A program made the position numbers and the translations under genes. DNA of 64,000 bases from Alphaproteobacteria bacterium SO-S41 (lineage in GTDB: Bacteria; Pseudomonadota; Alphaproteobacteria; Micropepsales; Micropepsaceae). The stretch is from the NCBI GenBank assembly GCA_019670725.1, contig AP024629.1, positions 682,001-746,000 on the forward strand, given 5' to 3'. Under the pieces are notes generated by a model. That model made no database searches and was not told the origin of the DNA. It worked only from the letters and a program-made list of their open reading frames with translations. Of this stretch, positions 1-64,000 are shown in pieces; position 1 is the stretch's first letter; each line of letters opens with the position of its first letter.

Positions 1-459
1 TATTGCAGGCTTCTTGAAGCCGGCCCCTTGCTGAACTCTGCAGATGTTATCGAGCACGCCACCGGAACGATCATTGATCTCATCGGCCTCGCAACGGGCG
101 CCAAGGGTGGCGCGACGGAATTGGCCGGCACGCGTGGGCTCCGCGCCGCGCGTTTGGCGGCCATCCTGGACAGGATCAAACTTGGCTTCACCAACCCGCG
201 GATCTCGGCACAGTCGATCGCGGAATCGATGGGGCTCTCCGCCCGGTATGTTCACGATCTTCTGGCCGAGACCGGGCTCGGGTTTTCAGAGCGGGTTCTC
301 GAGTTCCGGCTGCAGATGGCGCGCCGTATGCTCGTCGGCGGCCAATACCGCCACCTGCTCGTCAGTGAAATTGCCCTGGCTGCAGGGTTCGGCGACATCT
401 CCTACTTCAACCGCAGCTTCCGCCGCCGCTTCGGCGCACCGCCGAACGCGTTGCGGTAG
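1..459 (+). CDS. AraC-family transcriptional regulator, C-terminal part (5'-truncated by window)
   Basis: The frame is open from the first base of the window, so the true start and the N-terminal sensor domain lie to the left; a TTG at 28 is an internal codon. The visible ~150 residues end in a typical AraC/XylS double helix-turn-helix. The first helix pair is around ISAQSIAESMGLSARYVHDL and the second around the conserved SEIALAAGFGDISYFNRSF stretch, followed by FRRRFGAPPNALR, the usual AraC terminus. Family proteins bind DNA as transcription activators. It lies just upstream of the autotransporter gene on the same strand and could control it, but no operator is visible. The family call is secure; the effector is unknown. 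Confidence 0.85.
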   Translation, partial: YCRLLEAGPLLNSADVIEHATGTIIDLIGLATGAKGGATELAGTRGLRAARLAAILDRIKLGFTNPRISAQSIAESMGLSARYVHDLLAETGLGFSERVLEFRLQMARRMLVGGQYRHLLVSEIALAAGFGDISYFNRSFRRRFGAPPNALR

Positions 460-602
460 GACCAATCGGCTGGCCGCGATTGTCGGCTCAGCACCAAACT
501 GAGGAGTGCTCTGCCGGACAACTCCGGTGCGCTCCTGTCCAAGACACCACCGTGGCGATCGGGCAATGCGAGGCAGAATTTATCGCATTGTGTGAGGCCC
601 TT

Positions 603-3600
603 ATGTCGTCGACCTTCTCCGCCTTCCGCGGCCTCAAGACGAAATCCCGCGCTCGCTTCCTGGGCAATGCCAGCCCGCTCGCCATTGTGCTTGTCGCGAG
701 TTCGGCCCTCGGGATCGTCGCCGCGTCACCCGCCGCCGCCGGCGTTTGGACAGGCGGCACCTCAAGCAATTGGTACACGCCCGGCAACTGGACAGGCGGC
801 GTTCCGAATGCGGGGACCGACGCGGATATCGATACGGTTTCGCCGAACCCGACCGTCATCAGCGGACTCAGCGCCTTCGCCAATGCGCTCAACCTCGGCA
901 AGACGGCCGGCGGCATCGGCGATCTCACAGTCGCTGGTGGCTCGCTGACCACTTTTGTCAGCCGGCTCGGAGATGTTGCGGGGTCCAAAGGGACAATCAC
1001 GGTAAGCGGCGCCGGCACGAGTTGGACAAACACGACAAATGCCCTTGTCGGCATATCCGGCACGGGCGCGCTCAATGTCCTGAATGGTGCGCTGGCGACG
1101 GTGAACCAGGTCGTGGCGGCCAGGCTCGCAGGTTCGACGGGCAGCGTGACTGTGTCCGGCCCGACGAGCAAACTCGTCAATCTCGACAGCATTTATATCG
1201 CGCAGCGCGGAACCGGGACGCTATCAGTGCTTGATGGCGCGGCGCTCACCAGTTCCGGCGCGGTCATCGCCGACACGGCTCCGGGCGTGGGGTCAGTCCT
1301 CGTTGACGGGGCGAACTCCACATGGGCCAACACGCTCTATATGTATGTCGGTAACGGCGGCAACGGCAGCTTGACGGTTTCGAATGGCGGCGTCGTCACC
1401 AGTGGTCTGGCGATTGTCGCCCGGGTGCCGGACTCCGTAGGCAGCGCGGTCATCGCTGGCGCCAACTCGGCATGGACGATGACCGGCAATCTCACGGTCG
1501 CCGAAGGCGGCGCAGGCTCCGTGACCATTTCAGATGGAGCTAAGGTCTCCAACGCACTGGGCACGATCGGTTCCTCGGTCTTCGCAAACGGGACGGTGAC
1601 CGTTGATGGCGCCGGCTCGATGTGGACGAACTCCGGTGATCTCTACGTTTCTCGCTTTAGCGCCGGCAGCAGACTGACGATCACCAATGGCGGCGCTGTC
1701 GGCGACAATGCGGGCCAGATTGCGGAGCAAGCAGGCTCGGTAGGCGTTGTTTCGGTGATCGGAGCTGGTTCCACATGGACCAACAGCACCGTGTTGGTCG
1801 TCGGCGGTTTGGGCACCGGGACGCTTTCGGTGGAGAGCGGCGGGTCCGCCAATGACACCAATGGCTTTATCGCCCTGGACGTCGCCTCGTCCGGGACCGC
1901 CGGCGTCGATGGCGTTGGTTCGACTTGGGTCAACTCCGATCGCCTCAACGTTGCCTTCAAAGGCACGGGTGCGCTCGACATCACCAATGGCGGTGCCGTT
2001 TTCAGTCAAAGGGCGAGCATCGGCGAGTTCCAGACCGCCAGCGGTACCGTCTCGGTTAGCGGGCCCGGCTCCAACTGGGTCAATGCCGCGGAACTCACGA
2101 TTGGGGCGGCCGGCACGGGATCGCTTCTGATCTCGAACCAGGGCACCGCCAGCGATGCCGTCGCCTATCTGGGCTTTGCCGCCGGCGCGACCGGTACGGC
2201 CGTTGTCGACGGGGCCGGCTCCACATGGACGCATTCTGTGGGTCTTGCCGTGGGCACCCAGGGCACCGGCTCGCTGACGATCAGCAATGGCGGCGCCGTC
2301 GTCAGTGATATTTCCTATGTCGGCTATGACACGACTGCCGTCGGCACGGCGCTTGTCACGGGTGCAGGATCCCGCTGGACCAACACGCAAGGCATCGGCA
2401 TCGGCTATGACGGTGTCGGCAGTCTGACGATTTCCAATGGGGGCCTCGTTAATGGCGCGGTGGGCGTCATCGGCTTCGACCCGGGTTCGGTCGGTTCCGT
2501 CGTGGTCGATGGCGCCGGCTCAACATGGTCGAGCACCGGTGTCCTGGTTATCGGCAGCATGGGTAGCGGCACGCTGACGATTTCCAACGGTGGCAAAGTC
2601 TCTGCCGGTGGTCCGGCCGCCCTTGCGGGGTGGGCAGGTTCGACTGGCGTGCTGAATATCGGCGCTGCCGCGGGATCATCTGCTGCCTTCGCAGGCACAT
2701 TTGACCCGGCGACCCTTCAGTTCGGCCCGGGAAGCGGCACGCTCAACTTCAACCACCTTGAGACTGGTTACGTCTTTGCCGCCAGCCTCAGCGGTACGGG
2801 CGCCATAAACCAGCTTGCCGGGACGACGATCCTCTCCGCGGATTCCAGTGGGTTCGCCGGGGCGACGACGGTCGCGGGTGGCGTGCTCTTCATCGATGGG
2901 CTGCTGGGCGGCTCCGTCGCGGTCCAATCCGGCGGTACGCTTGGCGGTACGGGGAGTGCGCTGGGCGCCGTAACGATTGCCAGCGGCGGCACGCTGTCCG
3001 CTGGACACAGCCCGGGAACCTTCAACGTCGGCGCCCTGACCCTGGATGCCGGTTCGATCTCCCGTTTTGAATTGGGTGCGCCCGGGGTCGTCGGCGGTGC
3101 CGCCAACGACCTGATCAATGTAAGCGGAGCGCTTGCCTTGGGCGGAACGCTCGACGCGACGGCCGGTTCGGCCGGCTACTACCGCCTCTTCAATGCCGGC
3201 AGTATTTCCGGCGCGTTCGACGCGTTGGTGTTGCACGGCCCGGCGGGCGCTGTCGGAACGCTCTACACCAATGCGCCCGGCGCGGCGACGCAGCTCAATC
3301 TCGCCGTGCTGGGCGCCGGCCAAGTCATGCAGTTCTGGGATGGCGCCGACAGCCTCGGCAACGGCACGGTCGATGGCGGCATCGGCACGTGGTCGAGCGC
3401 CAACTCGAACTGGACGGGCATGCCGGGTGAAGCCGGGATCAATGCGGTCTGGGCCGGTTCCGTTGGCGTGTTCCAGGGCGCCCAGGGCAGCGTGACGGTG
3501 GTCGGCACGCAAGGGTTCGATACGTTGCAGTTCAATACGACGGGCTATTTCCTCACCGGCGGCGCTTTGGCTTTGAACGGCGCGGGTACGATTAACGTCA

Positions 3601-5843
3601 ACACGGCGTTCACAACCGTGGATTCCGCCATCGTCGATGGCGCGATCAAAACGCTGACCAAAGTCGGAACCGGTACGCTGATCCTTTCCGGCACTAACAC
3701 CTATACCGGCGGCACCGTGATCGCGGCCGGCACACTCCAGCTTGGCGATGGCGAGACAACTGGATCGCTGCTGGGCAATGTCACCGATAACGGGCTGCTG
3801 ACCTTCGCGCGCTCGGACGCTCTGGCGTTCTCCGGTGTTATCTCGGGTACCGGTGCGGTGCGCGTCCTCGCCGGCGATGTTGCCCTGACGGGGGCCAATA
3901 CCTTCACCGGCGGGACAGTGATCGAGAGCGGGGCGACGCTGCGCCTCGGCAACGGTGGGACCAGCGGCTCGATCATCGGAAACGTCACCGACAACGGGCT
4001 CTTGGTTTTCAATCGCACGGATGCGGTTACCTATGGCGGCGTTGTTTCGGGCACCGGGGCGTTGCGTGTGGCCGGCGGCAGCGATGCCACGCTGACGGGG
4101 GCAAACAGCTATTCCGGTCTGACGACGGTGGCCGCGGGCGGCATATTGCGTCTCGGCAGTGGCGGGACGACCGGCAGCATCGCCGGAAATACCGCCGTAG
4201 CGGGCACGTTGATCTTCAATCGCTCGAACGACCTCGTCTATGGCGGCACGCTCTCCGGCGCGGGGGCGATACGTCAGGCTGGGGTCGGAAAGACCGATCT
4301 GACGGGCAACTCGGCCGGGTTCACCGGCGTCACCACGGTGGCGTCAGGCGTCCTAGCGGTGAACGGATCGCTGGGCGGCACCGTGGATGTTCTCGCCGGC
4401 GGCAAGCTGCAGGGTAACGGCACGATCGGCACGACGTCCGTCAAAGGCGTGATCGCGCCCGGCAACTCGCTCGGCGTTCTCACGGTCAACGGCAATCTCG
4501 GTTTTGTCGCCGGCTCGACCTATCAGGCGGAGATCACGGCGGGACTGGCGGACCGGATCAACGTCTCCGGGGTCACGACCATTGCGTCAGGCGCGGTGCT
4601 GAGCGTCGTCAAGACGGATGCAACGCCGTATGTGCTGGGCGCCCATTACACCGTCCTTCAGTCCAGCGGCGGCATCAACGGCACGTTCACCGTCAACGGC
4701 GCCCCCGCCCTCTCCGCCTTCATCGGCGTGGTCGCGACCTATGATCCGACGCATGTCTATATCGACGTCGCGAAGGTCAAGTCGTTTGCCGCGGCGGGCG
4801 TGACGCAAAACCAGATCGCGACGGGAGGCGGCGCCGACACGCTGGGGAGCGGCAATGCGCTGTTCAATGCGATTATCTCGCTGCCCACCGACGCCGCGGC
4901 GCAGGCGGCCTTCGATCAGCTCTCCGGCGAAGTCCACAGCTCGATCAAGGGGCAGGCCGTCGCGGACAGTCACTTCCTGCGCGATGCCGTCATTGACCGT
5001 ATCGCGACGGCGAAGGCGGATGGCACGGCGGTATGGGCGCGGGGGTTCGGCGCCTGGGCGTCGACCGACAGCGACGGGAACGCCGCAGCGTTCGATCGCG
5101 ACATCGGCGGCATCTTTGTCGGTGTCGATCAGGCGCTGTCGCAAACCTGGCACCTTGGCCTTGTCGGCGGCTACAGCTACACCAGCTTCGACAACCTGGC
5201 CCGGTCGGCGTCGGGCAGCAGCGACGACTACCATCTCGGCGTTTATGCGGGCGCACAGTGGGGCGAGATCGGCTTCCGCTCGGGCCTCGCCTACACGTGG
5301 CACGACGTGACCAGCGCCCGGTCTGTCGCCTTTGCCGGCTTCGCCGATGCGCTGACGGCCGATCACGATGCCGGGACGATTCAGGTCTTCGGCGAGCTTG
5401 GCTACCGCGTGGCAGTGGGCGCCGGCACGTTCGAGCCGTTCATCAACGTCGCATGGGTCGGACTTCATACCGATCGGTTTAGCGAGACGGGTGGCGCGGC
5501 GGCGCTAATTAGCAGCGCCGACGACACGGATATCACGTTCGCAACGCTGGGCGTCAAAGCCTCGACGCAATTCACGCTTGGCGACGGCGACGCTAGCCTC
5601 CATGGGATGCTCGGCTGGCGGCGCGCCAGCGGTGACGTAACGCCGCTTTCGACATTCTCGTTTGCCGGTGGCTCGGCCTTCACCATCGCTGGCGTGCCGG
5701 TGGCCGAAGACAGCTTCGTCCTGGACGCCGGCTTCGACGTCAATCTAGGCGCGAACTCGACGCTCGGGGTGTCCTATGCCGGCCAGTTTGGTTCGGGGCT
5801 GACCGACCATGCGGTGCATGCCGATATCAACGTTCGGTTCTAG
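603..5843 (+). CDS. Autotransporter adhesin with T5SS/PEP-CTERM-type repeats and C-terminal beta-barrel
   Basis: A protein of 1746 residues secreted by the type Va route. I chose ATG 603 over the open frame from 480 because it begins an extended signal peptide: a charged n-region, then the hydrophobic run LAIVLVASSALGIVAASPAAA. Residues ~128-680 are eleven ~50-residue repeats with a GSxTVxGAGSTWTN...GTGSLTISNGG pattern, matching the T5SS/PEP-CTERM-associated repeat. Later come several autotransporter-associated beta-strand repeats (GTLILSGTNTYTGGT and similar, bases ~3660-4370). From about residue 1474 (GTAVWARGFGAW) to the end is an autotransporter beta-domain finishing in VHADINVRF, with the terminal Phe expected for BAM recognition. 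The passenger should be a surface beta-helix acting in adhesion; its ligand is unknown. A hairpin follows the stop. Confidence 0.9.
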   Translation: MSSTFSAFRGLKTKSRARFLGNASPLAIVLVASSALGIVAASPAAAGVWTGGTSSNWYTPGNWTGGVPNAGTDADIDTVSPNPTVISGLSAFANALNLGKTAGGIGDLTVAGGSLTTFVSRLGDVAGSKGTITVSGAGTSWTNTTNALVGISGTGALNVLNGALATVNQVVAARLAGSTGSVTVSGPTSKLVNLDSIYIAQRGTGTLSVLDGAALTSSGAVIADTAPGVGSVLVDGANSTWANTLYMYVGNGGNGSLTVSNGGVVTSGLAIVARVPDSVGSAVIAGANSAWTMTGNLTVAEGGAGSVTISDGAKVSNALGTIGSSVFANGTVTVDGAGSMWTNSGDLYVSRFSAGSRLTITNGGAVGDNAGQIAEQAGSVGVVSVIGAGSTWTNSTVLVVGGLGTGTLSVESGGSANDTNGFIALDVASSGTAGVDGVGSTWVNSDRLNVAFKGTGALDITNGGAVFSQRASIGEFQTASGTVSVSGPGSNWVNAAELTIGAAGTGSLLISNQGTASDAVAYLGFAAGATGTAVVDGAGSTWTHSVGLAVGTQGTGSLTISNGGAVVSDISYVGYDTTAVGTALVTGAGSRWTNTQGIGIGYDGVGSLTISNGGLVNGAVGVIGFDPGSVGSVVVDGAGSTWSSTGVLVIGSMGSGTLTISNGGKVSAGGPAALAGWAGSTGVLNIGAAAGSSAAFAGTFDPATLQFGPGSGTLNFNHLETGYVFAASLSGTGAINQLAGTTILSADSSGFAGATTVAGGVLFIDGLLGGSVAVQSGGTLGGTGSALGAVTIASGGTLSAGHSPGTFNVGALTLDAGSISRFELGAPGVVGGAANDLINVSGALALGGTLDATAGSAGYYRLFNAGSISGAFDALVLHGPAGAVGTLYTNAPGAATQLNLAVLGAGQVMQFWDGADSLGNGTVDGGIGTWSSANSNWTGMPGEAGINAVWAGSVGVFQGAQGSVTVVGTQGFDTLQFNTTGYFLTGGALALNGAGTINVNTAFTTVDSAIVDGAIKTLTKVGTGTLILSGTNTYTGGTVIAAGTLQLGDGETTGSLLGNVTDNGLLTFARSDALAFSGVISGTGAVRVLAGDVALTGANTFTGGTVIESGATLRLGNGGTSGSIIGNVTDNGLLVFNRTDAVTYGGVVSGTGALRVAGGSDATLTGANSYSGLTTVAAGGILRLGSGGTTGSIAGNTAVAGTLIFNRSNDLVYGGTLSGAGAIRQAGVGKTDLTGNSAGFTGVTTVASGVLAVNGSLGGTVDVLAGGKLQGNGTIGTTSVKGVIAPGNSLGVLTVNGNLGFVAGSTYQAEITAGLADRINVSGVTTIASGAVLSVVKTDATPYVLGAHYTVLQSSGGINGTFTVNGAPALSAFIGVVATYDPTHVYIDVAKVKSFAAAGVTQNQIATGGGADTLGSGNALFNAIISLPTDAAAQAAFDQLSGEVHSSIKGQAVADSHFLRDAVIDRIATAKADGTAVWARGFGAWASTDSDGNAAAFDRDIGGIFVGVDQALSQTWHLGLVGGYSYTSFDNLARSASGSSDDYHLGVYAGAQWGEIGFRSGLAYTWHDVTSARSVAFAGFADALTADHDAGTIQVFGELGYRVAVGAGTFEPFINVAWVGLHTDRFSETGGAAALISSADDTDITFATLGVKASTQFTLGDGDASLHGMLGWRRASGDVTPLSTFSFAGGSAFTIAGVPVAEDSFVLDAGFDVNLGANSTLGVSYAGQFGSGLTDHAVHADINVRF
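984..2642 (+). repeat. Eleven tandem ~150-bp repeats in autotransporter passenger
   Basis: Eleven consecutive ~50-codon units, each with a GxVxVxGAGSxWTN core followed by GxGSLTISNGG. Protein periodicity is clear while the DNA has diverged, so these look like old duplications under selection for a beta-solenoid. Confidence 0.8.
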
Positions 5844-5857
5844 CTAACGCTCACTCG

Positions 5858-5888
5858 GGCTTCGCGGTGGAGGGCTGACCGCGAAGCC
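5858..5888 (+). terminator. Hairpin after autotransporter gene
   Basis: A perfect 11-bp inverted repeat (GGCTTCGCGGT / ACCGCGAAGCC) with a 9-nt loop, 14 nt after the autotransporter stop codon. No clear T-run follows, so termination strength is uncertain. Confidence 0.5.
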
Positions 5889-5954
5889 TGCGTTCTCCAT
5901 AACGATCCAATTGCGCAACGCGCCGAATAAGAAATATCCGGGTGTCAGTGACCG

Positions 5955-6461
5955 CTATAGGGCGGTATCCGCCGCCGCGATCAGCTTGCGGATGTGATCG
6001 GCGACAAATGCAGCGCCGGAGGCATCCGGACTCGTGACAAGCGGGCCGCTGAACAGCGCGGACACACCGTCTCCGATCACCCCGACAGGTTTCCCGTTCC
6101 TGCCCAAGGCTTGGAGGATGGCCTTGGAATGGGCGTCACCTGGAAGATCCAGCATCGTTCCGGAGCCGCCCGGGTAGATAGCGGCATCGAAGTCATCGGG
6201 CTCGATTTGATCGAGCCGGAGCGTATCCATCAAGACGCTGCGAGCTTCTCGATCTCTCTTGAATCGAATGAGCGCAGGCGGGTCGTCGCCTCGGGTCGGC
6301 TCATGCGGCGGAGCGCCGCCTTGCGGTGACGCAAGAGCCACCTCCACGCCGGCATCGGCAAGCGCGTAGTAAACCTCGGCGAAGGCAGCGAACGAGAATC
6401 CGGTTTTCGCCTTGCCATCGGCAGTCGTTCCGGCCGAGGTCAGGATGATGAGAACACGCAT
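5955..6461 (-). CDS. DJ-1/PfpI-like protein without the catalytic Cys
   Basis: A 168-residue protein with the DJ-1/PfpI (class I glutamine amidotransferase-like) fold: N-terminal MRVLIILTSAG strand, FAEVYYALADAGVEVALASP and an acidic YPGGSGTMLDLPGD segment. I chose ATG 6461; an in-frame TTG at 6473 would add only four residues. At the nucleophile elbow, where relatives have a CHGP-type motif, this protein reads VGVIGDGVSAL, so Cys is replaced by Gly130 and the following His by Asp131. GGHGTM is GGSGTM. A Cys-dependent glyoxalase, protease or deglycase activity is therefore unlikely, and a binding or sensing role is possible. It lies 21 bp downstream of the AraC gene, probably in one operon with it. 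Confidence 0.8.
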   Translation of the reverse strand: MRVLIILTSAGTTADGKAKTGFSFAAFAEVYYALADAGVEVALASPQGGAPPHEPTRGDDPPALIRFKRDREARSVLMDTLRLDQIEPDDFDAAIYPGGSGTMLDLPGDAHSKAILQALGRNGKPVGVIGDGVSALFSGPLVTSPDASGAAFVADHIRKLIAAADTAL

Positions 6462-6482
6462 CGATTGCCTCAAAGCCGGCGG

Positions 6483-7037
6483 CTAGCGGCCGGCCGACCC
6501 AAGCGTCCGCTGTCGCCAGGCATGCGGCGGCGCGCCGAGATGGCGATGAAAGCACCGCGTGAAATGCGCCTGATCGGCGAAGCCGCAATCGAGTGCGATC
6601 TGGCTGAGCGTGTCGGAGGTGGTCAGCATCTGGTGCTGCGCGTGCGCGACGCGGCGGCTGATGACATAGGCGTGCGGGCTGGTGCCGAAGCTCTGACGAA
6701 AGGCACGGGAGAAATGCTGCGGGCTGAGGCGCGCCTCGCGGGCCATTTCCGCGGTCGAGATGCTGACATCCAGCCGCGCCGTGACGAACGCTTCGATCTT
6801 CCGCTTCTGCCAGGGGGCAAGGCCGCCGCGAGCAATATTGTTTGCGGGGACGCTCACCTCTCGTTCGGCCTGCAACATCGCGTAAGCACGCGACAGGCTG
6901 GCCTTGGCGGCCTCCCAGTTGCGGTCGAAGTCGTTCAGGCCGTTGCCGAGGAGGGTGAAGACGGCGTCGGCGGTCGCGCCGCTGGTGCTGATGGTCGGGT
7001 TGGCTGGCATCGCTTGATCCCCAAGATCGATCGTCAT
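6483..7037 (-). CDS. AraC-family transcriptional regulator
   Basis: A 184-residue regulator starting at an ATG. The C-terminal ~100 residues carry both AraC HTH motifs (STAEMAREARLSPQHFSRAF, then LSQIALDCGFADQAHFTRCF) and end in HLGAPPHAWRQR. The N-terminal ~80 residues are much shorter than a normal AraC cupin sensor and give no clear domain match, so this belongs to the short, sensor-poor AraC type. The adjacent downstream DJ-1/PfpI-like gene is its likely partner or target; such pairs are common. The inducer is unknown. Confidence 0.85.
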   Translation of the reverse strand: MTIDLGDQAMPANPTISTSGATADAVFTLLGNGLNDFDRNWEAAKASLSRAYAMLQAEREVSVPANNIARGGLAPWQKRKIEAFVTARLDVSISTAEMAREARLSPQHFSRAFRQSFGTSPHAYVISRRVAHAQHQMLTTSDTLSQIALDCGFADQAHFTRCFHRHLGAPPHAWRQRTLGSAGR

Positions 7038-7136
7038 TTCGAGCCGGGCGAACCCCTTTGCTCTGATGACAATGTGCGGGAGACCGGCGCAGACCGTGAG
7101 TTATGCGGTGTTAAGCGGTGTTAAGAGTGAGGCGCT

Positions 7137-9953
7137 TCAAAGCGCGTCGAGAATTGCTCTCGCGTCCGAAAGATCTGTGGTTTCAAAGCCTTCGGTGAAG
7201 CGAAGATAGACCGGCTCCAGCGCGGCGCGCGCGTCGGCGGGAGGCAGCAGGCGGGCGAGGCTGGCGGTGGCCCGCAATTCCCAGGCGCGCGCGCCCTGGC
7301 GCTGGGCGAGGCTGATCGCCCTGCGGAACCAGGCCTCCGCTTCGGCGACGCGATGCGGCTCGTTATGCAGGAGAATACGGCCCCGGCCGCGCAGGACCTC
7401 GGGCGCGCACCATCCGGATTGCCCGGCATCGACCCGCTCGTTGACCCACGGACCCGCCAGTGTCTCGTGGGCCGTGGCGCAGACCTCGCGGGAGTAGGGC
7501 ACGATGCGGGCCTCCTCCGCAGCGAACGCCGCTCCGGTATAGTCGTGTGGTGCGAGGCCTAGACTGGCATCGCGCGCCATCTGGAAAAGCCTTTCCCAGT
7601 TTGTCCAATGCTCCTTGGGAAGGACGCCGCCGCCCTCCTTCTTGATGAGCGGGCGGTCGCGCACTTCGGCAAGCAGTTCGCCCGACCAGGCCGCATCCCC
7701 AGTCCAGAGCGAGATGGGTCCCGCGCTGAGCGTCATGAGAAAATAGTAGGTCGGCATATGATTGAAGACGTCAGCCTCGGCAAGCGCCTCCCGCGCTTCC
7801 GCCCTCGCTTGATCGGCAAGGCCGCGCACCCAGTTGGTGCGCGACCGCACGGCATGGGCGGCGAGCAGCGGATCGAACTCAAAGCCGCTCATCGGGGCGC
7901 GCCGGACATGCAGGGCCGGATGCGCGAAGACCCGTGCCGCGGTTTCGCTCGCCTCGATCTGTGAACCGCCCAGGTGGAAAGCGAGCGTGCGATAGCGCTC
8001 GCGCAACAAGTCCGCATCTGGGAAACCGGCTTCCGCCGCCACATCGCCGACGATCTCGGCCAGTTTGCGCGTCGTCGAATACTCGCCATTGGCGCCGCGT
8101 TCGACATAGAGCGCCATCAGCGCGGCGAGCTTCTGGCGGGCATCGCCGAGCTGCTCGGCGAGCGTCACCGCTCGGGACAACGCCTCGTGCCCGGCAGGGG
8201 TGAGACCGGTTTCGTAGATGACGTGCCCGAGCAGAGTCGATAGCCGCATCTCGATCGACTTGTCGGCGGGACGTCCGGATTGGGCTTCGGCGAGCGCATG
8301 CTCCGCACGTTTCTGGAATTCGCCGAGAAGCGCCAGTTCCATCCAAAGCTGGACCGAGGCCAGCACGAGATGTGCCCCCAGCAGCGGATCTCCGCCCGGC
8401 GCATAGGCCCAGTCGATCGCCGCGCGCAGATCGTCGATCTGATGCGCATGCGCGTCCTTCCAGGCCACCGCACGCTCGACATTCCAGCCGGCTTGGGCCG
8501 CCGTGAAGAGTGATCCGAAGTGCTTCGCGTGCGCGGCGGCGACCGTTGGCCTATCGCCCGTCAACTCGAGGTTTGCGGCCCCGTACTCGCGCGTGATCTC
8601 CAGCATGCGATAGAGCGTGAGACTGCCGCGCCGCTCCACCACAAGCAGGGACTTCGCAACCAGGCTGTCGAGAGTCTCCAGAACGTCGAGCTCGCCCAAC
8701 CCACGCAGCCGCGCCAGCGCGATCGCTTCGTCCAGTCCGAACCGCTCCCGAAAGATCGAAAGGTCGGCGAGCGTGCCTTGCTCCTGCGGCGAGAGCAGAT
8801 CGTAGCTCCAGTCGAGCGTCGCCTTGAGCGTCTGTTGCCGCGGCAGCGCGGTACGGCGGCCCTTGGTCAGGATCGCGAAACGGTCATCCAGACGCGCGGC
8901 AACCCCGGCGATGCCGAACAAGGCGACGCGCGCCGCAGCCAGTTCCAGCGCCAACGGAACGCCGTCGAGCCTGCGGCAGATTTCGCCGATGGGCGCGGCG
9001 TCATCGTCGGTCAACGAAAGCGTGTTCTGACTGGCACGCGCACGGCTGATGAAGAGCCCCGCGGCAGGAAATGCCAGGGCGGCGGCAATCGTCGATGGCG
9101 TTTCGGGCGGCGGGACAGCCAGGCCTTCCAGCCGATGAACCCATTCGTTCTCCGCGCGCATGGGCTCGCGGCTGGTCGCGAGGATGTCGATGCCAGGCGC
9201 GGTCTGCAGGAGCTGCTCGACCAGGATCGCCACTGCCTCGATGACCTGCTCGCAATTGTCGAGCACCAGCAGCATGCGCTTCGATTTGAGGAACGCCGTT
9301 ATGACCGGCAAGGGATCGGCGGCGACAGGCAGGCCGAGGGCCGAAGCGAGCGTGCCCGCCGTCAGGCGCGGATCGCTGATCGGGGCGAGATCGATGAAGC
9401 GGCTGCCATCGGCATAGGCAGGCTGCAGTGCCCGCGCCGTGGCGAGCGCCACCGTGGTTTTTCCGATACCGCCGGGACCCGCCACCGTCACGAGCCGCCT
9501 GGCTGCCAGCGTTGCGCTCAATTCGGCGGTGGCGCTGTCGCGTCCGAAAATGGCGGCCGGCGCGGCGGGCAGAACAGCCTCCATTGCAGATGGTGGATCG
9601 GCTGCCGCCGCCGCGACGCGCGCGCTGACCGGCTGGACGAACTGATAGCCGCGGCCGACGACATTGCTGATGAAAGGACCGTTGGACCCATCGCCGAGTG
9701 TCTTGCGCAGGGTCGCCATGTGGACGCGCAACGCGCCCTCGTCGACCGTGATGTTCGGCCATGCGTGGGCGAGGATTTCGTCCTTGGTAACGAGCTCGCC
9801 GGCGCGCTGTACCAGAAGCGTGAGTATCGCCATCGGGCGGCTGCCGAGCCGCATGGGCTGATCGCCGTCCAGCAGCAACTGCCGCTGCGGCAGCAGCGTG
9901 AAACGCGAAAATCGAAGGGCGGCCCCGCCATCCGAGGCGGTGTCGTCGCTCAT
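7137..9953 (-). CDS. Winged-helix / NB-ARC-type ATPase transcriptional regulator
   Basis: A 938-residue regulator. I chose ATG 9953 (MSDDTASDGG); the open frame to 10124 adds 57 residues rich in Cys/Arg with no domain. Residues ~10-105 form an OmpR/CadC-type winged helix (LGSRPMAILTLLVQRAGELV, ending GRGYQFVQPVSA). Next is a STAND/NB-ARC-like ATPase with Walker A GPGGIGKTT and Walker B RMLLVLDNCEQ, then LPLALELAAARV and a long alpha-helical, TPR-like C-terminal half. Family members (AfsR/SARP-like and wHTH-ATPase regulators) couple nucleotide-controlled oligomerisation to DNA binding. The target may be the hydrolase run just upstream on the same strand, but this is inference from position only. 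Confidence 0.85.
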   Translation of the reverse strand: MSDDTASDGGAALRFSRFTLLPQRQLLLDGDQPMRLGSRPMAILTLLVQRAGELVTKDEILAHAWPNITVDEGALRVHMATLRKTLGDGSNGPFISNVVGRGYQFVQPVSARVAAAAADPPSAMEAVLPAAPAAIFGRDSATAELSATLAARRLVTVAGPGGIGKTTVALATARALQPAYADGSRFIDLAPISDPRLTAGTLASALGLPVAADPLPVITAFLKSKRMLLVLDNCEQVIEAVAILVEQLLQTAPGIDILATSREPMRAENEWVHRLEGLAVPPPETPSTIAAALAFPAAGLFISRARASQNTLSLTDDDAAPIGEICRRLDGVPLALELAAARVALFGIAGVAARLDDRFAILTKGRRTALPRQQTLKATLDWSYDLLSPQEQGTLADLSIFRERFGLDEAIALARLRGLGELDVLETLDSLVAKSLLVVERRGSLTLYRMLEITREYGAANLELTGDRPTVAAAHAKHFGSLFTAAQAGWNVERAVAWKDAHAHQIDDLRAAIDWAYAPGGDPLLGAHLVLASVQLWMELALLGEFQKRAEHALAEAQSGRPADKSIEMRLSTLLGHVIYETGLTPAGHEALSRAVTLAEQLGDARQKLAALMALYVERGANGEYSTTRKLAEIVGDVAAEAGFPDADLLRERYRTLAFHLGGSQIEASETAARVFAHPALHVRRAPMSGFEFDPLLAAHAVRSRTNWVRGLADQARAEAREALAEADVFNHMPTYYFLMTLSAGPISLWTGDAAWSGELLAEVRDRPLIKKEGGGVLPKEHWTNWERLFQMARDASLGLAPHDYTGAAFAAEEARIVPYSREVCATAHETLAGPWVNERVDAGQSGWCAPEVLRGRGRILLHNEPHRVAEAEAWFRRAISLAQRQGARAWELRATASLARLLPPADARAALEPVYLRFTEGFETTDLSDARAILDAL

Positions 9954-10021
9954 CCTGTCCCCACACAAGACGCCAAACGGCGTGGCCGAGAATGTGGGGC
10001 AGACGGGATTTGTGCAATGCG

Positions 10022-10049
10022 GGAGGCGCGGACGCTTTGCCGCGCCTCC
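10022..10049 (-). terminator. Hairpin between hydrolase gene and ATPase-regulator gene
   Basis: A 10-bp perfect inverted repeat (GGAGGCGCGG / CCGCGCCTCC) with an 8-nt loop, just after the minus-strand hydrolase ending at 10061. It has no T-run, so it is a possible weak or Rho-assisted terminator. Confidence 0.4.
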
Positions 10050-10060
10050 TCGGCCCGCGA

Positions 10061-10876
10061 TCAGCTTGCGGCGCGCAGAGGTGTGGCGGTCACAACAGCG
10101 GGCGGTACATGGCGCTTGGCCCAATCGACGATCTCAGCGGCGACGGCCTGCCAGCCGGGTTCGCCCAGCAGATAGTGCGAATGGCCCTTGAGCAACTTGA
10201 AATCGGTGATGCCCGGCGCTTTCTTCTGCTTGTTGTAGCAGGCGCGCGCGGTGAACGGCGTGACCGTGCGGTCGAACTCCGCCACCGTGATGAGCATCGG
10301 CTCGGTGCGTTTCTTCGCCTTGACCCAGGTGCCGATCGAGCAGGCGACCTGCCAGAACAACTTGCCCGAGGTCGGCACAACGAGGCGGTCATAGCCATCG
10401 GTCTGTGCGTCTGCCGGCGCGCGGTTGGCGAAGTTCTTCGCGAAGGCGGGGCGTGAGATCGTGAAAGGCCGGCGCCAGCTCGCCCAGCGCAGCAGCACCG
10501 GCGCGGCGGCGAGCAGCGACTGAAGGCCGGGAATGGTGCCGCCGACCGGACCGGGATCGACTGCAATACAGGCCGCGCCGAGACGGCGGTCCATCAAAAG
10601 CTGGGCGACGAGGCCGCCCATCGAATGGCCGATAATGATCGGGCGCTCCGGCAAGGTCTCGATGAAGGCCTGGTAGTGATCGCAGATCGCACCGACCGAA
10701 AGGCTGCCGAGACCCTTGGGCGGGTCAGCGCGCAGTTCCGCCGCCGTGCCCTTGTCGAGCGTTGGCCAGGCGGGCGCGTGGGTCGTGTAACCCGCCGCCT
10801 CGAACACGGATTTCAGATTGTCCCAGCAGGGCGGCAGCATCCAAGCGCCGTGGACGAACACAACATGATTGGTCAT
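10061..10876 (-). CDS. Alpha/beta hydrolase (tandem copy 1)
   Basis: A 271-residue alpha/beta-hydrolase-fold protein without a signal peptide. It shows the oxyanion HG element (VFVHGAW), the nucleophile elbow GHSMGG with Ser85, a probable acid in TVAEFDRTVTP and the histidine in LLKGHSHYLLGEPGW. It is clearly paralogous to the next gene upstream (10884-11714): both share DPPxxLGxLSxG, PGPVGG/PAPIGG, PTSGKxF and GTWxKAxxRTxPxLIT. The genes are separated by 7 bp and run in one direction with two more hydrolases behind, so an operon is likely. The substrate is unknown (ester, lactone or amide). Confidence 0.85.
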   Translation of the reverse strand: MTNHVVFVHGAWMLPPCWDNLKSVFEAAGYTTHAPAWPTLDKGTAAELRADPPKGLGSLSVGAICDHYQAFIETLPERPIIIGHSMGGLVAQLLMDRRLGAACIAVDPGPVGGTIPGLQSLLAAAPVLLRWASWRRPFTISRPAFAKNFANRAPADAQTDGYDRLVVPTSGKLFWQVACSIGTWVKAKKRTEPMLITVAEFDRTVTPFTARACYNKQKKAPGITDFKLLKGHSHYLLGEPGWQAVAAEIVDWAKRHVPPAVVTATPLRAAS

Positions 10877-10883
10877 TGCAGCC

Positions 10884-11714
10884 TCACATCGTCAGAGTGG
10901 GTTCGGGGGAACGCATGGCGGGTACCGGCAGCGCGGCAGCCCAGCCAATGGCGGCATCGGCGACCTCCTCCCAGCCGGGCTCGCTGATCAGGTAGTGGGA
11001 GCGGCCGGGGAAGAGGCGGAAATCGGTGCGGGCGGGCGCGCGCTTCTGGATGCGGTACGCGGCACGCGAGAGGTAGGGCGTGACCAGGCGATCGGCATCG
11101 CCCGCGGTAATCAGCAACGGCTGGGTTCGGCGGCGCGCCTTGATCCAGGTGCCGACCCAGAATGCCGCCTGATAGAAAACCTTGCCGGAGGTCGGAATGA
11201 CGACGCTGTCATAGGCGGCATTCTGCTGCGCCGCCGGTGCGGCATTGGCGTAGCGCTCGGCGAAGAGCAGCCGCGTCAGACGGTAGACGCGCTTCCAGCC
11301 CGCCCAGCGGAAGATGACGGGCAAGGCCGCGCCCAATGTCGTCGGCCCGGGGATGATGCCGCCGATCGGCGCCGGATTGATCGCGACCCCGGCCCCGCCG
11401 ACGCCGCGATCCAGCAGCAACTGGACGAAGAGCCCGCCGAAGGAGTGACCAACGAGCAGGGGCGGCGTCTTCAGCTTCTGCGCGGTGATGAAGATCGCGA
11501 GGCCGTCGACAATGGTTCCGATGGAGAGGCCACCAAGCGCCGGCGGCGGATCGGTGTTGAGTTGGGCGGCGCTTCGTCCGTTGAGCACGTCCCATGTCGG
11601 CACGAGCACGCGGTAGCCAGCGGCCTCGAAGCGCTGCCGGAACGCCGCCCATGACTCTGCGGTCACCCACAGGCCGTGGATCAGAACGACTGTCTTGTCC
11701 GGGTCCACGGCCAT
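10884..11714 (-). CDS. Alpha/beta hydrolase (tandem copy 2)
   Basis: A 276-residue alpha/beta hydrolase, cytoplasmic, with HG oxyanion motif (VLIHGLW), nucleophile elbow GHSFGG (Ser91), a late Asp in ITAGDADRLVTPY and the catalytic His in FPGRSHYLISEPGW. It aligns along its whole length with the adjacent copy at 10061-10876, so a local gene duplication followed by divergence is the simplest explanation. Upstream, 10 bp away, is the chloroperoxidase-like hydrolase gene, so all three are probably co-transcribed. The substrate cannot be inferred. Confidence 0.85.
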   Translation of the reverse strand: MAVDPDKTVVLIHGLWVTAESWAAFRQRFEAAGYRVLVPTWDVLNGRSAAQLNTDPPPALGGLSIGTIVDGLAIFITAQKLKTPPLLVGHSFGGLFVQLLLDRGVGGAGVAINPAPIGGIIPGPTTLGAALPVIFRWAGWKRVYRLTRLLFAERYANAAPAAQQNAAYDSVVIPTSGKVFYQAAFWVGTWIKARRRTQPLLITAGDADRLVTPYLSRAAYRIQKRAPARTDFRLFPGRSHYLISEPGWEEVADAAIGWAAALPVPAMRSPEPTLTM

Positions 11715-11724
11715 GACGCTCCCC

Positions 11725-12546
11725 TCAGCTCTGGATGAAGGCGAGCAGGTCCGCGTTGAACGCGTCCTGATGCGTGGTGGGAAGGCCGTGATCGCCGCCC
11801 TTGTAGATCTTGAGCGTCGCGCCGCGAACGATCTCGGCGGCCATCCGCGCGGCCGCGCCGATCGGCACGATCTGATCGTCGTCGCCGTGGATGAACAGGG
11901 TCGGCTTGTCGATCTTCTTGAGATCGCCGGTGTAGTCGACTTCGGAGAATTCGCGGATGCAGTCGAGCTGGCCCTTGATGCCGCCCATCATGCCCTGCAG
12001 CCAGAAGCTGTCGCGAATGCCCTCGGACAGTGTCGCGCCGGCGCGGTTGTAGCCATAGAAGGGAGTCGCCAGATCCTTGAAGAACTGGGTGCGGTTGTCG
12101 AACGTGCCCTTGCGGATGCCGTCGAAGACCTCGATCGGCAGGCCGCCCGGATTGTCCGGTGTCTTCAGCATCAGCGGCGGCACGGCGCCGGCGAGCACGA
12201 TCTTGGCGACGCGCGCGGAGCCATGGCGGCCGATATAGTGGGCAACCTCGCCGCCGCCAGTGGAATGCCCGACCATCACGACGTTCCTGAGATCGAGTGC
12301 CTCCATCAGCGCCGCGAGGTCGTCGGCATAGGTGTCCATGTCGTTGCCGTCCCAGGTCTGGTCCGAGCGGCCATGGCTGCGGCGGTCGTGGGCGATGACA
12401 CGGAAACCCTTGGCGCCCAGGAACTGCATCTGGCCGTCCCACGCATCCGCGCTCAGCGGCCAGCCATGGCTGAAGACGACCGGCTGGCCCTTGCCCCAGT
12501 CCTTGTAGAAAATCTTCGTGCCGTCTTGCGTCGTGATGGTGCTCAT
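11725..12546 (-). CDS. Non-haem chloroperoxidase/arylesterase-type alpha/beta hydrolase
   Basis: A 273-residue protein of the cofactor-free haloperoxidase (perhydrolase/arylesterase) branch of the alpha/beta hydrolases. It starts [18 protein letters not shown], typical for the group. The catalytic triad is readable as Ser95 in GHSTGGG, Asp224 in HGDDDQIVP and His253 in GGDHGLP. The physiological reaction of this group is usually ester or lactone hydrolysis; perhydrolysis and halogenation are side activities. It heads a three-gene hydrolase string with 10-bp and 7-bp gaps. No signal peptide is seen. Confidence 0.9.
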
Positions 12547-12657
12547 TGGCGGGCTCCTTGGCGTTCGGATCGTGTCGCCACAGTGACCCCGGGACTGTTC
12601 GCTCTCTTGAAGGCGGCGGTGCGCGGTTGAACAAATGAAGCGCGGCGCGCGCCGACG

Positions 12658-12685
12658 AAAAAGGGCGGCACTGCGGCCGCCCTTT
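12658..12685 (-). terminator. Rho-independent terminator of hydrolase gene
   Basis: A 10-bp perfect stem (AAAGGGCGGC / GCCGCCCTTT) with a 6-nt loop and, read on the minus strand, a TTTTT tract at the 3' edge. It lies ~20 nt after the minus-strand hydrolase that ends at 12706, and separates that gene from the haloperoxidase-type operon. Confidence 0.75.
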
Positions 12686-12705
12686 GCGTTGCGAGACTGT
12701 GGATT

Positions 12706-13662
12706 TCAGTTCGCCGCGAGGACGTCGTCCTCCTTGAGGAATCGCAGCACCTCCGCTCCGAACGCGGCCCCGTACTGGAAGAGGAAGCCGTGGCCGGAGT
12801 CCGGGTAGATGACGAGCCTCACATTCGGGATGGCCTGGGCGAGCGCATAGGATTGATAGGTGGGGATCATGATGTCCTCCACGCCGTTCGCGACGAGGAC
12901 GGGCTGGCGAATGGCCCCGACGCGGTGAAGGAGCGACGTTTCGGGCGTTGAGACATCGCCGCCCGCCGCGAGCATCGCCTGCCAGGCAGGAGCGCTGACG
13001 AGCTTCTCAAACGCATCGGCGCGAAGCTTAAGGCGTGCGAGATGCGCGCGACCGGCCGCCTGGCTGGTCGGCGTGGCCTTGAAGAAGAGATACAGAAAGT
13101 CGGCATCAACGTTCACCGGCTTCGTCGCGACCTCGACGGCCTTCGGATTGAGGTTGGCGCCTTCGACATAGCCCGCGCCGCTTCCGGCGATCACCAGGCG
13201 CCGCACCAGATCGGGATGACGAAGCGCCAGTTCCTGCGCGACGAGCCCGCCGAACGAGAAGCCGAGGACATCGACTTGATGGTAGCCGAGCGCCGCGATG
13301 AAGGCGGCGCCGGTATCGGCCCAGCCTGTCAGCGTCTGCGACGCTTCGCCGTCGGAGCGCGCGACGCCGGCATTGTCGAAGAGAATGACGTGGCGCCCTG
13401 AGGCGATGACGTCAGTCAGGGCCGGATCCCACTCATCCATCGTGCCGCGAAAGCGCTGGAAGAAGACGAGGGGAACGCCGTCTTCGACGCCGAAGCTGCG
13501 ATAGGCGTAGTGCACGCCCTCCGCTTCGATAAATCGGGTCTCAGCGCATGAGGTTAGACAAGGAGACGAGACATCTTGCGCGCGTGCCGTCGAACACAGC
13601 CTAGGGAGCACAAGGAACGCCGCGACGGCCGCGGTTGCGATGGTTATGCGAAAGATCGACAT
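12706..13662 (-). CDS. Exported alpha/beta hydrolase
   Basis: A 318-residue alpha/beta hydrolase. ATG 13662 is preceded by CCAGGAGGCTTTC, an excellent ribosome site, so the longer frame to 13776 is rejected. The first ~29 residues form a Sec signal peptide (FRITIATAAVAAFLVLP...TARAQD), so the enzyme is periplasmic or secreted. A Cys pair (CLTSC, ~35-39) could form a disulfide. The nucleophile elbow is GFSFGG (Ser136), the acid lies in NGVEDIMIP and the His in DSGHGFLFQ. The presence of NAGVARSDG and GFSFGG suggests an epoxide-hydrolase/haloalkane-dehalogenase-like branch. It has its own terminator and appears monocistronic. Confidence 0.85.
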   Translation of the reverse strand: MSIFRITIATAAVAAFLVLPRLCSTARAQDVSSPCLTSCAETRFIEAEGVHYAYRSFGVEDGVPLVFFQRFRGTMDEWDPALTDVIASGRHVILFDNAGVARSDGEASQTLTGWADTGAAFIAALGYHQVDVLGFSFGGLVAQELALRHPDLVRRLVIAGSGAGYVEGANLNPKAVEVATKPVNVDADFLYLFFKATPTSQAAGRAHLARLKLRADAFEKLVSAPAWQAMLAAGGDVSTPETSLLHRVGAIRQPVLVANGVEDIMIPTYQSYALAQAIPNVRLVIYPDSGHGFLFQYGAAFGAEVLRFLKEDDVLAAN

Positions 13663-13822
13663 GAAAGCCTCCTGGAGAATCAGGAGGCGACCCTCGCCAG
13701 AGAATTGCGCCATCGATTGAACGAACGACGGCGGAATTGACAAATCCGCAGGCCAGCACCGAAGCTCAAGCCGCAATCATGCGTTCGGGTCGTCCGCGGC
13801 AACCTAAATCGCTGACGTCGGC

Positions 13823-14773
13823 CTAGTTGGCGGGCCGTCCGCTCGCGACGGCCGAAAGTCCCATGCGTGCTGCGACGACCACGGTGCCGACAATCAGGCC
13901 GATGACGCCGTAGAGAAAAGCCGAAACCAGCCAACTGACGATTCCCGCCGCCGCGGAGATCGCGCGACCGGCCCCCTCGGCGAGGTCGTGCACCGCATGA
14001 GGGATGGCCGTCAGGCCGTATAGCTCGAGGCTGTGGACCAGGATCCCGCCGCCCACCCAGGCCATAGCCGCCGTTCCGACGACGGACAGCATCGTCATCA
14101 GCACTGGCATGCCGGTGACCAAAGCGCGCCCAATCCAGCGCAGGGCGCCGCGCTTCGCCTTGGCCAGAATGAGACCGACATCATCCATCTTCACAATGGC
14201 CGCGACGGCGCCGTAGACCGCAACCGTGACCAGGATGCCGACGGCCGCAAGCACGAAAACCTGCAGGGTCAACGAGCGGTCCGAGACCTCCGCAAGCGTG
14301 ATCGCCATGATCTCCGCCGACAGGATGAAATCGGTTCGAATGGCGCCGCCGATTTTTTCTTTCTCAAGCTCGGGCGTCAGCATGACAGGCAGGTCTTCTG
14401 TGGGAGACGCTTCATGCTTGTGGAAATAATGCAGCACCTTCTCGGCGGCCTCGAAGCATAGATAGGCCGCGCCCAGCATGAGCAGCGGGGTGATCGCCCA
14501 CGGTGCGAACGCGCTGAGCGCCAGGGCGACCGGCAGGATGAAGAAAAGCTTGTTCCGAAGGGACCCCCAGGCGATCCGGGCAATGATCGGCAATTCCCGC
14601 TCGGGCTTGAACCCGGTCACGTATTGCGGTGTGACCGCGGTGTCGTCGATCACCACGCCCGCCGCCTTAACGCTCGCCTTCCCGGCAGCTGCCACGACAT
14701 CGTTCAGCGATGCCGCGGCCAGCTTGGTGATGGCTACGATGTCATCGAGCAAAGCTATCAGGCCGGATGCCAT
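13823..14773 (-). CDS. DUF808 family inner-membrane protein
   Basis: A 316-residue integral membrane protein of the DUF808 (YedI-like) family. It starts MASGLIALLDDIVAITKLAAASLNDV, followed by KAAGVVIDDTAVTPQYVTGF, both family hallmarks. ATG 14773 has a GAGGGAAG ribosome site; an upstream TTG adds seven residues. At least four to six hydrophobic helices are visible (for example LFFILPVALALSAFAPW, LTLQVFVLAAVGILVTVAVYG and the C-terminal VSAFLYGVIGLIVGTVVV). The molecular function of the family is not established. No obvious partner lies next to it. Confidence 0.9.
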   Translation of the reverse strand: MASGLIALLDDIVAITKLAAASLNDVVAAAGKASVKAAGVVIDDTAVTPQYVTGFKPERELPIIARIAWGSLRNKLFFILPVALALSAFAPWAITPLLMLGAAYLCFEAAEKVLHYFHKHEASPTEDLPVMLTPELEKEKIGGAIRTDFILSAEIMAITLAEVSDRSLTLQVFVLAAVGILVTVAVYGAVAAIVKMDDVGLILAKAKRGALRWIGRALVTGMPVLMTMLSVVGTAAMAWVGGGILVHSLELYGLTAIPHAVHDLAEGAGRAISAAAGIVSWLVSAFLYGVIGLIVGTVVVAARMGLSAVASGRPAN

Positions 14774-14959
14774 GCTTCCCTCAAGCGACTGCAAGATGCT
14801 CCCGGCACCGATCGCGCCGGGTCCGGTCCACTATCTGTCTTGCTTGCCGCGGCAACAACGGCAACCACAACCGAACCAAACGGCTTGCGCGATGGTCAAT
14901 CGCCGGCCATGAAATCGTCTTCCGCCAAGGGTGCTTAACTCGACAGCGCCGCTGTCAGC

Positions 14960-16240
14960 TTACAACATCGCGCCCGGCAGCCACAGCGACAGCGCGGGTA
15001 TGAGCGTCACCAGCAACAGCACGATCATCGCCGCCAGGTAGAACGGCCAGATCGTCTTCATCGCCTCGCCGACGCTGATCTTGCCGATGGCGCAGCCCAC
15101 GAACAGCACTGAGCCGACCGGCGGGGTCAGCAGGCCAATGCCGCAGGTCAGGATCATCACCACGCCGAAATGCACGGGATCGATGCCGTAGGCCTTGGCG
15201 ACCGGCAGGAAGATCGGCGTCGCGATGATGATCATCGGCGCCATGTCCATGAAGGTGCCCAGGAACAAGAGGATCAGCACCATCATCAACAGGATGGTGA
15301 TCTTGTCGTCGGCGACGGCCTGCATCAGGTCGACGGTCTGCGCGGGCACCTGCAGATAGGCCATCAGCCAGCCGAACGCGCCCGCCGCGCCGATGATCAG
15401 CAGGATATGCCCCGACGTCCGCACCGCACCGGCGCAAGCATGCAGGAAGTCGTCCCACTTCATGTGGCGATAGACCAGCGCCGTCACCGCCACGGCATAG
15501 ACCACGGCGATCGCGGCGCTCTCGATCGCCGTGAAGATGCCGGCCTTGATGCCGACGAAGATGATGGCGACCAGCAGCAGGCCCGGCAGCGCGGCGATGA
15601 AGGTGCGCAGCACCGCGCCGAAGCCGGGGAAGGGCGTCGCCGCATAGCCGCGCCGCCGCGCGATGACATAGGCGGTGATCATCACCGTCACCGCCATCAT
15701 CAGCGCCGGTATGATGCCTGCGGCAAAAAGCTGGGTGATCGAGATGCCGCCGCCCGCCGCCGCCGAATAGAGGATCATGTTATGCGAGGGCGGGACCAGC
15801 AGCGCGATCAGCGCCGCGGTGATCGTCACGTTTACGGCGTAGGATTTTTCATAACCCCGCGCGGCCATTTGCGGGATCATCGTGCCGCCGACCGCGGTCA
15901 CATCGGCGATCGCGGAGCCCGAAACGCCGCCGAACAGCGTCGAGGCGACCACGCTGACCTGACCGAGCCCGCCGCGGATATGCCCGACGCCCGCCGAGGC
16001 GAAGGCGATGATGCGTTCGGAAATCCCGCCGCGCAGCATCAGCTCGCCCGCGAAGATGAACAGCGGAATGGCGAGCAGCGACACCGATGAGATGTCCGAC
16101 GCGCTTTGTTGCACCACGACCAGCGGCGGCAGGCCGAGATAGACCAGCGTCGCGGTGGTCGAAACGAAAAGCGCGAAGGCGACCGGCGTGCCGATGGCGA
16201 GCAGCAGCGCGAAGACACCGAAGAGGATGGTCAGCTCCAT
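14960..16240 (-). CDS. TRAP transporter large permease subunit (DctM-type)
   Basis: A 426-residue polytopic membrane protein, the standard length for a TRAP DctM subunit. It starts MELTILFGVFALLLAIGTPV and contains the family stretch LFGGVSGSAIADVTAVGGTMIP and the ALLVPPSHNMILYS region, followed by about a dozen hydrophobic helices. The frame stays open to 16753, but the reading before 16240 is a shadow of the small subunit. Start and preceding stop overlap as TGATG, giving translational coupling with the DctQ gene. It imports a carboxylated solute driven by the sodium or proton gradient. Next to the pectin genes, a uronate or oligogalacturonate is the likely solute, though no sequence feature proves this. 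Confidence 0.93.
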   Translation of the reverse strand: MELTILFGVFALLLAIGTPVAFALFVSTTATLVYLGLPPLVVVQQSASDISSVSLLAIPLFIFAGELMLRGGISERIIAFASAGVGHIRGGLGQVSVVASTLFGGVSGSAIADVTAVGGTMIPQMAARGYEKSYAVNVTITAALIALLVPPSHNMILYSAAAGGGISITQLFAAGIIPALMMAVTVMITAYVIARRRGYAATPFPGFGAVLRTFIAALPGLLLVAIIFVGIKAGIFTAIESAAIAVVYAVAVTALVYRHMKWDDFLHACAGAVRTSGHILLIIGAAGAFGWLMAYLQVPAQTVDLMQAVADDKITILLMMVLILLFLGTFMDMAPMIIIATPIFLPVAKAYGIDPVHFGVVMILTCGIGLLTPPVGSVLFVGCAIGKISVGEAMKTIWPFYLAAMIVLLLVTLIPALSLWLPGAML

Positions 16241-16758
16241 CACGCTGTCTCCAGCGGGCGTTCGGCGGTCGGCGGATCGCCGCGCACCAGCCGCTCCAGC
16301 GCAAAGAGCGCCATCAGCGTGCCGCCCGCGCTCAGCGCGAGGAAACGGATGCCCGAAGGCAGCGGCGCGCCGGGCATCGGGATGCTCCAGTCGTCGAGCA
16401 TCAATTCGGTGCCCCACCAGGCCAGCGCGGCGCCGCAGGCCGCGGCGATCAGCCGGTTGAAGGCTTTGAGCCCGCGCTGCACGCCGGTCGGCGACATCTC
16501 GAGCAAAGTGAAGAAGCCGAAATGCGTCTCTTGCCGTACTGCGACGGCGGCCCCCAGCATGACAGCCAGGCTCATGCAGAGCAGGGCCACCGGTTCGGTC
16601 CAGCCGGGCGAGGAGTTGAGCACGTAGCGCGCAAAAACCTGCCAGGCCTGCGTCAGCGCCATCACGACCAACGCGATCCCGGCCACCGCCGTCGCGGCGC
16701 TTGCAAGCACGCTGAAGACGCCGGCCTCGCGCCGTGCATCGGACATGTTCCACCCCAT
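16240..16758 (-). CDS. TRAP transporter small permease subunit (DctQ-type)
   Basis: A 172-residue membrane protein with four hydrophobic helices (around VAGIALVVMALTQAWQVFAR, PVALLCMSLAVMLGAAVAV, LIAAACGAALAWWGTEL and FLALSAGGTLMALFALERL), the DctQ pattern. It sits between the binding-protein gene and the large permease gene, in the common P-Q-M order. ATG 16758 is used; ATG 16746 is an alternative. It pairs with DctM in the inner membrane and docks the periplasmic binding protein. Confidence 0.9.
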   Translation of the reverse strand: MGWNMSDARREAGVFSVLASAATAVAGIALVVMALTQAWQVFARYVLNSSPGWTEPVALLCMSLAVMLGAAVAVRQETHFGFFTLLEMSPTGVQRGLKAFNRLIAAACGAALAWWGTELMLDDWSIPMPGAPLPSGIRFLALSAGGTLMALFALERLVRGDPPTAERPLETA

Positions 16759-16772
16759 CGCTGCGCCGCGAT

Positions 16773-17756
16773 CTACGCTTCGGCGCTTATTCTCCTGAAC
16801 AGCTCGGCCAGCCGCTCATCTCTTAGGTAATGCGCCATCATCGGCTCGATCGCCTTGCGGAAGTCCGCCTTGTCGACCTCGGTGACCGCTACGCCGGCCG
16901 CGAGCACCTTGGCGCGCGAGGCGGTTTCCGTGGCGACCCATTTCTCGCGCATGACAGGCACCGAGCGGCGCGCCAGATCGCGCAGCAGCGCCTGATCGTC
17001 CGCACTCAGTATTGCAAGGCTGCGCTGCGAGATCAGCAGCGCTTCAGGCGAATAGGAATGCTCGGTCTGCGCCCAATGCTGCGCGACCTCGAAATGGCGC
17101 GCCGTCTCAAAGGTCGGCCAATTGTTCTCCGCGCCGTCGATCAGCCGTGTCTGCAGCGCCGAGAAGACGGCGCTGACTGTCAGCGGCGTCGCATTGGCGC
17201 CCATCGCGCCGGCCATCCCCAGGAAGATGTCGGATTGCGGCACCCGGATCTTCAGCCCTTCCAGATCGCCGATCGTGCTGATGGGATGATGTGCATTGTA
17301 GAAGCAGCGCGCGCCCGCATCGTAGAAGGCGAGCCCCACCATGCCGCGCCGCCCGAACACCTTCAGCAGATCTGCGCCCACCTGCCCGTCGATCGCGCGA
17401 TGCATGTGGTCGGTCGATTGGAAGACGTAAGGGAGCGACAGGATCGCGGTTTCGGGAAACGCGTTGTTCAGCGCCGCAATGTTCACGCGGCACATGTCGA
17501 TGCCACCGAAGCGCACCAGGCCGATCGAGTCGTCTTCGTTGCCGAGTTGGCCGGAATGATAGAGCCGGATGCCGAGCCGCCCGCCGGTTTCGCGCGCCAG
17601 TTCCGTTCCGATCCATCTGACCGCTTCGACCGTCGGATAGCCGTCGCGATGCACGTCGGCGGCGGTCAGCAGGCGCGGCCCGTCAGCACGTGCAAGGCGG
17701 CTCGCGGCCATTCCCGCCGCGACCGAAGTCAGCAGGCTTCGGCGGGTGAGGGTCAT
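16773..17756 (-). CDS. TRAP transporter substrate-binding protein (DctP-type)
   Basis: A 327-residue periplasmic solute-binding protein. It starts MTLTRRSLLTSVAAGMAASRLARA; the RR pair before a hydrophobic segment suggests Tat rather than Sec export, as for some DctP proteins. The mature protein has the family regions ELARETGGRLGIRLYHSGQL, NAAFPETAILSLPYVF-like text and the IRVPQSDIFLGMAGAMGANATPLTVSAVF stretch, which includes the conserved Arg that pairs with a carboxylate. The start overlaps the hydratase stop as ATGA. The frame is open to 18617, but that reading is a shadow of the hydratase. The ligand is probably a uronate-type acid, judged by the neighbouring pectin genes. Confidence 0.92.
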   Translation of the reverse strand: MTLTRRSLLTSVAAGMAASRLARADGPRLLTAADVHRDGYPTVEAVRWIGTELARETGGRLGIRLYHSGQLGNEDDSIGLVRFGGIDMCRVNIAALNNAFPETAILSLPYVFQSTDHMHRAIDGQVGADLLKVFGRRGMVGLAFYDAGARCFYNAHHPISTIGDLEGLKIRVPQSDIFLGMAGAMGANATPLTVSAVFSALQTRLIDGAENNWPTFETARHFEVAQHWAQTEHSYSPEALLISQRSLAILSADDQALLRDLARRSVPVMREKWVATETASRAKVLAAGVAVTEVDKADFRKAIEPMMAHYLRDERLAELFRRISAEA

Positions 17757-18577
17757 GCGCGCTCCGGCACGGCCGCGACGGCGCGGCAGGCGATCTCGCC
17801 ATAGCCGGGAAAGACGACCCGCGCGGTCTCGCCGGCCGCAATCTCGTGGATGCCGGTGGCGGCGCCGGTGGAAACGTACTGCCCGGCCGTCAGCGGCCGG
17901 CCGCGGCGCGCGCAATGTTCCAGCAGGAAGCGCAGGGCGGGCAGCGGCCCGCCCGGAACCGATGACGCCGCGCCCTGGCCGACGCGCACGCCGCTCACGA
18001 ACGCCTCGCAGGCAAGCTCGTCGAAGCTGCGATCGCGCCAGTCGGCGATGTCCGGGCCAAGGATCAATCCGGCATTGTTGCCGAAGTCGGAAATGACCAC
18101 CGTCGGACCCAGATCGTTGATGGTCTTCAGCGGGCTGCCCGCCGTCTCGATCCCGCCGAACATCTCGCCGGCAATGGCGGCGGCGTCTTCCAGCGACCAA
18201 TGGATCTGCGATGGGTCGGCATCGTGGGCGATGCGGATCACGAACTCTGCCTCCACCGCCGCGAAACCGCCGACGAAGACCGGAAAGTCCGTGACGCGGG
18301 CGGGCGCTGCTTCGTACACGGCGCGGGCGAAGATGGGTCCGGCGAGGCGTTCCTCGCGATAGCGCGCTTGAAGCTCGGGGGGCGCGATGCGGCCGATCTT
18401 CCAACCGGCGATGCGGTCCGGCCACTGGGCGAGCGCGGCGTCCTGGATGGTGTAGGCGTCGGCAAGCCCGGCGGGGACGGCGCCGGGATAGTCCGGCAAG
18501 GCGCGTCCGGCGCGCCGTGCTGCGACAAAAGCGTCGGCAATCGCGCCAACCGAAGCGGTGGGGGCGCTCGGGGTCAC
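17753..18577 (-). CDS. 2-keto-4-pentenoate hydratase-like enzyme coupled to TRAP operon
   Basis: A 274-residue member of the MhpD/2-oxopent-4-dienoate hydratase family (fumarylacetoacetase-related fold). It begins at GTG 18577. Family signatures are GWKIG near residue 58, the metal-binding VEAEFVIRIAHD segment, ALEDAAA-like text and SGVRVGQGAASSVPGGPLPALRFL near residues 190-215. In meta-cleavage pathways such enzymes hydrate a 2-keto-4-enoate. Here it is the first gene of the TRAP operon, with a 4-bp ATGA overlap into the binding-protein gene and a divergent pectate lyase. A role on a 2-keto-3-deoxy-type sugar acid is therefore possible, but this is inference. Confidence 0.85.
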   Translation of the reverse strand: MTPSAPTASVGAIADAFVAARRAGRALPDYPGAVPAGLADAYTIQDAALAQWPDRIAGWKIGRIAPPELQARYREERLAGPIFARAVYEAAPARVTDFPVFVGGFAAVEAEFVIRIAHDADPSQIHWSLEDAAAIAGEMFGGIETAGSPLKTINDLGPTVVISDFGNNAGLILGPDIADWRDRSFDELACEAFVSGVRVGQGAASSVPGGPLPALRFLLEHCARRGRPLTAGQYVSTGAATGIHEIAAGETARVVFPGYGEIACRAVAAVPERA

Positions 18578-18602
18578 GGGTGATTTGATTTTTGTTGTGA
18601 AA

Positions 18603-18624
18603 TCTCTTTGTAATCAAAGAGATA
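18603..18624. promoter_or_regulatory. Inverted repeat in hydratase/pectate-lyase divergent promoter
   Basis: ATCTCTTT-N6-AAAGAGAT, an 8-bp perfect inverted repeat 26 bp upstream of the hydratase GTG, in an AT-rich patch. It differs from the LacI-type palindrome nearby and may be an operator for the TRAP operon. Confidence 0.4.
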
Positions 18625-18708
18625 CGATGATTTCGCCAACGCTTTGACCTGCATTCCTTGCCGTAATTGCCGCGCGCTCCGGGTGGGCGCCTTACGATTG
18701 TCTGTAGA

Positions 18709-18722
18709 GGAAACCGGTGTCA
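18709..18722. promoter_or_regulatory. LacI-type operator upstream of pectate lyase
   Basis: GGAAACCGGTGTCA matches TGACACCGGTGTCA at 12 of 14 positions, with the right half perfect. It lies 70 bp upstream of the pectate lyase start and in the divergent region shared with the TRAP operon. The other copies of the motif (21287, 22998, 23028) support it. Confidence 0.6.
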
Positions 18723-18792
18723 TATTCAACGGGTACAACCGGCCTTAAGGTCGCAGCCGCCGCAAGCGGACAGGGATTCCCGGGAGGAAGCC

Positions 18793-20145
18793 GTGCACAG
18801 ACGAGAGTTCCTAGGCAGCGCCGCCAGCGCTGCGCTGGCCCTGACCACCGGCGCACGCCTTGGGGCCTGGGCGGCCACGCCGGACGAGGTGACGCGCTGG
18901 TTTCCCAAGCCGGTTGGCTGGGCAGCTGGGACGGTCGGCGGGCGCGGCGGGCAGATCATCAAGGTGACCAGCCTTGCCTCCGAAGGCCCCGGCTCGTTTC
19001 GCGCGGCGCTGGCCGCCAAGGGGCCGCGTATCATCGTCTTCGAGGTTGGTGGGGTCATCGATCTCGACCGCAAGACGTTGAAGATCGAGGAGCCTTTCGT
19101 CACCATCGCGGGCCAGACCGCCCCCTCGCCGGGCATCACCTTCATCAAGGGCGGGATGGACATCGCGACGCACGAGGTGATCGTGCAGCATATCCGCATC
19201 CGGGTCGGCGAGGCGGGGCAGGGCAAAGGCAGCGGCTGGAACGAGGACGCGATTTCCACACTCTCGGCCTGGAATGTCGTGGTCGACCACTGTTCGCTGT
19301 CATGGGCGACAGATGAGAATCTCTCCGCCTCCGGCCCGCGCTTCACCGGCGAGACGCCCGCCGACTGGCGCCAGGGCACGTCCCACACGCTCACCTATTC
19401 CAACAATATCATCGCCGAGAGCCTGTCGTGGTCGACGCACGACAAGCTCGAGCACTCCAAAGGATCGCTGATCCACGACAACATCACGGAGCTGCTGATC
19501 GTCGGCAATCTCTACGCCCATAATTACGAGCGCAACGCGCTCTTCAAGGGCGGGGTGCATGCGGTGATGGCCAACAATTTCATCTACAATCCCGGCCAGC
19601 GCGCGGTGCACTACAATCTCCAGGGTAATGAGTGGGGCGACAAGCCGTTCGAGACCGGCAAGATCGCCGCCGTCGGCAACGTCCTGCGCGCCGGCCCGTC
19701 GACGCCGGACGAACTCGCGTTCTTCGAGCTTGGCGGCGATGCCGACGTGGAATTCTACGGCCACGACAATATCGCGGTCGATCGTATCGGCCGCGCCCTG
19801 CCGATGCTCGGCCGCTACACGACCTCGGACGTGAAGATCATCGAGGCGAAGACGCCGCCGGTCTGGCCGGAAGGACTGACGCCGGTGAAGGCGACGGCGG
19901 TGGAGCGCCTCGTTCTCGGCAATGCCGGCGCCCGTCCCTGGGACCGCGACTACAATGACGTCCGCGTCCTTGCCGATACCGCGGAAGGGCGGGGCTGGAT
20001 TATCGACAGCGAGAACCAAGTCCACGGCTATCCCGCCGCGGCCGAGACCAGACGGCCGTTCGATCCCGCCCAGTGGGAGCTTGAGACCATGATGCCCCGC
20101 GACCCGGCCGTGCTGGATGCCGGTGCAAAAGCCAAAGGCACCTGA
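18793..20145 (+). CDS. Tat-exported pectate lyase
   Basis: A 450-residue pectate lyase-like protein. GTG 18793 follows GGGAGGAAGCC, an ideal ribosome site, and opens directly into a twin-arginine signal (HRREFLGSAASAALALTTGA), so the longer frame from 18667 is rejected. The mature part has the parallel beta-helix motifs of pectate lyases: GPGSFRAALAAKGPRIIVF, VTIAGQTAPSPGITF, VIVQHIRIRVG and WNVVVDHCSLSWATDEN. Such enzymes cleave polygalacturonate by beta-elimination, using calcium, to 4,5-unsaturated oligomers. It is followed after 29 bp by the LacI-type regulator and sits at the head of the pectin locus behind a matching operator. The family is confident, the exact pectin specificity less so. 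Confidence 0.9.
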   Translation: MHRREFLGSAASAALALTTGARLGAWAATPDEVTRWFPKPVGWAAGTVGGRGGQIIKVTSLASEGPGSFRAALAAKGPRIIVFEVGGVIDLDRKTLKIEEPFVTIAGQTAPSPGITFIKGGMDIATHEVIVQHIRIRVGEAGQGKGSGWNEDAISTLSAWNVVVDHCSLSWATDENLSASGPRFTGETPADWRQGTSHTLTYSNNIIAESLSWSTHDKLEHSKGSLIHDNITELLIVGNLYAHNYERNALFKGGVHAVMANNFIYNPGQRAVHYNLQGNEWGDKPFETGKIAAVGNVLRAGPSTPDELAFFELGGDADVEFYGHDNIAVDRIGRALPMLGRYTTSDVKIIEAKTPPVWPEGLTPVKATAVERLVLGNAGARPWDRDYNDVRVLADTAEGRGWIIDSENQVHGYPAAAETRRPFDPAQWELETMMPRDPAVLDAGAKAKGT

Positions 20146-20174
20146 TACGCGTTGGACATGAAGCGGGACTGGGC

Positions 20175-21263
20175 GTGACTGAGTCGGAAAAGGCGGCGGC
20201 CGAGGCGAGCGATGCTGCACTGGAGGATTTCCAGCGCAGCGGCCGGCGGCCCACGATCAACGACATTGCGCGCCTGTCGGGCGTTTCGAAGAAGACCGTC
20301 TCGCGCATCATCAACCTGTCGCCCTTCGTGAAGGACGAGACCCGCGAGCGGGTGATGAAGGTGATTGATGCGCTCGCCTATATGCCGGACCTTCAGGCGC
20401 GGGGCCTCGCGTTCCGCCGCTCGTTCCTGATCGGGCTCATCTACAACAATCCCAGCGCCCAATACGTCATCGACATGCAGCAAGGCATTCTCGATGCGGT
20501 GCGCGGTTCGGGCTATGAACTGGTCGTCCATCCCTGCGACCTCTCCAACCCCAATTTCCTCAAGGATGTCCGCGCCTTCGTGGAACGGCAGAAGCTGTTC
20601 GGCGTGATCATGCCGCCGTCGGTGTCGGAGGACGAGGCGCTCGCCCAGCTGCTCGCCGAGATCGAGTGCCCCTATGTCCGCATTGCTTCGGTTTCGCTCG
20701 ACCGCAACGAGGCGATGATCGTCACGAACGATCGCAACGGCGCGGCTGAAGCGGCCCGTCACCTCGCCGATCTCGGCCACAAGCGCATCGCCTTCGTCTC
20801 GGGGCCGACCTCGTTCCGCTCCTCGCACGAGCGGCGCGAAGGGTTCGCCGCCGGGCTTGCTGAGAAAGGGCTGAAGCTCGCCGCCGACGATGTCGTCTTC
20901 GGCGCCTACACCTTCGAATCCGGTGTCGAATGCGGCGCCGCGCTGCTGAAGCGCAAGCCGCGTCCCACCGCGATCTTCTGCGGCAACGACGAAATGGCGG
21001 CCGGCGTCTACCGGGCGGCGCGCGATGCCGGTTTCGAGATTCCCCGCGACCTCTCGGTCGTCGGCTACGACGACAGCCCGGTCGCGGCCAAGGTCTGGCC
21101 GCCGCTCACCACAGTTAAACTGCCGATCCGCGAGATGGGCCGCCTCGCAGCCGAGAAGCTGCTGTCGGGCGCAGTCGAAGGCTTCACGGGCCGGGTCATC
21201 GACGCCAAGGTCGCGCCTGCGCTCGTGGTGCGGGAGTCGACGGCGAAGCCCGCAGGGCGGTAA
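20175..21263 (+). CDS. LacI-family transcriptional regulator of pectin locus
   Basis: A 362-residue LacI/GalR-type repressor. After a ~25-residue lead comes the HTH (PTINDIARLSGVSKKTVSRI) and the hinge helix (LAYMPDLQARGLAFRRS), then a periplasmic-binding-protein-like effector domain (RNGAAEAARHLADLGHKRIAFV, CGNDEMAAGVYRAARDAG, DLSVVGYDDSPVAAKVWPPL). It starts at GTG 20175, 29 bp after the pectate lyase, so it is probably co-transcribed and autoregulated. Four copies of one even palindrome with a central CG, as LacI proteins prefer, precede the lyase, kduI and the TonB receptor and are the likely binding sites. The effector is probably a pectin catabolite such as 2-keto-3-deoxygluconate. Confidence 0.92.
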   Translation: MTESEKAAAEASDAALEDFQRSGRRPTINDIARLSGVSKKTVSRIINLSPFVKDETRERVMKVIDALAYMPDLQARGLAFRRSFLIGLIYNNPSAQYVIDMQQGILDAVRGSGYELVVHPCDLSNPNFLKDVRAFVERQKLFGVIMPPSVSEDEALAQLLAEIECPYVRIASVSLDRNEAMIVTNDRNGAAEAARHLADLGHKRIAFVSGPTSFRSSHERREGFAAGLAEKGLKLAADDVVFGAYTFESGVECGAALLKRKPRPTAIFCGNDEMAAGVYRAARDAGFEIPRDLSVVGYDDSPVAAKVWPPLTTVKLPIREMGRLAAEKLLSGAVEGFTGRVIDAKVAPALVVRESTAKPAGR

Positions 21264-21286
21264 TCGCGTTCTATTGCACAGCGGAT

Positions 21287-21300
21287 TGACACCGGTTACC
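21287..21300. promoter_or_regulatory. LacI-type operator upstream of kduI
   Basis: TGACACCGGTTACC has the same left half and centre as the palindrome TGACACCGGTGTCA; the right half is degenerate. It overlaps a TTGACA -35-like hexamer (21286-21291) 56 bp before the kduI start. Confidence 0.55.
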
Positions 21301-21355
21301 AAAGTCGTGATCTCATGTCGCGAAAGCCGCCAGAAGCGCCGGACCGGAGGACGCC

Positions 21356-22201
21356 ATGTTCGACAAGACCTATCATGCCACGCATCCCGACATGATGGCG
21401 GGGGCCGATAATGATCAGCTGCGGGCCCGTTATCTGGTCGAGAATCTCTTTACGCCCGGCCGCATCGCGCTGAACTACGCCCATAACGAGCGCTTCATCC
21501 TGGGCGGCGCTGCGCCGGCCGGCGAGCCGCTGAGACTGCCCGACCAGACGGCGCCGGCTTCGGCCGCCGGCAAGCCGTTTCTCGAGCGGCGCGAACTCGG
21601 CGTCGTCAATGTCGGCGGGGCCGGGCGCATCACCGTGGACGGCACGGCCTATGACCTCGCCGAGCGCGACGGGCTCTACATTCCCATGGGCAGCGCCGAG
21701 GTGATCTTCGAAAGCGCCGACGCCGCGACGCCCGCGCATTTCTATCTCGTCTCGACGCCGGCCCATGCCCGCTTCGACGTGCAGAAGATCTCGATCGACC
21801 AGGCGACGCCGCTGCAGCGCGGGTCACTCGAGACGTCCAACGAGCGCACGATCTACCAGTACATCATCCCCGGCGTGTGCAAGTCGGCGCAGTTGCTGCT
21901 CGGCGTCACGCTGCTCAAGCCCGGCAGCGTCTGGAACACGATGCCGCCGCATCTCCACGACCGGCGCTCCGAGGTCTATTTCTATTTCGGTCTCGCCGCC
22001 GACCAGCGCGTCTTCCATTTCATGGGCGAGCCCGACAGCGCCCGCCACATCGTCGTCGCGAACGAAGAGGCGGTGATCTCGCCGCCGTGGTCGATCCATA
22101 TGGGATCGGGCACGATGAATTACGGTTTCGTCTGGGCGATGGGCGGGGAAAATCTCGACTATACCGACATGAACGTGCTCGATATCTGCCAGCTGAAATG
22201 A
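21356..22201 (+). CDS. kduI: 5-keto-4-deoxyuronate isomerase
   Basis: A 281-residue KduI. It isomerises 5-keto-4-deoxyuronate (4-deoxy-L-threo-5-hexosulose uronate, from unsaturated galacturonate) to 3-deoxy-D-glycero-2,5-hexodiulosonate in the cytoplasm. The cupin metal ligands are readable: His199 and His201 in [15 protein letters not shown], Glu206 in the same segment and His248 in [13 protein letters not shown], with spacing identical to characterised KduI. The start [20 protein letters not shown] is also typical. The stop overlaps the kduD start as ATGA, so the two are translationally coupled. A LacI-type operator overlaps its likely -35. Confidence 0.96.
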
Positions 22202-22956
22202 GCGCGCCCTTCGATCTCGGTGGGAAGATCGCCCTCGTCACTGGTGCCAATACCGGGCTGGGGCAGGCGATCGCCGTCGCACTCGCGGCCGCCGGCGCCG
22301 ACATCGCCGCGGCAGGCCGCAGCGCGCCCGATGAAACGGCGGCGCAGGTGCAGGCTACCGGCCGCCGCTTCCATGCTATCGCCGCCGATCTGGCCTCGAC
22401 CGAGCCCGTTGCCCGCGTCGTCGCCGAGGCCAAGGCCGCACTCGGGCCCATCGACATCCTCGTCAACAATGCCGGCATCATTCGCCGCGCCGACGCGGTC
22501 GATTTCAGCGAGGCCGACTGGGATGCCGTCATGAACACCAACCTTAAGACGGTGTTTTTCCTTACCCAGGCCGTGGCGCGATCGATGCTGGCGCGCGGGC
22601 AGGGCGGCAAGGTCATCAACATCGCCTCGATGTTGTCCTTCCAGGGCGGCATCCGCGTGCCGTCCTACACGGCGAGCAAGAGCGGGATTGCCGGGCTGAC
22701 GAAGCTGCTCGCCAATGAATGGGCGGCGAAGGGCATCAATGTGAACGCGATCGCGCCCGGCTATTTCGCGACGAACAATACCGAGGCGCTGCGCAATGAC
22801 GAGACCCGCAGCCGCGACATACTGGCGCGCATCCCGGCCGGGCGGTGGGGCACGCCGGCAGATATCGGCGGCGCCGCGGTTTTCCTCGCGTCCGGGGCGG
22901 CGAACTATGTCCACGGCACAGTGCTGGCGGTCGATGGGGGCTGGTTGGCGCGTTGA
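22198..22956 (+). CDS. kduD: 2-keto-3-deoxy-D-gluconate 5-dehydrogenase
   Basis: A 252-residue short-chain dehydrogenase that reduces 3-deoxy-D-glycero-2,5-hexodiulosonate to 2-keto-3-deoxygluconate with NAD(P)H. It shows the Rossmann motif [12 protein letters not shown] at 90-93 and the catalytic Ser144, Tyr157 and Lys161 (SYTASKSG). The KduD-type start ([20 protein letters not shown]) and the ending [15 protein letters not shown] match. The ATG overlaps the kduI stop by 4 bp; a longer open frame from 21877 is a shadow of kduI. Together with kduI it forms the middle of the pectin route. Confidence 0.95.
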
Positions 22957-22963
22957 ACGCGTC

Positions 22964-22991
22964 TTGACTTGGTGTATCGGTTCGATAGGCT
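22964..22991 (+). promoter_or_regulatory. Putative promoter of TonB-receptor operon
   Basis: TTGACT (22964-22969), a 16-bp spacer, then TAGGCT (22986-22991). The -10 match is weak, but the two LacI-type palindromes begin immediately downstream, where a bound repressor would block transcription. Confidence 0.35.
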
Positions 22992-22996
22992 GATGA

Positions 22997-23012
22997 TTGA
23001 TACCGGTGTCAA
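22997..23012. promoter_or_regulatory. LacI-type operator 1 upstream of TonB receptor
   Basis: TTGATACCGGTGTCAA is a 16-bp palindrome with one mismatch. Its centre is 30 bp, about three helical turns, from the centre of the next copy, so two repressor dimers could bind on one DNA face. Confidence 0.7.
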
Positions 23013-23027
23013 TCGTACTTTTAGATT

Positions 23028-23041
23028 TGACACCGGTGTCA
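23028..23041. promoter_or_regulatory. LacI-type operator 2 upstream of TonB receptor
   Basis: TGACACCGGTGTCA is a perfect 14-bp palindrome with a central CG, the best copy of the motif in the window. It lies about 80 bp before the receptor start. Confidence 0.75.
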
Positions 23042-23122
23042 GGGGAAACGCAATTCACAGCCGGTGCATGCAGGGCAAAGCCCGCATTGCTCCATCAACC
23101 GGCTGATAGGGGAGGCATCGTG

Positions 23123-25933
23123 GTGAAAGCCCGTTCCAATACGTTGCGCGCTCTGCTGCTGGGCGCTTCGACGGCGGCCCTGTTGCAGGGCGCCGCGCTC
23201 GCGCAGGGCACGGCCGCCCAACCGGCGGCGACACCACCGGCCGGGGCGCCCGCACCTGCCGACGCCGCCGCGGAGGAAGAGGTCGTCGTCACGGGGTTCC
23301 GCCGCAGCCTCAGCGAAGCGATCGATGTGAAGCGCAAGGCCGTAGGCTCGGTCGATGCGATCGTCGCCGAGGACATAGCGAAATTCCCCGACAACAATCT
23401 CGCCGAGTCGATCCAGCGCATCCCCGGCGTCTCGATCACGCGCGACGCGGGTGAGGGCCGCCAGATCTCGGTGCGCGGCCTCAATTCCGATTTCACGCGC
23501 ATCCGCGTCAACGGCATGGAATCGATCACCACGACGGGCGGCACGGATTCATCCGGCGGCACGAATCGCAGCCGCGGCTTCGACTTCAACGTCTTCGCGT
23601 CCGAACTCTTCAGCGCCATCACCGTGCGCAAGACGGCGTCAGGCGATGTCGACGAGGGATCGCTCGGCGCGACCGTCGATCTGCGCACCGCGCGGCCCTT
23701 CGACTATACCGAGAACCTGACGCTCGCGGCCTCGGCGCAGGCCAATTACAACGACCTCTCCGAGCATTTCGATCCCCGTCTCGCCTTCCTGATTTCGAAG
23801 AAGTCCGAAGACGGCAAGTTCGGCATCCTCTTCTCGGCCGCCTACGCTCATCGCTATGCGCTGGAGGAGGGCCATTCGACGGTGCGCTGGCAGAACGGCA
23901 ATATGGCGTGTGCGCCCGGCGTTGTCGGCTGCGTGGAGTCGGCGATCGACAACGCGTTCACGCCCCGCCTGCCGCGTTATGGCATTCTGGAGCACGACCA
24001 GGATCGCTTCGGCGCCACCGCTTCGCTCCAATACCGTCCCAGCGAGGCGACGCTGTTCAATCTCGACCTGCTCTACGCGAAGTTCGCGGCGACGCGGTTC
24101 GAGCATTTCCTTGAGGCGCCCGACTTCAGCGCGACGGGTAATGCGGGCCGGCCGGGCATCCAGGTGCGCGGGTACCAGATCGATGCCAGCAACAACATGG
24201 TCTACGGTCTCTTCGACCGGGTCGATATCCGCAGCGAGTCGCGGTTCGACGATCTCTCCACCACGTTCAAGCAGGCGACCTTCTCGGTCGAGCACGAATT
24301 CAACCCCAACCTGCATGCCGATTTCTTGGCGGGCTATTCGCGGTCAGACCACGACAATCCCATCCAGACGACATTGCTGTTCGATCGCACCGACGTGAAC
24401 GGCTACAGCTACGACTACCGGCAGAATTCGAACCTGCCGGTCATCGCCTATAATTTCGACGTCAACGCGCCCGCGAGCTGGCGGCTCACGCAGATCCGCC
24501 TCCGCCCGCAATCGGCGAGTAATACCTATTCGACGGTGAACGCGAACCTCGCCTGGGATGTCAACGACGATGTCACGCTGCGCGGCGGGTTCAGCTACAA
24601 GCGTTTCGAGTTCAAGACAGCGGAACTGCGCCGCTCCAACGGCACGACCGCTAATCTGGAAGCGTCCATCCCCGCCAATGTCGCCGCTGCGGCGCTCGGC
24701 ACGTATAGCCGGACGATCTCGTTCGCGGATCAGTGGGATATTCCCGGGGGCAATACGCTGAGCTGGCTGATCCCCGACGTGCATACGGCGGAAAACCTGT
24801 TCGGCCTCAACGATCCAGCGCTCTTCCGCCTGGGGTTGGAGCCGGCGCTCGGCAATAATCGCTCGGTTGTAGAAGAAGACACCGGCGGCTATCTCCAGGC
24901 CGATTTCAACACGCCGTTCGCGGGGGGCACGCTGCGCGGCAATATCGGCGTGCGCTTCGTCGCGACGAACCAGATGTCGCTGGGCTATCAGCTGACCTCG
25001 GGCAATCCGGTGCAGGTGCGGGTCGACCGCTCCTATACCGACACGCTGCCGTCGCTGAACCTCGCCTGGGACGCGACCGAGGACCTCGTCATCCGCGCCA
25101 GCGTCGCCAAGGTCATGTCGCGGCCCGGCCTCAATGGCCTCACGCCCGGCGGCACGGTCAGCGTCTCCGGCAACAACCGCACGGTGACGTCGGGCAATCC
25201 GTTCCTCGATCCGACCCGCGCCACCAACTACGACCTAGCGATCGAATGGTATTTTGACCGCGAGTCCATTCTTTCAGCCGCCTTTTTCTACAAGGAGATC
25301 GACAGCTTCGTCGCCAACCAGTCGATCACCCGTCCCTTCACGGGCAATCCGCTCGGCCTGCCGGATTCGATCGCGATCGCGGCGTGCGGCACGATCGTCG
25401 GCTGCAGCGCGGCTTCGGACTGGGCGTTCAACGCGCCGATCAACACGACCGGCGGTACGCTCAAGGGTTTCGAGCTCAGCTATCAGCAGCCCTTCAGCTT
25501 CCTGCCCGAGGGCTGGGATAATTTCGGGGCGATCCTGAACTACACCTATGTGGAGTCCGAAATTCAGTATCCGGACGCAACGCAGCCCTCGGGCTTCGTC
25601 ACCGCGCCGCTGACCGGCCTTTCGAAGACGGCCTGGAATGCGACGCTCTACTACGAGGACGACGTCTTCAGCGCCCGCGTCTCGGCGTCCTATCGCGACG
25701 GGTATCTGACGCGCGTGCCGGGCCAGAACGGCAACAGCGTTGAAGGCACGAACGAGACGCTCAATTTCGACGCCTCGCTCTCCTATCAGGTGAACGACCA
25801 GATCGCCGTCACGGTCGAAGCGCTCAATCTCAGCGACGAGGTCAACGACCAGTATGTCGACGCGTCCGACCGCGTTGTCGTCTATCACCATACCGGGCGG
25901 CAGTTCCTGTTGGGCGTCCGCTATACCTATTGA
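23123..25933 (+). CDS. TonB-dependent receptor of pectin locus
   Basis: An outer-membrane receptor of 936 residues. Two consecutive GTG codons follow AGGGGAGG; the second (23123) has the better 7-nt spacing. The frame further upstream to 22997 contains the operators and is not coding. After a signal peptide (LLLGASTAALLQGAALAQ) comes a Pro/Ala-rich linker and the EEEVVVTGFRRSLSEAIDVKR start of the plug, with GVSITRDAGEGRQISVRGL. The beta-barrel ends in QFLLGVRYTY with an aromatic terminus. It resembles Caulobacter-type carbohydrate receptors. Position within the Kdu/Kdg genes and the paired LacI-type operators point to import of oligogalacturonides. A strong terminator follows. Confidence 0.93.
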   Translation: MKARSNTLRALLLGASTAALLQGAALAQGTAAQPAATPPAGAPAPADAAAEEEVVVTGFRRSLSEAIDVKRKAVGSVDAIVAEDIAKFPDNNLAESIQRIPGVSITRDAGEGRQISVRGLNSDFTRIRVNGMESITTTGGTDSSGGTNRSRGFDFNVFASELFSAITVRKTASGDVDEGSLGATVDLRTARPFDYTENLTLAASAQANYNDLSEHFDPRLAFLISKKSEDGKFGILFSAAYAHRYALEEGHSTVRWQNGNMACAPGVVGCVESAIDNAFTPRLPRYGILEHDQDRFGATASLQYRPSEATLFNLDLLYAKFAATRFEHFLEAPDFSATGNAGRPGIQVRGYQIDASNNMVYGLFDRVDIRSESRFDDLSTTFKQATFSVEHEFNPNLHADFLAGYSRSDHDNPIQTTLLFDRTDVNGYSYDYRQNSNLPVIAYNFDVNAPASWRLTQIRLRPQSASNTYSTVNANLAWDVNDDVTLRGGFSYKRFEFKTAELRRSNGTTANLEASIPANVAAAALGTYSRTISFADQWDIPGGNTLSWLIPDVHTAENLFGLNDPALFRLGLEPALGNNRSVVEEDTGGYLQADFNTPFAGGTLRGNIGVRFVATNQMSLGYQLTSGNPVQVRVDRSYTDTLPSLNLAWDATEDLVIRASVAKVMSRPGLNGLTPGGTVSVSGNNRTVTSGNPFLDPTRATNYDLAIEWYFDRESILSAAFFYKEIDSFVANQSITRPFTGNPLGLPDSIAIAACGTIVGCSAASDWAFNAPINTTGGTLKGFELSYQQPFSFLPEGWDNFGAILNYTYVESEIQYPDATQPSGFVTAPLTGLSKTAWNATLYYEDDVFSARVSASYRDGYLTRVPGQNGNSVEGTNETLNFDASLSYQVNDQIAVTVEALNLSDEVNDQYVDASDRVVVYHHTGRQFLLGVRYTY

Positions 25934-25953
25934 GACCAGGTCCTCCTCAACCT

Positions 25954-25986
25954 CGAGCGCCGGACCCTCCGGCGCTCGTTCTTTTT
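25954..25986 (+). terminator. Rho-independent terminator after TonB receptor
   Basis: An 11-bp perfect stem (CGAGCGCCGGA / TCCGGCGCTCG), a CCC loop, then TTCTTTTT. It begins 20 nt after the receptor stop and before kdgK, so downstream genes may be made at lower level by read-through or from their own promoter. Confidence 0.88.
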
Positions 25987-26023
25987 CCGGCCACGGTTCT
26001 GGGTCATGATCCGCCAGGACGAT

Positions 26024-27055
26024 ATGAGAGCGACGGGCATGGCTGACGGTCGGATTGTCTGTTTCGGCGAGTTGCTGCTGCGCCTCACCGCGCCGGGGCA
26101 TGAAGTGCTGCTGCAGACGCCGCGGCTCGATGTGCATGTCGGCGGGGCGGAGGCGAATGTCGCCGTCTCGCTTGCGCGCCTTGGACGTCCTGCCGCCATG
26201 GTGAGTGTGATCCCCGACACGGCGCTCGGCTACGCGGCGCGCGACGAATTACGCCGTCATGGCGTCGATACCGCGGGTGTCCGCACCGGCTCGGGCCGCA
26301 TGGGGCTCTATTTCCTTTCGGCGGGTGCGGTGACGCGGCCGTCCGACGTGCTCTACGACCGCGCCGACTCGGCGTTCGCGCTGGCTGCACCCGATCTCGT
26401 GGACTGGGAGGCCGCGCTTGTGGGGGCGTCATGGCTCCATCTCTCCGGCGTGACGCCCGCGATTGGCCGGCGTGCGGCGGACGCAGCCTTGCGCGCGGCC
26501 GGCGAGGCGCTGCGTCTCGGCATTCCCGTCTCCTTCGACGGCAACTACCGCGCCAAGCTGTGGGCGGCGTGGGACGGCGACGGCCCGGTCATCGTCCGCC
26601 GCCTGATGGAGAGCGCCGATCTCGCCTTCGCCGATGACCGCGACATCGCGCTGGTGCTGGGCGAACGCTTCGACGATCCCGACCCCGCCACGCGCCTGCG
26701 CAATGCCGCGGCCGCTGCGTTCGACGCTTTTCCGAATCTGAAGCGGATCGCCTGCACCACGCGCCGCCAGCACGCGGTCGGCCATCATGAGCTGGCGGCG
26801 GTGCTCCTGATGCGTGAGCGGGACTGCACGACAGACGCCGTGGCGCTTTCGGGAATCGTCGATCGGATCGGCGGCGGCGATGCCTTCGCGGCGGGCCTGC
26901 TCTTCGGCCTCACCGGCGGACTGGACGACCAGGCCAGTCTCGACATCGCGCTCGCGGCGGCGGCGCTGAAGCATTCTATTCCCGGCGACTTCAATCTGGC
27001 GACCGAGGCCGACATCCGTGCCGCGCTGCAAGGCGGCTTCGATGTCCGGCGCTAG
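26024..27055 (+). CDS. kdgK: 2-keto-3-deoxygluconate kinase
   Basis: A 343-residue PfkB-family sugar kinase that phosphorylates 2-keto-3-deoxygluconate at O6 with ATP. Family features are GRIVCFGELLLRLT near the start, the sugar-binding VGGAEANVAVSLARLG, the mid-protein SFDGNYRAKLW and the anion-hole/catalytic-base motif DRIGGGDAFAAGLLFGL. ATG 26024 has AGGA at 4 nt; ATG 26006 and ATG 26039 are alternatives and the start is not certain. kdgA follows after 21 bp. The order with kduI, kduD and kdgA gives the complete late pectin pathway. Confidence 0.9.
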   Translation: MRATGMADGRIVCFGELLLRLTAPGHEVLLQTPRLDVHVGGAEANVAVSLARLGRPAAMVSVIPDTALGYAARDELRRHGVDTAGVRTGSGRMGLYFLSAGAVTRPSDVLYDRADSAFALAAPDLVDWEAALVGASWLHLSGVTPAIGRRAADAALRAAGEALRLGIPVSFDGNYRAKLWAAWDGDGPVIVRRLMESADLAFADDRDIALVLGERFDDPDPATRLRNAAAAAFDAFPNLKRIACTTRRQHAVGHHELAAVLLMRERDCTTDAVALSGIVDRIGGGDAFAAGLLFGLTGGLDDQASLDIALAAAALKHSIPGDFNLATEADIRAALQGGFDVRR

Positions 27056-27076
27056 GATCAGGGAAGGCGAGGCGGC

Positions 27077-27700
27077 ATGACGCTCGACGCCATCATGGCT
27101 CTGTCGCCGATGATCGCGGTGGTCACCATCCGCGATGCCCGCCACGCGGCGCCGCTGACCGCCGCGCTGGTCGCAGGCGGCGTTCCGGCGGTCGAGATCA
27201 CGCTCCGCACCTCCTCCGCGCTCGAGGCGATCCGCGCCGCCGCCACGGTGCCTGGCGCCGTCATTGGGGCCGGCACCTGCCTCAATCGGGCACAGATCGA
27301 CGCCGCCGCCGAGGCCGGCGCAGCCTTCGCCGTTTCGCCAGGCGCGACGTCCACGCTATTGCGCGCGGCGAAGGGTGCGGCGATCCCGCTTCTGCCCGGC
27401 ATCACGACCGCGTCGGAGCTGATGGCCGCGCTGGAACACGGCTATGATCGGCTGAAATTCTTTCCCGCCGAATCCGCGGGCGGTGCGGCAGCGATCAAGG
27501 CGCTGGGGGCGCCCTTCGCCAAGGTGCGCTTCTGTCCGACCGGCGGCATCACGTTGCAGAACGCGCCGTCCTATCTCGTCCTCGGCAATGTCGATTGCGT
27601 CGGCGGCTCGTGGCTGGCGCCCGAAGATGCCATCCAGGCGGCGGATTGGGGCCGTATCGAGACACTGGCGCGGGCGGCCGTTGCGGCGCTCGCCAAATGA
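27077..27700 (+). CDS. kdgA: 2-keto-3-deoxy-6-phosphogluconate aldolase
   Basis: A 207-residue class I KDPG aldolase, splitting KDPG into pyruvate and glyceraldehyde-3-phosphate. Active-site parts are visible: Glu40 in VEITLRT, the GAGTCLN loop, LLPGITTASELMAAL and the Schiff-base Lys127 in RLKFFPAES, followed by RFCPTGGITLQNAPSYL. Length is normal. It is the last step of the Kdu/Kdg route, and its stop overlaps the carboxylesterase start (ATGA). The protein could also serve Entner-Doudoroff metabolism. Confidence 0.94.
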   Translation: MTLDAIMALSPMIAVVTIRDARHAAPLTAALVAGGVPAVEITLRTSSALEAIRAAATVPGAVIGAGTCLNRAQIDAAAEAGAAFAVSPGATSTLLRAAKGAAIPLLPGITTASELMAALEHGYDRLKFFPAESAGGAAAIKALGAPFAKVRFCPTGGITLQNAPSYLVLGNVDCVGGSWLAPEDAIQAADWGRIETLARAAVAALAK

Positions 27701-29277
27701 CGGCCGACCGCCGCGAGATACTGAAGGGGGCAGCGGCGGCAGTTGCGCTTGCGGCGCTGAACCGGCCGGCGCGGGCGACACAGATCACCGCACCGCTCGC
27801 GCAGACCAGCTATGGTCCAGTCCGCGGCACGCTCGATGAGGGCATCGCTGTCTTCAAGGGCATCCGCTACGGCGCCGACACGGCGCCGCGCCGTTTCCAG
27901 GCGCCGTTACCCCCAACGCCCTGGAGCGATCCCGTCGACGCCACGGCGTTCGGCGCGGCCTCGCCGCAGAAGGAGATCGACGAGGCCGTCAGCGAGGATT
28001 GCCTCTTCCTCAATGTCTGGACGCCTGGCCTCGATGCGGGACGGCGTCCGGTGATGGTCTATCTCCACGGCGGCGCCTATACGAGCGGCTCGGGGTCTCA
28101 TCCGCTGCTCGACGGCCGCCGTCTCGCGGCGCGCGGCGATGTCGTTGTCGTGACGCTGAACCATCGGCTCAATCTGTTCGGCTATGCCTATCTGGCGCGG
28201 TTCGGCGACAGCGACATGCTGCATTCCGGCAATGCGGGGACGCTCGATCTCGTACTGGCGCTCGCCTGGCTGCGCGACAATATCGCGGCCTTCGGCGGCG
28301 ATCCCGGCCAGGTCATGCTGTTCGGCCAGTCCGGTGGCGGCGCGAAGATTGCGACGTTGATGGCGGTGCCGGCAGCGGCCGGCCTCTTCCATCGCGCCGC
28401 GACGATGAGCGGCCAGCAACTCACCGCGTCCGGTCCGCTCAACGCCACGAAGCGCGCGGCGGCGCTGCTGGATACGCTCGGGCTCAAACCGGAGCGTGTG
28501 TCGGCGCTGCGCGCCTTGCCGGTCGCCACGCTCACTGCCGCGCTCGATACGATCGATCCCATCATCGGCAGCGGCAGGCTCTATTTCGGCCCGGTGCTCG
28601 ACGAGCGGACGCTGCTGCGCCATCCATTCTATCCCGATGCGCCCGGCCAGTCGGCAGCGATCCCAATGATGCTCGGCAATACGCATGACGAAACCCGCTC
28701 GCTCATCGGCGGCAACGATGACAGCGCGTTCAAGCTTGGCTGGAGCGATCTGCCCGAGCGGCTGATCGCCCATATGCGCGTCGACATCGCGCCCGAGACG
28801 GTGATCGCCGAATACCGGCGCCTTTATCCCGGCTATGCGCCGAGCGATGTCTTCTTCGCCGCCACCACCGCGTCGCGGTCATGGCGGGCTGCCGTCGTGG
28901 AAGCCGAGTTGCGCGCCGCCCAGCGCAGCCCCGCTTTCGTCTACCAACTCGATTGGCCCTCGCCGCTCGACGGCGGCAAGTGGGGCGCACCACACACCCA
29001 CGACATCGCGCTCGTCTTCGGCACGCTGGACGCCAGGGGCTCCTATACCGGCACCGGCGAAGCCGCACGCGCGATGTCGGAGCGCCTGATGGACACCTTT
29101 ATTGCCTTCGCCCGCACCGGCAATCCCAACAGCCCGGCCTTGCCGCGCTGGGAGCCCTACGAACTGCCGCGGCGACAGACCATGGTGTTCGATACTGCGA
29201 CACGGCTGGAGGACGACCCGCGCGGTGCCGAGCGCCGGCTTTTCGCGAGGGTTCCTTTCATCCAGCAAGGCACCTGA
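27697..29277 (+). CDS. Tat-exported type-B carboxylesterase
   Basis: A 526-residue carboxylesterase. The ATG overlaps the kdgA stop by 4 bp; the open frame from 27595 is a shadow. The leader DRREILKGAAAAVALAALNRPARA has the twin-arginine pattern, so the enzyme acts outside the cytoplasm. Family motifs are YGPVRG, FKGIRYG, EDCLFLNVWTP, the oxyanion loop VYLHGGAYTSG and the nucleophile FGQSGGG (Ser212), with a C-terminal HTHDIALVFGTL region for the His. Placement as the last gene of the pectin operon makes a pectin-decorating ester (methyl, acetyl or feruloyl) the likely substrate; this is inference. Confidence 0.9.
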   Translation: MTADRREILKGAAAAVALAALNRPARATQITAPLAQTSYGPVRGTLDEGIAVFKGIRYGADTAPRRFQAPLPPTPWSDPVDATAFGAASPQKEIDEAVSEDCLFLNVWTPGLDAGRRPVMVYLHGGAYTSGSGSHPLLDGRRLAARGDVVVVTLNHRLNLFGYAYLARFGDSDMLHSGNAGTLDLVLALAWLRDNIAAFGGDPGQVMLFGQSGGGAKIATLMAVPAAAGLFHRAATMSGQQLTASGPLNATKRAAALLDTLGLKPERVSALRALPVATLTAALDTIDPIIGSGRLYFGPVLDERTLLRHPFYPDAPGQSAAIPMMLGNTHDETRSLIGGNDDSAFKLGWSDLPERLIAHMRVDIAPETVIAEYRRLYPGYAPSDVFFAATTASRSWRAAVVEAELRAAQRSPAFVYQLDWPSPLDGGKWGAPHTHDIALVFGTLDARGSYTGTGEAARAMSERLMDTFIAFARTGNPNSPALPRWEPYELPRRQTMVFDTATRLEDDPRGAERRLFARVPFIQQGT

Positions 29278-29441
29278 AAGGATGTGACGCCATCCCAGTC
29301 ACAGGTCACCTTAGAGCAAGGGGACCGCTGTGGGACACGTTCAACCTTGCCTGACGGCATCGGCGCGGAGACCGTGTGGGCGAGCGCGTGGCCCGCGAAG
29401 GCGCTGGGAAGCGTCGTCTTTCCCGCGCAATGTAAGATTTT

Positions 29442-29470
29442 TTGACTTGTTTGCGGATGTCATGTTCTAA
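29442..29470 (+). promoter_or_regulatory. Sigma70-type promoter of TauD-like gene
   Basis: TTGACT, a 17-bp spacer, then TTCTAA, 50 bp before the dioxygenase ATG and within an AT-richer patch. The rest of the 29278-29519 spacer shows nothing else recognisable. Confidence 0.5.
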
Positions 29471-29519
29471 ATTCGGGTAACGCTGCGGAAAACCGCGCTG
29501 CCGAACAGGGAGGCATTTC

Positions 29520-30392
29520 ATGACTCTGAGCGTTCATCCGCTTGGCCCGGTTTTCGGCGCCGAGATTTTCGGCGCGGACCTCACGCGCGCGCAGACCGCT
29601 GATGAAGTCGCAGTCATCAAGGCGGCGATGGACCGGTATGCCGTCGCCGTCATCCGGGATGCGGATATTACGGACGCAGATCAGATCCGCTTCAGCCGGC
29701 AGTTCGGTGCGCTGGAACTGCCGCCGGTATTGGGTGTCGGAGCGCAGCGTATCGCGCGGGAACTCTACGACGTCTCCAACCTGACCATCGATGGTGAAAT
29801 CTCTCCGGCCGACGTCACCAAACGCAAGTTCGGCAAGGGCGATCAATTCTTCCATATGGATTCGTCGTTCAACACGCTTCCGACGACCTGGTCGCTGCTC
29901 TCGGCGCGGATCATTCCCCCGGTTGGAGGCGATACCGAATTCATCGACCTGCGTGCCGTCTATGCGGCGCTGGACGCGGAAACCCGTGACGCCATCCAGG
30001 ATGCGACCGCGATCCACTCGATCTGGTTTTCCCGCCGCCTGGGCGGTTACGAGGTGTCGCCGGAGATGGAAGCCAAGCTGCCGGCGGTCGAGCAGAAAAT
30101 GGTCCAGATCGCTCCGGACGGACGTCCCACCGTCGTCGCCGGTGCGCATGCCGGGGCGATTGTCGGAAAATCGGAAGAAGAAGGGCAGGCGCTGCTGCGC
30201 CGCCTGATCGCGTTCTCCAAAGAGGCGCGTTTCCGTCTGGTGCATAACTGGAAGCCGCACGACCTGTTGATCTGGGACAACCGGTGCACGCTGCATCGGG
30301 CGACGCCGTTCGACGACATGGCATACAAGCGCGACATGCGCCGGACGACGCTGCTTGAAACTGGACCGGATCGCTCGGCGCAAGCCGCCTAG
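29520..30392 (+). CDS. TauD/TfdA-family alpha-ketoglutarate-dependent dioxygenase
   Basis: A 290-residue non-haem Fe(II)/2-oxoglutarate dioxygenase. The start is HPLGPVFGAEIFGADLT, as in TauD/TfdA. Iron ligands are readable as His112 and Asp114 (QFFHMDSSF) and His259 (NRCTLHRATPF); the Arg in RRTTLLE would bind 2-oxoglutarate. The ATG follows an AGGGAGG ribosome site. Such enzymes hydroxylate next to sulfonate, ether or carboxylate groups, cleaving for example aryloxyalkanoates or taurine. It is the first gene of the plus-strand part of the catabolic cluster and has its own promoter. The substrate is unknown. Confidence 0.92.
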   Translation: MTLSVHPLGPVFGAEIFGADLTRAQTADEVAVIKAAMDRYAVAVIRDADITDADQIRFSRQFGALELPPVLGVGAQRIARELYDVSNLTIDGEISPADVTKRKFGKGDQFFHMDSSFNTLPTTWSLLSARIIPPVGGDTEFIDLRAVYAALDAETRDAIQDATAIHSIWFSRRLGGYEVSPEMEAKLPAVEQKMVQIAPDGRPTVVAGAHAGAIVGKSEEEGQALLRRLIAFSKEARFRLVHNWKPHDLLIWDNRCTLHRATPFDDMAYKRDMRRTTLLETGPDRSAQAA

Positions 30393-30455
30393 CCGCTACG
30401 CACGCGGCGCGATTGCTCCGCCGGTGCTTGTCGCGTGAGAGGGCCTGAAGCGAGC

Positions 30456-30560
30456 TTGCAATTGTTCACGCCTGTCATGCAGAACAGTATTTAGAAGAGA
30501 ATGGAATATCACTATGCAAATCTGGCATAATTAAGTTGCGTGCTGGCTGTTTGCAATTGT
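30456..30560. repeat. Direct repeat TTGCAATTGT upstream of VOC gene
   Basis: The 10-mer TTGCAATTGT occurs at 30456-30465 and again at 30551-30560, start to start 95 bp (about nine helical turns). The second copy abuts the extended -10 element of the VOC gene, so both may be regulator sites. Confidence 0.4.
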
Positions 30561-30562
30561 CG

Positions 30563-30571
30563 TGATATAAA
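30563..30571 (+). promoter_or_regulatory. Extended -10 promoter of VOC gene
   Basis: TGATATAAA fits an extended -10 (TGnTATAAT-like), 30 bp before the ATG, with no good -35. A second candidate -10, CATAAT, lies at 30526-30531. Confidence 0.4.
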
Positions 30572-30600
30572 GCGCGCGTAAGTCACGACCAGAGGCGCAG

Positions 30601-31164
30601 ATGGAAATCAAGTCCAACAAACTCCCTCAAATGGTGCTGCCGCCTTCGATTCCCTACGACGGTCTGAGCCATGTCGCGTTCTACGCCGACGACATGCACG
30701 CCGCGACGAAACAGACTGAAGAAGAACTGGGCATGCCGCTGATGTGCCTGATGGACATTCCCGGCGGCGGCCAGCACTCGTTTCACGATGCGGGCAACGG
30801 CGCGTTCATGTCCTTCATGTGGTTTCCGAAGGAGAAGCGCGCGGACAAGCCGGATCGCAGCTTCAGCCACATCGCCTACCTCATTCCGGACGCCTATTTC
30901 GAGAAGGTGCGGGAAGATCTGGAGCAGAAGGGCCTTCTCAACTATGCGATCTATCACGGGCTTGAGGCGCCGATGCAGGTCGATGCGGATCACCCGGACG
31001 TGTGGATCCGTTCGCTGTATCTGAAGAAGACGATGGGCATGACGCTGGAGATCGCGAGCGTGAAGACGGCGCTCGACCCGCGCAAGCACATCTTCACCGA
31101 TCCGCGGAATGCAGACGGCGAGAAGGTTCCCTACAAGTCGATCTTCGTCAAAGACCTCGGCTAG
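30601..31164 (+). CDS. VOC-family (glyoxalase/extradiol dioxygenase-fold) protein
   Basis: A 187-residue vicinal-oxygen-chelate protein. Paired beta-alpha-beta-beta-beta modules are suggested by GLSHVAFYADDMHAATKQ near residue 22 and RSFSHIAYLIPDAYFEKV near residue 95, each beginning with a metal-ligand-type His, and by the closing MTLEIAS Glu. There is no signal peptide. Family reactions include isomerisation, epimerisation, extradiol cleavage and glutathione transfer, and the sequence alone does not choose between them. It stands alone between its promoter and a strong terminator, inside the catabolic cluster. Confidence 0.85.
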   Translation: MEIKSNKLPQMVLPPSIPYDGLSHVAFYADDMHAATKQTEEELGMPLMCLMDIPGGGQHSFHDAGNGAFMSFMWFPKEKRADKPDRSFSHIAYLIPDAYFEKVREDLEQKGLLNYAIYHGLEAPMQVDADHPDVWIRSLYLKKTMGMTLEIASVKTALDPRKHIFTDPRNADGEKVPYKSIFVKDLG

Positions 31165-31185
31165 AGCCGTCCTGTTTGCGTTCGC

Positions 31186-31226
31186 AGCTCCTTGCACGCC
31201 TGCCGCGCGCAAGGAGCTATTTTTTT
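31186..31226 (+). terminator. Rho-independent terminator after VOC gene
   Basis: A 10-bp stem (AGCTCCTTGC / GCAAGGAGCT), a 13-nt GC-rich loop, then ATTTTTTT. Confidence 0.88.
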
Positions 31227-31330
31227 GCTCTTTATAGAAACATTTTTCGCCGGCCCAGACCTCTCTCGCCGCTGCGGCGAGCGACGTCCTCCTTTAGCGT
31301 TCCGCGTATAAAATCGGGGAAGGCAACGCC

Positions 31331-32479
31331 GTGACCGCAAGCATCGAGCCGCTCTTCCAGTCCTTCCAGTTGCGCGGTCTCACGCTGCGCAATCACTTCA
31401 CGATGTCGCCGATGCAGAAATTCCGGCCGGCAGATCACGTGCCGCATGATGAAATGGTCGAGTATCACCGCATCCGCGCAAGGAACGGCATCGCGATGAT
31501 CGTGTCGCAGGGCACGGCAATCGGCGTGCCCGGCGCGACCTCGGCCTACGCTTGGCTTCAGCCGTCCTCTTATGACGCCTGGGCGAGGATCGCCGACGCG
31601 GTGCGCAGCGAAGGCTGCCATATGTCGCTACAGGTCTATTACGACGCGCCGTCGCGGGACAAAGGCGCGTTCGGCCCTTCTGGCTACACGACGAACGGCG
31701 AGAAGAAGCGGGATCGCGGCATGGCGAAGGACGAGATCGATTTCATTCTCGAGACCTATGCCGAAGCTGCGGCCGCCGTGAAAAGACTGGGCTTCACCGG
31801 CATCGAACTGCACGGCGGCCAGGGCGGCCTGTTCGGCCAGTTCATGTCGCCTCTGGCGAATTTCCGGGACGACGAGTATGGCGGCGCCACGCCGCAGGAG
31901 CGTCTGACCCTGCCCATGAAGTTGGTCCGCACTGTCAGGGAGGCGGCAGGCCCTGATCTCATCGTCGGCCTGCGCCAGGCGCAGGTGTGGGAAGCCAAGC
32001 TCTTCGATACGCCCGAAGAGTACAAGATCTTCCTGGACGGCATGATCGCGGCCGGCGTGGATGTTTTCAATTGCGGCGTCGATCTCTACTGGCGCCCGGA
32101 ATATGCGGGCTCGCACATGAATCTCGGCGGCTGGATCAAGAAGCTGACCGGCCACCCCGTTATTACCTCCGGCGCCTTCGGTCTCGATAACCGCCTCGCC
32201 GATGTGGTCGAAGGAACGCCCGCCAACAACACGGTGAGGCAAGGCTTCGGCGACCTCATGAACCGCTTCCACAACGGCGAGTTCGACATGTTTGCGTTGG
32301 GCCGGACGATCCTTTGCGATCCGGATTATCTGCTCAAGCTGCGCGACGGGCGGTTCGATGAGATGATGCCGACCATCGATCTGAGCGACGTCGCCGGCAA
32401 CCAGATCACCTTCACCAAAGGCAAGTTCGCGCCGCAGACCAAGGCTAGCGCGCCCTCAACCGCACGGGCGAGCGCATAA
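31331..32479 (+). CDS. Old Yellow Enzyme-like NADH:flavin oxidoreductase, atypical active site
   Basis: A 382-residue TIM-barrel FMN protein of the OYE family, starting at GTG 31331. Family text includes LFQSFQLRGLTLRNHFTMSP, DFILETYAEAAAAVKRLGFTGIELHGG, RLTLPMKLVRTVREAAGPDL and the FMN-phosphate region MFALGRTILCDPDYL. Normal OYEs have QLxHxGR and HGAHGYL. Here these read QVYYDAP and HGGQGGL (His161 kept; Gln164 and Gly166 replace His and Tyr). The substrate-binding His pair and proton-donor Tyr are therefore missing, so the usual enoate reduction is doubtful. It is one of three OYE genes in this cluster; the other two keep canonical residues. Confidence 0.88.
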   Translation: MTASIEPLFQSFQLRGLTLRNHFTMSPMQKFRPADHVPHDEMVEYHRIRARNGIAMIVSQGTAIGVPGATSAYAWLQPSSYDAWARIADAVRSEGCHMSLQVYYDAPSRDKGAFGPSGYTTNGEKKRDRGMAKDEIDFILETYAEAAAAVKRLGFTGIELHGGQGGLFGQFMSPLANFRDDEYGGATPQERLTLPMKLVRTVREAAGPDLIVGLRQAQVWEAKLFDTPEEYKIFLDGMIAAGVDVFNCGVDLYWRPEYAGSHMNLGGWIKKLTGHPVITSGAFGLDNRLADVVEGTPANNTVRQGFGDLMNRFHNGEFDMFALGRTILCDPDYLLKLRDGRFDEMMPTIDLSDVAGNQITFTKGKFAPQTKASAPSTARASA

Positions 32480-32504
32480 CCCCGCTTCGGGCCCGTCACC
32501 CAGC

Positions 32505-33863
32505 CTAGCTCTTCATGTCTCCTTGGATGGTCCGGCGCGCCAGCCAGAAGCAGATCACCGCCGGGATGATGAAGAACTGCGAGATGATGAGCGCCCAGCG
32601 CACGCCTTCGCCTTCACCCATGCCGAGCGGGCCGGCGAAAACGTCGCTCATGATACCCACGGCGAGCGGGCCGACACCCAGGCCGATCAAATTGGCGATG
32701 AACAGGAAAATGGCCGCCGCGGTCGCGCGCATATGCGGGGGCACGATGCTTTGGACTGTCGCATAACTCGGCCCCGCCCAGGTGCCGCCGATAATGCCGT
32801 TCAGCACGAGCAGGGGCAGAACAGGCAGGAAACTCGGCATCAGGATCGCGGCGACATAGATCGGCAGCGTCACGGCCATCGCGATCGCCGGGATCGTCAT
32901 GTAGGCCTTCAGGTCCTTCGCGCCGTAGTGGTCCGCGATGATGCCGCCCAGACCGACGCCAACGGCCGCCGATGCGCCGCTGATCAGGCCAAGCACGATC
33001 GACAGGAATCCGATCTTCCCAAGCCCCCATTCGGCGCCGAGCAGGCCGATCTCCTCGCCGTGCACCCGAAAGAAGAACGACGCGGTGAACGGGGCGTGGC
33101 CGTAGGATACGAAGGCGACGATCGAGGTGGCGATCGAGAGCAGCCAGAAGGTCCTGTTCCCGCGCAGGAGCCGCAGCACATCCATGAAGCTCGTCTTCGG
33201 CGGCTGCGCGGCGGCGACAGCGGCGGCTGCCGCCGCCTTCATGCGCGGCTCGAACAGCGTGAGCACGACGAGAATGGCCAGCACGATGCCGGGCAGACCC
33301 ACAACCAGCAGCGCCCAGCGCCAGCCGAACGCGTCGGCGATGAGCCCGCCCGCCATCACGCCGATCAGCGCTCCCACCGGATTGCCCATCGAATAGAACG
33401 CCAGCGCCGTGGCGCGCTTGTTGGGCGGCACATAGTCGGAGATCAGCGAGTGCGCCGGCGGCGTGCAGCCCGCTTCGCCCACGCCCACGCCGACGCGCGC
33501 CAGAACGAGTTGCCAGAAATTCTGCGCAAAGCCGCACAGCGCGGTGAAGCCGCTCCATGCCGCCAGGGACAGGCCGATGATCCATGGCCGGTTGCGGCGT
33601 TCGGACAGGCGCGCAATTGGGATGCCGAGCGTGCAGTAGAAGAGCGCGAAAGCGGTGCCCGTCATCAGGCCGATCTGCCAATCGGCAATGCCCAATTCCT
33701 TCTTGATGGGCTCGGCCAGGATCGCGACGATCTGGCGGTCGATGAAGTTGAAGACGTAGACGATGAAAAGCAGGGTGATCGCGTAGTTCCGGTAGCCGAC
33801 GCTGACCGGGCTTACAAAGGCAGGCTTGGCGGCTGGTGCTGTCGGTGCGGCAGCGTCTGTCAT
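32505..33863 (-). CDS. MFS transporter (spinster-like)
   Basis: A 452-residue major facilitator with about twelve hydrophobic helices. It starts at ATG 33863. The segment NFIDRQIVAILAEPIKKELGIADWQIGLMTGTAFALFY, broken across two helices, is the N-terminal signature of spinster-like MFS proteins. RLSERRNRPWIIGLSL is the loop 2-3 motif and GVGEAGCTPPAHSLISDYVPPNKR a family hallmark. It is convergent with the atypical OYE gene. As part of the cluster it may take up the substrate across the inner membrane or export a product. A hairpin (TTGGGG / CCCCAA, 33911-33930) lies in its leader. Confidence 0.92.
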   Translation of the reverse strand: MTDAAAPTAPAAKPAFVSPVSVGYRNYAITLLFIVYVFNFIDRQIVAILAEPIKKELGIADWQIGLMTGTAFALFYCTLGIPIARLSERRNRPWIIGLSLAAWSGFTALCGFAQNFWQLVLARVGVGVGEAGCTPPAHSLISDYVPPNKRATALAFYSMGNPVGALIGVMAGGLIADAFGWRWALLVVGLPGIVLAILVVLTLFEPRMKAAAAAAVAAAQPPKTSFMDVLRLLRGNRTFWLLSIATSIVAFVSYGHAPFTASFFFRVHGEEIGLLGAEWGLGKIGFLSIVLGLISGASAAVGVGLGGIIADHYGAKDLKAYMTIPAIAMAVTLPIYVAAILMPSFLPVLPLLVLNGIIGGTWAGPSYATVQSIVPPHMRATAAAIFLFIANLIGLGVGPLAVGIMSDVFAGPLGMGEGEGVRWALIISQFFIIPAVICFWLARRTIQGDMKS

Positions 33864-34066
33864 GTGTGCTTCTTTGTTTTCTGGCTGATCAGGGGCATCG
33901 GCTAAACGTGTTGGGGCTATCGGTCCCCAAGAGCGCTCGCCCGAACATCGGCCCACTCTGAGCAGATCGTGGGCAAGCGGCAGTATCGTTGCGAGCGAAA
34001 TTTATTGTCTCGCGGATCATATTAATTCCTGCGCGTGGCGCGCTCGGATCTGGCTTTGATGGAAGC

Positions 34067-35287
34067 TCACGAAGCTTTGCCCGCATTTGATGCGCTGCGG
34101 TCTTCGCGCCTACGCTTAGCTTCTTCCATGGCGGCAGGAAGCGGCTTGCCGGCATCGGCATAGGCGCGCTCCATGGCGGCCGGCGTATTCGAAAATACCT
34201 CGCGCAAGCTGCCCTCGATCCAGTCGCGATTGCTTTCGATCGGCCCCAGCTGACCCTGGAAGCGCGGCATCACGTACCGCGCGAAAAGTTCGTAGCTGCG
34301 GCGCGTTGCTTCCGTCGAGGCCCATTCGTGCGCCAGTGACAGAAGCGTGCCGAAACCGCCGGTACGCTCGAGGATACGCTCGATCGCCGCTGCGACGTCG
34401 TCCGGCGAACCGATCAAGGCCGCGCCGCGTTCGGCCTGCTCGGCGAGCGTGCCGGCATTGGAGAACAGCGCGCCTTTGGCCGCTCGCGGATCTTTCGCAT
34501 CGCCGGAATAGGCGCGGTCGTCATAGCCCTGCTGGATTTCGGCGAGCGCTTCCTTGCGCGATTGCGCCACGTGCATTGTCATCGCGACCTTCCAGTCGGC
34601 GCGATGGATCGTCTTGTCGTGCTTGGCGGCGGACTCTTCCGCCCAACCCCAGGTCTGGTCGAACTGTGCATTGTCGATGCCGGCAATCGACATCAGCCCG
34701 ACGCCGTATTTGCCGGCCATCACCGGACCCGACGGCGTGTAGGTCGCGGCGACCGATACAGGCAGGTGGGGGCGGCTATAGCTCGCGAGCTGAAGGCGTG
34801 CGTCGCGCAGCTCGAACCAGTCGGTCTTCATGGTGACGGTTTCGCCCCTGAGCAGGGGCATGATCGCATCGAGAGCCTGGCCCATGCGGCGGCGCAGGTC
34901 TTCTGCGGGAATACCCATCATATAGGCGTCCGAAGACAGTGCGCCGGGGCCGCAGCCGAACATGGCACGGCCCTGCGTCATGTGGTCGATCTGAACCATC
35001 CGGTCGGCCACCATCAGCGGATGGTGATAGGCCAGCGACAGCACGCCGGTGCCGAGCTTGATGCGCCGCGTCGTCCGTGACGCGGCCGCCATCATGAGGA
35101 CGGGATCGCCGATCAGCTCCCGCCCATAGCTATGATGTTCGCCCCACCACGCCTCGTCATAGTCGAGCTCATCGAGATACTCGACCAGACCAAGGTCACG
35201 CTTCAGCGCGAGCGTCGGGTTTTCGCCGATGCGGTGAAACGGCGCGATGAAGATACCGAACTTCATCCGCTCCGGCCGATAGACCAT
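34067..35287 (-). CDS. Luciferase-like (LLM class) flavin-dependent monooxygenase
   Basis: A 406-residue bacterial-luciferase-family protein. MKFGIFIAPFHRIGENPTLAL opens the TIM barrel, and YDEAWWGEHHSYGRELIGDP and RIKLGTGVLSLAYHHPLMVADRMVQIDHMTQGR are classic LLM signatures, with FGCGPGALSSDAYMMG following. The ATG at 35287 has GGGAGGG 9 nt upstream. These enzymes use reduced flavin and oxygen to hydroxylate or perform Baeyer-Villiger reactions, and need a separate flavin reductase; none is seen adjacent. It follows the acyl-CoA-dehydrogenase-like monooxygenase gene by 85 bp on the same strand. Confidence 0.92.
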   Translation of the reverse strand: MVYRPERMKFGIFIAPFHRIGENPTLALKRDLGLVEYLDELDYDEAWWGEHHSYGRELIGDPVLMMAAASRTTRRIKLGTGVLSLAYHHPLMVADRMVQIDHMTQGRAMFGCGPGALSSDAYMMGIPAEDLRRRMGQALDAIMPLLRGETVTMKTDWFELRDARLQLASYSRPHLPVSVAATYTPSGPVMAGKYGVGLMSIAGIDNAQFDQTWGWAEESAAKHDKTIHRADWKVAMTMHVAQSRKEALAEIQQGYDDRAYSGDAKDPRAAKGALFSNAGTLAEQAERGAALIGSPDDVAAAIERILERTGGFGTLLSLAHEWASTEATRRSYELFARYVMPRFQGQLGPIESNRDWIEGSLREVFSNTPAAMERAYADAGKPLPAAMEEAKRRREDRSASNAGKAS

Positions 35288-35372
35288 GGCTGCGACCCTC
35301 CCGTTCTTGGCCCTTCTTGTGGCGATGGGGCCATTGCGGCGTGGCTAGATCAAGCGGCAAAGCCGCCCTTCG

Positions 35373-36668
35373 TCATGACATGCGCGCGTTCGCCTTCGGC
35401 GACGGTTGCGGCACGCCAAGCAAGGCGCGGCCCGACACGGCCATGTTGCGATCCCAGTTCACCGCGCCATGGGTCGAGCCGACAACGATGTCGCGAATGA
35501 ACTGGCTCATCGGCTCTTCGACATAGTGCGCAGAGGTGCCCAGGCCCTTCGAGATTTCGAGCACCGCATCGCGACAGGTGTGGCCGACATAGGCGATCTC
35601 GCACATGATCTTTTCGGCGACTTTGACCTGCACTTCGGCGGGTTCGTTAGCGACCTCATAGGTGCGACGCGCGATGTCGCGCAGCTGGATTTCGCAGCCC
35701 TGCACCGCGGCGTGCACCTGGGCCAGGCGGATCTGCGAGGCCTGGTTTTCCTTTTCGATATCCGCGTCGCCGCGCTTGGTCCATTGCTGGAGCAGTTCGG
35801 TGTAGCGCTGCACGGCGCCGCGCGCGATGCCGACGAGAGCGACAGAGATCGTCGTCGAGAGGGCGTTGCGAAGATCGGCCTTGAAAACGGGGTAGTCAAA
35901 ACGCTCACGGATGATGTTGATCCATTGAGGCGACGTCATCACGCAGTTCACCGTCCGATACTCCGGAACGAAGACGTCCTCGATGAGAACCTTGTGCGTG
36001 CCGGTCGCAACCAGCCCGTCTGCGGTCCAGGTATCCAGAACCGTCACGTCGGTCACCGGCATCAGGAAGGTACCCATCGGCCGGACGCCATCCGGGCCGG
36101 GTTCGCCTGTGAAGCACATGACCGACACCCAGTCGGCCATCTGCACTGTCGTGCCCCAGGACCAAGTGCCGGAGACGCGCCAGCCGCCGTCTACCTTCCG
36201 CGCTTCGCCAAAGGGAGCAAATAGCGTGTTGAGGATGGTGTAACGACCGCTGACGAAGTCTTCGCCGTTGCCGTACATGTCCTTGTGCGCGCGATCGCTG
36301 AATGCGGCTGCCGAACGCGGATTCATGACCGAGAACGAGGCGAGCCAGCCCATCGCCGGGTCGGCTTCGCAGACCGCGAAGGTCGCATCGAGCATCTGGT
36401 CGAAGCTGGCTTCAAGCCCGCCCCAGATCTTCGGCACGGTCAAATAGTAGTACCCGGTCTTGCGCAGCGCGTTCCAGACTTCCGGAATCGGAATCGCGCG
36501 CAATTCGGCCTCACGGCGATGCTTGGCCATCAACGGCTTGAGCGCACGGACGCGCTCAATGACGATCTCTGGCGTAAGCTTCTCGACTTCTTCCGAGGTC
36601 AGGTAATCGTCGGGACCGGGGATATTCATCTCCGCGGTCTTCAACCCCGCCTTGTTCTTTCCTCCCAC
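35373..36668 (-). CDS. Acyl-CoA dehydrogenase-fold flavin monooxygenase (HpaB/HsaA-like), copy 1
   Basis: A 431-residue protein of the acyl-CoA dehydrogenase superfamily, closest in pattern to two-component hydroxylases (p-hydroxyphenylacetate hydroxylase C2, HsaA, DszC). GTG 36668 lies behind AGAGGGAG and is preferred; ATG 36629 is an alternative. It has LRKTGYYYLTVPKIWGGLEA, the middle beta-domain motif VSGTWSWGTTVQMADWVSV and a four-helix C-terminus with QIRLAQVHAAVQGCE. The catalytic Glu of true acyl-CoA dehydrogenases is not evident. It would hydroxylate an aromatic or polycyclic substrate using reduced flavin supplied by a partner. It is divergent from a CMD-like gene and paralogous to 43768-44991. 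Confidence 0.88.
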   Translation of the reverse strand: MGGKNKAGLKTAEMNIPGPDDYLTSEEVEKLTPEIVIERVRALKPLMAKHRREAELRAIPIPEVWNALRKTGYYYLTVPKIWGGLEASFDQMLDATFAVCEADPAMGWLASFSVMNPRSAAAFSDRAHKDMYGNGEDFVSGRYTILNTLFAPFGEARKVDGGWRVSGTWSWGTTVQMADWVSVMCFTGEPGPDGVRPMGTFLMPVTDVTVLDTWTADGLVATGTHKVLIEDVFVPEYRTVNCVMTSPQWINIIRERFDYPVFKADLRNALSTTISVALVGIARGAVQRYTELLQQWTKRGDADIEKENQASQIRLAQVHAAVQGCEIQLRDIARRTYEVANEPAEVQVKVAEKIMCEIAYVGHTCRDAVLEISKGLGTSAHYVEEPMSQFIRDIVVGSTHGAVNWDRNMAVSGRALLGVPQPSPKANARMS

Positions 36669-37124
36669 TGACTTCTTCTCCCTCTCTAGTGTGATAAGTG
36701 TTTCTGCGGCGGTGGCCACGCCCAGGATTGCGCTGCCGGAAACCACCATGTTCTTGTTTCAGGTCACTGCGACGTGCGTCGCTCAACCCATGCTGCAAAC
36801 GTCCATTGTCCCGTGCCTGACGGCCCGCGGGCAAGACGCGACAACAGGAAAGTCGCCGCGCCGCCCATGTGGCAATGGTAATTATTTTTACAATCTAATA
36901 AAGCCGTGTGATCGCATCAAAAGTGAGGCCGTATGGCATCAATCTCGCCTTAGCGCGGGCTGGGGCGGGCGTCTCCAGCAATTCGCTTTGCGGCCTCTCA
37001 AGATTTTTCTCGGTTGATCCGCTCGCCATGACGGCAAAGCATGGTCGCCGGTTCGGCTTTTGCGCCCGAAATGACAGTTCAGTCATCGGCGATGTGTGCG
37101 CTTGGCAACCGAGGGGAGGCTTGG
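36669..37124. other. Divergent intergenic region (456 bp) with possible LysR-type site
   Basis: This separates the monooxygenase and CMD-like genes. Short frames here show no family features or ribosome sites. The only structure I see is an AT-rich patch with TTATT-N10-AATAA (36882-36901), which is compatible with a LysR-type T-N11-A site. Confidence 0.4.
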
Positions 37125-37727
37125 GTGTCACGAATTACGCCAGTATCGCGCGATGAGGCGTCGGAAGAGGTTCTTGCCTACTACGACAAGGTCTTCGCCG
37201 GCCGCGATCCCGCCGCGGAACCCGGTACCGGCACCGGCACGCCCGGCGACTGGTGGACGACATGGGCGCGCTCACCCGACATCCTGAACTTCTTCCATTC
37301 CTACACCTACACCATCGTGCCGCAGCCCTTGCGGAGCCTCGCGCTGATGCGCACGGGCTATGTCTGCCAGAGCCACTTCGTCTTCTCGCAGCACAGCAAA
37401 GCCGCGCGCATGGGCGGGCTTTCTGAAGAAAAGTCAGAGGCGGTGCCCTATTGGCAGATCAGCGACGTTTTCACGCCGGCAGAGCGTGCGCTTCTCGCTT
37501 ACTGCGACGCCTACGCTCTTCAGCACGGGCGGGTGCATGACCGGCTGTTCGCCGCAATGAAGGAGCATTTCAGCCAGGATCAGATCCTGCAGCTCACCTA
37601 TTTCATCAACCTGTACGTGCTGCATTCGCAGACCGGCCGCGCGTTTCGCATGGAATACGACAACGTTCCCGAGCGCGTGGTCGAAATCCCAGCGCCGGCG
37701 ACGCCGAGTGCCCAGAAGTGGCGCTAG
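37125..37727 (+). CDS. Carboxymuconolactone decarboxylase-like protein, copy 1
   Basis: A 200-residue AhpD/CMD-fold protein. GTG 37125 follows GAGGGGAGG by 5 nt; the frame from 37041 has no such support. It has the distinctive GTGTGTPGDWWTTW segment near residue 35, the CMD helix pair SLALMRTGYVCQSHFVFSQHSKAAR and a MEYDNVPERVVEIP tail. In AhpD-type proteins the helix carries CxxC plus a His; here the CxxC positions are occupied by other residues while SQH remains, so peroxidase-type redox chemistry is unlikely. It could be a lactone decarboxylase or isomerase on a ring-cleavage product. Two paralogues are in the window; the next gene is one of them. Confidence 0.85.
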   Translation: MSRITPVSRDEASEEVLAYYDKVFAGRDPAAEPGTGTGTPGDWWTTWARSPDILNFFHSYTYTIVPQPLRSLALMRTGYVCQSHFVFSQHSKAARMGGLSEEKSEAVPYWQISDVFTPAERALLAYCDAYALQHGRVHDRLFAAMKEHFSQDQILQLTYFINLYVLHSQTGRAFRMEYDNVPERVVEIPAPATPSAQKWR

Positions 37728-37763
37728 CGGCCGCATGATTTTCCCTATCCAGAAGGCTTACAT

Positions 37764-38423
37764 ATGCCCCGTATAAGGCCGTTGCCGCGCAGCGAAGCTG
37801 CGCCGTCCGTCGCCGCCGTCTACGACACGATCTTCGGCAAGGATCGAGATCCGGCCGTTTCACCCGGTACGGCAACGGGAACGCCGGGCGGATTCTTCAC
37901 CACGTGGGGCCATCTGCCGGATCTGCTGACCCAACTCCTGAAATACCGCCCCGATCCGCCGGTCTTCTCACCGGCATTGCGCGGCCTCGCCTGCGCGCGG
38001 GCCGGCTATGCGACCCAGAGCCAGTTCACATTCTCGCAGAACTGCAAGGTCGCGCGCTGGGCCGGCGTTGACGAAAAAAAGATCGAGGCGCTGCCCTATT
38101 GGAGCGGGACGACCGACATCTACACGGCCGAAGAACGCGCCGTTCTTGCTTTCACCGACGCTCATATCCTTGAGGGCGGGCGTGTCCACGACTGGCTGTT
38201 CGCGGAGTTGCGCAAGTTCCTCAATGAGGAGCAGCTCCTCTCGCTCTCTTTCACGATCTGCCTTTACGGCATGCATGGGCGCATGGCGAAGGGGCTGCGC
38301 TATGACTATGACGACATTCCCGATCCGATCGTCGAGATTCCCGAGCCGGAGATCAAGCCGGGCGTGCAGGATTGGCGCGACCCCAAATGGGCGGACGCGT
38401 ATTCAGAGCGCCACAGCAAATAG
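37764..38423 (+). CDS. Carboxymuconolactone decarboxylase-like protein, copy 2
   Basis: A 219-residue paralogue of the preceding gene, 36 bp downstream and probably co-transcribed. Equivalent motifs are PGTATGTPGGFFTTW, GYATQSQFTFSQNCKVAR and YDYDDIPDPIVEIP. The histidine of the SQH motif is Asn here, and no CxxC is present, so this copy may be catalytically different or a partner subunit. The C-terminal tail (GVQDWRDPKWADAYSE) resembles that of copy 3 at 47233. Its stop abuts the convergent OYE gene directly. Confidence 0.85.
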   Translation: MPRIRPLPRSEAAPSVAAVYDTIFGKDRDPAVSPGTATGTPGGFFTTWGHLPDLLTQLLKYRPDPPVFSPALRGLACARAGYATQSQFTFSQNCKVARWAGVDEKKIEALPYWSGTTDIYTAEERAVLAFTDAHILEGGRVHDWLFAELRKFLNEEQLLSLSFTICLYGMHGRMAKGLRYDYDDIPDPIVEIPEPEIKPGVQDWRDPKWADAYSERHSK

Positions 38424-39542
38424 CTAGCCGCTTGCCGGCGCGGCCTGTCGCGCCTTCGCGAGGCGCGCCGTCCGCGCCTCGGACGAGATGTCGTCTTTCT
38501 CGTAGGTCTGCTTCAGGGCATCGAAGCGGCCGGCCCGGATTTTCACCAGGAACTCCGGATCGACCAGGATCGGGCGGCCCAGGGCAATGAGGTCGAAATC
38601 GCCGCGATCGAAGCGGCGCTCCAGCTCGGCAAAACCCTCGTGGGCCGTGCTGAACGCCTTGCCGCCGGTCAGTACGCTCATCAGATCGTGGCTGAGCCCG
38701 ATGCTGCCGCCGCTGATCACCGGCGCCCCGGTGCACCGCTTCAGCCACGCGTTCAGACCGAGATCCTCACCCTCGAATTCCGGCTCCCAGAAACGCGGTG
38801 CCAGCACATCGAGCATGTCGACACCGGCCGCAACCAGCGCACCTGCATTGGTGGCCAGTTCTCCGGGGTTACGGAAGATCTTGGGTGCTGTCACGGGCGA
38901 CGGTTGCGAGATCCGATAGAGAATGGGGAAATCCGGGCCGACCGCCTTGCGGACGGCGCGCGTCACGGCCAGCGGGAAACGCATACGCGCCTCGACCGTG
39001 TCGCCGCCCCACTCGTCCGTCCGCTTGTTCGAGGTGCCGCTCGCGAACAGCCCAAGCAGATAGCCGTGACCGCCATGCAGCTCTACGCCCGAAAAACCAA
39101 GCGCCTTGGCCCTGGCTGCGGATGCTGCGTAAACTTCGATCAACTCCTCGATCTGGGTCGTAGACAGAGCCTCGCCCGTCGTTGCGCCCGAGAAGGCCAG
39201 GCCGGATGGGCTGAAGCCGCCCGGCCGCATGGCGCTCTCATGCCAGAGCTGCATCGCGATCTGCCCGCCGCGCTCGCGGACCGTCTCGGCGCATCGCCGC
39301 CATGCGTCGTAAGCGGGCGGATAGAGCCGTGCGTAGGGACTGACAGAGGTCGGATGGTCCATCGTCGTGCCCTGGGTGACGATGAGGCCGATGCCGCCTG
39401 CGATCCGGTCCGCGTAGTGCTGCGCCAGCTCCGTGCTGGGCAGGAGATCTTCGGGCCTCCGGTCCTGCATCGCGGACATCACGAAGCGGGTTGGGAGCTG
39501 CAGGTTTGCGACGGTGCAGGGTTGGAAGAAACTATCGCGCAC
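38424..39542 (-). CDS. Old Yellow Enzyme-like NADH:flavin oxidoreductase, copy 2
   Basis: A 372-residue OYE-family flavoprotein starting at GTG 39542, with AGGA upstream. Canonical substrate residues are present: His101 in MQLWHESAM, His156 and His159 in ELHGGHGYLLG and Tyr161. The FMN-phosphate motif DLIALGRPILVDPEFL lies near the C-terminus. OYEs reduce activated C=C bonds (enones, nitro compounds) with NAD(P)H. It is 21 bp downstream of the third OYE gene, with which it shares C-terminal text (RGDFDLxAxGR). Both belong to the operon that starts with the TonB receptor at 43407. Confidence 0.92.
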   Translation of the reverse strand: MRDSFFQPCTVANLQLPTRFVMSAMQDRRPEDLLPSTELAQHYADRIAGGIGLIVTQGTTMDHPTSVSPYARLYPPAYDAWRRCAETVRERGGQIAMQLWHESAMRPGGFSPSGLAFSGATTGEALSTTQIEELIEVYAASAARAKALGFSGVELHGGHGYLLGLFASGTSNKRTDEWGGDTVEARMRFPLAVTRAVRKAVGPDFPILYRISQPSPVTAPKIFRNPGELATNAGALVAAGVDMLDVLAPRFWEPEFEGEDLGLNAWLKRCTGAPVISGGSIGLSHDLMSVLTGGKAFSTAHEGFAELERRFDRGDFDLIALGRPILVDPEFLVKIRAGRFDALKQTYEKDDISSEARTARLAKARQAAPASG

Positions 39543-39563
39543 GAACTGTTTCCTGACAGGGAG

Positions 39564-40676
39564 TTAGGTGAGAACCGCGTGCGATTCGCGGGTGTATGAT
39601 TGCAGCTCGGAGGTGCGGCCGTCGCGGACTTTGAGCCACCAATGGGGATCGACCAGCAAAGCGCGCCCGATGGCGACCAGATCGAAGTCGCCACGCTCGA
39701 AACGGCGCATCAGGTCGTCCAGGGATTGCGGCGCGGACGCGGTGCCCTGGAAGACGTCGGTGATGAAGTCGCTGGAGAGGCCGACGGACCCCACGGTGAT
39801 CGAGGGGCGGCCCGTCAGCTTCTTGGCCCAGCCCGCGAAGTTGAGATCGCTGCCCTCAAACTCGGGCTCCCAGAAGCGGCGCTGCGAGCAATGGAAGATG
39901 TCCGCCCCGGCATCCGCCAGCGGCCTGAGCCAACGCTCCATCTCCCCGGGTGTCGCCGCGACGCGCGTCAGCAGCGATTGCTGCTTCCATTGCGAGAGCC
40001 GCAGCGAGACGACGAAGGCCTCGCTTACATTGCGGCGCACCTCTTTCAGGACCTCCACGGCGAACCGGGTGCGGTCCTCGATCGCCGGGCCACCCCAACC
40101 ATCGGTGCGCCGGTTGATGCCCTGCCAGAAGAACTGGTCGATGAGATAGCCGTGGGCGCCGTGGATCTCGAGCGCGTCAAAGCCCAGCGCCTCAGCGTAC
40201 CGCGCCGCCTCGCCGTAGGACGCGATGATGTCGGCAATATCGGCATCGCCAAGCGGCTCAGCGACCCGGACCTCTTCCTTGTGATAGCCGGACGGGCTGT
40301 CGAGCGGCGCGCCGATCTCCCACGATCCCACGCGATGCACCGGAACGGGCATGGCGCCGACATGCCAGAGCTGCGGCGCCATCCTGCCGCCGCCGGCATG
40401 GACCTCGTCGATCGTGTGCTTCCAGGCCTTGAGGCCGGCCTCGCCGGCGAAGCGCGGACAGGCCGGCTCATTCAGCGAGGCCAGGCGGCCGATCCCCGTC
40501 GCCTCGGAAATGATGAAGCCGACATCCGCTTCCGCGCGCCTGCGGTAATAGGCGGACATCTCGCGGCTTTGGATCTGCCCAGGGCTCATCGCGCGCTCCA
40601 TCGGCGCCATCACGATGCGGTTTTTCAGCTTCAGGGACTTCAGCTGGAACGGCTGGCGCAGCGCCGAGAGACTCAT
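39564..40676 (-). CDS. Old Yellow Enzyme-like NADH:flavin oxidoreductase, copy 3
   Basis: A 370-residue OYE-family flavoprotein. ATG 40676 begins MSLSALRQPFQLKSLKLKNRIVMAPMERA, a normal OYE N-terminus; the open frame to 41081 is a shadow of the SnoaL-like gene. It contains QLWHVGA, the His pair and Tyr in LEIHGAHGYLIDQFFW, RTDGWGG and DLVAIGRALLVDPHW. No C-terminal 4Fe-4S/FAD extension is present, so it is a classical short OYE rather than a dienoyl-CoA reductase. It lies 11 bp after the SnoaL-like gene and 21 bp before OYE copy 2. Confidence 0.93.
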   Translation of the reverse strand: MSLSALRQPFQLKSLKLKNRIVMAPMERAMSPGQIQSREMSAYYRRRAEADVGFIISEATGIGRLASLNEPACPRFAGEAGLKAWKHTIDEVHAGGGRMAPQLWHVGAMPVPVHRVGSWEIGAPLDSPSGYHKEEVRVAEPLGDADIADIIASYGEAARYAEALGFDALEIHGAHGYLIDQFFWQGINRRTDGWGGPAIEDRTRFAVEVLKEVRRNVSEAFVVSLRLSQWKQQSLLTRVAATPGEMERWLRPLADAGADIFHCSQRRFWEPEFEGSDLNFAGWAKKLTGRPSITVGSVGLSSDFITDVFQGTASAPQSLDDLMRRFERGDFDLVAIGRALLVDPHWWLKVRDGRTSELQSYTRESHAVLT

Positions 40677-40687
40677 GGCCCGCTTCC

Positions 40688-41113
40688 CTATCCCTGCGCC
40701 GCCGCCTTCTGGGCCTTCTCGGCCGCCATGCGCTCCTGCCACGCCGGCGACTTGGTCGGATCGATGTATTCGTCGAGCCGCGTGATCCGGCCGTCGCTGC
40801 ACAGCGCGACGATCGCAACGCTCAGCGGAAAGGCGCGGCCGCTGTGCTCGACCACGTTCAGCGTGTACTGGATGACGAACCCGCCATCGAATGTATTGAT
40901 GATCCGGTCGTTGTAGACGCGCCGCCGATGCCGCTTCTGGCTTTCGACGATCAGCGCGAGGTTCTCGTCGCGGTGTTTCGCCCCGAAGACATTGGTCCAG
41001 ATGATGCAGTCCTTGGACAGCACATGCTGGTCGAGCTCGTCGATCCGAGCCTCCTGATAGGCATCGAAGAAGCGATTGCACAGCGCACGCAGCTCAGCGT
41101 CGGTCATATTCAT
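40688..41113 (-). CDS. SnoaL/NTF2-like protein, copy 1
   Basis: A 141-residue NTF2-fold protein. It starts at ATG 41113 behind GAAGGAGG. It has the helix LRALCNRFFDAYQEARIDEL and the beta-sheet text RRRVYNDRIINTFDGGFVIQ, TLNVVEH and DGRITRLDEYID. It is a close paralogue of 45241-45633, sharing the RHRRRxYNDRI and DGRITRLDEY segments. The fold forms a pocket for isomerisation, dehydration or cyclisation of hydrophobic ligands (SnoaL, ketosteroid isomerase, scytalone dehydratase). The reaction is unknown. It sits between the TonB receptor and two OYE genes on the same strand. Confidence 0.85.
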   Translation of the reverse strand: MNMTDAELRALCNRFFDAYQEARIDELDQHVLSKDCIIWTNVFGAKHRDENLALIVESQKRHRRRVYNDRIINTFDGGFVIQYTLNVVEHSGRAFPLSVAIVALCSDGRITRLDEYIDPTKSPAWQERMAAEKAQKAAAQG

Positions 41114-41137
41114 CGGCCGCCTCCTTCAAACCGCTAT

Positions 41138-41163
41138 GGCCGGCGCCGTCACGGGCGCCGGCC
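41138..41163 (-). terminator. GC-rich hairpin between TonB receptor and SnoaL-like gene
   Basis: A perfect 10-bp stem (GGCCGGCGCC / GGCGCCGGCC) with a 6-nt loop, 22 nt after the receptor stop on the minus strand. With no T-run it is more likely an mRNA-stabilising or partial-attenuation hairpin than a full terminator. Confidence 0.4.
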
Positions 41164-41184
41164 GATCCATGGGTTGCTTCAACT

Positions 41185-43407
41185 CTAGTAGCGCAGGCTC
41201 AGCTGAAGGCCGATGTTACGCCCTTCGTCGATGTGCGGCACGATACCGACGCCCGGGTATTGGTAGACGCTGTTGACGGTCAGCTCGTTGAAGATGTTCC
41301 GGCCCACCAAAGCGAGTTCCCAGGTATCGTTCGGGGACCCGATGCCGAGACGGACATTCGTCTTCAAGGTCGCGTCCTGGAAACCCCAGAACGGATTGAA
41401 CCCGCCCGCGTCGATGCTTGCGCTCGACCGGTAGGTCACTTCCGGAATGAAGGTCAGTTCCAGATTGTCGGAGAGGGGCACGCGAACGTTGGCCGAAAGC
41501 GAGAACGTCCACTTCGGCAACGTCAACGGACGTCCCGCAGCATTTGCACCGCCGGCTGCGGAGGTACATCCTGCCAACGCTTCATAATAGGTGCAAGGCG
41601 CACCCATATACTCCAGATACTTGCCGGTCGTGTACGATCCGTTGAAGTTGATCGTGACATAGTCGCTCGGGCGGGCATTGAGCGTCCACTCGATGCCCTT
41701 GGTGCGCGCGCGACCGGCGTTCACGTTGAGGAGTACCGGCGGCGCGCCGACAAACTGGCCCGTCTGCAGATTGTCCACGGTGAGCTGGAAGATGGAGATG
41801 TTGGCCGTCAGCCAATCGCCCCACTGCGAGCGCAGACCGACCTCGTAGTTCTCCGACGCTTCCGGCTCCAGTTTGAACTGCGCCTGCACCGCCGTGCGGT
41901 TGACGTTCTGGAACGCGCCGCTCTTCGAGCCCCGGGAATAGGCCGCATAGACCATGATGTCCGGCGTGATCTTGTATTCCAGCGAGATGGACGGATCCAC
42001 GCGGTAGGTCGAGATGTCGCCGGTCATGACACGATTGATCACGCCCGGTGCCGGGGTGATGCCGGGGTCGATGCCGACCTCGTAGTTTACCGTCTGGCCG
42101 TAATCGGCATGCTTCTCAGTATGCGTCCAGCGCAGGCCGACCGTCGCCGAAAACGCCTCGGTGATGTCGAACGTACCGGTCGCATAGGCGGACAGCGTGT
42201 CGCCGTCCTGCCGGAACAGCGCCAGCACGGTGTAGGGGTCCGACAGAGCCGTGTCGGCGATGCTGCGTACGGTATAGTCCGTGTCGTAATTGCTGGTGTC
42301 GTAATAGAGGCCGGCGACCCAGTTGAACCGGCCGTCCGTCGGCGACAGCACGCGCAGCTCCTGGGAGAACTGGTCGAAGTCTTCGATCAGCCGCGACCCC
42401 AGCGGCTCCGGATTCATGGCGCCCGCGCCGGAATAGGATTCGGCCTTGTAGGCGGAGTAGCCCGTGACGGAGACGAGCGAGTAGCCGCCGCCGAATTCCC
42501 AGGTCGCTTCGTTCACAGCCTGCCAGGGCTTCAGCCACACACCTTCCTGCTGGCCCTGCGGATTGGCGACATCGCGCACCCAGTCGACCTGGTCCTCGAG
42601 CGGGATGACCGTGGAGGGCAACCTCGCCTTGTTCCAGCCCAGCTGCTCGAAATCGGTGCGCTCATAGCGGAAGATGCTGCGGAAATTCTCCGACGGCTCC
42701 CACGCCAGCGTGAAACGGCCGGCGATGCTGTCGAAGCGCGGATCGCCCCGGCCGCCGAACGACTTGTTCTTAAGCCAGCCTTCGTTGGTGTGATTGTATT
42801 TCAGCGCGAGGCGCGCGGTCAGCGTCGGCGCGATCTCGCCGGATACGAAGCCGAACACGTCAACGCCTTCACGATCGAAGAGGTACATCGTGTCGAGACC
42901 GGCGGAGAGCTCCTGCGTCGGCTCGGCCGTGACGAAGCTGATGGCGCCCGCCGCCGTGTTCTTGCCGAGCAGCGCGCCCTGCGGGCCGCGCAGCACCTCG
43001 ACACGCGCAATGTCGAAGAACGGCGTCTGCAATTGCCGCGCGCGGCCTGCATAGATGCCATCCCAGTAAAGCGTGACAGCCGGATCATAGGCCGGATTCG
43101 ACGGCGAGCCGGCGAAGCCGCGCATCGAAATGACGGGGATCGTGGCCGACTGGGCGAAGCCGACGCCTGGAACGGACGCCGTGAGCTCCTTGACGTCGGT
43201 GACGCCCGCATCGCGCAGGGCTGCCCCACGAAAGACGTTCATCGAGATCGGCACGTCCTGAACGGATTCCTTGCGCTTGGTCGCCGTGACGACCACCTGC
43301 TCATCCACCTTTTCCGGCGCCGGTTTTGACTGTGCTCCAGCCACTGTGACGAGCGACAGCGCGAAACCCACGCCGATGCTGCCCACACGCATTGAATTGC
43401 GAGACAA
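41185..43407 (-). CDS. TonB-dependent receptor of catabolic cluster
   Basis: A 740-residue outer-membrane receptor. TTG 43407 is placed 5 nt behind GGGGAGG, whereas the next ATG (43392) is too far from it, so the TTG start is preferred. A signal peptide (VGSIGVGFALSLVTVAGAQ) is followed by the TonB-box/plug region DEQVVVTATKRKESVQDVPISM, then SMRGFAG, VEVLRGPQGALLGKNTAAGA and a barrel ending in NIGLQLSLRY. This is the iron-complex/small-hydrophobic-molecule type common in sphingomonad degradation clusters. It probably imports the cluster's substrate, and heads a minus-strand operon with a SnoaL-like and two OYE genes. Confidence 0.94.
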   Translation of the reverse strand: MSRNSMRVGSIGVGFALSLVTVAGAQSKPAPEKVDEQVVVTATKRKESVQDVPISMNVFRGAALRDAGVTDVKELTASVPGVGFAQSATIPVISMRGFAGSPSNPAYDPAVTLYWDGIYAGRARQLQTPFFDIARVEVLRGPQGALLGKNTAAGAISFVTAEPTQELSAGLDTMYLFDREGVDVFGFVSGEIAPTLTARLALKYNHTNEGWLKNKSFGGRGDPRFDSIAGRFTLAWEPSENFRSIFRYERTDFEQLGWNKARLPSTVIPLEDQVDWVRDVANPQGQQEGVWLKPWQAVNEATWEFGGGYSLVSVTGYSAYKAESYSGAGAMNPEPLGSRLIEDFDQFSQELRVLSPTDGRFNWVAGLYYDTSNYDTDYTVRSIADTALSDPYTVLALFRQDGDTLSAYATGTFDITEAFSATVGLRWTHTEKHADYGQTVNYEVGIDPGITPAPGVINRVMTGDISTYRVDPSISLEYKITPDIMVYAAYSRGSKSGAFQNVNRTAVQAQFKLEPEASENYEVGLRSQWGDWLTANISIFQLTVDNLQTGQFVGAPPVLLNVNAGRARTKGIEWTLNARPSDYVTINFNGSYTTGKYLEYMGAPCTYYEALAGCTSAAGGANAAGRPLTLPKWTFSLSANVRVPLSDNLELTFIPEVTYRSSASIDAGGFNPFWGFQDATLKTNVRLGIGSPNDTWELALVGRNIFNELTVNSVYQYPGVGIVPHIDEGRNIGLQLSLRY

Positions 43408-43767
43408 TGAGGCCTCCCCTAAGTACTTTTTGTTCTTCGGCGCTTTCCCCGATGGCGCACAGTGATGGCGCGAGGGCCCTCACGCTCAAGTCAAAAAGAT
43501 TCTTGCTTCCCTCAATCATTCTTTCTGCCGTGACGGGTTCGGCAGCTGTGCGGCCTCGACGCGGCGCATCGACTCTAGCTATGCGAAGCCTGAAAATTTT
43601 TGCGCGAACGGGACGTTCGACGGCGTCGAGGCCGCGTATGTGTTGCCGATGCAAAAGCCCTCTTGCTGCAGAGCAACAAGTGGCCTTTTCCGTATACTTG
43701 CTGTGCAAACTTTGCGCGCGATTGCATCTACGCCGCGCCGACCCGGCAGTCGCGCCGGCAGTTCAGA
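43408..43767. other. Intergenic region (360 bp) with TonB-receptor promoter
   Basis: No gene is evident. It holds the leader of the receptor gene and, at 43704-43726, TGCAA-N13-TTGCA enclosing GCAAACTTTGC. The same GCAAA/TTTGC elements recur in the divergent promoter at 45147-45181, so they may be sites for one regulator. No clear -35/-10 pair was found. Confidence 0.45.
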
Positions 43768-44991
43768 TCACGAGATGATGGTGTTCGGCGGCATGCCGAG
43801 CATTGCGCGGCCATGCTGCTCCATCGTCACGTCGTCGTCGAAGATCACATGGCTCGTCATCACCATCATGTCGCGGAGAATCCGCTGCAGCGGATTGGTC
43901 TTGTAGTGGATCGAGGTGCCCGTCGATTCGCAGACGGTCTGGACGGCGCTCCGCGAAAGCTGTGCCGCGAAGGTCATCTGAGCCCGCAGGCGGCTGCGGA
44001 AGGCGACCTGCTCGTCGCCGGACAGGCGATCGCCGGTGAGATTTTCATTCATCGCCGAACGCACGGTCTGCTCGGCGACGGACACCATGGTTTCGGCGCG
44101 CGCGAGCCTGATCTGCGAGGACTGACGATCACGTTCCTGAATGGCCGTGCCGCGCTTGGTGTGGTTGAGCAGCCGGTCCTTGTAGAGATTGACCGCCCCG
44201 CGCGCCGTGCCGACGACGGGAACCGCGGTCGTGAAGGCGAGGAGCGGCGACAGCGGAACCCGGTAGATGGGATTGTCGTACAGCTCCGCGCCGCGGCCCT
44301 TGCCATCCCGGTTCTGCACGAAGCCGGCGCGATGCTCGGGCACGAAGACGTCTTTCGCCACGGCGTCATGCGTGCCGGTCGCGCACATCCCGTCGGTGTT
44401 CCAGGTGTCGATGATCTCGCAGTCGGACGCCGGCAGCAGGAACGAGCCGCCGATCGGGCCATCCGGTCCATCGACGACCGCCACGGCCTGGATCCAGTCG
44501 GCCTGCACGCACAGCGTCGACCATTGCCAGCGCCCGCTGACGAGATAGCCGCCATCCGTGCGCACCGCCTTGCCGGGCGGCATGGTGGCGGCGGCGACGA
44601 TGCCGTAGCGCCCGCCGCCGAAGATTTCCTCCTGGAACTGTTCGGAGGCGAGCGCCTGGTGGCGGTTGTGAACGAGGCCGAAGCTCGCAAGCCAGGCGGT
44701 GGACGCGCAGCCCTCGGCAATAGGGAGCGTCGCGTCGATGACCTCATCCACGCTCGCCTCAAGCCCGCCGAACTTCTTGGGCACCCACATGTAGAAATAG
44801 CCGGAGGCCCGGATCTCGTTCCAAAGCGCGTCGAGCGGACGCCGCTGCGCCTCGGCCTCAGCGGCGCCTTCGAGCAGGGCCGGCTGCAAGGCCCGCATCC
44901 TGTCGATCACATGCTGCGGCGTCAGCGCCTTCAGCTGCGCGGGGGTGAGAAAGTCGTTGCCGGGTGTCTGGCGCTGCACAGGCGATGTCAT
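43768..44991 (-). CDS. Acyl-CoA dehydrogenase-fold flavin monooxygenase, copy 2
   Basis: A 407-residue paralogue of 35373-36668. ATG 44991 (MTSPVQRQTPG) has CGGAG 7 nt upstream and is preferred over the longer frame to 45018. Shared features are LTPQHVIDRMRALQPALLEG, ASGYFYMWVPKKFGGLEASVDEVIDATL, AWLASFG, the beta-domain LVSGRWQWSTLCVQADW and RAMLGMPP at the end. It is expected to use reduced flavin and oxygen for hydroxylation, with a separate reductase. It is transcribed divergently from two SnoaL-like genes, just as copy 1 is divergent from two CMD-like genes. Confidence 0.88.
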   Translation of the reverse strand: MTSPVQRQTPGNDFLTPAQLKALTPQHVIDRMRALQPALLEGAAEAEAQRRPLDALWNEIRASGYFYMWVPKKFGGLEASVDEVIDATLPIAEGCASTAWLASFGLVHNRHQALASEQFQEEIFGGGRYGIVAAATMPPGKAVRTDGGYLVSGRWQWSTLCVQADWIQAVAVVDGPDGPIGGSFLLPASDCEIIDTWNTDGMCATGTHDAVAKDVFVPEHRAGFVQNRDGKGRGAELYDNPIYRVPLSPLLAFTTAVPVVGTARGAVNLYKDRLLNHTKRGTAIQERDRQSSQIRLARAETMVSVAEQTVRSAMNENLTGDRLSGDEQVAFRSRLRAQMTFAAQLSRSAVQTVCESTGTSIHYKTNPLQRILRDMMVMTSHVIFDDDVTMEQHGRAMLGMPPNTIIS

Positions 44992-45146
44992 CAATAAGCT
45001 CCGCTCGTCGGACCGCACTTCACCGTCTCGGGCGCGACATGTCTAAGACCCAGATCGTCTCAATCAATGCCAGAAGCGTCTAAGTGAAGGCGAAAGGCGG
45101 CACTGGCCGAGAGCTCACCTTGTGCTGTGCACCCTGGCCTCAGGCT

Positions 45147-45181
45147 GCAAAATTGATTTGCGCGCAAAGCAAACATTTTGC
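45147..45181. promoter_or_regulatory. Clustered GCAAA/TTTGC elements in divergent promoter
   Basis: Five GCAAA or TTTGC half-sites occur within 35 bp (45147, 45157, 45164, 45169, 45177), including the 12-bp palindrome TTTGCGCGCAAA (45157-45168) and GCAAA-N5-TTTGC. It lies between the monooxygenase and SnoaL-like genes, and the pattern is compatible with multiple LysR-type dimers. Confidence 0.45.
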
Positions 45182-45240
45182 GCGTTGCCTCGGGCGCGAC
45201 GGCCGCGCCTAAGATGCGGCAAGAAAGACCGGGAGGGCGG

Positions 45241-45633
45241 ATGGACGACGGAGAGACTCGTGCGCTTGTGCATCGCTTCTTCGATGCCATCGAACGCCGT
45301 GATGTCGATGAGGTCGCGAAGATCTATGCGCCCGGCATGGCGTTCTGGTTCAACGTGACGGGCCGCGAGACGACGGCTGCGGACAATCTCGCCACCATGA
45401 GCGAGGGTTACAAGCGCCATCGCCGCCGTACCTATAACGACCGGATAGTCCGTACGTTCGAGGGCGGCTTCGTCGTCCAGTACACGCTGAATATCGTGCA
45501 GCATGACGGGCGCACCTCGTCGCTGTGGGCGTGCCTCGTCGGCCTCTGCCGCGACGGCCGGATCACCCGGCTCGACGAATATCTGGATTCCAGCAAGTTC
45601 TCCCAACCGCTCCCGGCGGCGAAGCAGAACTGA
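45241..45633 (+). CDS. SnoaL/NTF2-like protein, copy 2
   Basis: A 130-residue NTF2-fold protein starting at ATG 45241 behind GGGAGG. It starts MDDGETRALVHRFFDAIERRDVDEVAKIYAP and contains KRHRRRTYNDRIVRTFEGGF, then TLNIVQHDGR and DGRITRLDEYLD, closely matching 40688-41113 across the whole protein. Such duplicates of a pocket protein in one catabolic cluster could act on successive or isomeric intermediates, or form a hetero-oligomer. It is the first of two SnoaL-like genes with a 36-bp gap between them. Confidence 0.85.
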   Translation: MDDGETRALVHRFFDAIERRDVDEVAKIYAPGMAFWFNVTGRETTAADNLATMSEGYKRHRRRTYNDRIVRTFEGGFVVQYTLNIVQHDGRTSSLWACLVGLCRDGRITRLDEYLDSSKFSQPLPAAKQN

Positions 45634-45669
45634 CAAGGCAACGACAACACGCAACCGCGGGGAGCGATC

Positions 45670-46059
45670 ATGCGCAAGGACTGGGCAACAATCGAGCTGT
45701 GCGATCGCTTCTTCGATGCGATCGAGCGCAAGGACTATGACACGCTGGAGAAATGCTACGCGCCCGAGGCGATCGTCTGGCACAGCCATGACTGCCTCTA
45801 TCAGTCACGCGAGTCCAATCTCGCGATGCTCAAGCAAGGCATGACGCTGCACAAGAAGATGCATTTCGCCGACCGGCGCGTGCATGCGTTCGAAGGCGGC
45901 TTCGTCCAGCAGCACACGCTCTACGTGACGCGCGCGAACGACTTCGTCGGCCAGATGGATGTCTGCTTCATCGGCTACACGCGTGACGGCATGATCTCGC
46001 GTGCCTATGAATATTTCGACATCGGGCAGCGCGAGAAGTTTCTCGGCCCCAGCGCCTAG
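45670..46059 (+). CDS. SnoaL/NTF2-like protein, copy 3
   Basis: A 129-residue NTF2-fold protein: IELCDRFFDAIERKDYDTLEKCYAPEAIVWHS, then HAFEGGFVQQHTLYVTRAND and DGMISRAYEYFDI. It is more distant from the other two copies but keeps the EGGFVxQ core. The HSHDCLY segment places several His/Asp side chains near the expected pocket. The stop codon overlaps the convergent LysR gene, the two stops sharing the palindrome CTAG. Confidence 0.82.
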   Translation: MRKDWATIELCDRFFDAIERKDYDTLEKCYAPEAIVWHSHDCLYQSRESNLAMLKQGMTLHKKMHFADRRVHAFEGGFVQQHTLYVTRANDFVGQMDVCFIGYTRDGMISRAYEYFDIGQREKFLGPSA

Positions 46060-47012
46060 CGCATCGCGGCGAGCGGCATCTTCTCGGCGGTGTATTTGCT
46101 CGCGGCGACCTCGCTCGTGATCCAATGGCGGAAGGCGCGGAACATCTCCGTCTCCGCGAAGGGCTCGGGGCAGATCAGCCAATAGGACAGCGTCGATCTA
46201 ACGCCCAGGCCGAAGGGCGCGACGAGCGTGCCGTCCTCCAGGTAGCGGTCGACGAGCGGCGCGCGGCCGAGATTGACGCCGACGCCGTGGGTGGCGGCCT
46301 GGTTCGCGAGGTGGATCAGGTCGAACTTCAGGGCATTGTCGATATTGACCTTGCCCACATCCTCGCCCGCTGCGGCGGCAGCGTCGATCCAGTCCCGCCA
46401 GCCTTCCGGCGTGCCGGGCACGTCGATCAGCGTGTGGTTCGCCAGGTCGGCCGGCCCGCGCAGCGGGTTGTTCCCGCGCAGCAGCGCCGGCGAGCATACT
46501 GGAAACATGGTTTCATGCACGATCATCTCGGCATGCATGCCCGGCCAATGCCCGGCCGCCCCGCCGCCGCGAATGGCGACATTGGCGCCGGTCTTCTCGA
46601 ACTTGACGCGGCTGAAGCCTTTTGACGGCGTCAGGATGTCAAGCTGAAGATCGGGATTTTCAGCGAAGAAGCGCGGCAGCCGCGGCACGAGGAAATCCGT
46701 CGCGAACGAGGTCAGGCTGTCGACCACTAGGCGCGACTGCGACAAGCCGCCCCGGATCTGCCGCGAGCTTTCGTAGATCTGGTCGAAGATCGACGCGATC
46801 CGGGCGAGATATTCCTCGCCCTTGAGGGTCAGCACCAAACCCTTGCCCTTGGTGCGCGAGAACAGCGAGACGCCAAGATCGCTCTCCAGCGCGCGGATTT
46901 GGTGGTAGATCGCCGCCGGCGTGACGTTGAGCTGCGAGGCCGCGCGCACGACGCCATAGCGGCCGACCGCCTCGAAGGCGCGCAGCGCGGTGAGTGGCGG
47001 CAATGCTCGCAT
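46056..47012 (-). CDS. LysR-family regulator (GcvA-like)
   Basis: A 318-residue LysR-type regulator. The N-terminal HTH (LTALRAFEAVGRYGVVRAASQLNVTPAAIYHQIRALE, split over two helices) and the effector domain text DFLVPRLPRFFAENPDLQLDIL fit GcvA-like LTTRs. It diverges from the CMD/GlcG/WrbA operon, the usual arrangement for a local activator, with an AT-rich inverted repeat between them. It could also act on the promoters at 45.1 and 43.7 kb that carry clustered half-sites. The inducer is unknown. Confidence 0.9.
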   Translation of the reverse strand: MRALPPLTALRAFEAVGRYGVVRAASQLNVTPAAIYHQIRALESDLGVSLFSRTKGKGLVLTLKGEEYLARIASIFDQIYESSRQIRGGLSQSRLVVDSLTSFATDFLVPRLPRFFAENPDLQLDILTPSKGFSRVKFEKTGANVAIRGGGAAGHWPGMHAEMIVHETMFPVCSPALLRGNNPLRGPADLANHTLIDVPGTPEGWRDWIDAAAAAGEDVGKVNIDNALKFDLIHLANQAATHGVGVNLGRAPLVDRYLEDGTLVAPFGLGVRSTLSYWLICPEPFAETEMFRAFRHWITSEVAASKYTAEKMPLAAMR

Positions 47013-47112
47013 ATGCGGAAAAATCCCCCAGAGGCCGTAGCGGCAACCGGCTGAAGCTAAGGCTGCCCGGCGCGGATTCCAAGCACGCTATGCCCCGAGA
47101 GATAGGCAAAAG

Positions 47113-47128
47113 ATATTACAAAAAATAT
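47113..47128. promoter_or_regulatory. Possible LysR-type operator
   Basis: ATATT-N6-AATAT in an AT-rich island, 100 bp upstream of the divergent LysR gene and 105 bp before the CMD-like gene. This fits the T-N11-A style of LysR sites. Confidence 0.4.
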
Positions 47129-47232
47129 TTCTGGGTGCCCCGAATTTATTGCTTTGACCGGAACGGCCGGCGGCAACCACCCTGCGTGCCAAAGAGCCGC
47201 GGCGACGATCGCGTTCAGACGAGGAGCTGCCC

Positions 47233-47880
47233 ATGCCGCGAATCTCGCCGCAGCCGAGAGAGGGCGCGGCCGACAATGTGCGCGCAAGCTACGATCACGC
47301 CTTCGGTCCGGACCGCGACCCGATCGCGCAGCCGGGCACGAGCACCGGCACGCCGGGCAGCTGGTACACGACATGGGGCCGCGCGCCCGAGATCATGGCG
47401 TCGTTCACCGCTCTGCCCGCCTCGACACTCGATCCGAAATTGCGCGCCCTCGCGACGATCCGCACCGGCTATGTGCGCCAGAGCCAGTTCGTCTTCTCAC
47501 AGCATTGCAAGGTGGCGCGGGTCTTCGGGGTCGCTGAGGACAAGATCGCGGCTGTGCCGTACTGGACGGTCAGCGACGTCTATGAACCCGTCGAGCGCGC
47601 CGTACTGGGTTTCACCGACGGCATGACGCTGGAAGGCGGCCGCGTTCACGACCACATCTTTGCGCTGCTGCGCGCGGTGATGAGCGAAGAGCACATTCTG
47701 GCGCTCAGCTATCACATCAACATGTACTGCCTGCATGCCGCGACATGCCGGGCGTTGAAGATGGAATATGACGATGTGCCCGAGCGCATCGTCGAAATAC
47801 CCCGCCCTGTAGAGCCTGGCGTCCAGGACTGGCGGAGTTGGCAATGGGCGGACAAGGCAATGATGGAGACTAAGGCATGA
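47233..47880 (+). CDS. Carboxymuconolactone decarboxylase-like protein, copy 3
   Basis: A 215-residue paralogue of the two CMD-like genes at 37-38 kb: PGTSTGTPGSWYTTWGRAPEIM, IRTGYVRQSQFVFSQHCKVAR, EGGRVHDHIF and MEYDDVPERIVEIPRP. CxxC is again missing, but the SQH histidine is kept. The ATG at 47233 is preceded by a GAGGAGC-type ribosome site. It is the first gene of a tightly overlapping four-gene operon (CMD, GlcG-like, WrbA-like, LysR). Its tail GVQDWRSWQWAD matches copy 2. Confidence 0.86.
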   Translation: MPRISPQPREGAADNVRASYDHAFGPDRDPIAQPGTSTGTPGSWYTTWGRAPEIMASFTALPASTLDPKLRALATIRTGYVRQSQFVFSQHCKVARVFGVAEDKIAAVPYWTVSDVYEPVERAVLGFTDGMTLEGGRVHDHIFALLRAVMSEEHILALSYHINMYCLHAATCRALKMEYDDVPERIVEIPRPVEPGVQDWRSWQWADKAMMETKA

Positions 47881-48317
47881 GCGGCACACTGGCGATCACG
47901 CGCAAGACGATCACCGCGGACGCAGCCGACCGGCTGATCGCCGCGGCGGCGAAATCCGCAACCGAGATCGGCGTCCCCATGGTCATCGCCATCACCGATG
48001 AGTCGGGCACGCTGAAGGCGTTCAGCCGCATGGACGGCGCGCCGCTGCTCAGCGTCGAGCTGGCGCGCGACAAGGCCTACACATCAGCGGCGTTCGGCAT
48101 TCCGACCCATGCCTGGTTCGACTTCGTGAAGGGCGATCCGCCGCTGCTGCACGGCATCGTGAAAACCCCGCGCCTGATCGTCTTCGGCGGCGGCTACCCG
48201 ATCAAGGATGGCGACGCGGTCGTCGGCGCCATCGGCGTCAGCGGCGGTCACTACGATCAGGACATGATCGTCGCCAAGGCGGCGCTTGCGGCGCTGGGCC
48301 TCAGCGATGGCGGCTGA
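47877..48317 (+). CDS. GlcG/HbpS-family protein
   Basis: A 146-residue protein of the GlcG/HbpS family (formerly DUF336). It has AADRLIAAAAKSATEIGVPMVIAITDESGTLKAFSRMDGA, ARDKAYTSAAFGIPT and the glycine-rich PIKDGDAVVGAIGVSGG segment. Some relatives bind haem or cobalamin or sense redox stress; many lie in catabolic operons with unknown roles. The start overlaps the CMD stop by 4 bp (ATGA) and its end overlaps the WrbA-like gene by 11 bp, which implies coupled synthesis. Confidence 0.9.
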   Translation: MSGTLAITRKTITADAADRLIAAAAKSATEIGVPMVIAITDESGTLKAFSRMDGAPLLSVELARDKAYTSAAFGIPTHAWFDFVKGDPPLLHGIVKTPRLIVFGGGYPIKDGDAVVGAIGVSGGHYDQDMIVAKAALAALGLSDGG

Positions 48318-48936
48318 AGGCGCCGCAAGCCCGCGCCTCCTGATCGTCTTTTATTCGCGCGGTGGGTCGGTCGAAACTCTGGCGACCGCCATCGCCGAAG
48401 GCGCGCAGGGGCAGGGTGCGGAGGTGCGAATCCGCCGCGCCCGCGAACTGGTCGGGCCCGAGATCATGGATCGCGTGCCGGGCTGGCGCGACACGGCGGC
48501 GCGCATGAATGCGCTCTACGAGGCGCCGACCCTGGCCGACGCGGAATGGGCCGATGGACTGCTGATCGGCGCACCGACGCGGTTCGGTACGCCCTCGACG
48601 GAACTGCTCGCCTGGCTGGAGACGCTCGGGCCGCTCTGGCTCAGCCAGAAGCTGCTCGACAAGGTCGGTTCGGTCTTCACCTCGACCTCCTCACCGCATG
48701 GCGGGATGGAGGCGACCCTGCTCGGCCTCTATCCGACGCTCGCGCATCTCAATCTCGTCATCGTGCCGACCGGTTACGGCGATCCCGCCCTCTTCCGCGC
48801 CGGTACGCCCTACGGCGCCGCCTCGGCATCGTTCGGCATGGAGCGGCGGCCGCCGAGTGACGACGATCTGGCCGTCGCCCGCTATCAGGGCGCGCGCGTC
48901 GCGCGGGTCGCCCAGGCGCTGCGGACGCCCAGATGA
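48307..48936 (+). CDS. WrbA-like NAD(P)H:quinone oxidoreductase
   Basis: A 209-residue flavodoxin-fold protein. IVFYSRGGSVETLATAIAEGA is the FMN-phosphate loop, GAPTRFGTPSTELLAWLETLGPLW the second flavin loop, and SSPHGGMEATLLGLYPTLAHL matches the WrbA SxxxHGGxE region. These enzymes reduce quinones by two electrons, avoiding semiquinones. In this operon it may reduce a quinone intermediate of the pathway, or provide reduced flavin for the monooxygenases, which lack an obvious reductase nearby. ATG 48307 lies inside the preceding gene; the LysR gene overlaps its stop. Confidence 0.9.
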   Translation: MAAEGAASPRLLIVFYSRGGSVETLATAIAEGAQGQGAEVRIRRARELVGPEIMDRVPGWRDTAARMNALYEAPTLADAEWADGLLIGAPTRFGTPSTELLAWLETLGPLWLSQKLLDKVGSVFTSTSSPHGGMEATLLGLYPTLAHLNLVIVPTGYGDPALFRAGTPYGAASASFGMERRPPSDDDLAVARYQGARVARVAQALRTPR

Positions 48937-49823
48937 CGCTCGATCCGCGCCTGCTCACCGCTTTTGTCGCCGTCGCGGAAGCGCGGTCCTTCAGCAAGGC
49001 CGCGACGGCGCAGAACATTGCGCAGCCCTGGCTGTCGCGCCAGGTGCGCAAGCTTGAGGGCCTAGTCGGTTTCGATCTCTTCGACCGCACGGCCCGGCAG
49101 GTCGAACTGACCGAGAAGGGGCGGCGCCTGTTCGACCGCGCGCGGGTGGCGGTCAGCCATGTGCGCGCCACGGCGGCGCTGGCCAAGACACTGGCGCGAG
49201 AGCGCGAGTCCTCAAGGCTTGCCATCGGCGTCGCGCCGTACGGCATCTTCGTGGCGCCGCGGACGGCCCTGATCGACCGCTTCATGGCGGTGGAGCCCAA
49301 TGCGCGGGTCGAACTTGAGATCGGCGGCGCCGACAAGCTGATCGATGGACTGCAGGACGGCCGGCTGGATGCCGTTTTCGCCATCGATGCGCCGGGCCTC
49401 GAGCTCGGCGAGGATCTGGAGAGCATCGCGCTCTGCGAAGGCGGTATCGATGTCGTCATGCCGAAGGACGACCCGCTGGCGCGCAAGAACCGGATCCATG
49501 CCGGCGACCTCGCCGGACGCAGCATGGCGACCTTCTCGCGGGCGTCGCATGGCGTGCTGTTCGACATGGTCTTCGGGGCCTTCGAACCCGCCGGCGTGAA
49601 GCTCCGTGAAGTCTCCGACTACAGCTTCTTCCTGCACCTTGCCGAGCGCGGCCAGATCACCGCTTTGCCGGCCTGGCAGCCGCTGCCGGTCGGCGGTCTC
49701 GTCCGCCGGCCCTACCCGGACTGCGGCGTCAATCTCAGCTTCAAGGTCACGCGCAGCCGTTCCAACGCCTCGCGCCCGCTGAGCACGTTCTGGCAGATCG
49801 CCAGCGAAATCGCGGCGGCCTGA
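48933..49823 (+). CDS. LysR-family regulator, last gene of operon
   Basis: A 296-residue LysR-type regulator: HTH LLTAFVAVAEARSFSKAATAQNIAQPWLSRQVRKLE in the first 40 residues and a type-2 periplasmic-binding effector domain (SSRLAIGVAPYGIFVAPRTALIDRF). Its ATG overlaps the WrbA-like stop by 4 bp, so the regulator is made from the operon it probably controls. This is unlike the usual divergent LysR arrangement. A second LysR gene (46056-47012) flanks the operon's other end. Confidence 0.9.
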   Translation: MTLDPRLLTAFVAVAEARSFSKAATAQNIAQPWLSRQVRKLEGLVGFDLFDRTARQVELTEKGRRLFDRARVAVSHVRATAALAKTLARERESSRLAIGVAPYGIFVAPRTALIDRFMAVEPNARVELEIGGADKLIDGLQDGRLDAVFAIDAPGLELGEDLESIALCEGGIDVVMPKDDPLARKNRIHAGDLAGRSMATFSRASHGVLFDMVFGAFEPAGVKLREVSDYSFFLHLAERGQITALPAWQPLPVGGLVRRPYPDCGVNLSFKVTRSRSNASRPLSTFWQIASEIAAA

Positions 49824-49868
49824 GCGGTTGAGTCCAGCGCCAAACGCGGTCGGGCGAGCCGCTCGGCA

Positions 49869-50639
49869 CTAATTTCGCGAGACTGCGCGGGCCGATTGCT
49901 CCGCAGCCTCCTCAATGATCTCCGCAACCGCTTCGGGTTTGGCGAGGTACACGGCATGGCTGCTCGATACCTCTCGGATCGTTGCACCGGCCCGGCTGGC
50001 CATGGCGCGTTGGGCGTCCGGCGGAATCACGCGGTCGTCTTTCGCGGTGAGATACCAACATGGCTTCGTCTTCCAGGCAGCCTCCGTGATCTTGCCCTCA
50101 AAGGCCTCGACGCCCCACGGTACCTGCGAGTCCGCCATGAAGGTGGCGATTTCAGGCGCAATGTCGGCCGCAAACACCTGCGGAAACTTGTCCCGGTCGA
50201 GCAGCAGATAGCCATCGACCGGCGGCAGGACAGGCAGCCCCGGCGCACCGGGCGGCGCATTGCCGGCGAGCGTTGCGACGGACTCCCCATTGTCCGGCGC
50301 AAAGGCTGCCACGTAGACCAGCGCCTGCACTTTTGGGTCCGCTCCGGCTTGGGTGATGACGACACCGCCATAGGAATGCCCGACCAGTACAACATCGCCC
50401 TCAGACGCGGCGATCGCACGGCGCGTGACGGCCACATCGTCAACCAGCGATAACGTCGGATTCTGGACGACGACGACCTTGAAGCCTTCTTCGCGCAGAA
50501 TGCGATAGACGCTGCTCCAGCCCGATCCATCTACAAAAGCGCCATGAACGAGGACGATTGTCGTGGGCTTGTCGCCGGCTCCAGCCGTCGCGGTGAGGCC
50601 AAGTCCGATGGCTGCGGCGGCCGCTATGATCTTCTGCAT
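49869..50639 (-). CDS. Exported alpha/beta hydrolase (RsbQ/EstC-like)
   Basis: A 256-residue alpha/beta hydrolase with a Sec signal peptide (KIIAAAAAIGLGLTATAGAG), so periplasmic. It has TIVLVHGAFVDGSGW, nucleophile elbow VLVGHSYGG (Ser89), AKDDRVIPPDAQR for the acid and SSSHAVYLAKPEAV for the His. This VHGAFxDGSxW subgroup occurs widely as small esterases. It is the last gene of a minus-strand series 49869-54092. The spacer to the upstream ABM gene has a short GCCGCC/GGCGGC hairpin (50657-50672). Confidence 0.88.
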   Translation of the reverse strand: MQKIIAAAAAIGLGLTATAGAGDKPTTIVLVHGAFVDGSGWSSVYRILREEGFKVVVVQNPTLSLVDDVAVTRRAIAASEGDVVLVGHSYGGVVITQAGADPKVQALVYVAAFAPDNGESVATLAGNAPPGAPGLPVLPPVDGYLLLDRDKFPQVFAADIAPEIATFMADSQVPWGVEAFEGKITEAAWKTKPCWYLTAKDDRVIPPDAQRAMASRAGATIREVSSSHAVYLAKPEAVAEIIEEAAEQSARAVSRN

Positions 50640-50679
50640 TTCAGTTTCCCGTTGAAGCCGCCGAAGGGCGGCGTAGGTC

Positions 50680-51099
50680 TCAATCCTCGGCCGCCGGCGG
50701 GTTGCCGAGGATTTCCATCTTCACGACCTGCACGCCGCCGTCGGCGAGTTCGGGCAGTCTGGCGAACCAGGCCTGGACATGCGGCGTGGCGTTGTGCGCT
50801 TCGAAATCGGCCTGGCTCACGAAGATTTCGTAGAAGACGAAGTGCCCGGGCGCTGCGCGATCCTCGTGCAGGAAATAGACGAGATTGTTCGGCTCGGCCC
50901 GCACCTGCGCCACCAGAGGCAGCGTGGCCTCACGCAGCGCATTCTCCATGCCGGGTTTCGCGCGCACCTCGGCAACCACCGCATAGGCGCCGGCGGGAAT
51001 GCCGGCATAGTGGATTTCGGTGTCGCCGTGCGCCAGTGCCGGCGTCGCCGCCGTGAGGAAGGCCATCAAGGTCAGTCGGGCAGGGAAGGGGATCGGCAT
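50680..51099 (-). CDS. Exported ABM-domain (putative quinol monooxygenase-like) protein
   Basis: A 139-residue protein: signal peptide (PARLTLMAFLTAATPALA) and one antibiotic-biosynthesis-monooxygenase (ABM) domain. The core text is YAVVAEVRAKPGMENALREATLPL, NLVYFLHEDRAAPGHFVFYEIFVSQADFEAHNATPHVQ. Cytoplasmic ABM proteins such as YgiN oxidise quinols without cofactor; an exported copy is less usual. It lies 31 bp after the carotenoid-oxygenase gene and probably in the same operon. Enzymatic activity is not certain. Confidence 0.85.
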   Translation of the reverse strand: MPIPFPARLTLMAFLTAATPALAHGDTEIHYAGIPAGAYAVVAEVRAKPGMENALREATLPLVAQVRAEPNNLVYFLHEDRAAPGHFVFYEIFVSQADFEAHNATPHVQAWFARLPELADGGVQVVKMEILGNPPAAED

Positions 51100-51129
51100 C
51101 TCTCGTTTCCTTGAACGGATTGGAAGGGG

Positions 51130-52497
51130 CTAACCCGCGTGCGGCATCCAGTTGCCGTGGAAGCCCGGCGGCACGACATGGGGCAGGTGGATGCTGGCCT
51201 GGGGTTCGCCCTCGAAATTGCGGGCATCGAGGATCACCAGATCGGTGGTCGCGTTCGCGGCGTCGATAACGAAGCCGACCAGCCAGCCTTCGTCTTCCTC
51301 CGCATCGGGGTGGGCGGGGATGAAGATGAACTCGCAGGGATGACGGCCCGGCCCGAAATCATGGGTTTGGCGGGTCCCCGCCGTCAGATCGTGCTTGAAG
51401 AGGCCAGCGCCCAGGAACCAACCCGTCATCGCCATCGTGTAGGCGTAGCGATAGGGCATGCCGAGCCGGCGCTCGTCGGGCCGCGGAAATTCCTGCGGCG
51501 TCGGATCCAGCGTGACGGCGGTGACGGCGCGGGTGGCGGGATCGATGGTCCACCGCTCCAGCCCGACGCGCTGGGAATCGGGGCCCGACTTGATGCGCGA
51601 AAACATCCGGTCGTGGACGACGACGTCGAGCACGACCTTGCCGTCCTCGGCGTCGAAAGCGTTGACCGCGTGGAAGACATAGCAGGGATCGATCGCGCAC
51701 CAGATGATGTCGTCCGCATTGCCCTCGCGCGGCAGCAGACCGATCCGTGCGGGATGCGCCTCGTTCCAGCGATAGGGGAAGGGGTGACGCTCCATCGCCG
51801 CCTCGAGGGAGAAGGTGACGGGCAGATCGAGGATGATCGCGAAGCGCTGCGTGAAGGCGCAGTCGTGGATCATCGGCCCGTGCGGCACGGGAATCTCGAC
51901 CTCGCGCCGCACGCGGCCTTCGGGGGCGACCACGACGAAGCGGATCGCCGCGGGATTGGAGACGTCGTAGCAGACGGCGAGCATCTCGCCGGTCGCGGGA
52001 TCGACATGGGGATGGGCCGCGAAACTGCCGTGCAGCGTACCCTCGAAATCGGTGTAGCGCAGCGTCTCCAGCGTCTCGCCGAACTCGACCGGCGTGCTGC
52101 CGGCTTCGACGACGCCGAACGCCCGGCCGGCGAAGCTGACGGGGTTGGTGTTGACGATGTCGAAGACGTGGCGCGGGCCGTCCACGCGGGGCTCGCCGAG
52201 CGCCTTGCTGACCGCTTCGGAGCGGACCCAGCGATTGCGGTACCACAGGGCACGGCCGTTCTCGATGCGGAGACCGTGGACCATCCCGTCCCCCGAGAAC
52301 CAGTGATAGTTGTCGGGATCCGCGGCCATCGGGTTCGGACCAAGGCGCAGATAGCGCCCGTCGAGCGCGACCGGGATCGTCCCGGTGACGCGCAGGCCCT
52401 CGATCGTGAGTTCGTGCGTCATCGGCGTGTGCACGCCGGTGAGATAGGGATTGGCCGGGGTGACAGCGTGCTCGACGCCGGGTTCAATGGTGGACAT
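51130..52497 (-). CDS. Carotenoid-cleavage/stilbene-type dioxygenase (RPE65 family)
   Basis: A 455-residue non-haem iron dioxygenase. ATG 52497 follows AAAGGAG. The seven-bladed propeller signatures are NPYLTGVHTPM, GRYLRLGPNP and HWFSGDGMVHG. The four iron-binding histidines are readable as His162 (FAAHPHVDPATGE), His211 (MIHDCAFTQ), His276 (YVFHAVNAFD) and His447 (GFHGNWMP). The family cleaves alkene double bonds in carotenoids, apocarotenals or lignin-derived stilbenes. No carotenoid genes are present, so a stilbene- or isoprenoid-like pathway intermediate is plausible here. The neighbour upstream is a Tat-exported VOC protein, downstream an ABM protein. Confidence 0.92.
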   Translation of the reverse strand: MSTIEPGVEHAVTPANPYLTGVHTPMTHELTIEGLRVTGTIPVALDGRYLRLGPNPMAADPDNYHWFSGDGMVHGLRIENGRALWYRNRWVRSEAVSKALGEPRVDGPRHVFDIVNTNPVSFAGRAFGVVEAGSTPVEFGETLETLRYTDFEGTLHGSFAAHPHVDPATGEMLAVCYDVSNPAAIRFVVVAPEGRVRREVEIPVPHGPMIHDCAFTQRFAIILDLPVTFSLEAAMERHPFPYRWNEAHPARIGLLPREGNADDIIWCAIDPCYVFHAVNAFDAEDGKVVLDVVVHDRMFSRIKSGPDSQRVGLERWTIDPATRAVTAVTLDPTPQEFPRPDERRLGMPYRYAYTMAMTGWFLGAGLFKHDLTAGTRQTHDFGPGRHPCEFIFIPAHPDAEEDEGWLVGFVIDAANATTDLVILDARNFEGEPQASIHLPHVVPPGFHGNWMPHAG

Positions 52498-52534
52498 GTC
52501 CAAACTCCTTTGTGATGGCTGCTGAGGGCGCCGT

Positions 52535-53383
52535 TCACGGCGCGTGGGAGACGAGCTTCCGGCGTGCTTCGAGCGCCGCATCGAAGGTGTGTTTGACCGG
52601 GCCGAGCGCCTGAACGAACTCCAGCTGCTCGCCTTCAGGGCCCTTGCAGTAGATCAGCCGCCAGCCGTCGGATTTGCCCTCGGTGATCGGGTTTGAGTTC
52701 GCTTCGAGCGGGGCGGCCTGGCGCTCCGCCTCCGTGGTCACCGTGACCACGCGATTGGCCCTCACCTGCGGCATGCCGCGCCGCGCGGCTTCGGCCTCGA
52801 GATCGCGAATGAAGATGTTGAAATCGACGTCGTCGCCGATGTGGAAGCAGATATGCATCATACGCGGGAAGGCCGGGCTCATATGGTCCAGCGGTTCGGC
52901 GAAGCTGTCGCCGCTGCCCATCGGCTGTTCGGCATCGCGATACTGCAGCAGCTCAATGACGACATTGTCGAACTGGATAAAGCGCACGTCGAGGCGCTGG
53001 GTGCCGGCGCGGAGATCGGGCACGCCGATGGCGCGGGGATTGACGCGCCGCGCGCGCGCCTCGATCTCCTGGTCGGTGAGCAGCGTGTTGTGGATGCGCT
53101 CGCCCTGGAAATCGCCGTCGCGCATCACCTCCGTGCCGCCGAGCACTTCGGTGTAGAAGGCGAAGGCGCGGTCCATGTTCTGCACGGTCAGGCCGAAATG
53201 CTGGACGCCGCGCAGCCGTGCGCCGAGCGGGCGGGCATTGGGATCGCCTGATGGAGCAGCCTCGCCGGGCGACGCCAGACCCGAGGCCGACACCGCAACG
53301 CCGGCCAGTATCGCAGCGCTCGCGAGGCGGAGCGTGTTGCGGCGCGAAAGATCGACCTCGCCGGTGTCCTGCCGGTTGTTCAT
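52535..53383 (-). CDS. Tat-exported VOC-family protein
   Basis: A 282-residue VOC protein. ATG 53383 is behind CAGGAG; the frame to 53521 is unsupported. The leader DLSRRNTLRLASAAILAGVAVSASG has the twin-arginine motif. The mature part has two VOC modules: RGVQHFGLTVQNMDRAFAFYTEVLGG, and a later MMHICFHIGDDVDFNIFIRDLEAEA followed by IYCKGPEGEQLEFVQ. Tat export suggests a cofactor- or metal-loaded periplasmic enzyme, unusual for VOC proteins. The role is unknown; it sits just upstream of the cleavage dioxygenase. Confidence 0.88.
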   Translation of the reverse strand: MNNRQDTGEVDLSRRNTLRLASAAILAGVAVSASGLASPGEAAPSGDPNARPLGARLRGVQHFGLTVQNMDRAFAFYTEVLGGTEVMRDGDFQGERIHNTLLTDQEIEARARRVNPRAIGVPDLRAGTQRLDVRFIQFDNVVIELLQYRDAEQPMGSGDSFAEPLDHMSPAFPRMMHICFHIGDDVDFNIFIRDLEAEAARRGMPQVRANRVVTVTTEAERQAAPLEANSNPITEGKSDGWRLIYCKGPEGEQLEFVQALGPVKHTFDAALEARRKLVSHAP

Positions 53384-53421
53384 TGTGCGTCTCCTGTGGC
53401 GGCTATGCGGGGCGTGACGGG

Positions 53422-53643
53422 TTAGGCGTTCAGGCGGCGCGTGTTCGCCTTGGGGGCGCCGGGACCGAGGTCGAACCACCAATGCATGAGGAGGCCGACG
53501 CTCCATGAGGCCAGCACCCACAACACCCAGGGCGGCGGGCCGACGAGATAGTTGACGACGGCAAGCCCGATGAGGGTGAGCACGAAGGTGATCGCGTGGA
53601 TCTGGAAACCGAGTTTCCGCGCGGCGGGACTGAGATTTTTCAT
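53422..53643 (-). CDS. Small 2TM-domain membrane protein
   Basis: A 73-residue protein with two hydrophobic helices (FQIHAITFVLTLIGLAVVNYLV and WVLWVLASWSVGLLMHWWF), matching the 2TM-domain family, which often occurs near histidine kinases. It starts at ATG 53643; the open frame to 54102 is a shadow. Function is unknown. It lies between the Tat-VOC gene and the DoxX-like gene on the same strand. Confidence 0.75.
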   Translation of the reverse strand: MKNLSPAARKLGFQIHAITFVLTLIGLAVVNYLVGPPPWVLWVLASWSVGLLMHWWFDLGPGAPKANTRRLNA

Positions 53644-53726
53644 GGTGGTCTCCAGGCGATTGTCGTCGTGACGAGACAGTCGCGCCGCACCAGACTTTCG
53701 CCTATGTCGAACGGGCGAGCGGCGGC

Positions 53727-54092
53727 TCACCCTGACGTGTCGTTCGCACCGGGAAGATTCACCCGCCGCCGTCCGAAAAAATGCGCATCGACCGAGAAGG
53801 CGCCCGCGCCGGTCAAGGCGAGGGCGACGGCGCTGACGATGTGGACGAGCACCGGACCGAGCGATCCCGTGTCGCGCGCCAGCGCATGCAGCACGATCGG
53901 AATGCTTCCCAACGCGGCGGCGCGGCTCCACATGCCGATGGAGAGCGCCGCCGCGGCGGCAAGCCCTGGAATCTGCCACCAGGCGGAAAATGCGAAGGCG
54001 GACTGGCTGAGCAGGAGAACCGAGCCGGCCACCGAGAGCCGGAAGAGCAAGAGGCCGGCGCCTGCTACGCCGGCGGGGAACATGGGGGACAT
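53727..54092 (-). CDS. DoxX-like small membrane protein
   Basis: A 121-residue membrane protein with about four hydrophobic segments (GAGLLLFRLSVAGSVLLL, WQIPGLAAAAALSIGMW, IPIVLHALAR, LVHIVSAVALALTGAGAFS) and a GAFSVDAHFFGRRRV terminus, which resembles the end of DoxX-type proteins. Its function is unknown. It diverges from the propeller histidine kinase gene, with 137 bp between the starts. Confidence 0.65.
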   Translation of the reverse strand: MSPMFPAGVAGAGLLLFRLSVAGSVLLLSQSAFAFSAWWQIPGLAAAAALSIGMWSRAAALGSIPIVLHALARDTGSLGPVLVHIVSAVALALTGAGAFSVDAHFFGRRRVNLPGANDTSG

Positions 54093-54229
54093 GCGGGCTC
54101 ATGAGCGCGTCCGCCTCTGGCCGTAAACCCCGGATGTGCTAGCGTCGCGTGACCCAGATGGGGGTGCGCGATCTCGGCAGGGCGCGCACAGCCATGTGGC
54201 AATCTGACGATCGCGGGAGGGCGGCGGCG

Positions 54230-57200
54230 GTGAGGGGGCGCTGCTTTTCGATAGGCTTGGCCGTGCTGGTGGCGCTTTGCGGCGTGTCGCCGGCGCTCGC
54301 GCTCGATCCGACGCGCGCGATCGCGCAGATGTATCACCGCGCCTATACCCAGGAAGACGGCGTGCCCTCCGGCGTCACGACCATCGCCCAGACGCCCGAC
54401 GGCTATCTATGGGTCGGCTCCGCGAGCGGCCTCTACCGCTTTGACGGCGTGCGATTTGAAGCGGTCGCCGCCGATCAGTTGATCGGCCCATCCGTCATCG
54501 GCCTTTATGCGACATCGTCGGGCGATCTCTGGATCGGGTACGATATGGGCGGCGGGATTTCCCGCCTGCGCGACGGCAAGATCGAGCATTTCAGATCGGA
54601 GGCTGGCGGGCCCGCCGCCTCCGTCAACAACATCAGGGTGTCGGATGACGGCGCCGAGGTGTGGACCCACGGCGCTTACACCGTCTGGCGGCAGTATGAC
54701 GGGAAATGGACACGGGTGCTGATCGACTGGGAGATCTCGTCGATCGAGATGGCCCGCGGGGGGGTCGTGTGGGCGAAGAACAGCGATCAGCTGTTCTATT
54801 GCCGTCCCAAGGGTGGAGAATGTCACGTCGCGACCGGATACGCGGGCGGCGTGACGGGCTTCGCGCGGGACCGCGAGGGGCGGGTCTGGACCTCGGATAC
54901 CAACGCGTCCGGGCGGATGTATCGATTGCCCGATATCAGCGGCCTGCCGGATTCCGCGATTCCCGGTCCCGACTATGGCGCGAGCGTCCCGGACGTTCTC
55001 GGCAATCGTATTTTTCTCGACCGCGACGGCACGCTCTGGGGCTCGAACTATCTGAACGGTGTGTTCCGCATGCGCTCCTTGCTTGCGGACCAGGGTGAGC
55101 CGGCGAAGGTCGACACGTTCAACGCGGATGATGGCCTCACCAACAATCTCGTAAGCCGCTTCTTCGAAGACCGGGAAGGCAGCATCTGGATTTCGACAAA
55201 AGGCGGGCTCGATCAATTCCGGCCGGCGGGCGTGGTGCTCGAAAAATCGATCCCGTCCAATGTGGGCCAAGCCGCCTACTACGCTCAGGCGATCGGCGAT
55301 TCACTTTATATCCATGCCAACACCGGCGGCAACAGTTCCAGCCCAAGCGGCCCGCTTTTCAAGATGTCCGCTAATGGCGGCGTCGAGCATATCGTCGACA
55401 ATATGCCCTCGGTCTCGAGCATTGCCGGAACGGGCGACGGCGTCGTCTGGATGAATTCCGGATCGGGTCTGTCCTGGCTCGACGGCAGCAAGCTGACCGA
55501 GGTCCCGCCGCCCCCGGAAGCCGCGCTGGAATATCCGCCGGCGAGTGTGGTGGCCATTGTCGCACGGCCGGACAACACGTTGTGGGCATGGCTTTGGATC
55601 AATGGGGCCTGGGAAGTATCGGGCGGCGAGTGGCGGCGTCACCCGACAATGCCGACCGCCGAACAGCTCTATCGCGTCGAACTGATCAAGCCGGGCCGCG
55701 ACGGCGCGGTGTGGATGTCCCACTACGATCCCTACAAGCTGTTCCGGCACCAGGACGGTGGCTTCCAAAGCTTCTCCGATGCTGATGTCGGGATCGGGGC
55801 CATCAGCAACATCACGGTATACGATCGTCTGGAGTATCTCTCGGGCGAGACCGGCATCGCCATCTTTGACGGCCAGCGCTTCAGCAAGCTCGGTTCGGAT
55901 CGCGTGCCGGCCCTTGTATCAGTGCGGGATGCGAGGGCCACGGAGTCCGATCTGTGGGTTGTCTCAAGGGACGGCATTCTGAGATTCGACCGGGCAGAGG
56001 CCGAGCGGGCGATGCGCGATCCACAGGCCCCTGCGCCTGCTTATGAACTCTTCAATCAACTGGACGGCCTGCCGGCGGCGTTCGAACTCAGCAGCCAGTC
56101 CAACGCCGAGGATGTCGTGTTTCCTCGCCCGGATGGCCGTGTTGTTGTCCTGACGGGCGCCGGCGTCGTGTGGATCGATCCGCGCAACATCTTCCGCAAC
56201 ACCGCGCCGCCGCCCGTCGTCATCAAGTCGCTCGCCGCGGACGGTCAGGTCTACGACGCGCCGCAGGCGACGGACCTGCCGGCCGGCACCAGCGGCCTGG
56301 AGATCGACTACGCGGCGCTCTCGTTCATCGAGCCGAGCCGCGTGCAGTTCCGCTACCGGCTGGAGGGCGTCGATGCCGATTGGGTGGACCCCGGCGCGCG
56401 GCGGCAGGCGTTCTACACGCGGCTGGAGCCCGGAACCTATCGCTTCCAGGTCCGCGCCGCGAACGATGCCGGAATCTGGAACGACGCCGGTGCGACGCTT
56501 TCATTCACGATCGCGCCGACCTTCCTGCAGTCGATCTGGTTCAAGCTTCTCCTCGCGACCGGTCTTCTCGCGTTGGCGTCGGCGGCCTATGCGTGGCGCG
56601 TGCGCTGGGAGACGGCGCGGATCCGCCGGCAGTTCGAAATCCGCATCGCCGAGCGCGAGCGTATCGCGCGCGAACTGCACGATACGCTGCTGCAGGGCGT
56701 CCAAGGCCTCATGCTGCGCTTCCAGTCGGCGGCCAATCTGCTGCCGTCGTCCGGCGAGGCGCGCAGCGTTCTGGAGGAGGGCCTCGACCGCGCCGACGCC
56801 GTGCTGGCGGAAGGGCGCGCGCGGGTACGCGAACTGCGTACAGCGACCGGTCCCGGCGATCTGCCGCAGGCGCTGTCCGATGCTGCCGCCACCCTTATCG
56901 ACGGCGGAACGCCGCGCTTCCAGCTCACCATCGAAGGGGGCCAGCGCGCGCTTCATCCGGCCGTTGCGGAGGAAGTTCTGCGCATTGCCGAGGAAGCCTT
57001 CCGCAATTCGGTCAGGCATGCGCATGCCCCGTCGCTCGACGCGATCCTGACCTATGCGCGCAGCGGTCTCAGCCTGATCGTGCGCGACGACGGCGTCGGC
57101 ATGGATGACGAAACGATCGCCCGCGGCGAGCGTGCCGGCCATTTCGGGCTCGTCGGCATGCGCGAGCGCGCGAGCCGGATCGGCGGGCGGTTTGCGATCG

Positions 57201-57313
57201 AAAGCCGCCAAAGCGCCGGCACCGACGTCACGCTGTTTGTTCCGGCCGACAAAGCCTATCGCGACGCGGCGCCCCGCTTGCACGATCGCCTGTGGCGGCG
57301 GAAGACGTCATGA
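54230..57313 (+). CDS. Histidine kinase with periplasmic two-component-regulator propeller
   Basis: A 1027-residue sensor kinase. GTG 54230 follows GGGAGG by 9 nt and gives a clean signal peptide (CFSIGLAVLVALCGVSPALA); upstream GTG 54149 is less likely. The large periplasmic part has Reg_prop repeats (QTPDGYLWVGSASGLYRFDG, REGSIWISTKGGLDQF), then a Y_Y_Y domain (IDYAALSFIEPSRVQFRYRLEG). One membrane helix follows near residue 770 (WFKLLLATGLLALASAAYAW). The cytoplasmic end has HisKA_3 with phospho-acceptor His817 (RELHDTLLQ) and a HATPase domain (VRDDGVGMDD, GHFGLVGMRERA). It is coupled to the next gene by an ATGA overlap. The ligand is unknown, perhaps a carbohydrate or glycoside as in related sensors. 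Confidence 0.93.
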   Translation: MRGRCFSIGLAVLVALCGVSPALALDPTRAIAQMYHRAYTQEDGVPSGVTTIAQTPDGYLWVGSASGLYRFDGVRFEAVAADQLIGPSVIGLYATSSGDLWIGYDMGGGISRLRDGKIEHFRSEAGGPAASVNNIRVSDDGAEVWTHGAYTVWRQYDGKWTRVLIDWEISSIEMARGGVVWAKNSDQLFYCRPKGGECHVATGYAGGVTGFARDREGRVWTSDTNASGRMYRLPDISGLPDSAIPGPDYGASVPDVLGNRIFLDRDGTLWGSNYLNGVFRMRSLLADQGEPAKVDTFNADDGLTNNLVSRFFEDREGSIWISTKGGLDQFRPAGVVLEKSIPSNVGQAAYYAQAIGDSLYIHANTGGNSSSPSGPLFKMSANGGVEHIVDNMPSVSSIAGTGDGVVWMNSGSGLSWLDGSKLTEVPPPPEAALEYPPASVVAIVARPDNTLWAWLWINGAWEVSGGEWRRHPTMPTAEQLYRVELIKPGRDGAVWMSHYDPYKLFRHQDGGFQSFSDADVGIGAISNITVYDRLEYLSGETGIAIFDGQRFSKLGSDRVPALVSVRDARATESDLWVVSRDGILRFDRAEAERAMRDPQAPAPAYELFNQLDGLPAAFELSSQSNAEDVVFPRPDGRVVVLTGAGVVWIDPRNIFRNTAPPPVVIKSLAADGQVYDAPQATDLPAGTSGLEIDYAALSFIEPSRVQFRYRLEGVDADWVDPGARRQAFYTRLEPGTYRFQVRAANDAGIWNDAGATLSFTIAPTFLQSIWFKLLLATGLLALASAAYAWRVRWETARIRRQFEIRIAERERIARELHDTLLQGVQGLMLRFQSAANLLPSSGEARSVLEEGLDRADAVLAEGRARVRELRTATGPGDLPQALSDAAATLIDGGTPRFQLTIEGGQRALHPAVAEEVLRIAEEAFRNSVRHAHAPSLDAILTYARSGLSLIVRDDGVGMDDETIARGERAGHFGLVGMRERASRIGGRFAIESRQSAGTDVTLFVPADKAYRDAAPRLHDRLWRRKTS

Positions 57314-57939
57314 CCGACAGCCGCCCCATCCGCGTTCTGGTGGTCGACGATCATGCGGCGCTGCGCGAAGGGGTCGCGGCGATCCTCGCCCGCGAATCCG
57401 ATATCGCGGTGATCGCGGAAGCGACGAATGGTGACGAGGCGATCCTCGCTTTCCGGGCGCAGCGCCCGGATGTGATGCTCCTCGATCTCCAGATGCCAGT
57501 CCGCGGCGGCATCGAGGTGATTCACGAGATCCGCAAGGATCATCCCGCCGCGCGCATCATCGTGCTGACGACCTATGAAGGCGACGCGCAGGCAGTGCGG
57601 GCACTGAAGGCGGGCGCTGCCGGCTATCTTCTCAAGAGTTCGCTGCGCAAGGAACTGCTCGACGCGATCCGGGCCGTTCACGCCGGCCGGCGTTATGTTT
57701 TGGCGGAGGTCGCGCACGAAATCGCCATTCACGCCGCCGAGGAACCGCTCAGCGCCCGCGAGATCGCCATCCTGACCGCGGTCGCGGACGGCAAACCGAA
57801 CAAGGCGATCGCCCGCGATTTCGCGCTCTCCGAAGACACGGTGAAGGCGCATCTCCGCAGCATCTTCTCGAAGCTCGACGTGAACGACCGGACGAAGGCC
57901 GTCACCATCGCCCTGCGCCGCGGCATCATCGCGCTCTAG
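57310..57939 (+). CDS. NarL/FixJ-family response regulator
   Basis: A 209-residue response regulator. The receiver domain has DDH at 13-15, phospho-acceptor Asp59 (VMLLDLQMP), Thr in VLTTYEG and Lys in YLLKSS. The C-terminal LuxR-type HTH is PLSAREIAILTAVADGKPNKAIARDF followed by SEDTVKAHLRSIFSKLDV. It overlaps the kinase stop by 4 bp and is the cognate partner. Probable targets are the downstream SMP-30-like and TIG-repeat genes or its own operon. An inverted repeat GGGTGA-N8-TCACCC follows at 57955-57974. Confidence 0.95.
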   Translation: MTDSRPIRVLVVDDHAALREGVAAILARESDIAVIAEATNGDEAILAFRAQRPDVMLLDLQMPVRGGIEVIHEIRKDHPAARIIVLTTYEGDAQAVRALKAGAAGYLLKSSLRKELLDAIRAVHAGRRYVLAEVAHEIAIHAAEEPLSAREIAILTAVADGKPNKAIARDFALSEDTVKAHLRSIFSKLDVNDRTKAVTIALRRGIIAL

Positions 57940-58035
57940 CTCGTTGACACTTTTGGGTGACCTGCCGCTCACCCGTTCGACATGGGCATCGCGTCGGCGC
58001 GCGACGACGATGGTCACGTGCCGCTGGAACACGTC

Positions 58036-59670
58036 ATGAGCTCACTCTTCCGAAAATTGGCAACGCTATCGGGGCTCACGCTGGCCGGCCTTGCAGGCTA
58101 TCTTTGCCTCTGGCCTGTACCCGCCGAGCCCGTGTCCTGGTCGGCGCCGACGGCGCCCGGTTATGTCGGGGTGTTCGCACCGAATACCCGCCTCGCCAAT
58201 CTCCACATGATCGACACCGGCGCCGAATTCGGGCCCGAGCACATGGCGATCGGACCGGACGGCAAGCTCTACGCCGCGATGTCGAGCGGGAATCTGCTGC
58301 GCATGGACCCTGACGGCGGCGGGCAAGAGATCTTCGCGAATACCGGCGGGCGGGTTCTCGGCTTCGCCTTCGACGCTGAGGGCCGCATGATCGTCGCGGA
58401 CGCGATGAAAGGCCTGCTCGTCATCACGCCCGAGGCGCAGGTCTCCGTGTTGGCCGATCACGTCAATACCGGCGACCCGATCCGCTACGCCGACGCCGTC
58501 ATCGTTGCGCCGGACGGGATCGTCTATTTTACGGACGCGTCGGCGCGCTTCGCCCCCAGGGATTGGGGCGGCTCCTATGAAGCCAGCCTGCTCGACATCA
58601 TGGAGCAGTCAGCGACCGGCCGCGTGCTCGCCTACGACCCCGCAACGGCGACGACACGTATCGTGGCCCACGGCCTCTCCTTCGCCAACGGCATCGCATT
58701 GTCGGCCGACGGACATACCCTGTTCGTGAACGAAACCGGCCGCTACCGGCTCTGGAAGATCGACGGGCGGGCGATGGACCTGGACGTCAAAAGCGGTTCG
58801 CCGCAGGCAAGGGTGCTGCTCGACAACCTGCCGGGCTATCCCGACAATCTGATGCGCGGCCGCGACGGCCGGATATGGGTCGGCCTGTTCAGGCCGCGCA
58901 ACCCTGCCGCAGACTCGCTGTCCGACAGCCCCTTCCTCAGAAAGGTGCTGTTGCGGCTGCCGCGGTTTCTCCTGCCGGTCGGGGACCCCTATGGACACGT
59001 CTTCGCCATCGACGAAGACGGCCATGTCACGGCCGATCTCCAGGACCCCACCGGGGCGTATCCCGAGACGACCGGCGCGACCGAAACGGCTGACCGCCTC
59101 TACATTCATAGCCTGCATGCGCCGGGGATCGGCTGGGTTGCGACACCCGCCGGTGAAGGGGCGAGCGCGCAGGCCAATGCGCGCGAAGAGATTTTCGTTC
59201 TACGCAGTATCAGAGAGCCTCACGGGGCAGGTGATAGCTGGTGCGCGCCTGCCAGAACCGGCTTCGAGCCTTTCCCCACCGATGCCGAGCGCTTCTTCTC
59301 GTTCTGGAGCCTCGCAGTGCGCCCCGAGGACGGGCGGGTCATCGAAACGCAGGACGAGCGCGTCGCCGATCTCCACGCCTGCTTCGGACCGACGGCCGAT
59401 CGGGCGCGGCAGAATTTCTACGCAGAAATCCAACTTGGAGAGATCTCCATCATCGGAACCGGCGAATGCCTCGCGCTGAGAACCGATTTTCCCGAAGCCG
59501 GTCTGTATCCGGTGCGCTGCCAGCTCGTCCTGACCGATATCTCGGCGCCCTTCATCGGCGGGCTGCTGACGACCAACACGATGACCAGCCAGGCGAGCTT
59601 CGGCGGCGAGACGACACCAGCCGGCTATATGCAGGCGTCGATCGCTACGATCCGCCTGTGGAGAAAGTGA
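58036..59670 (+). CDS. SMP-30/strictosidine-synthase-like propeller protein with extra C-terminal domain
   Basis: A 544-residue protein. ATG 58036 starts a short cationic lead and one hydrophobic helix (LATLSGLTLAGLAGYLCLW), so it is membrane-anchored or exported. Residues ~40-390 form a six-bladed propeller of the SMP-30/gluconolactonase/strictosidine-synthase-like group: AIGPDGKLYAAMSSGNLLRM, VAPDGIVYFTDASARF, LSFANGIALSADGHTLFVNE and YPDNLMRGRDGRIWVGLFRPR. Residues ~400-544 are a separate beta-rich domain with two Cys (SWCAPARTGF, LHACFGPTAD) that I do not recognise. Hydrolysis of a lactone or ester is possible. It lies downstream of the two-component pair. Confidence 0.82.
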   Translation: MSSLFRKLATLSGLTLAGLAGYLCLWPVPAEPVSWSAPTAPGYVGVFAPNTRLANLHMIDTGAEFGPEHMAIGPDGKLYAAMSSGNLLRMDPDGGGQEIFANTGGRVLGFAFDAEGRMIVADAMKGLLVITPEAQVSVLADHVNTGDPIRYADAVIVAPDGIVYFTDASARFAPRDWGGSYEASLLDIMEQSATGRVLAYDPATATTRIVAHGLSFANGIALSADGHTLFVNETGRYRLWKIDGRAMDLDVKSGSPQARVLLDNLPGYPDNLMRGRDGRIWVGLFRPRNPAADSLSDSPFLRKVLLRLPRFLLPVGDPYGHVFAIDEDGHVTADLQDPTGAYPETTGATETADRLYIHSLHAPGIGWVATPAGEGASAQANAREEIFVLRSIREPHGAGDSWCAPARTGFEPFPTDAERFFSFWSLAVRPEDGRVIETQDERVADLHACFGPTADRARQNFYAEIQLGEISIIGTGECLALRTDFPEAGLYPVRCQLVLTDISAPFIGGLLTTNTMTSQASFGGETTPAGYMQASIATIRLWRK

Positions 59671-59977
59671 CGGCTCTTCGCACGTAGCGCCTCGGCGCCG
59701 GCCATCTAAAGCGCAATGGAACGTTAGCAGACGATCTGCATCAGCTCGCGCTTCGTATCCACGATCCGGTGCATGGGATCCATGCACTGCGGATCGCGTC
59801 GAGCGCCGGACCTAGCGCGCACCATCGCGAGCCACACACGCCCGGTTGCATTTTAACCATGAGGATCAGATGGGCCGCGCGCCTATGTCGCATCTGCCGC
59901 GCCTCCGATACGAGTCCAGATACGCCGTCGCAGCGCGACGCTAAATTCCGCGCGGCGACTATCGGGGACGGGGCTTC
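59671..59977. other. Intergenic region (307 bp) before the TIG-repeat gene
   Basis: There is no convincing gene. It contains the near-perfect palindrome GTGCATGG-GAT-CCATGCAC (59769-59787), a candidate operator, and a weak ribosome site (CGGGGACGGGG) before the ATG at 59978. No clear -35/-10 pair is seen. Confidence 0.5.
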
Positions 59978-62900
59978 ATGATCGATTTCGCAGGCATGCT
60001 GAATGCCGCTTGCCGCCGCGCGGCTGCTGCCATCGTCACCCTGATCATGCTGTCGGCCTCGGCCTGGGCGGGCGTCAATTTCACCAGCGTTTCGCCGACC
60101 ACCTATAACGGTCCGGGTCAGGTTCTCACCTTTCACTTCACGGTGAGCGGCGAAAATATCGGCGTGACCGGCGTTTCTTTTCCGGCGCCGAATATCGCCT
60201 ATCCCATGAGTTCGATCAGCTGTTCGCCCGCTTTTCCGATCGGCGTCAACGGTTCGACGAACTGCACGGCGACCTACACCACGACGTCCGCCAACTTCGC
60301 CAACATCACGCAGACCGGCGGGTATGAGCTGACCACAACCAACGCGAACCGGGGCGGTAACATCACCGGGCTGGTCACCGCGACCTATGTGCTGCCGCCA
60401 GCGCCGACGGTCACCTCGATCTCCCCCAGCAGCGGGCCGCTCGCGGGCGGCACGGCGGTCACCATCAGGGGCACCAACTTCACCCCGGCAAACGGCGCGA
60501 CTATCGACATCGACTCGCTGGCCGATTTCACCGTCGTCAACTCGACCACGATTACCGGCACGACCCCGGCAGGCTTCGCCCCCGGCGCTGTGGATGTTGG
60601 GGTGAGTTCCCCGGGCGGCAGCGGCACGCTCACCGGCGGTTTCACCTATTCCAATGCGGCAGCTCCGCCGACCGTCACCGGCGTCAGCCCATCCTCCGGG
60701 CCGGCGGCCGGCGGAACCTTGATCACGATCACCGGCACGAACTTCACCGGCGCGACGGCCGTGACGGTGGGCGGGGCGTCCGCGACGGGCATCACCGTCG
60801 TCAACGCCACCACCATCACCGCGACGACCCCGGCGGGCACGGCGGGCGCGCGCAATGTCGTCGTCTCGACGCCCGGCGGCAACGGCACGGGCACCAATCT
60901 CTTTACCTATATCGCGGCGCCCACGGTCACCGGGGTCAGCCCGTCATCGGGTCCGGCGGCCGGCGGTACGGCGATTACGATCACCGGCACGAACTTCACC
61001 GGCGCTACGGCCGTCACCGTCGGCGGAACCTCGGCGACGGGCATCACCGTCATCAACGCCACCACCATCACTGCGACGACCCCGGCAGGGACGGCCGGCG
61101 CGCGCAATGTGGTCGTCACGACACCCGGCGGCAACGGCACGGGCACCAATCTCTTCACCTATATCGCGGCGCCGACCGTCACGGGGGTCAGCCCGTCATC
61201 GGGTCCGGCATCCGGCGGCACGGCGATCACGATCACCGGCACGAACTTCACCGGCGCGACGGCCGTTACCGTCGGCGGAACCTCGGCGACGGGCATCACG
61301 GTCGTCAACGCCACCACCATCACCGCGACGACCCCCGCAGGGACGGCCGGCGCGCGCAATGTGGTCGTCACGACGCCCGGCGGCACCGGCACGGGCACCA
61401 ATTTCTTCACCTATATCGCGGTGCCAACCGTCACGAGCCTCTCGCCGACCAGCGGCCCGGCTGCAGGCGGCACCGTGGTCACGCTGACCGGCACCAATTT
61501 CACCGGCCTCACCGCTGTCAGCTTCGGCGGTACTGCGGCGGCGAGCTTCACCTTCAATAGTTCAACCTCGATCACGGCGACGTCGCCGGCGGGGACCGGC
61601 ACGGTCAATGTCCGCGTCACCACGCCGGGCGGCACCAGCGCGACGGGCGGCGGCAACCAGTTCACCTATACCCCGGCGCCGACGGTCACGGGGGTCAGCC
61701 CATTATCGGGTCCGCTCGCCGGCGGCACGTCCGTCACGATCACCGGCACGAACTTCACCGGCGCGACAATCGTCACGATCGGCGGAACGTCCGCGACGGG
61801 AATCACCGTCGTCAATGCCACCACCATCACCGCGACGACGCCGGCGGGCACGGCGGGGGCGCGCAATGTCGCCGTCACGACGCCCGGCGGCACCGGCACA
61901 GGCGTTGGCCTCTTCACCTATGCCGCCGCCCCCACGGTGACGGCCATCTCGCCGAACAGCGGACCTGCGGCGGGCGGCACCGGGGTCACGATCACCGGCA
62001 CGAACTTTACGGGCGCGACCGCCGTCACGATCGGGGGCGCCCCCGCGACCGGCATCACCGTCGTGAACGCCACGACGATCACCGCCACCGCACCGGCAGG
62101 CACGGCAGGCGCGCGCAATGTCGTCGTGACGACACCCGGCGGCACGGGCACGGGCACGGGACTGTTCACCTATATCGCGGCGCCGACGGTCGCCAGCGTC
62201 AGCCCGAATTCGGGGCCCCTGGCGGGTGGCAATACGATCACCATCACCGGCGCGAATTTCACCGGCGCAACGGCGGTTTCGATCGGCCAAACGCCTGCGT
62301 CGAACATCAACGTCATCAATGCGACGACAATAACCGTGACCGTGCCGGCCTCCGTCTCGGCCGGGGCGCGTGACGTGTCGGTCACTACTCCCGGCGGCAG
62401 CGGCACGGGCGTCGGTCTCTACACCTACGTCTCCGCGCCTGTGGTGACGAGTGTCAGCCCAGCGTCGGGACCTGCGGCAGGCGGTACGGCGATCACGATC
62501 ACGGGCACGGACTTCACCGGCGCGACCATGGTCACCATCGATGGGGTCTCCGCGATGAACGTTGTCGTTGTGAATGCAACAACCATCACGGCGCAGACGC
62601 CGGCGGGCACCCCGGGCGCACGTGGCGTGAGCGTGATGGCGCCCGGCGGCACGAGCGGCAGCAGCACGCTCTTCACCTATATCGCGGCGCCGACCGTGAC
62701 GGCGGTCAATGTGGACAAGGGCCCGCTGGCGGGTGGCACGGCGATCACCATCACGGGCACGAACTTCACCGGCGCGACGGCCGTGACCGTCGGCGGCGCG
62801 GCCGCCACGGGCATCACGGTCGTCAACGCCACGACGATCACCGCGACGACCCCGGCCGGGACAGCCGGCGCGCGCGACATCGTCGTCACCACGCCCGGCG

Positions 62901-64000
62901 GCACGGGCACGGGCGCCGGCCTGTTCACCTATTTCGCGGTGCCGACGATCGGCAGCGTCAGCCCGAATGCGGGACCTGTGGCAGGCGGCACGGCGATCAC
63001 CATCACCGGCACGAATCTGAGCGGTGCGACAACCGTGAGCGTCGGCGGCGCGGCGGCGACGAATATCGTCATCGTCAACGCCAGCACGATCACCGCGACG
63101 ACGCCTGCGGGCACGGCCGGTGCACGCGACGTCGTCGTCGCGACGCCGGGCGGCACGGGCACGGGTGTCGGCTTCTTCACCTATTTCGCAGTGCCGGCGG
63201 TTGCGAGCGTCAATCCCAACGGGGGACCGCTGGCGGGCGGCACGTCGATCACCATCACCGGCACGAACTTCACCGGCGCGACGGCCGTGACCATCGGCGG
63301 CGCGGCCGCTACGGGCATCGTCGTCGTCAATGCCAGCACGATCACCGCGACGACGCCCGCGGGTACGGCGGGCGCGCGCGATGTCGCGGTCACGACGCCG
63401 GGCGGCACGGGCACGGGTGCCGGCCTCTTCACCTATTTCGCGCAGCCGGCGGTGACCGGGATCGCCCCGCCGTCCGGCTCGCCGGATGGCGGCACGGTCG
63501 TCACGATCACCGGCACCGGCTTCACCGGCGCGACCGGGGTCATGTTCGGCGACCTGCCCGCCGCGGGCTTCACCGTCATCGATGATCACACGATCATCGC
63601 CACGACGCCGCCGGGTGTTCCCGGCGGGGCGGTCGTTTCGGTGACGACACCGGGCGGCAGCGGCGCGGGTGCCGGTGCGGGCGGCTCGTTCACCTTCGAC
63701 GACACGGCGCCGGTTCTGGCCGGCGTGCCCGCCAATATCGCCGTCAACACCGATGCGGGCCTGCCGACCGGGGTGGTGAGCTGGACGCCGCCCACGGCGA
63801 CCGACGACGTGCCGGGCGTGACCGTTGCGCAGACCGCGGGCCACGCGCCCGGCGCTGCCTTCCCGGTCGGCGTCACGACGATCACCTATGTCGCGACCGA
63901 CGGCGCCGGCAACACGGCGAGCGCCAGCTTCACCGTGACTGTCAGCGATGCCGAAGCGCCGCTGCTTGCCGGCGTTCCCGCCAATATCACTAAGGCGACG
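59978..64000 (+). CDS. Giant secreted IPT/TIG- and HYR-repeat protein (3'-truncated by window)
   Basis: The frame is open for 1341 codons from ATG 59978 to the window edge without a stop. A signal peptide (IVTLIMLSASAWA) is followed by a ~120-residue domain resembling DUF11/DUF7507-type Ig-like modules, with a Cys pair. Then come thirteen IPT/TIG repeats (~84 residues; typical unit PTVTGVSPSSGPAAGGT, ITITGTNFTGATAVTVGG, VNATTITATTPAGTAGA, TPGGTGTG, FTYIA). From 63701 an HYR domain (DTAPVLAGVPANI ... TYVATDGAGNTAS) and the start of a second follow. Such proteins are large surface or secreted adhesins, or carry a C-terminal autotransporter or anchor; that end is not visible. It was missed as an ORF only because no stop lies inside the window. 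Confidence 0.9.
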   Translation, partial: MIDFAGMLNAACRRAAAAIVTLIMLSASAWAGVNFTSVSPTTYNGPGQVLTFHFTVSGENIGVTGVSFPAPNIAYPMSSISCSPAFPIGVNGSTNCTATYTTTSANFANITQTGGYELTTTNANRGGNITGLVTATYVLPPAPTVTSISPSSGPLAGGTAVTIRGTNFTPANGATIDIDSLADFTVVNSTTITGTTPAGFAPGAVDVGVSSPGGSGTLTGGFTYSNAAAPPTVTGVSPSSGPAAGGTLITITGTNFTGATAVTVGGASATGITVVNATTITATTPAGTAGARNVVVSTPGGNGTGTNLFTYIAAPTVTGVSPSSGPAAGGTAITITGTNFTGATAVTVGGTSATGITVINATTITATTPAGTAGARNVVVTTPGGNGTGTNLFTYIAAPTVTGVSPSSGPASGGTAITITGTNFTGATAVTVGGTSATGITVVNATTITATTPAGTAGARNVVVTTPGGTGTGTNFFTYIAVPTVTSLSPTSGPAAGGTVVTLTGTNFTGLTAVSFGGTAAASFTFNSSTSITATSPAGTGTVNVRVTTPGGTSATGGGNQFTYTPAPTVTGVSPLSGPLAGGTSVTITGTNFTGATIVTIGGTSATGITVVNATTITATTPAGTAGARNVAVTTPGGTGTGVGLFTYAAAPTVTAISPNSGPAAGGTGVTITGTNFTGATAVTIGGAPATGITVVNATTITATAPAGTAGARNVVVTTPGGTGTGTGLFTYIAAPTVASVSPNSGPLAGGNTITITGANFTGATAVSIGQTPASNINVINATTITVTVPASVSAGARDVSVTTPGGSGTGVGLYTYVSAPVVTSVSPASGPAAGGTAITITGTDFTGATMVTIDGVSAMNVVVVNATTITAQTPAGTPGARGVSVMAPGGTSGSSTLFTYIAAPTVTAVNVDKGPLAGGTAITITGTNFTGATAVTVGGAAATGITVVNATTITATTPAGTAGARDIVVTTPGGTGTGAGLFTYFAVPTIGSVSPNAGPVAGGTAITITGTNLSGATTVSVGGAAATNIVIVNASTITATTPAGTAGARDVVVATPGGTGTGVGFFTYFAVPAVASVNPNGGPLAGGTSITITGTNFTGATAVTIGGAAATGIVVVNASTITATTPAGTAGARDVAVTTPGGTGTGAGLFTYFAQPAVTGIAPPSGSPDGGTVVTITGTGFTGATGVMFGDLPAAGFTVIDDHTIIATTPPGVPGGAVVSVTTPGGSGAGAGAGGSFTFDDTAPVLAGVPANIAVNTDAGLPTGVVSWTPPTATDDVPGVTVAQTAGHAPGAAFPVGVTTITYVATDGAGNTASASFTVTVSDAEAPLLAGVPANITKAT
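60401..63700 (+). repeat. Thirteen tandem ~252-bp IPT/TIG repeats
   Basis: Thirteen units of 252 bp (one 255 bp, the first and last slightly longer) with long nearly identical DNA stretches between several units, for example around 60919, 61171 and 61672. High DNA identity makes copy-number change by recombination likely. Confidence 0.85.

Follow-up and report, generated by a model that had tools for sequence, protein, structure and literature searches.

What might an OYE-fold enzyme do when the tyrosine that serves as proton donor in its relatives has been replaced by glycine? This question is raised by P0001, a gene in the window (the whole 64,000-nucleotide stretch of DNA analysed here). 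An initial annotation had described its product as an OYE homologue lacking the substrate His pair and the proton-donor Tyr, and had suggested that it performs a different reaction or acts as a flavin carrier. Judged from its sequence, P0001 is a real, rare active-site variant of the well-known OYE family, for which we can name a candidate function.

Fold and active site of P0001

P0001 is a single intact frame of 382 codons that starts with GTG, exactly fills the interval given in Table 1 and encodes 382 aa. The PF00724 (Oxidored_FMN) profile matched the product with an E-value of 5.7e-32 and 111.8 bits, above the curated cut-off of 27, and the NCBIfam matches are to OYE-type models, each far under its own curated cut-off. 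A structure prediction confidently gave the OYE fold: the AlphaFold model, computed from 35 aligned sequences that came from the window and the named-genome loci, is an OYE (beta/alpha)8 barrel with a mean pLDDT of 83.6 and a pTM of 0.86, in which residues 349-382 have a pLDDT below 50. Its closest match in the PDB is PcOYE5 (8e5h; Z 39.8, rmsd 2.5, 336 residues aligned), and among the matches listed, classical and thermophilic-like OYE structures span Z scores of 39.8-33.6, rmsd values of 2.3-3.8 and identities of 19-26%. PcOYE5, SYE4 (4b5n), YqjM (1z41), XenA and PETNR have the fold, the FMN-site residues and the first substrate His in common with P0001, which differs from them in having no Tyr donor, Gln for the second His or Asn, and Tyr for the His of QLWH. 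P0001 is a genuine OYE-fold protein. Recent import of the gene was considered and rejected; its GC content per codon position (0.61/0.45/0.82; GC3 0.815) is similar to that of the neighbouring genes and gives no sign of it.

For the residue counts, P0001 was aligned with 167 other OYE homologues of at least 280 aa from the fetched loci and the window, 168 distinct sequences in all; numbering and roles follow OYE1, YqjM and PETNR. In this alignment, Q101, R215, G324 and R325, which correspond to the FMN-site residues of OYE1 and YqjM (a Gln, the Arg on the strand that follows helix 5, and the GR phosphate motif), are all retained in P0001, in keeping with the earlier claim that the FMN-phosphate motif (G324, R325) is intact. 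The positions compared proved to be equivalent across the 168 homologues, and the objection of a poor alignment, which the initial annotation had itself foreseen, fails. Both motif changes that it had described are real: QLxHxGR has become QVYYDAP with H104Y, at a column that is His in 167 of the 167 others, and HGAHGYL has become HGGQGGL through H164Q and Y166G. The His of QLxHxGR is not known to belong to the OYE substrate His pair.

In published accounts, that pair is either His-Asn or His-His (PMC12046209; PMC3659409). Its first member, at column 161, is His in 165 of the 167 others and is retained in P0001; the second, at column 164, is His in 166 and Ser in one, with Gln in P0001; and the donor column 166 is Tyr in 160, Phe in four, His in two and Asn in one, with Gly in P0001. 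In short, where a canonical ene-reductase has His-His or His-Asn together with a Tyr donor, P0001 has H161/Q164 and G166. The statement that the His pair and the Tyr are lacking was right for the Tyr and for one His and wrong for H161. The substrate pair is only half lost, His/Gln probably being a modest step from the classical His/Asn, and the clear loss, as read from the alignment, is that of the proton-donor Tyr. Homologues sharing the Gln/Gly substitutions, for which a search had been proposed, did not appear: Gln in column 164 and Gly in column 166 are each absent from all of the 167 other distinct homologues examined (0/167) and occur in P0001 alone. The two paralogues that had been offered as controls, P0002 (QLWHESA, HGGHGYL) and P0003 (QLWHVGA, HGAHGYL), do retain both His and the Tyr, but the G-R end of QLxHxGR is absent from them. 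Further changes were noted at column 103, where 163 of the 167 others have Trp and P0001 has Tyr; at columns 251-252, where Arg stands in 160/167 and 159/167 and P0001 has DL in place of RR; at the T/C position near the flavin, which is Q29 in P0001; and after R215, where P0001 is shorter than its nearest paralogues by 3-4 residues. Binding by P0001 may be affected both by the DL at 251-252 and by the residues missing after R215.

Relatives of P0001 and its rate of change

How might this active site have arisen? An IQ-TREE tree was built from 42 of the 168 rows, leaving out L007-L010 and L076:1627-2748, which are five distant OYEs, as well as rows at least 66% identical to a chosen one. In this tree, whose bootstrap had not fully settled, P0001, P0002, L152 (= L003), L148 (= L004) and L151 (= L064, L011) form one clade with support of 100/100, and Q29 and Q60 are confined to these five members among the 168 sequences. 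At position 166, His stands in L004 and L064, Asn in L003, Tyr in P0002 and Gly in P0001. P0002 shares the clade and Q29/Q60 with P0001 and differs in keeping the Tyr and both His; L003, L004 and L064 (L151) are Tyr-less as P0001 is, but keep both His of the substrate pair, and Q164, G166, Y104 and Y103 are found in P0001 only. Within the clade, P0001 pairs with P0002 at 94/88, a placement that is unsure because the end branch of P0001 has a length of 2.67, against a median of 0.61. A tree that forces the four Tyr-less members into one clade is not rejected (p-AU 0.209), so that one or two losses of the Tyr took place in the five-member clade. Two certain independent losses, to which the joining of P0001 with the Tyr-bearing P0002 would point, were considered and rejected in view of that p-AU value.

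By sequence comparison, P0001 is an accelerated paralogue: it carries 82-83 private changes against 34-38 in P0002, with L003, L004 or L011 as the outgroup (chi-square 16.7-19.9), and from this excess we deduced that its change has been accelerated. An earlier set contained 139 sequences besides P0001. Of the 90 columns that at least 90% of these conserve, P0001 retains 50 and has lost 40; the corresponding losses are 28 of 91 for P0002, 13 of 90 for L003 and 14 of 90 for L004. The branch length and the lost columns would be compatible with relaxed constraint, but the column count does not by itself amount to decay, because five more distant OYEs lose 42-50 conserved columns, more than P0001. 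Relaxed constraint may still apply, since no orthologue was found with which selection could be measured.

Among the matches listed from the 96 genomes of the family there was no orthologue of P0001; the best of near full length have about 40% identity and none has more, and 41% is reached by one 89-residue piece only. Nothing nearer occurred among the matches listed from 385 genomes of the class, 398 of the phylum (overlapping the class set) and 163 of another family, where matches were taken under strict E limits of 1e-65 to 1e-75. On plasmids, 93 records matched, and the best 40 of these 93 reach a top identity to P0001 of 37%. A scan of the genome contigs with P0001 alone gave 10 stretches that fit a pattern, none of them a relative, and an alignment-based scan of the contigs gave 362 relatives, the best 80 of which held nothing nearer to P0001. 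A class search with query A1 matched 58 of the 385 genomes at E <= 1e-90 and yielded 29 new loci. No OYE with Gly at the donor position was recognised among the papers listed from the open PMC literature, as far as their titles and abstract openings tell.

Gene neighbourhood and cassettes around the relatives

The MFS gene converges on P0001, the two gene ends lying 25 bases apart, and on the other side a terminator-like hairpin separates P0001 from the VOC-like gene (Table 1), which suggests that P0001 is its own transcription unit. An operon with the upstream TauD and VOC-like genes was considered and rejected because this hairpin intervenes. The hairpin is not in the consensus terminator scan, whose loop limit is 3-8, and the consensus scan of the region gave no excess of promoters or terminators.

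Table 1. Features in and around P0001, in positions of the window
Feature	Position	Strand	Basis
Hairpin with T tract, resembling an intrinsic terminator; lies between P0001 and the VOC-like gene	31186..31226	+	Folding z -2.69; 1 of 200 shuffles folds as well
Ribosome-binding-like stretch GGGGAAGG	31316..31323	+	7 nt 5' of the P0001 GTG start
P0001, OYE-fold flavoprotein with the pair H161/Q164, Y166G, H104Y, W103Y and Q29	31331..32479	+	Frame, Pfam, alignment, model
MFS transporter, convergent with P0001; relatives in paralogous cassettes	32505..33956	-	Profile, tblastn
Luciferase-like (LLM) flavin monooxygenase family protein	34067..35287	-	Profile matches
HsaA-like flavin-dependent monooxygenase with the acyl-CoA dehydrogenase fold; relatives in cassettes	35373..36749	-	Profiles, tblastn
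P0002, OYE paralogue closest to P0001 in the tree; HGGHGYL and QLWH retained	38424..39542	-	Alignment, tree
P0003, OYE with HGAHGYL	39564..40670	-	Pfam, alignment
TonB-dependent receptor; relatives in cassettes	41185..43407	-	tblastn, Pfam
Second HsaA-like monooxygenase	43768..45018	-	Family match, tblastn
Protein of the FMN reductase family, a candidate source of reduced flavin for the monooxygenases	48286..48936	+	Family match
LysR regulator; relatives beside Tyr-less OYEs	48933..49823	+	Family match, tblastn

The start of P0003 was set by homology, the ORF list having a longer frame at 39564-41081. The region of the window also holds CMD-like and SnoaL-like proteins, LysR regulators and an RPE65-type oxygenase. 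To judge from its gene content it is catabolic-looking and rich in flavin monooxygenases; the TauD, CMD, SnoaL, RPE65, LLM and HsaA-like neighbours fit many pathways and point to no single substrate, and the one paper listed by a literature search on this question concerns bile acids.

Several smaller families were also seen. Three CMD-family-like proteins (37041-37727, 37764-38423 and 47233-47880) have a mutual identity of 45-53%, and three related small SnoaL-like proteins (40688-41113, 45178-45633 and 45670-46059) are 30-52% identical; one of the latter adjoins an OYE, and that at 40688-41113 is under the Pfam cut-off. A 187-aa protein at 30601-31164 has a weak, below-cut-off match of glyoxalase type (Pfam E 0.052; PDB E 0.11). 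The RPE65-family (carotenoid oxygenase) protein lies at 51130-52581, and a relative of it is found less than 20 kb from the L004 paralogue (L149:9447-9998).

For the neighbourhoods of the relatives, tblastn was run with 26 window genes, one of which was mis-framed and set aside, against the window itself and nine fetched loci. Genes related to those for the HsaA-like, MFS, TonB and LysR proteins adjoin Tyr-less OYEs at L146, in the organism's own genome, and at L064/L151, and at L148 the LysR gene alone of this set lies beside the OYE. A conserved five-gene set, found at L146:11494-18984 (G000:C1:797494-804984) and L064:4736-12115, comprises an HsaA-like monooxygenase, an MFS transporter, a TonB receptor, an OYE with Asn or His for the donor Tyr, and a LysR regulator, and is a candidate two-enzyme catabolic cassette. 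P0001 is separated from the HsaA-like gene by the MFS and LLM genes; because it has no adjacent HsaA-like gene, the relatives are more firmly linked to the cassette than P0001 itself.

Possible reactions of P0001

What reaction might such a protein catalyse? Tentatively, and with somewhat less than even confidence, we propose that P0001 binds FMN and is an oxidoreductase of the OYE fold that became specialised once its gene had been duplicated. Most likely it would be an ene-reductase, specific for a single intermediate of catabolism and perhaps slower; here we infer FMN occupancy, substrate class, proton route and activity alike. The qualifications of specificity and rate come from the Gly in place of the Tyr donor, and ene-reduction is suggested because the fold, the FMN site and H161 are kept and because the Tyr is dispensable in other OYEs. 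FMN would occupy the usual site (Q101, R215, G324, R325), as the alignment suggests, with NAD(P)H as its probable reductant. The carbonyl of a conjugated substrate would then be held by H161 and Q164, as it is by His/Asn in classical OYEs, and N5 of the flavin would pass a hydride to the beta carbon of that substrate. Because the donor Tyr is Gly, the alpha carbon would be protonated by water or by another residue, for which Y103 is a candidate, as a guess.

The OYE1 mutant Y196F is reportedly strongly impaired on enones. For AfOYE1, Y216F is reported to retain 30% activity, a loss that the authors call dramatic, taking Tyr as the donor (PMC10787880); for PETNR, the Tyr is stated to be non-essential and replaceable by water (PMC3659409); and for OPR3, Y190F is described as having no observable effect on oxime reduction (PMC9942197). 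Against ene-reduction by P0001 stands the fact that the cited Tyr mutants carry Phe, not Gly, and have an unchanged second member of the pair (His or Asn). By analogy P0001 could catalyse a different reaction, yet the loss of the Tyr does not imply one.

If the enolate were left unquenched and the hydride returned, P0001 would be a redox-neutral C=C isomerase, like EasA of the Phe type, or a reverse desaturase re-oxidised by O2, a quinone or a partner. EasA with Phe is reported to isomerise and, after a Phe-to-Tyr change, to reduce (PMC4303823), the OYE enolate is described as branching to protonation or hydride abstraction (PMC3533789), and two Tyr-less relatives of P0001 share their cassettes with genes for a TonB receptor and an HsaA-like oxygenase. 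Natural OYE-family dehydrogenases of bile-acid steroids are also on record, but the 5beta-Delta4-3-ketosteroid dehydrogenase is described as a large flavoenzyme with FAD, FMN and an Fe-S cluster (PMC8399759), unlike the 382-aa P0001 with its single PF00724 match. Since P0001 has Gly and not Phe, and reduction is reported to survive Tyr replacement in other OYEs, we consider hydride return rather unlikely. Also conjectural, and in our view doubtful, is a wider scheme in which P0001, L003, L004 and L064 would be a small lineage without the donor Tyr. At two loci or more, its members would act together with an HsaA-like flavin monooxygenase, as parts of a TonB-fed cassette for catabolism, and would isomerise or desaturate their substrates by hydride return instead of reducing alkenes; P0001, with its His/Gln site, would be the most extreme member.

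Could P0001 instead be a relaxed or decaying duplicate, its old function covered by P0002 and P0003 and its active site drifting, with little or no catalysis? Its acceleration relative to P0002, the lost conserved columns, the lack of an orthologue among the matches listed in the family, class, phylum and plasmid searches, and the hairpin that cuts it off from the upstream gene would all fit such decay. We think it unlikely, in that the intact frame, the neighbour-like GC3 and the retained FMN-site residues are features of a working gene, a ribosome-binding-like stretch lies in front of it, and the five more distant OYEs have lost even more columns. Very unlikely, in our judgement, is a role as flavin carrier or reductase partner, whereby P0001 would make reduced FMN for, or pass electrons to, the HsaA-like and luciferase-like monooxygenases and would have no organic substrate of its own. 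Three neighbouring genes (at 34067, 35373 and 43768) do belong to flavin-dependent monooxygenase families, and no flavin reductase was found among the scanned genes near two Tyr-less relatives, although that scan covered 14 of 15 called genes at L146 but 5 of 13 at L064. An FMN reductase is already present in the window, the substrate-side H161 is retained, and OYEs are known to bind FMN tightly. As for the original suggestion of a different reaction or a carrier role, a different outcome is possible for P0001 because natural loss of the Tyr in EasA changes its reaction, but the sequence gives no sign of a specific new reaction or of a carrier.

Tyr-less bacterial OYEs are already known, morphinone reductase being one of them. 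This working bacterial OYE has Cys191 at the donor position, and a C191A mutant has reportedly been studied; it resembles P0001 in having no donor Tyr and differs in having Cys, not Gly, and in being a reductase of morphine alkaloids, the likeness being one of description and not of position-wise alignment. If P0001 is a plain ene-reductase, it would be another natural case of a dispensable Tyr beside morphinone reductase. OYE protonation has been ascribed to 'a Tyr or Cys' (PMC3533789). The isomerase form of EasA, from the ergot alkaloid pathway, is reported to be an OYE without the donor Tyr (PMC4303823); likened to P0001 by description and not by sequence, it differs in having Phe where P0001 has Gly and in being fungal and biosynthetic. 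E. coli 2,4-dienoyl-CoA reductase (1ps9) has the OYE fold and likewise deviates at the His pair, where Met and Glu align, but it keeps the Tyr, is 671 aa long and lacks the first His that P0001 has. Engineered OYE variants at the donor Tyr are already in use, to judge from literature listings and PDB titles (Y169F). The natural enzymes whose donor position is G, H, N or Y, four of the five in one genome, would make the donor role testable on proteins shaped by selection, and the Tyr-less OYEs might yield an isomerase or a desaturase.

Other natural variants were noted among the homologues. A long-frame OYE homologue in the organism's own genome (L007:1468-2508) has HAGHGFL, with Phe at the donor Tyr position. 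OYEs of Sphingomonas (L111:10001-11086 and L113:10004-11089) and Pedobacter caeni (L131:7283-8362) carry Phe in the donor column and Ser at the T/C position on the flavin side, and, from their sequences, are possibly another natural Tyr-less set. In Pedobacter sp. KBW06 (L109:10013-11089) and Pedobacter caeni (L131:10013-11089), an OYE has Gln for the first His (VEVQGAHGYL), the mirror image of P0001.
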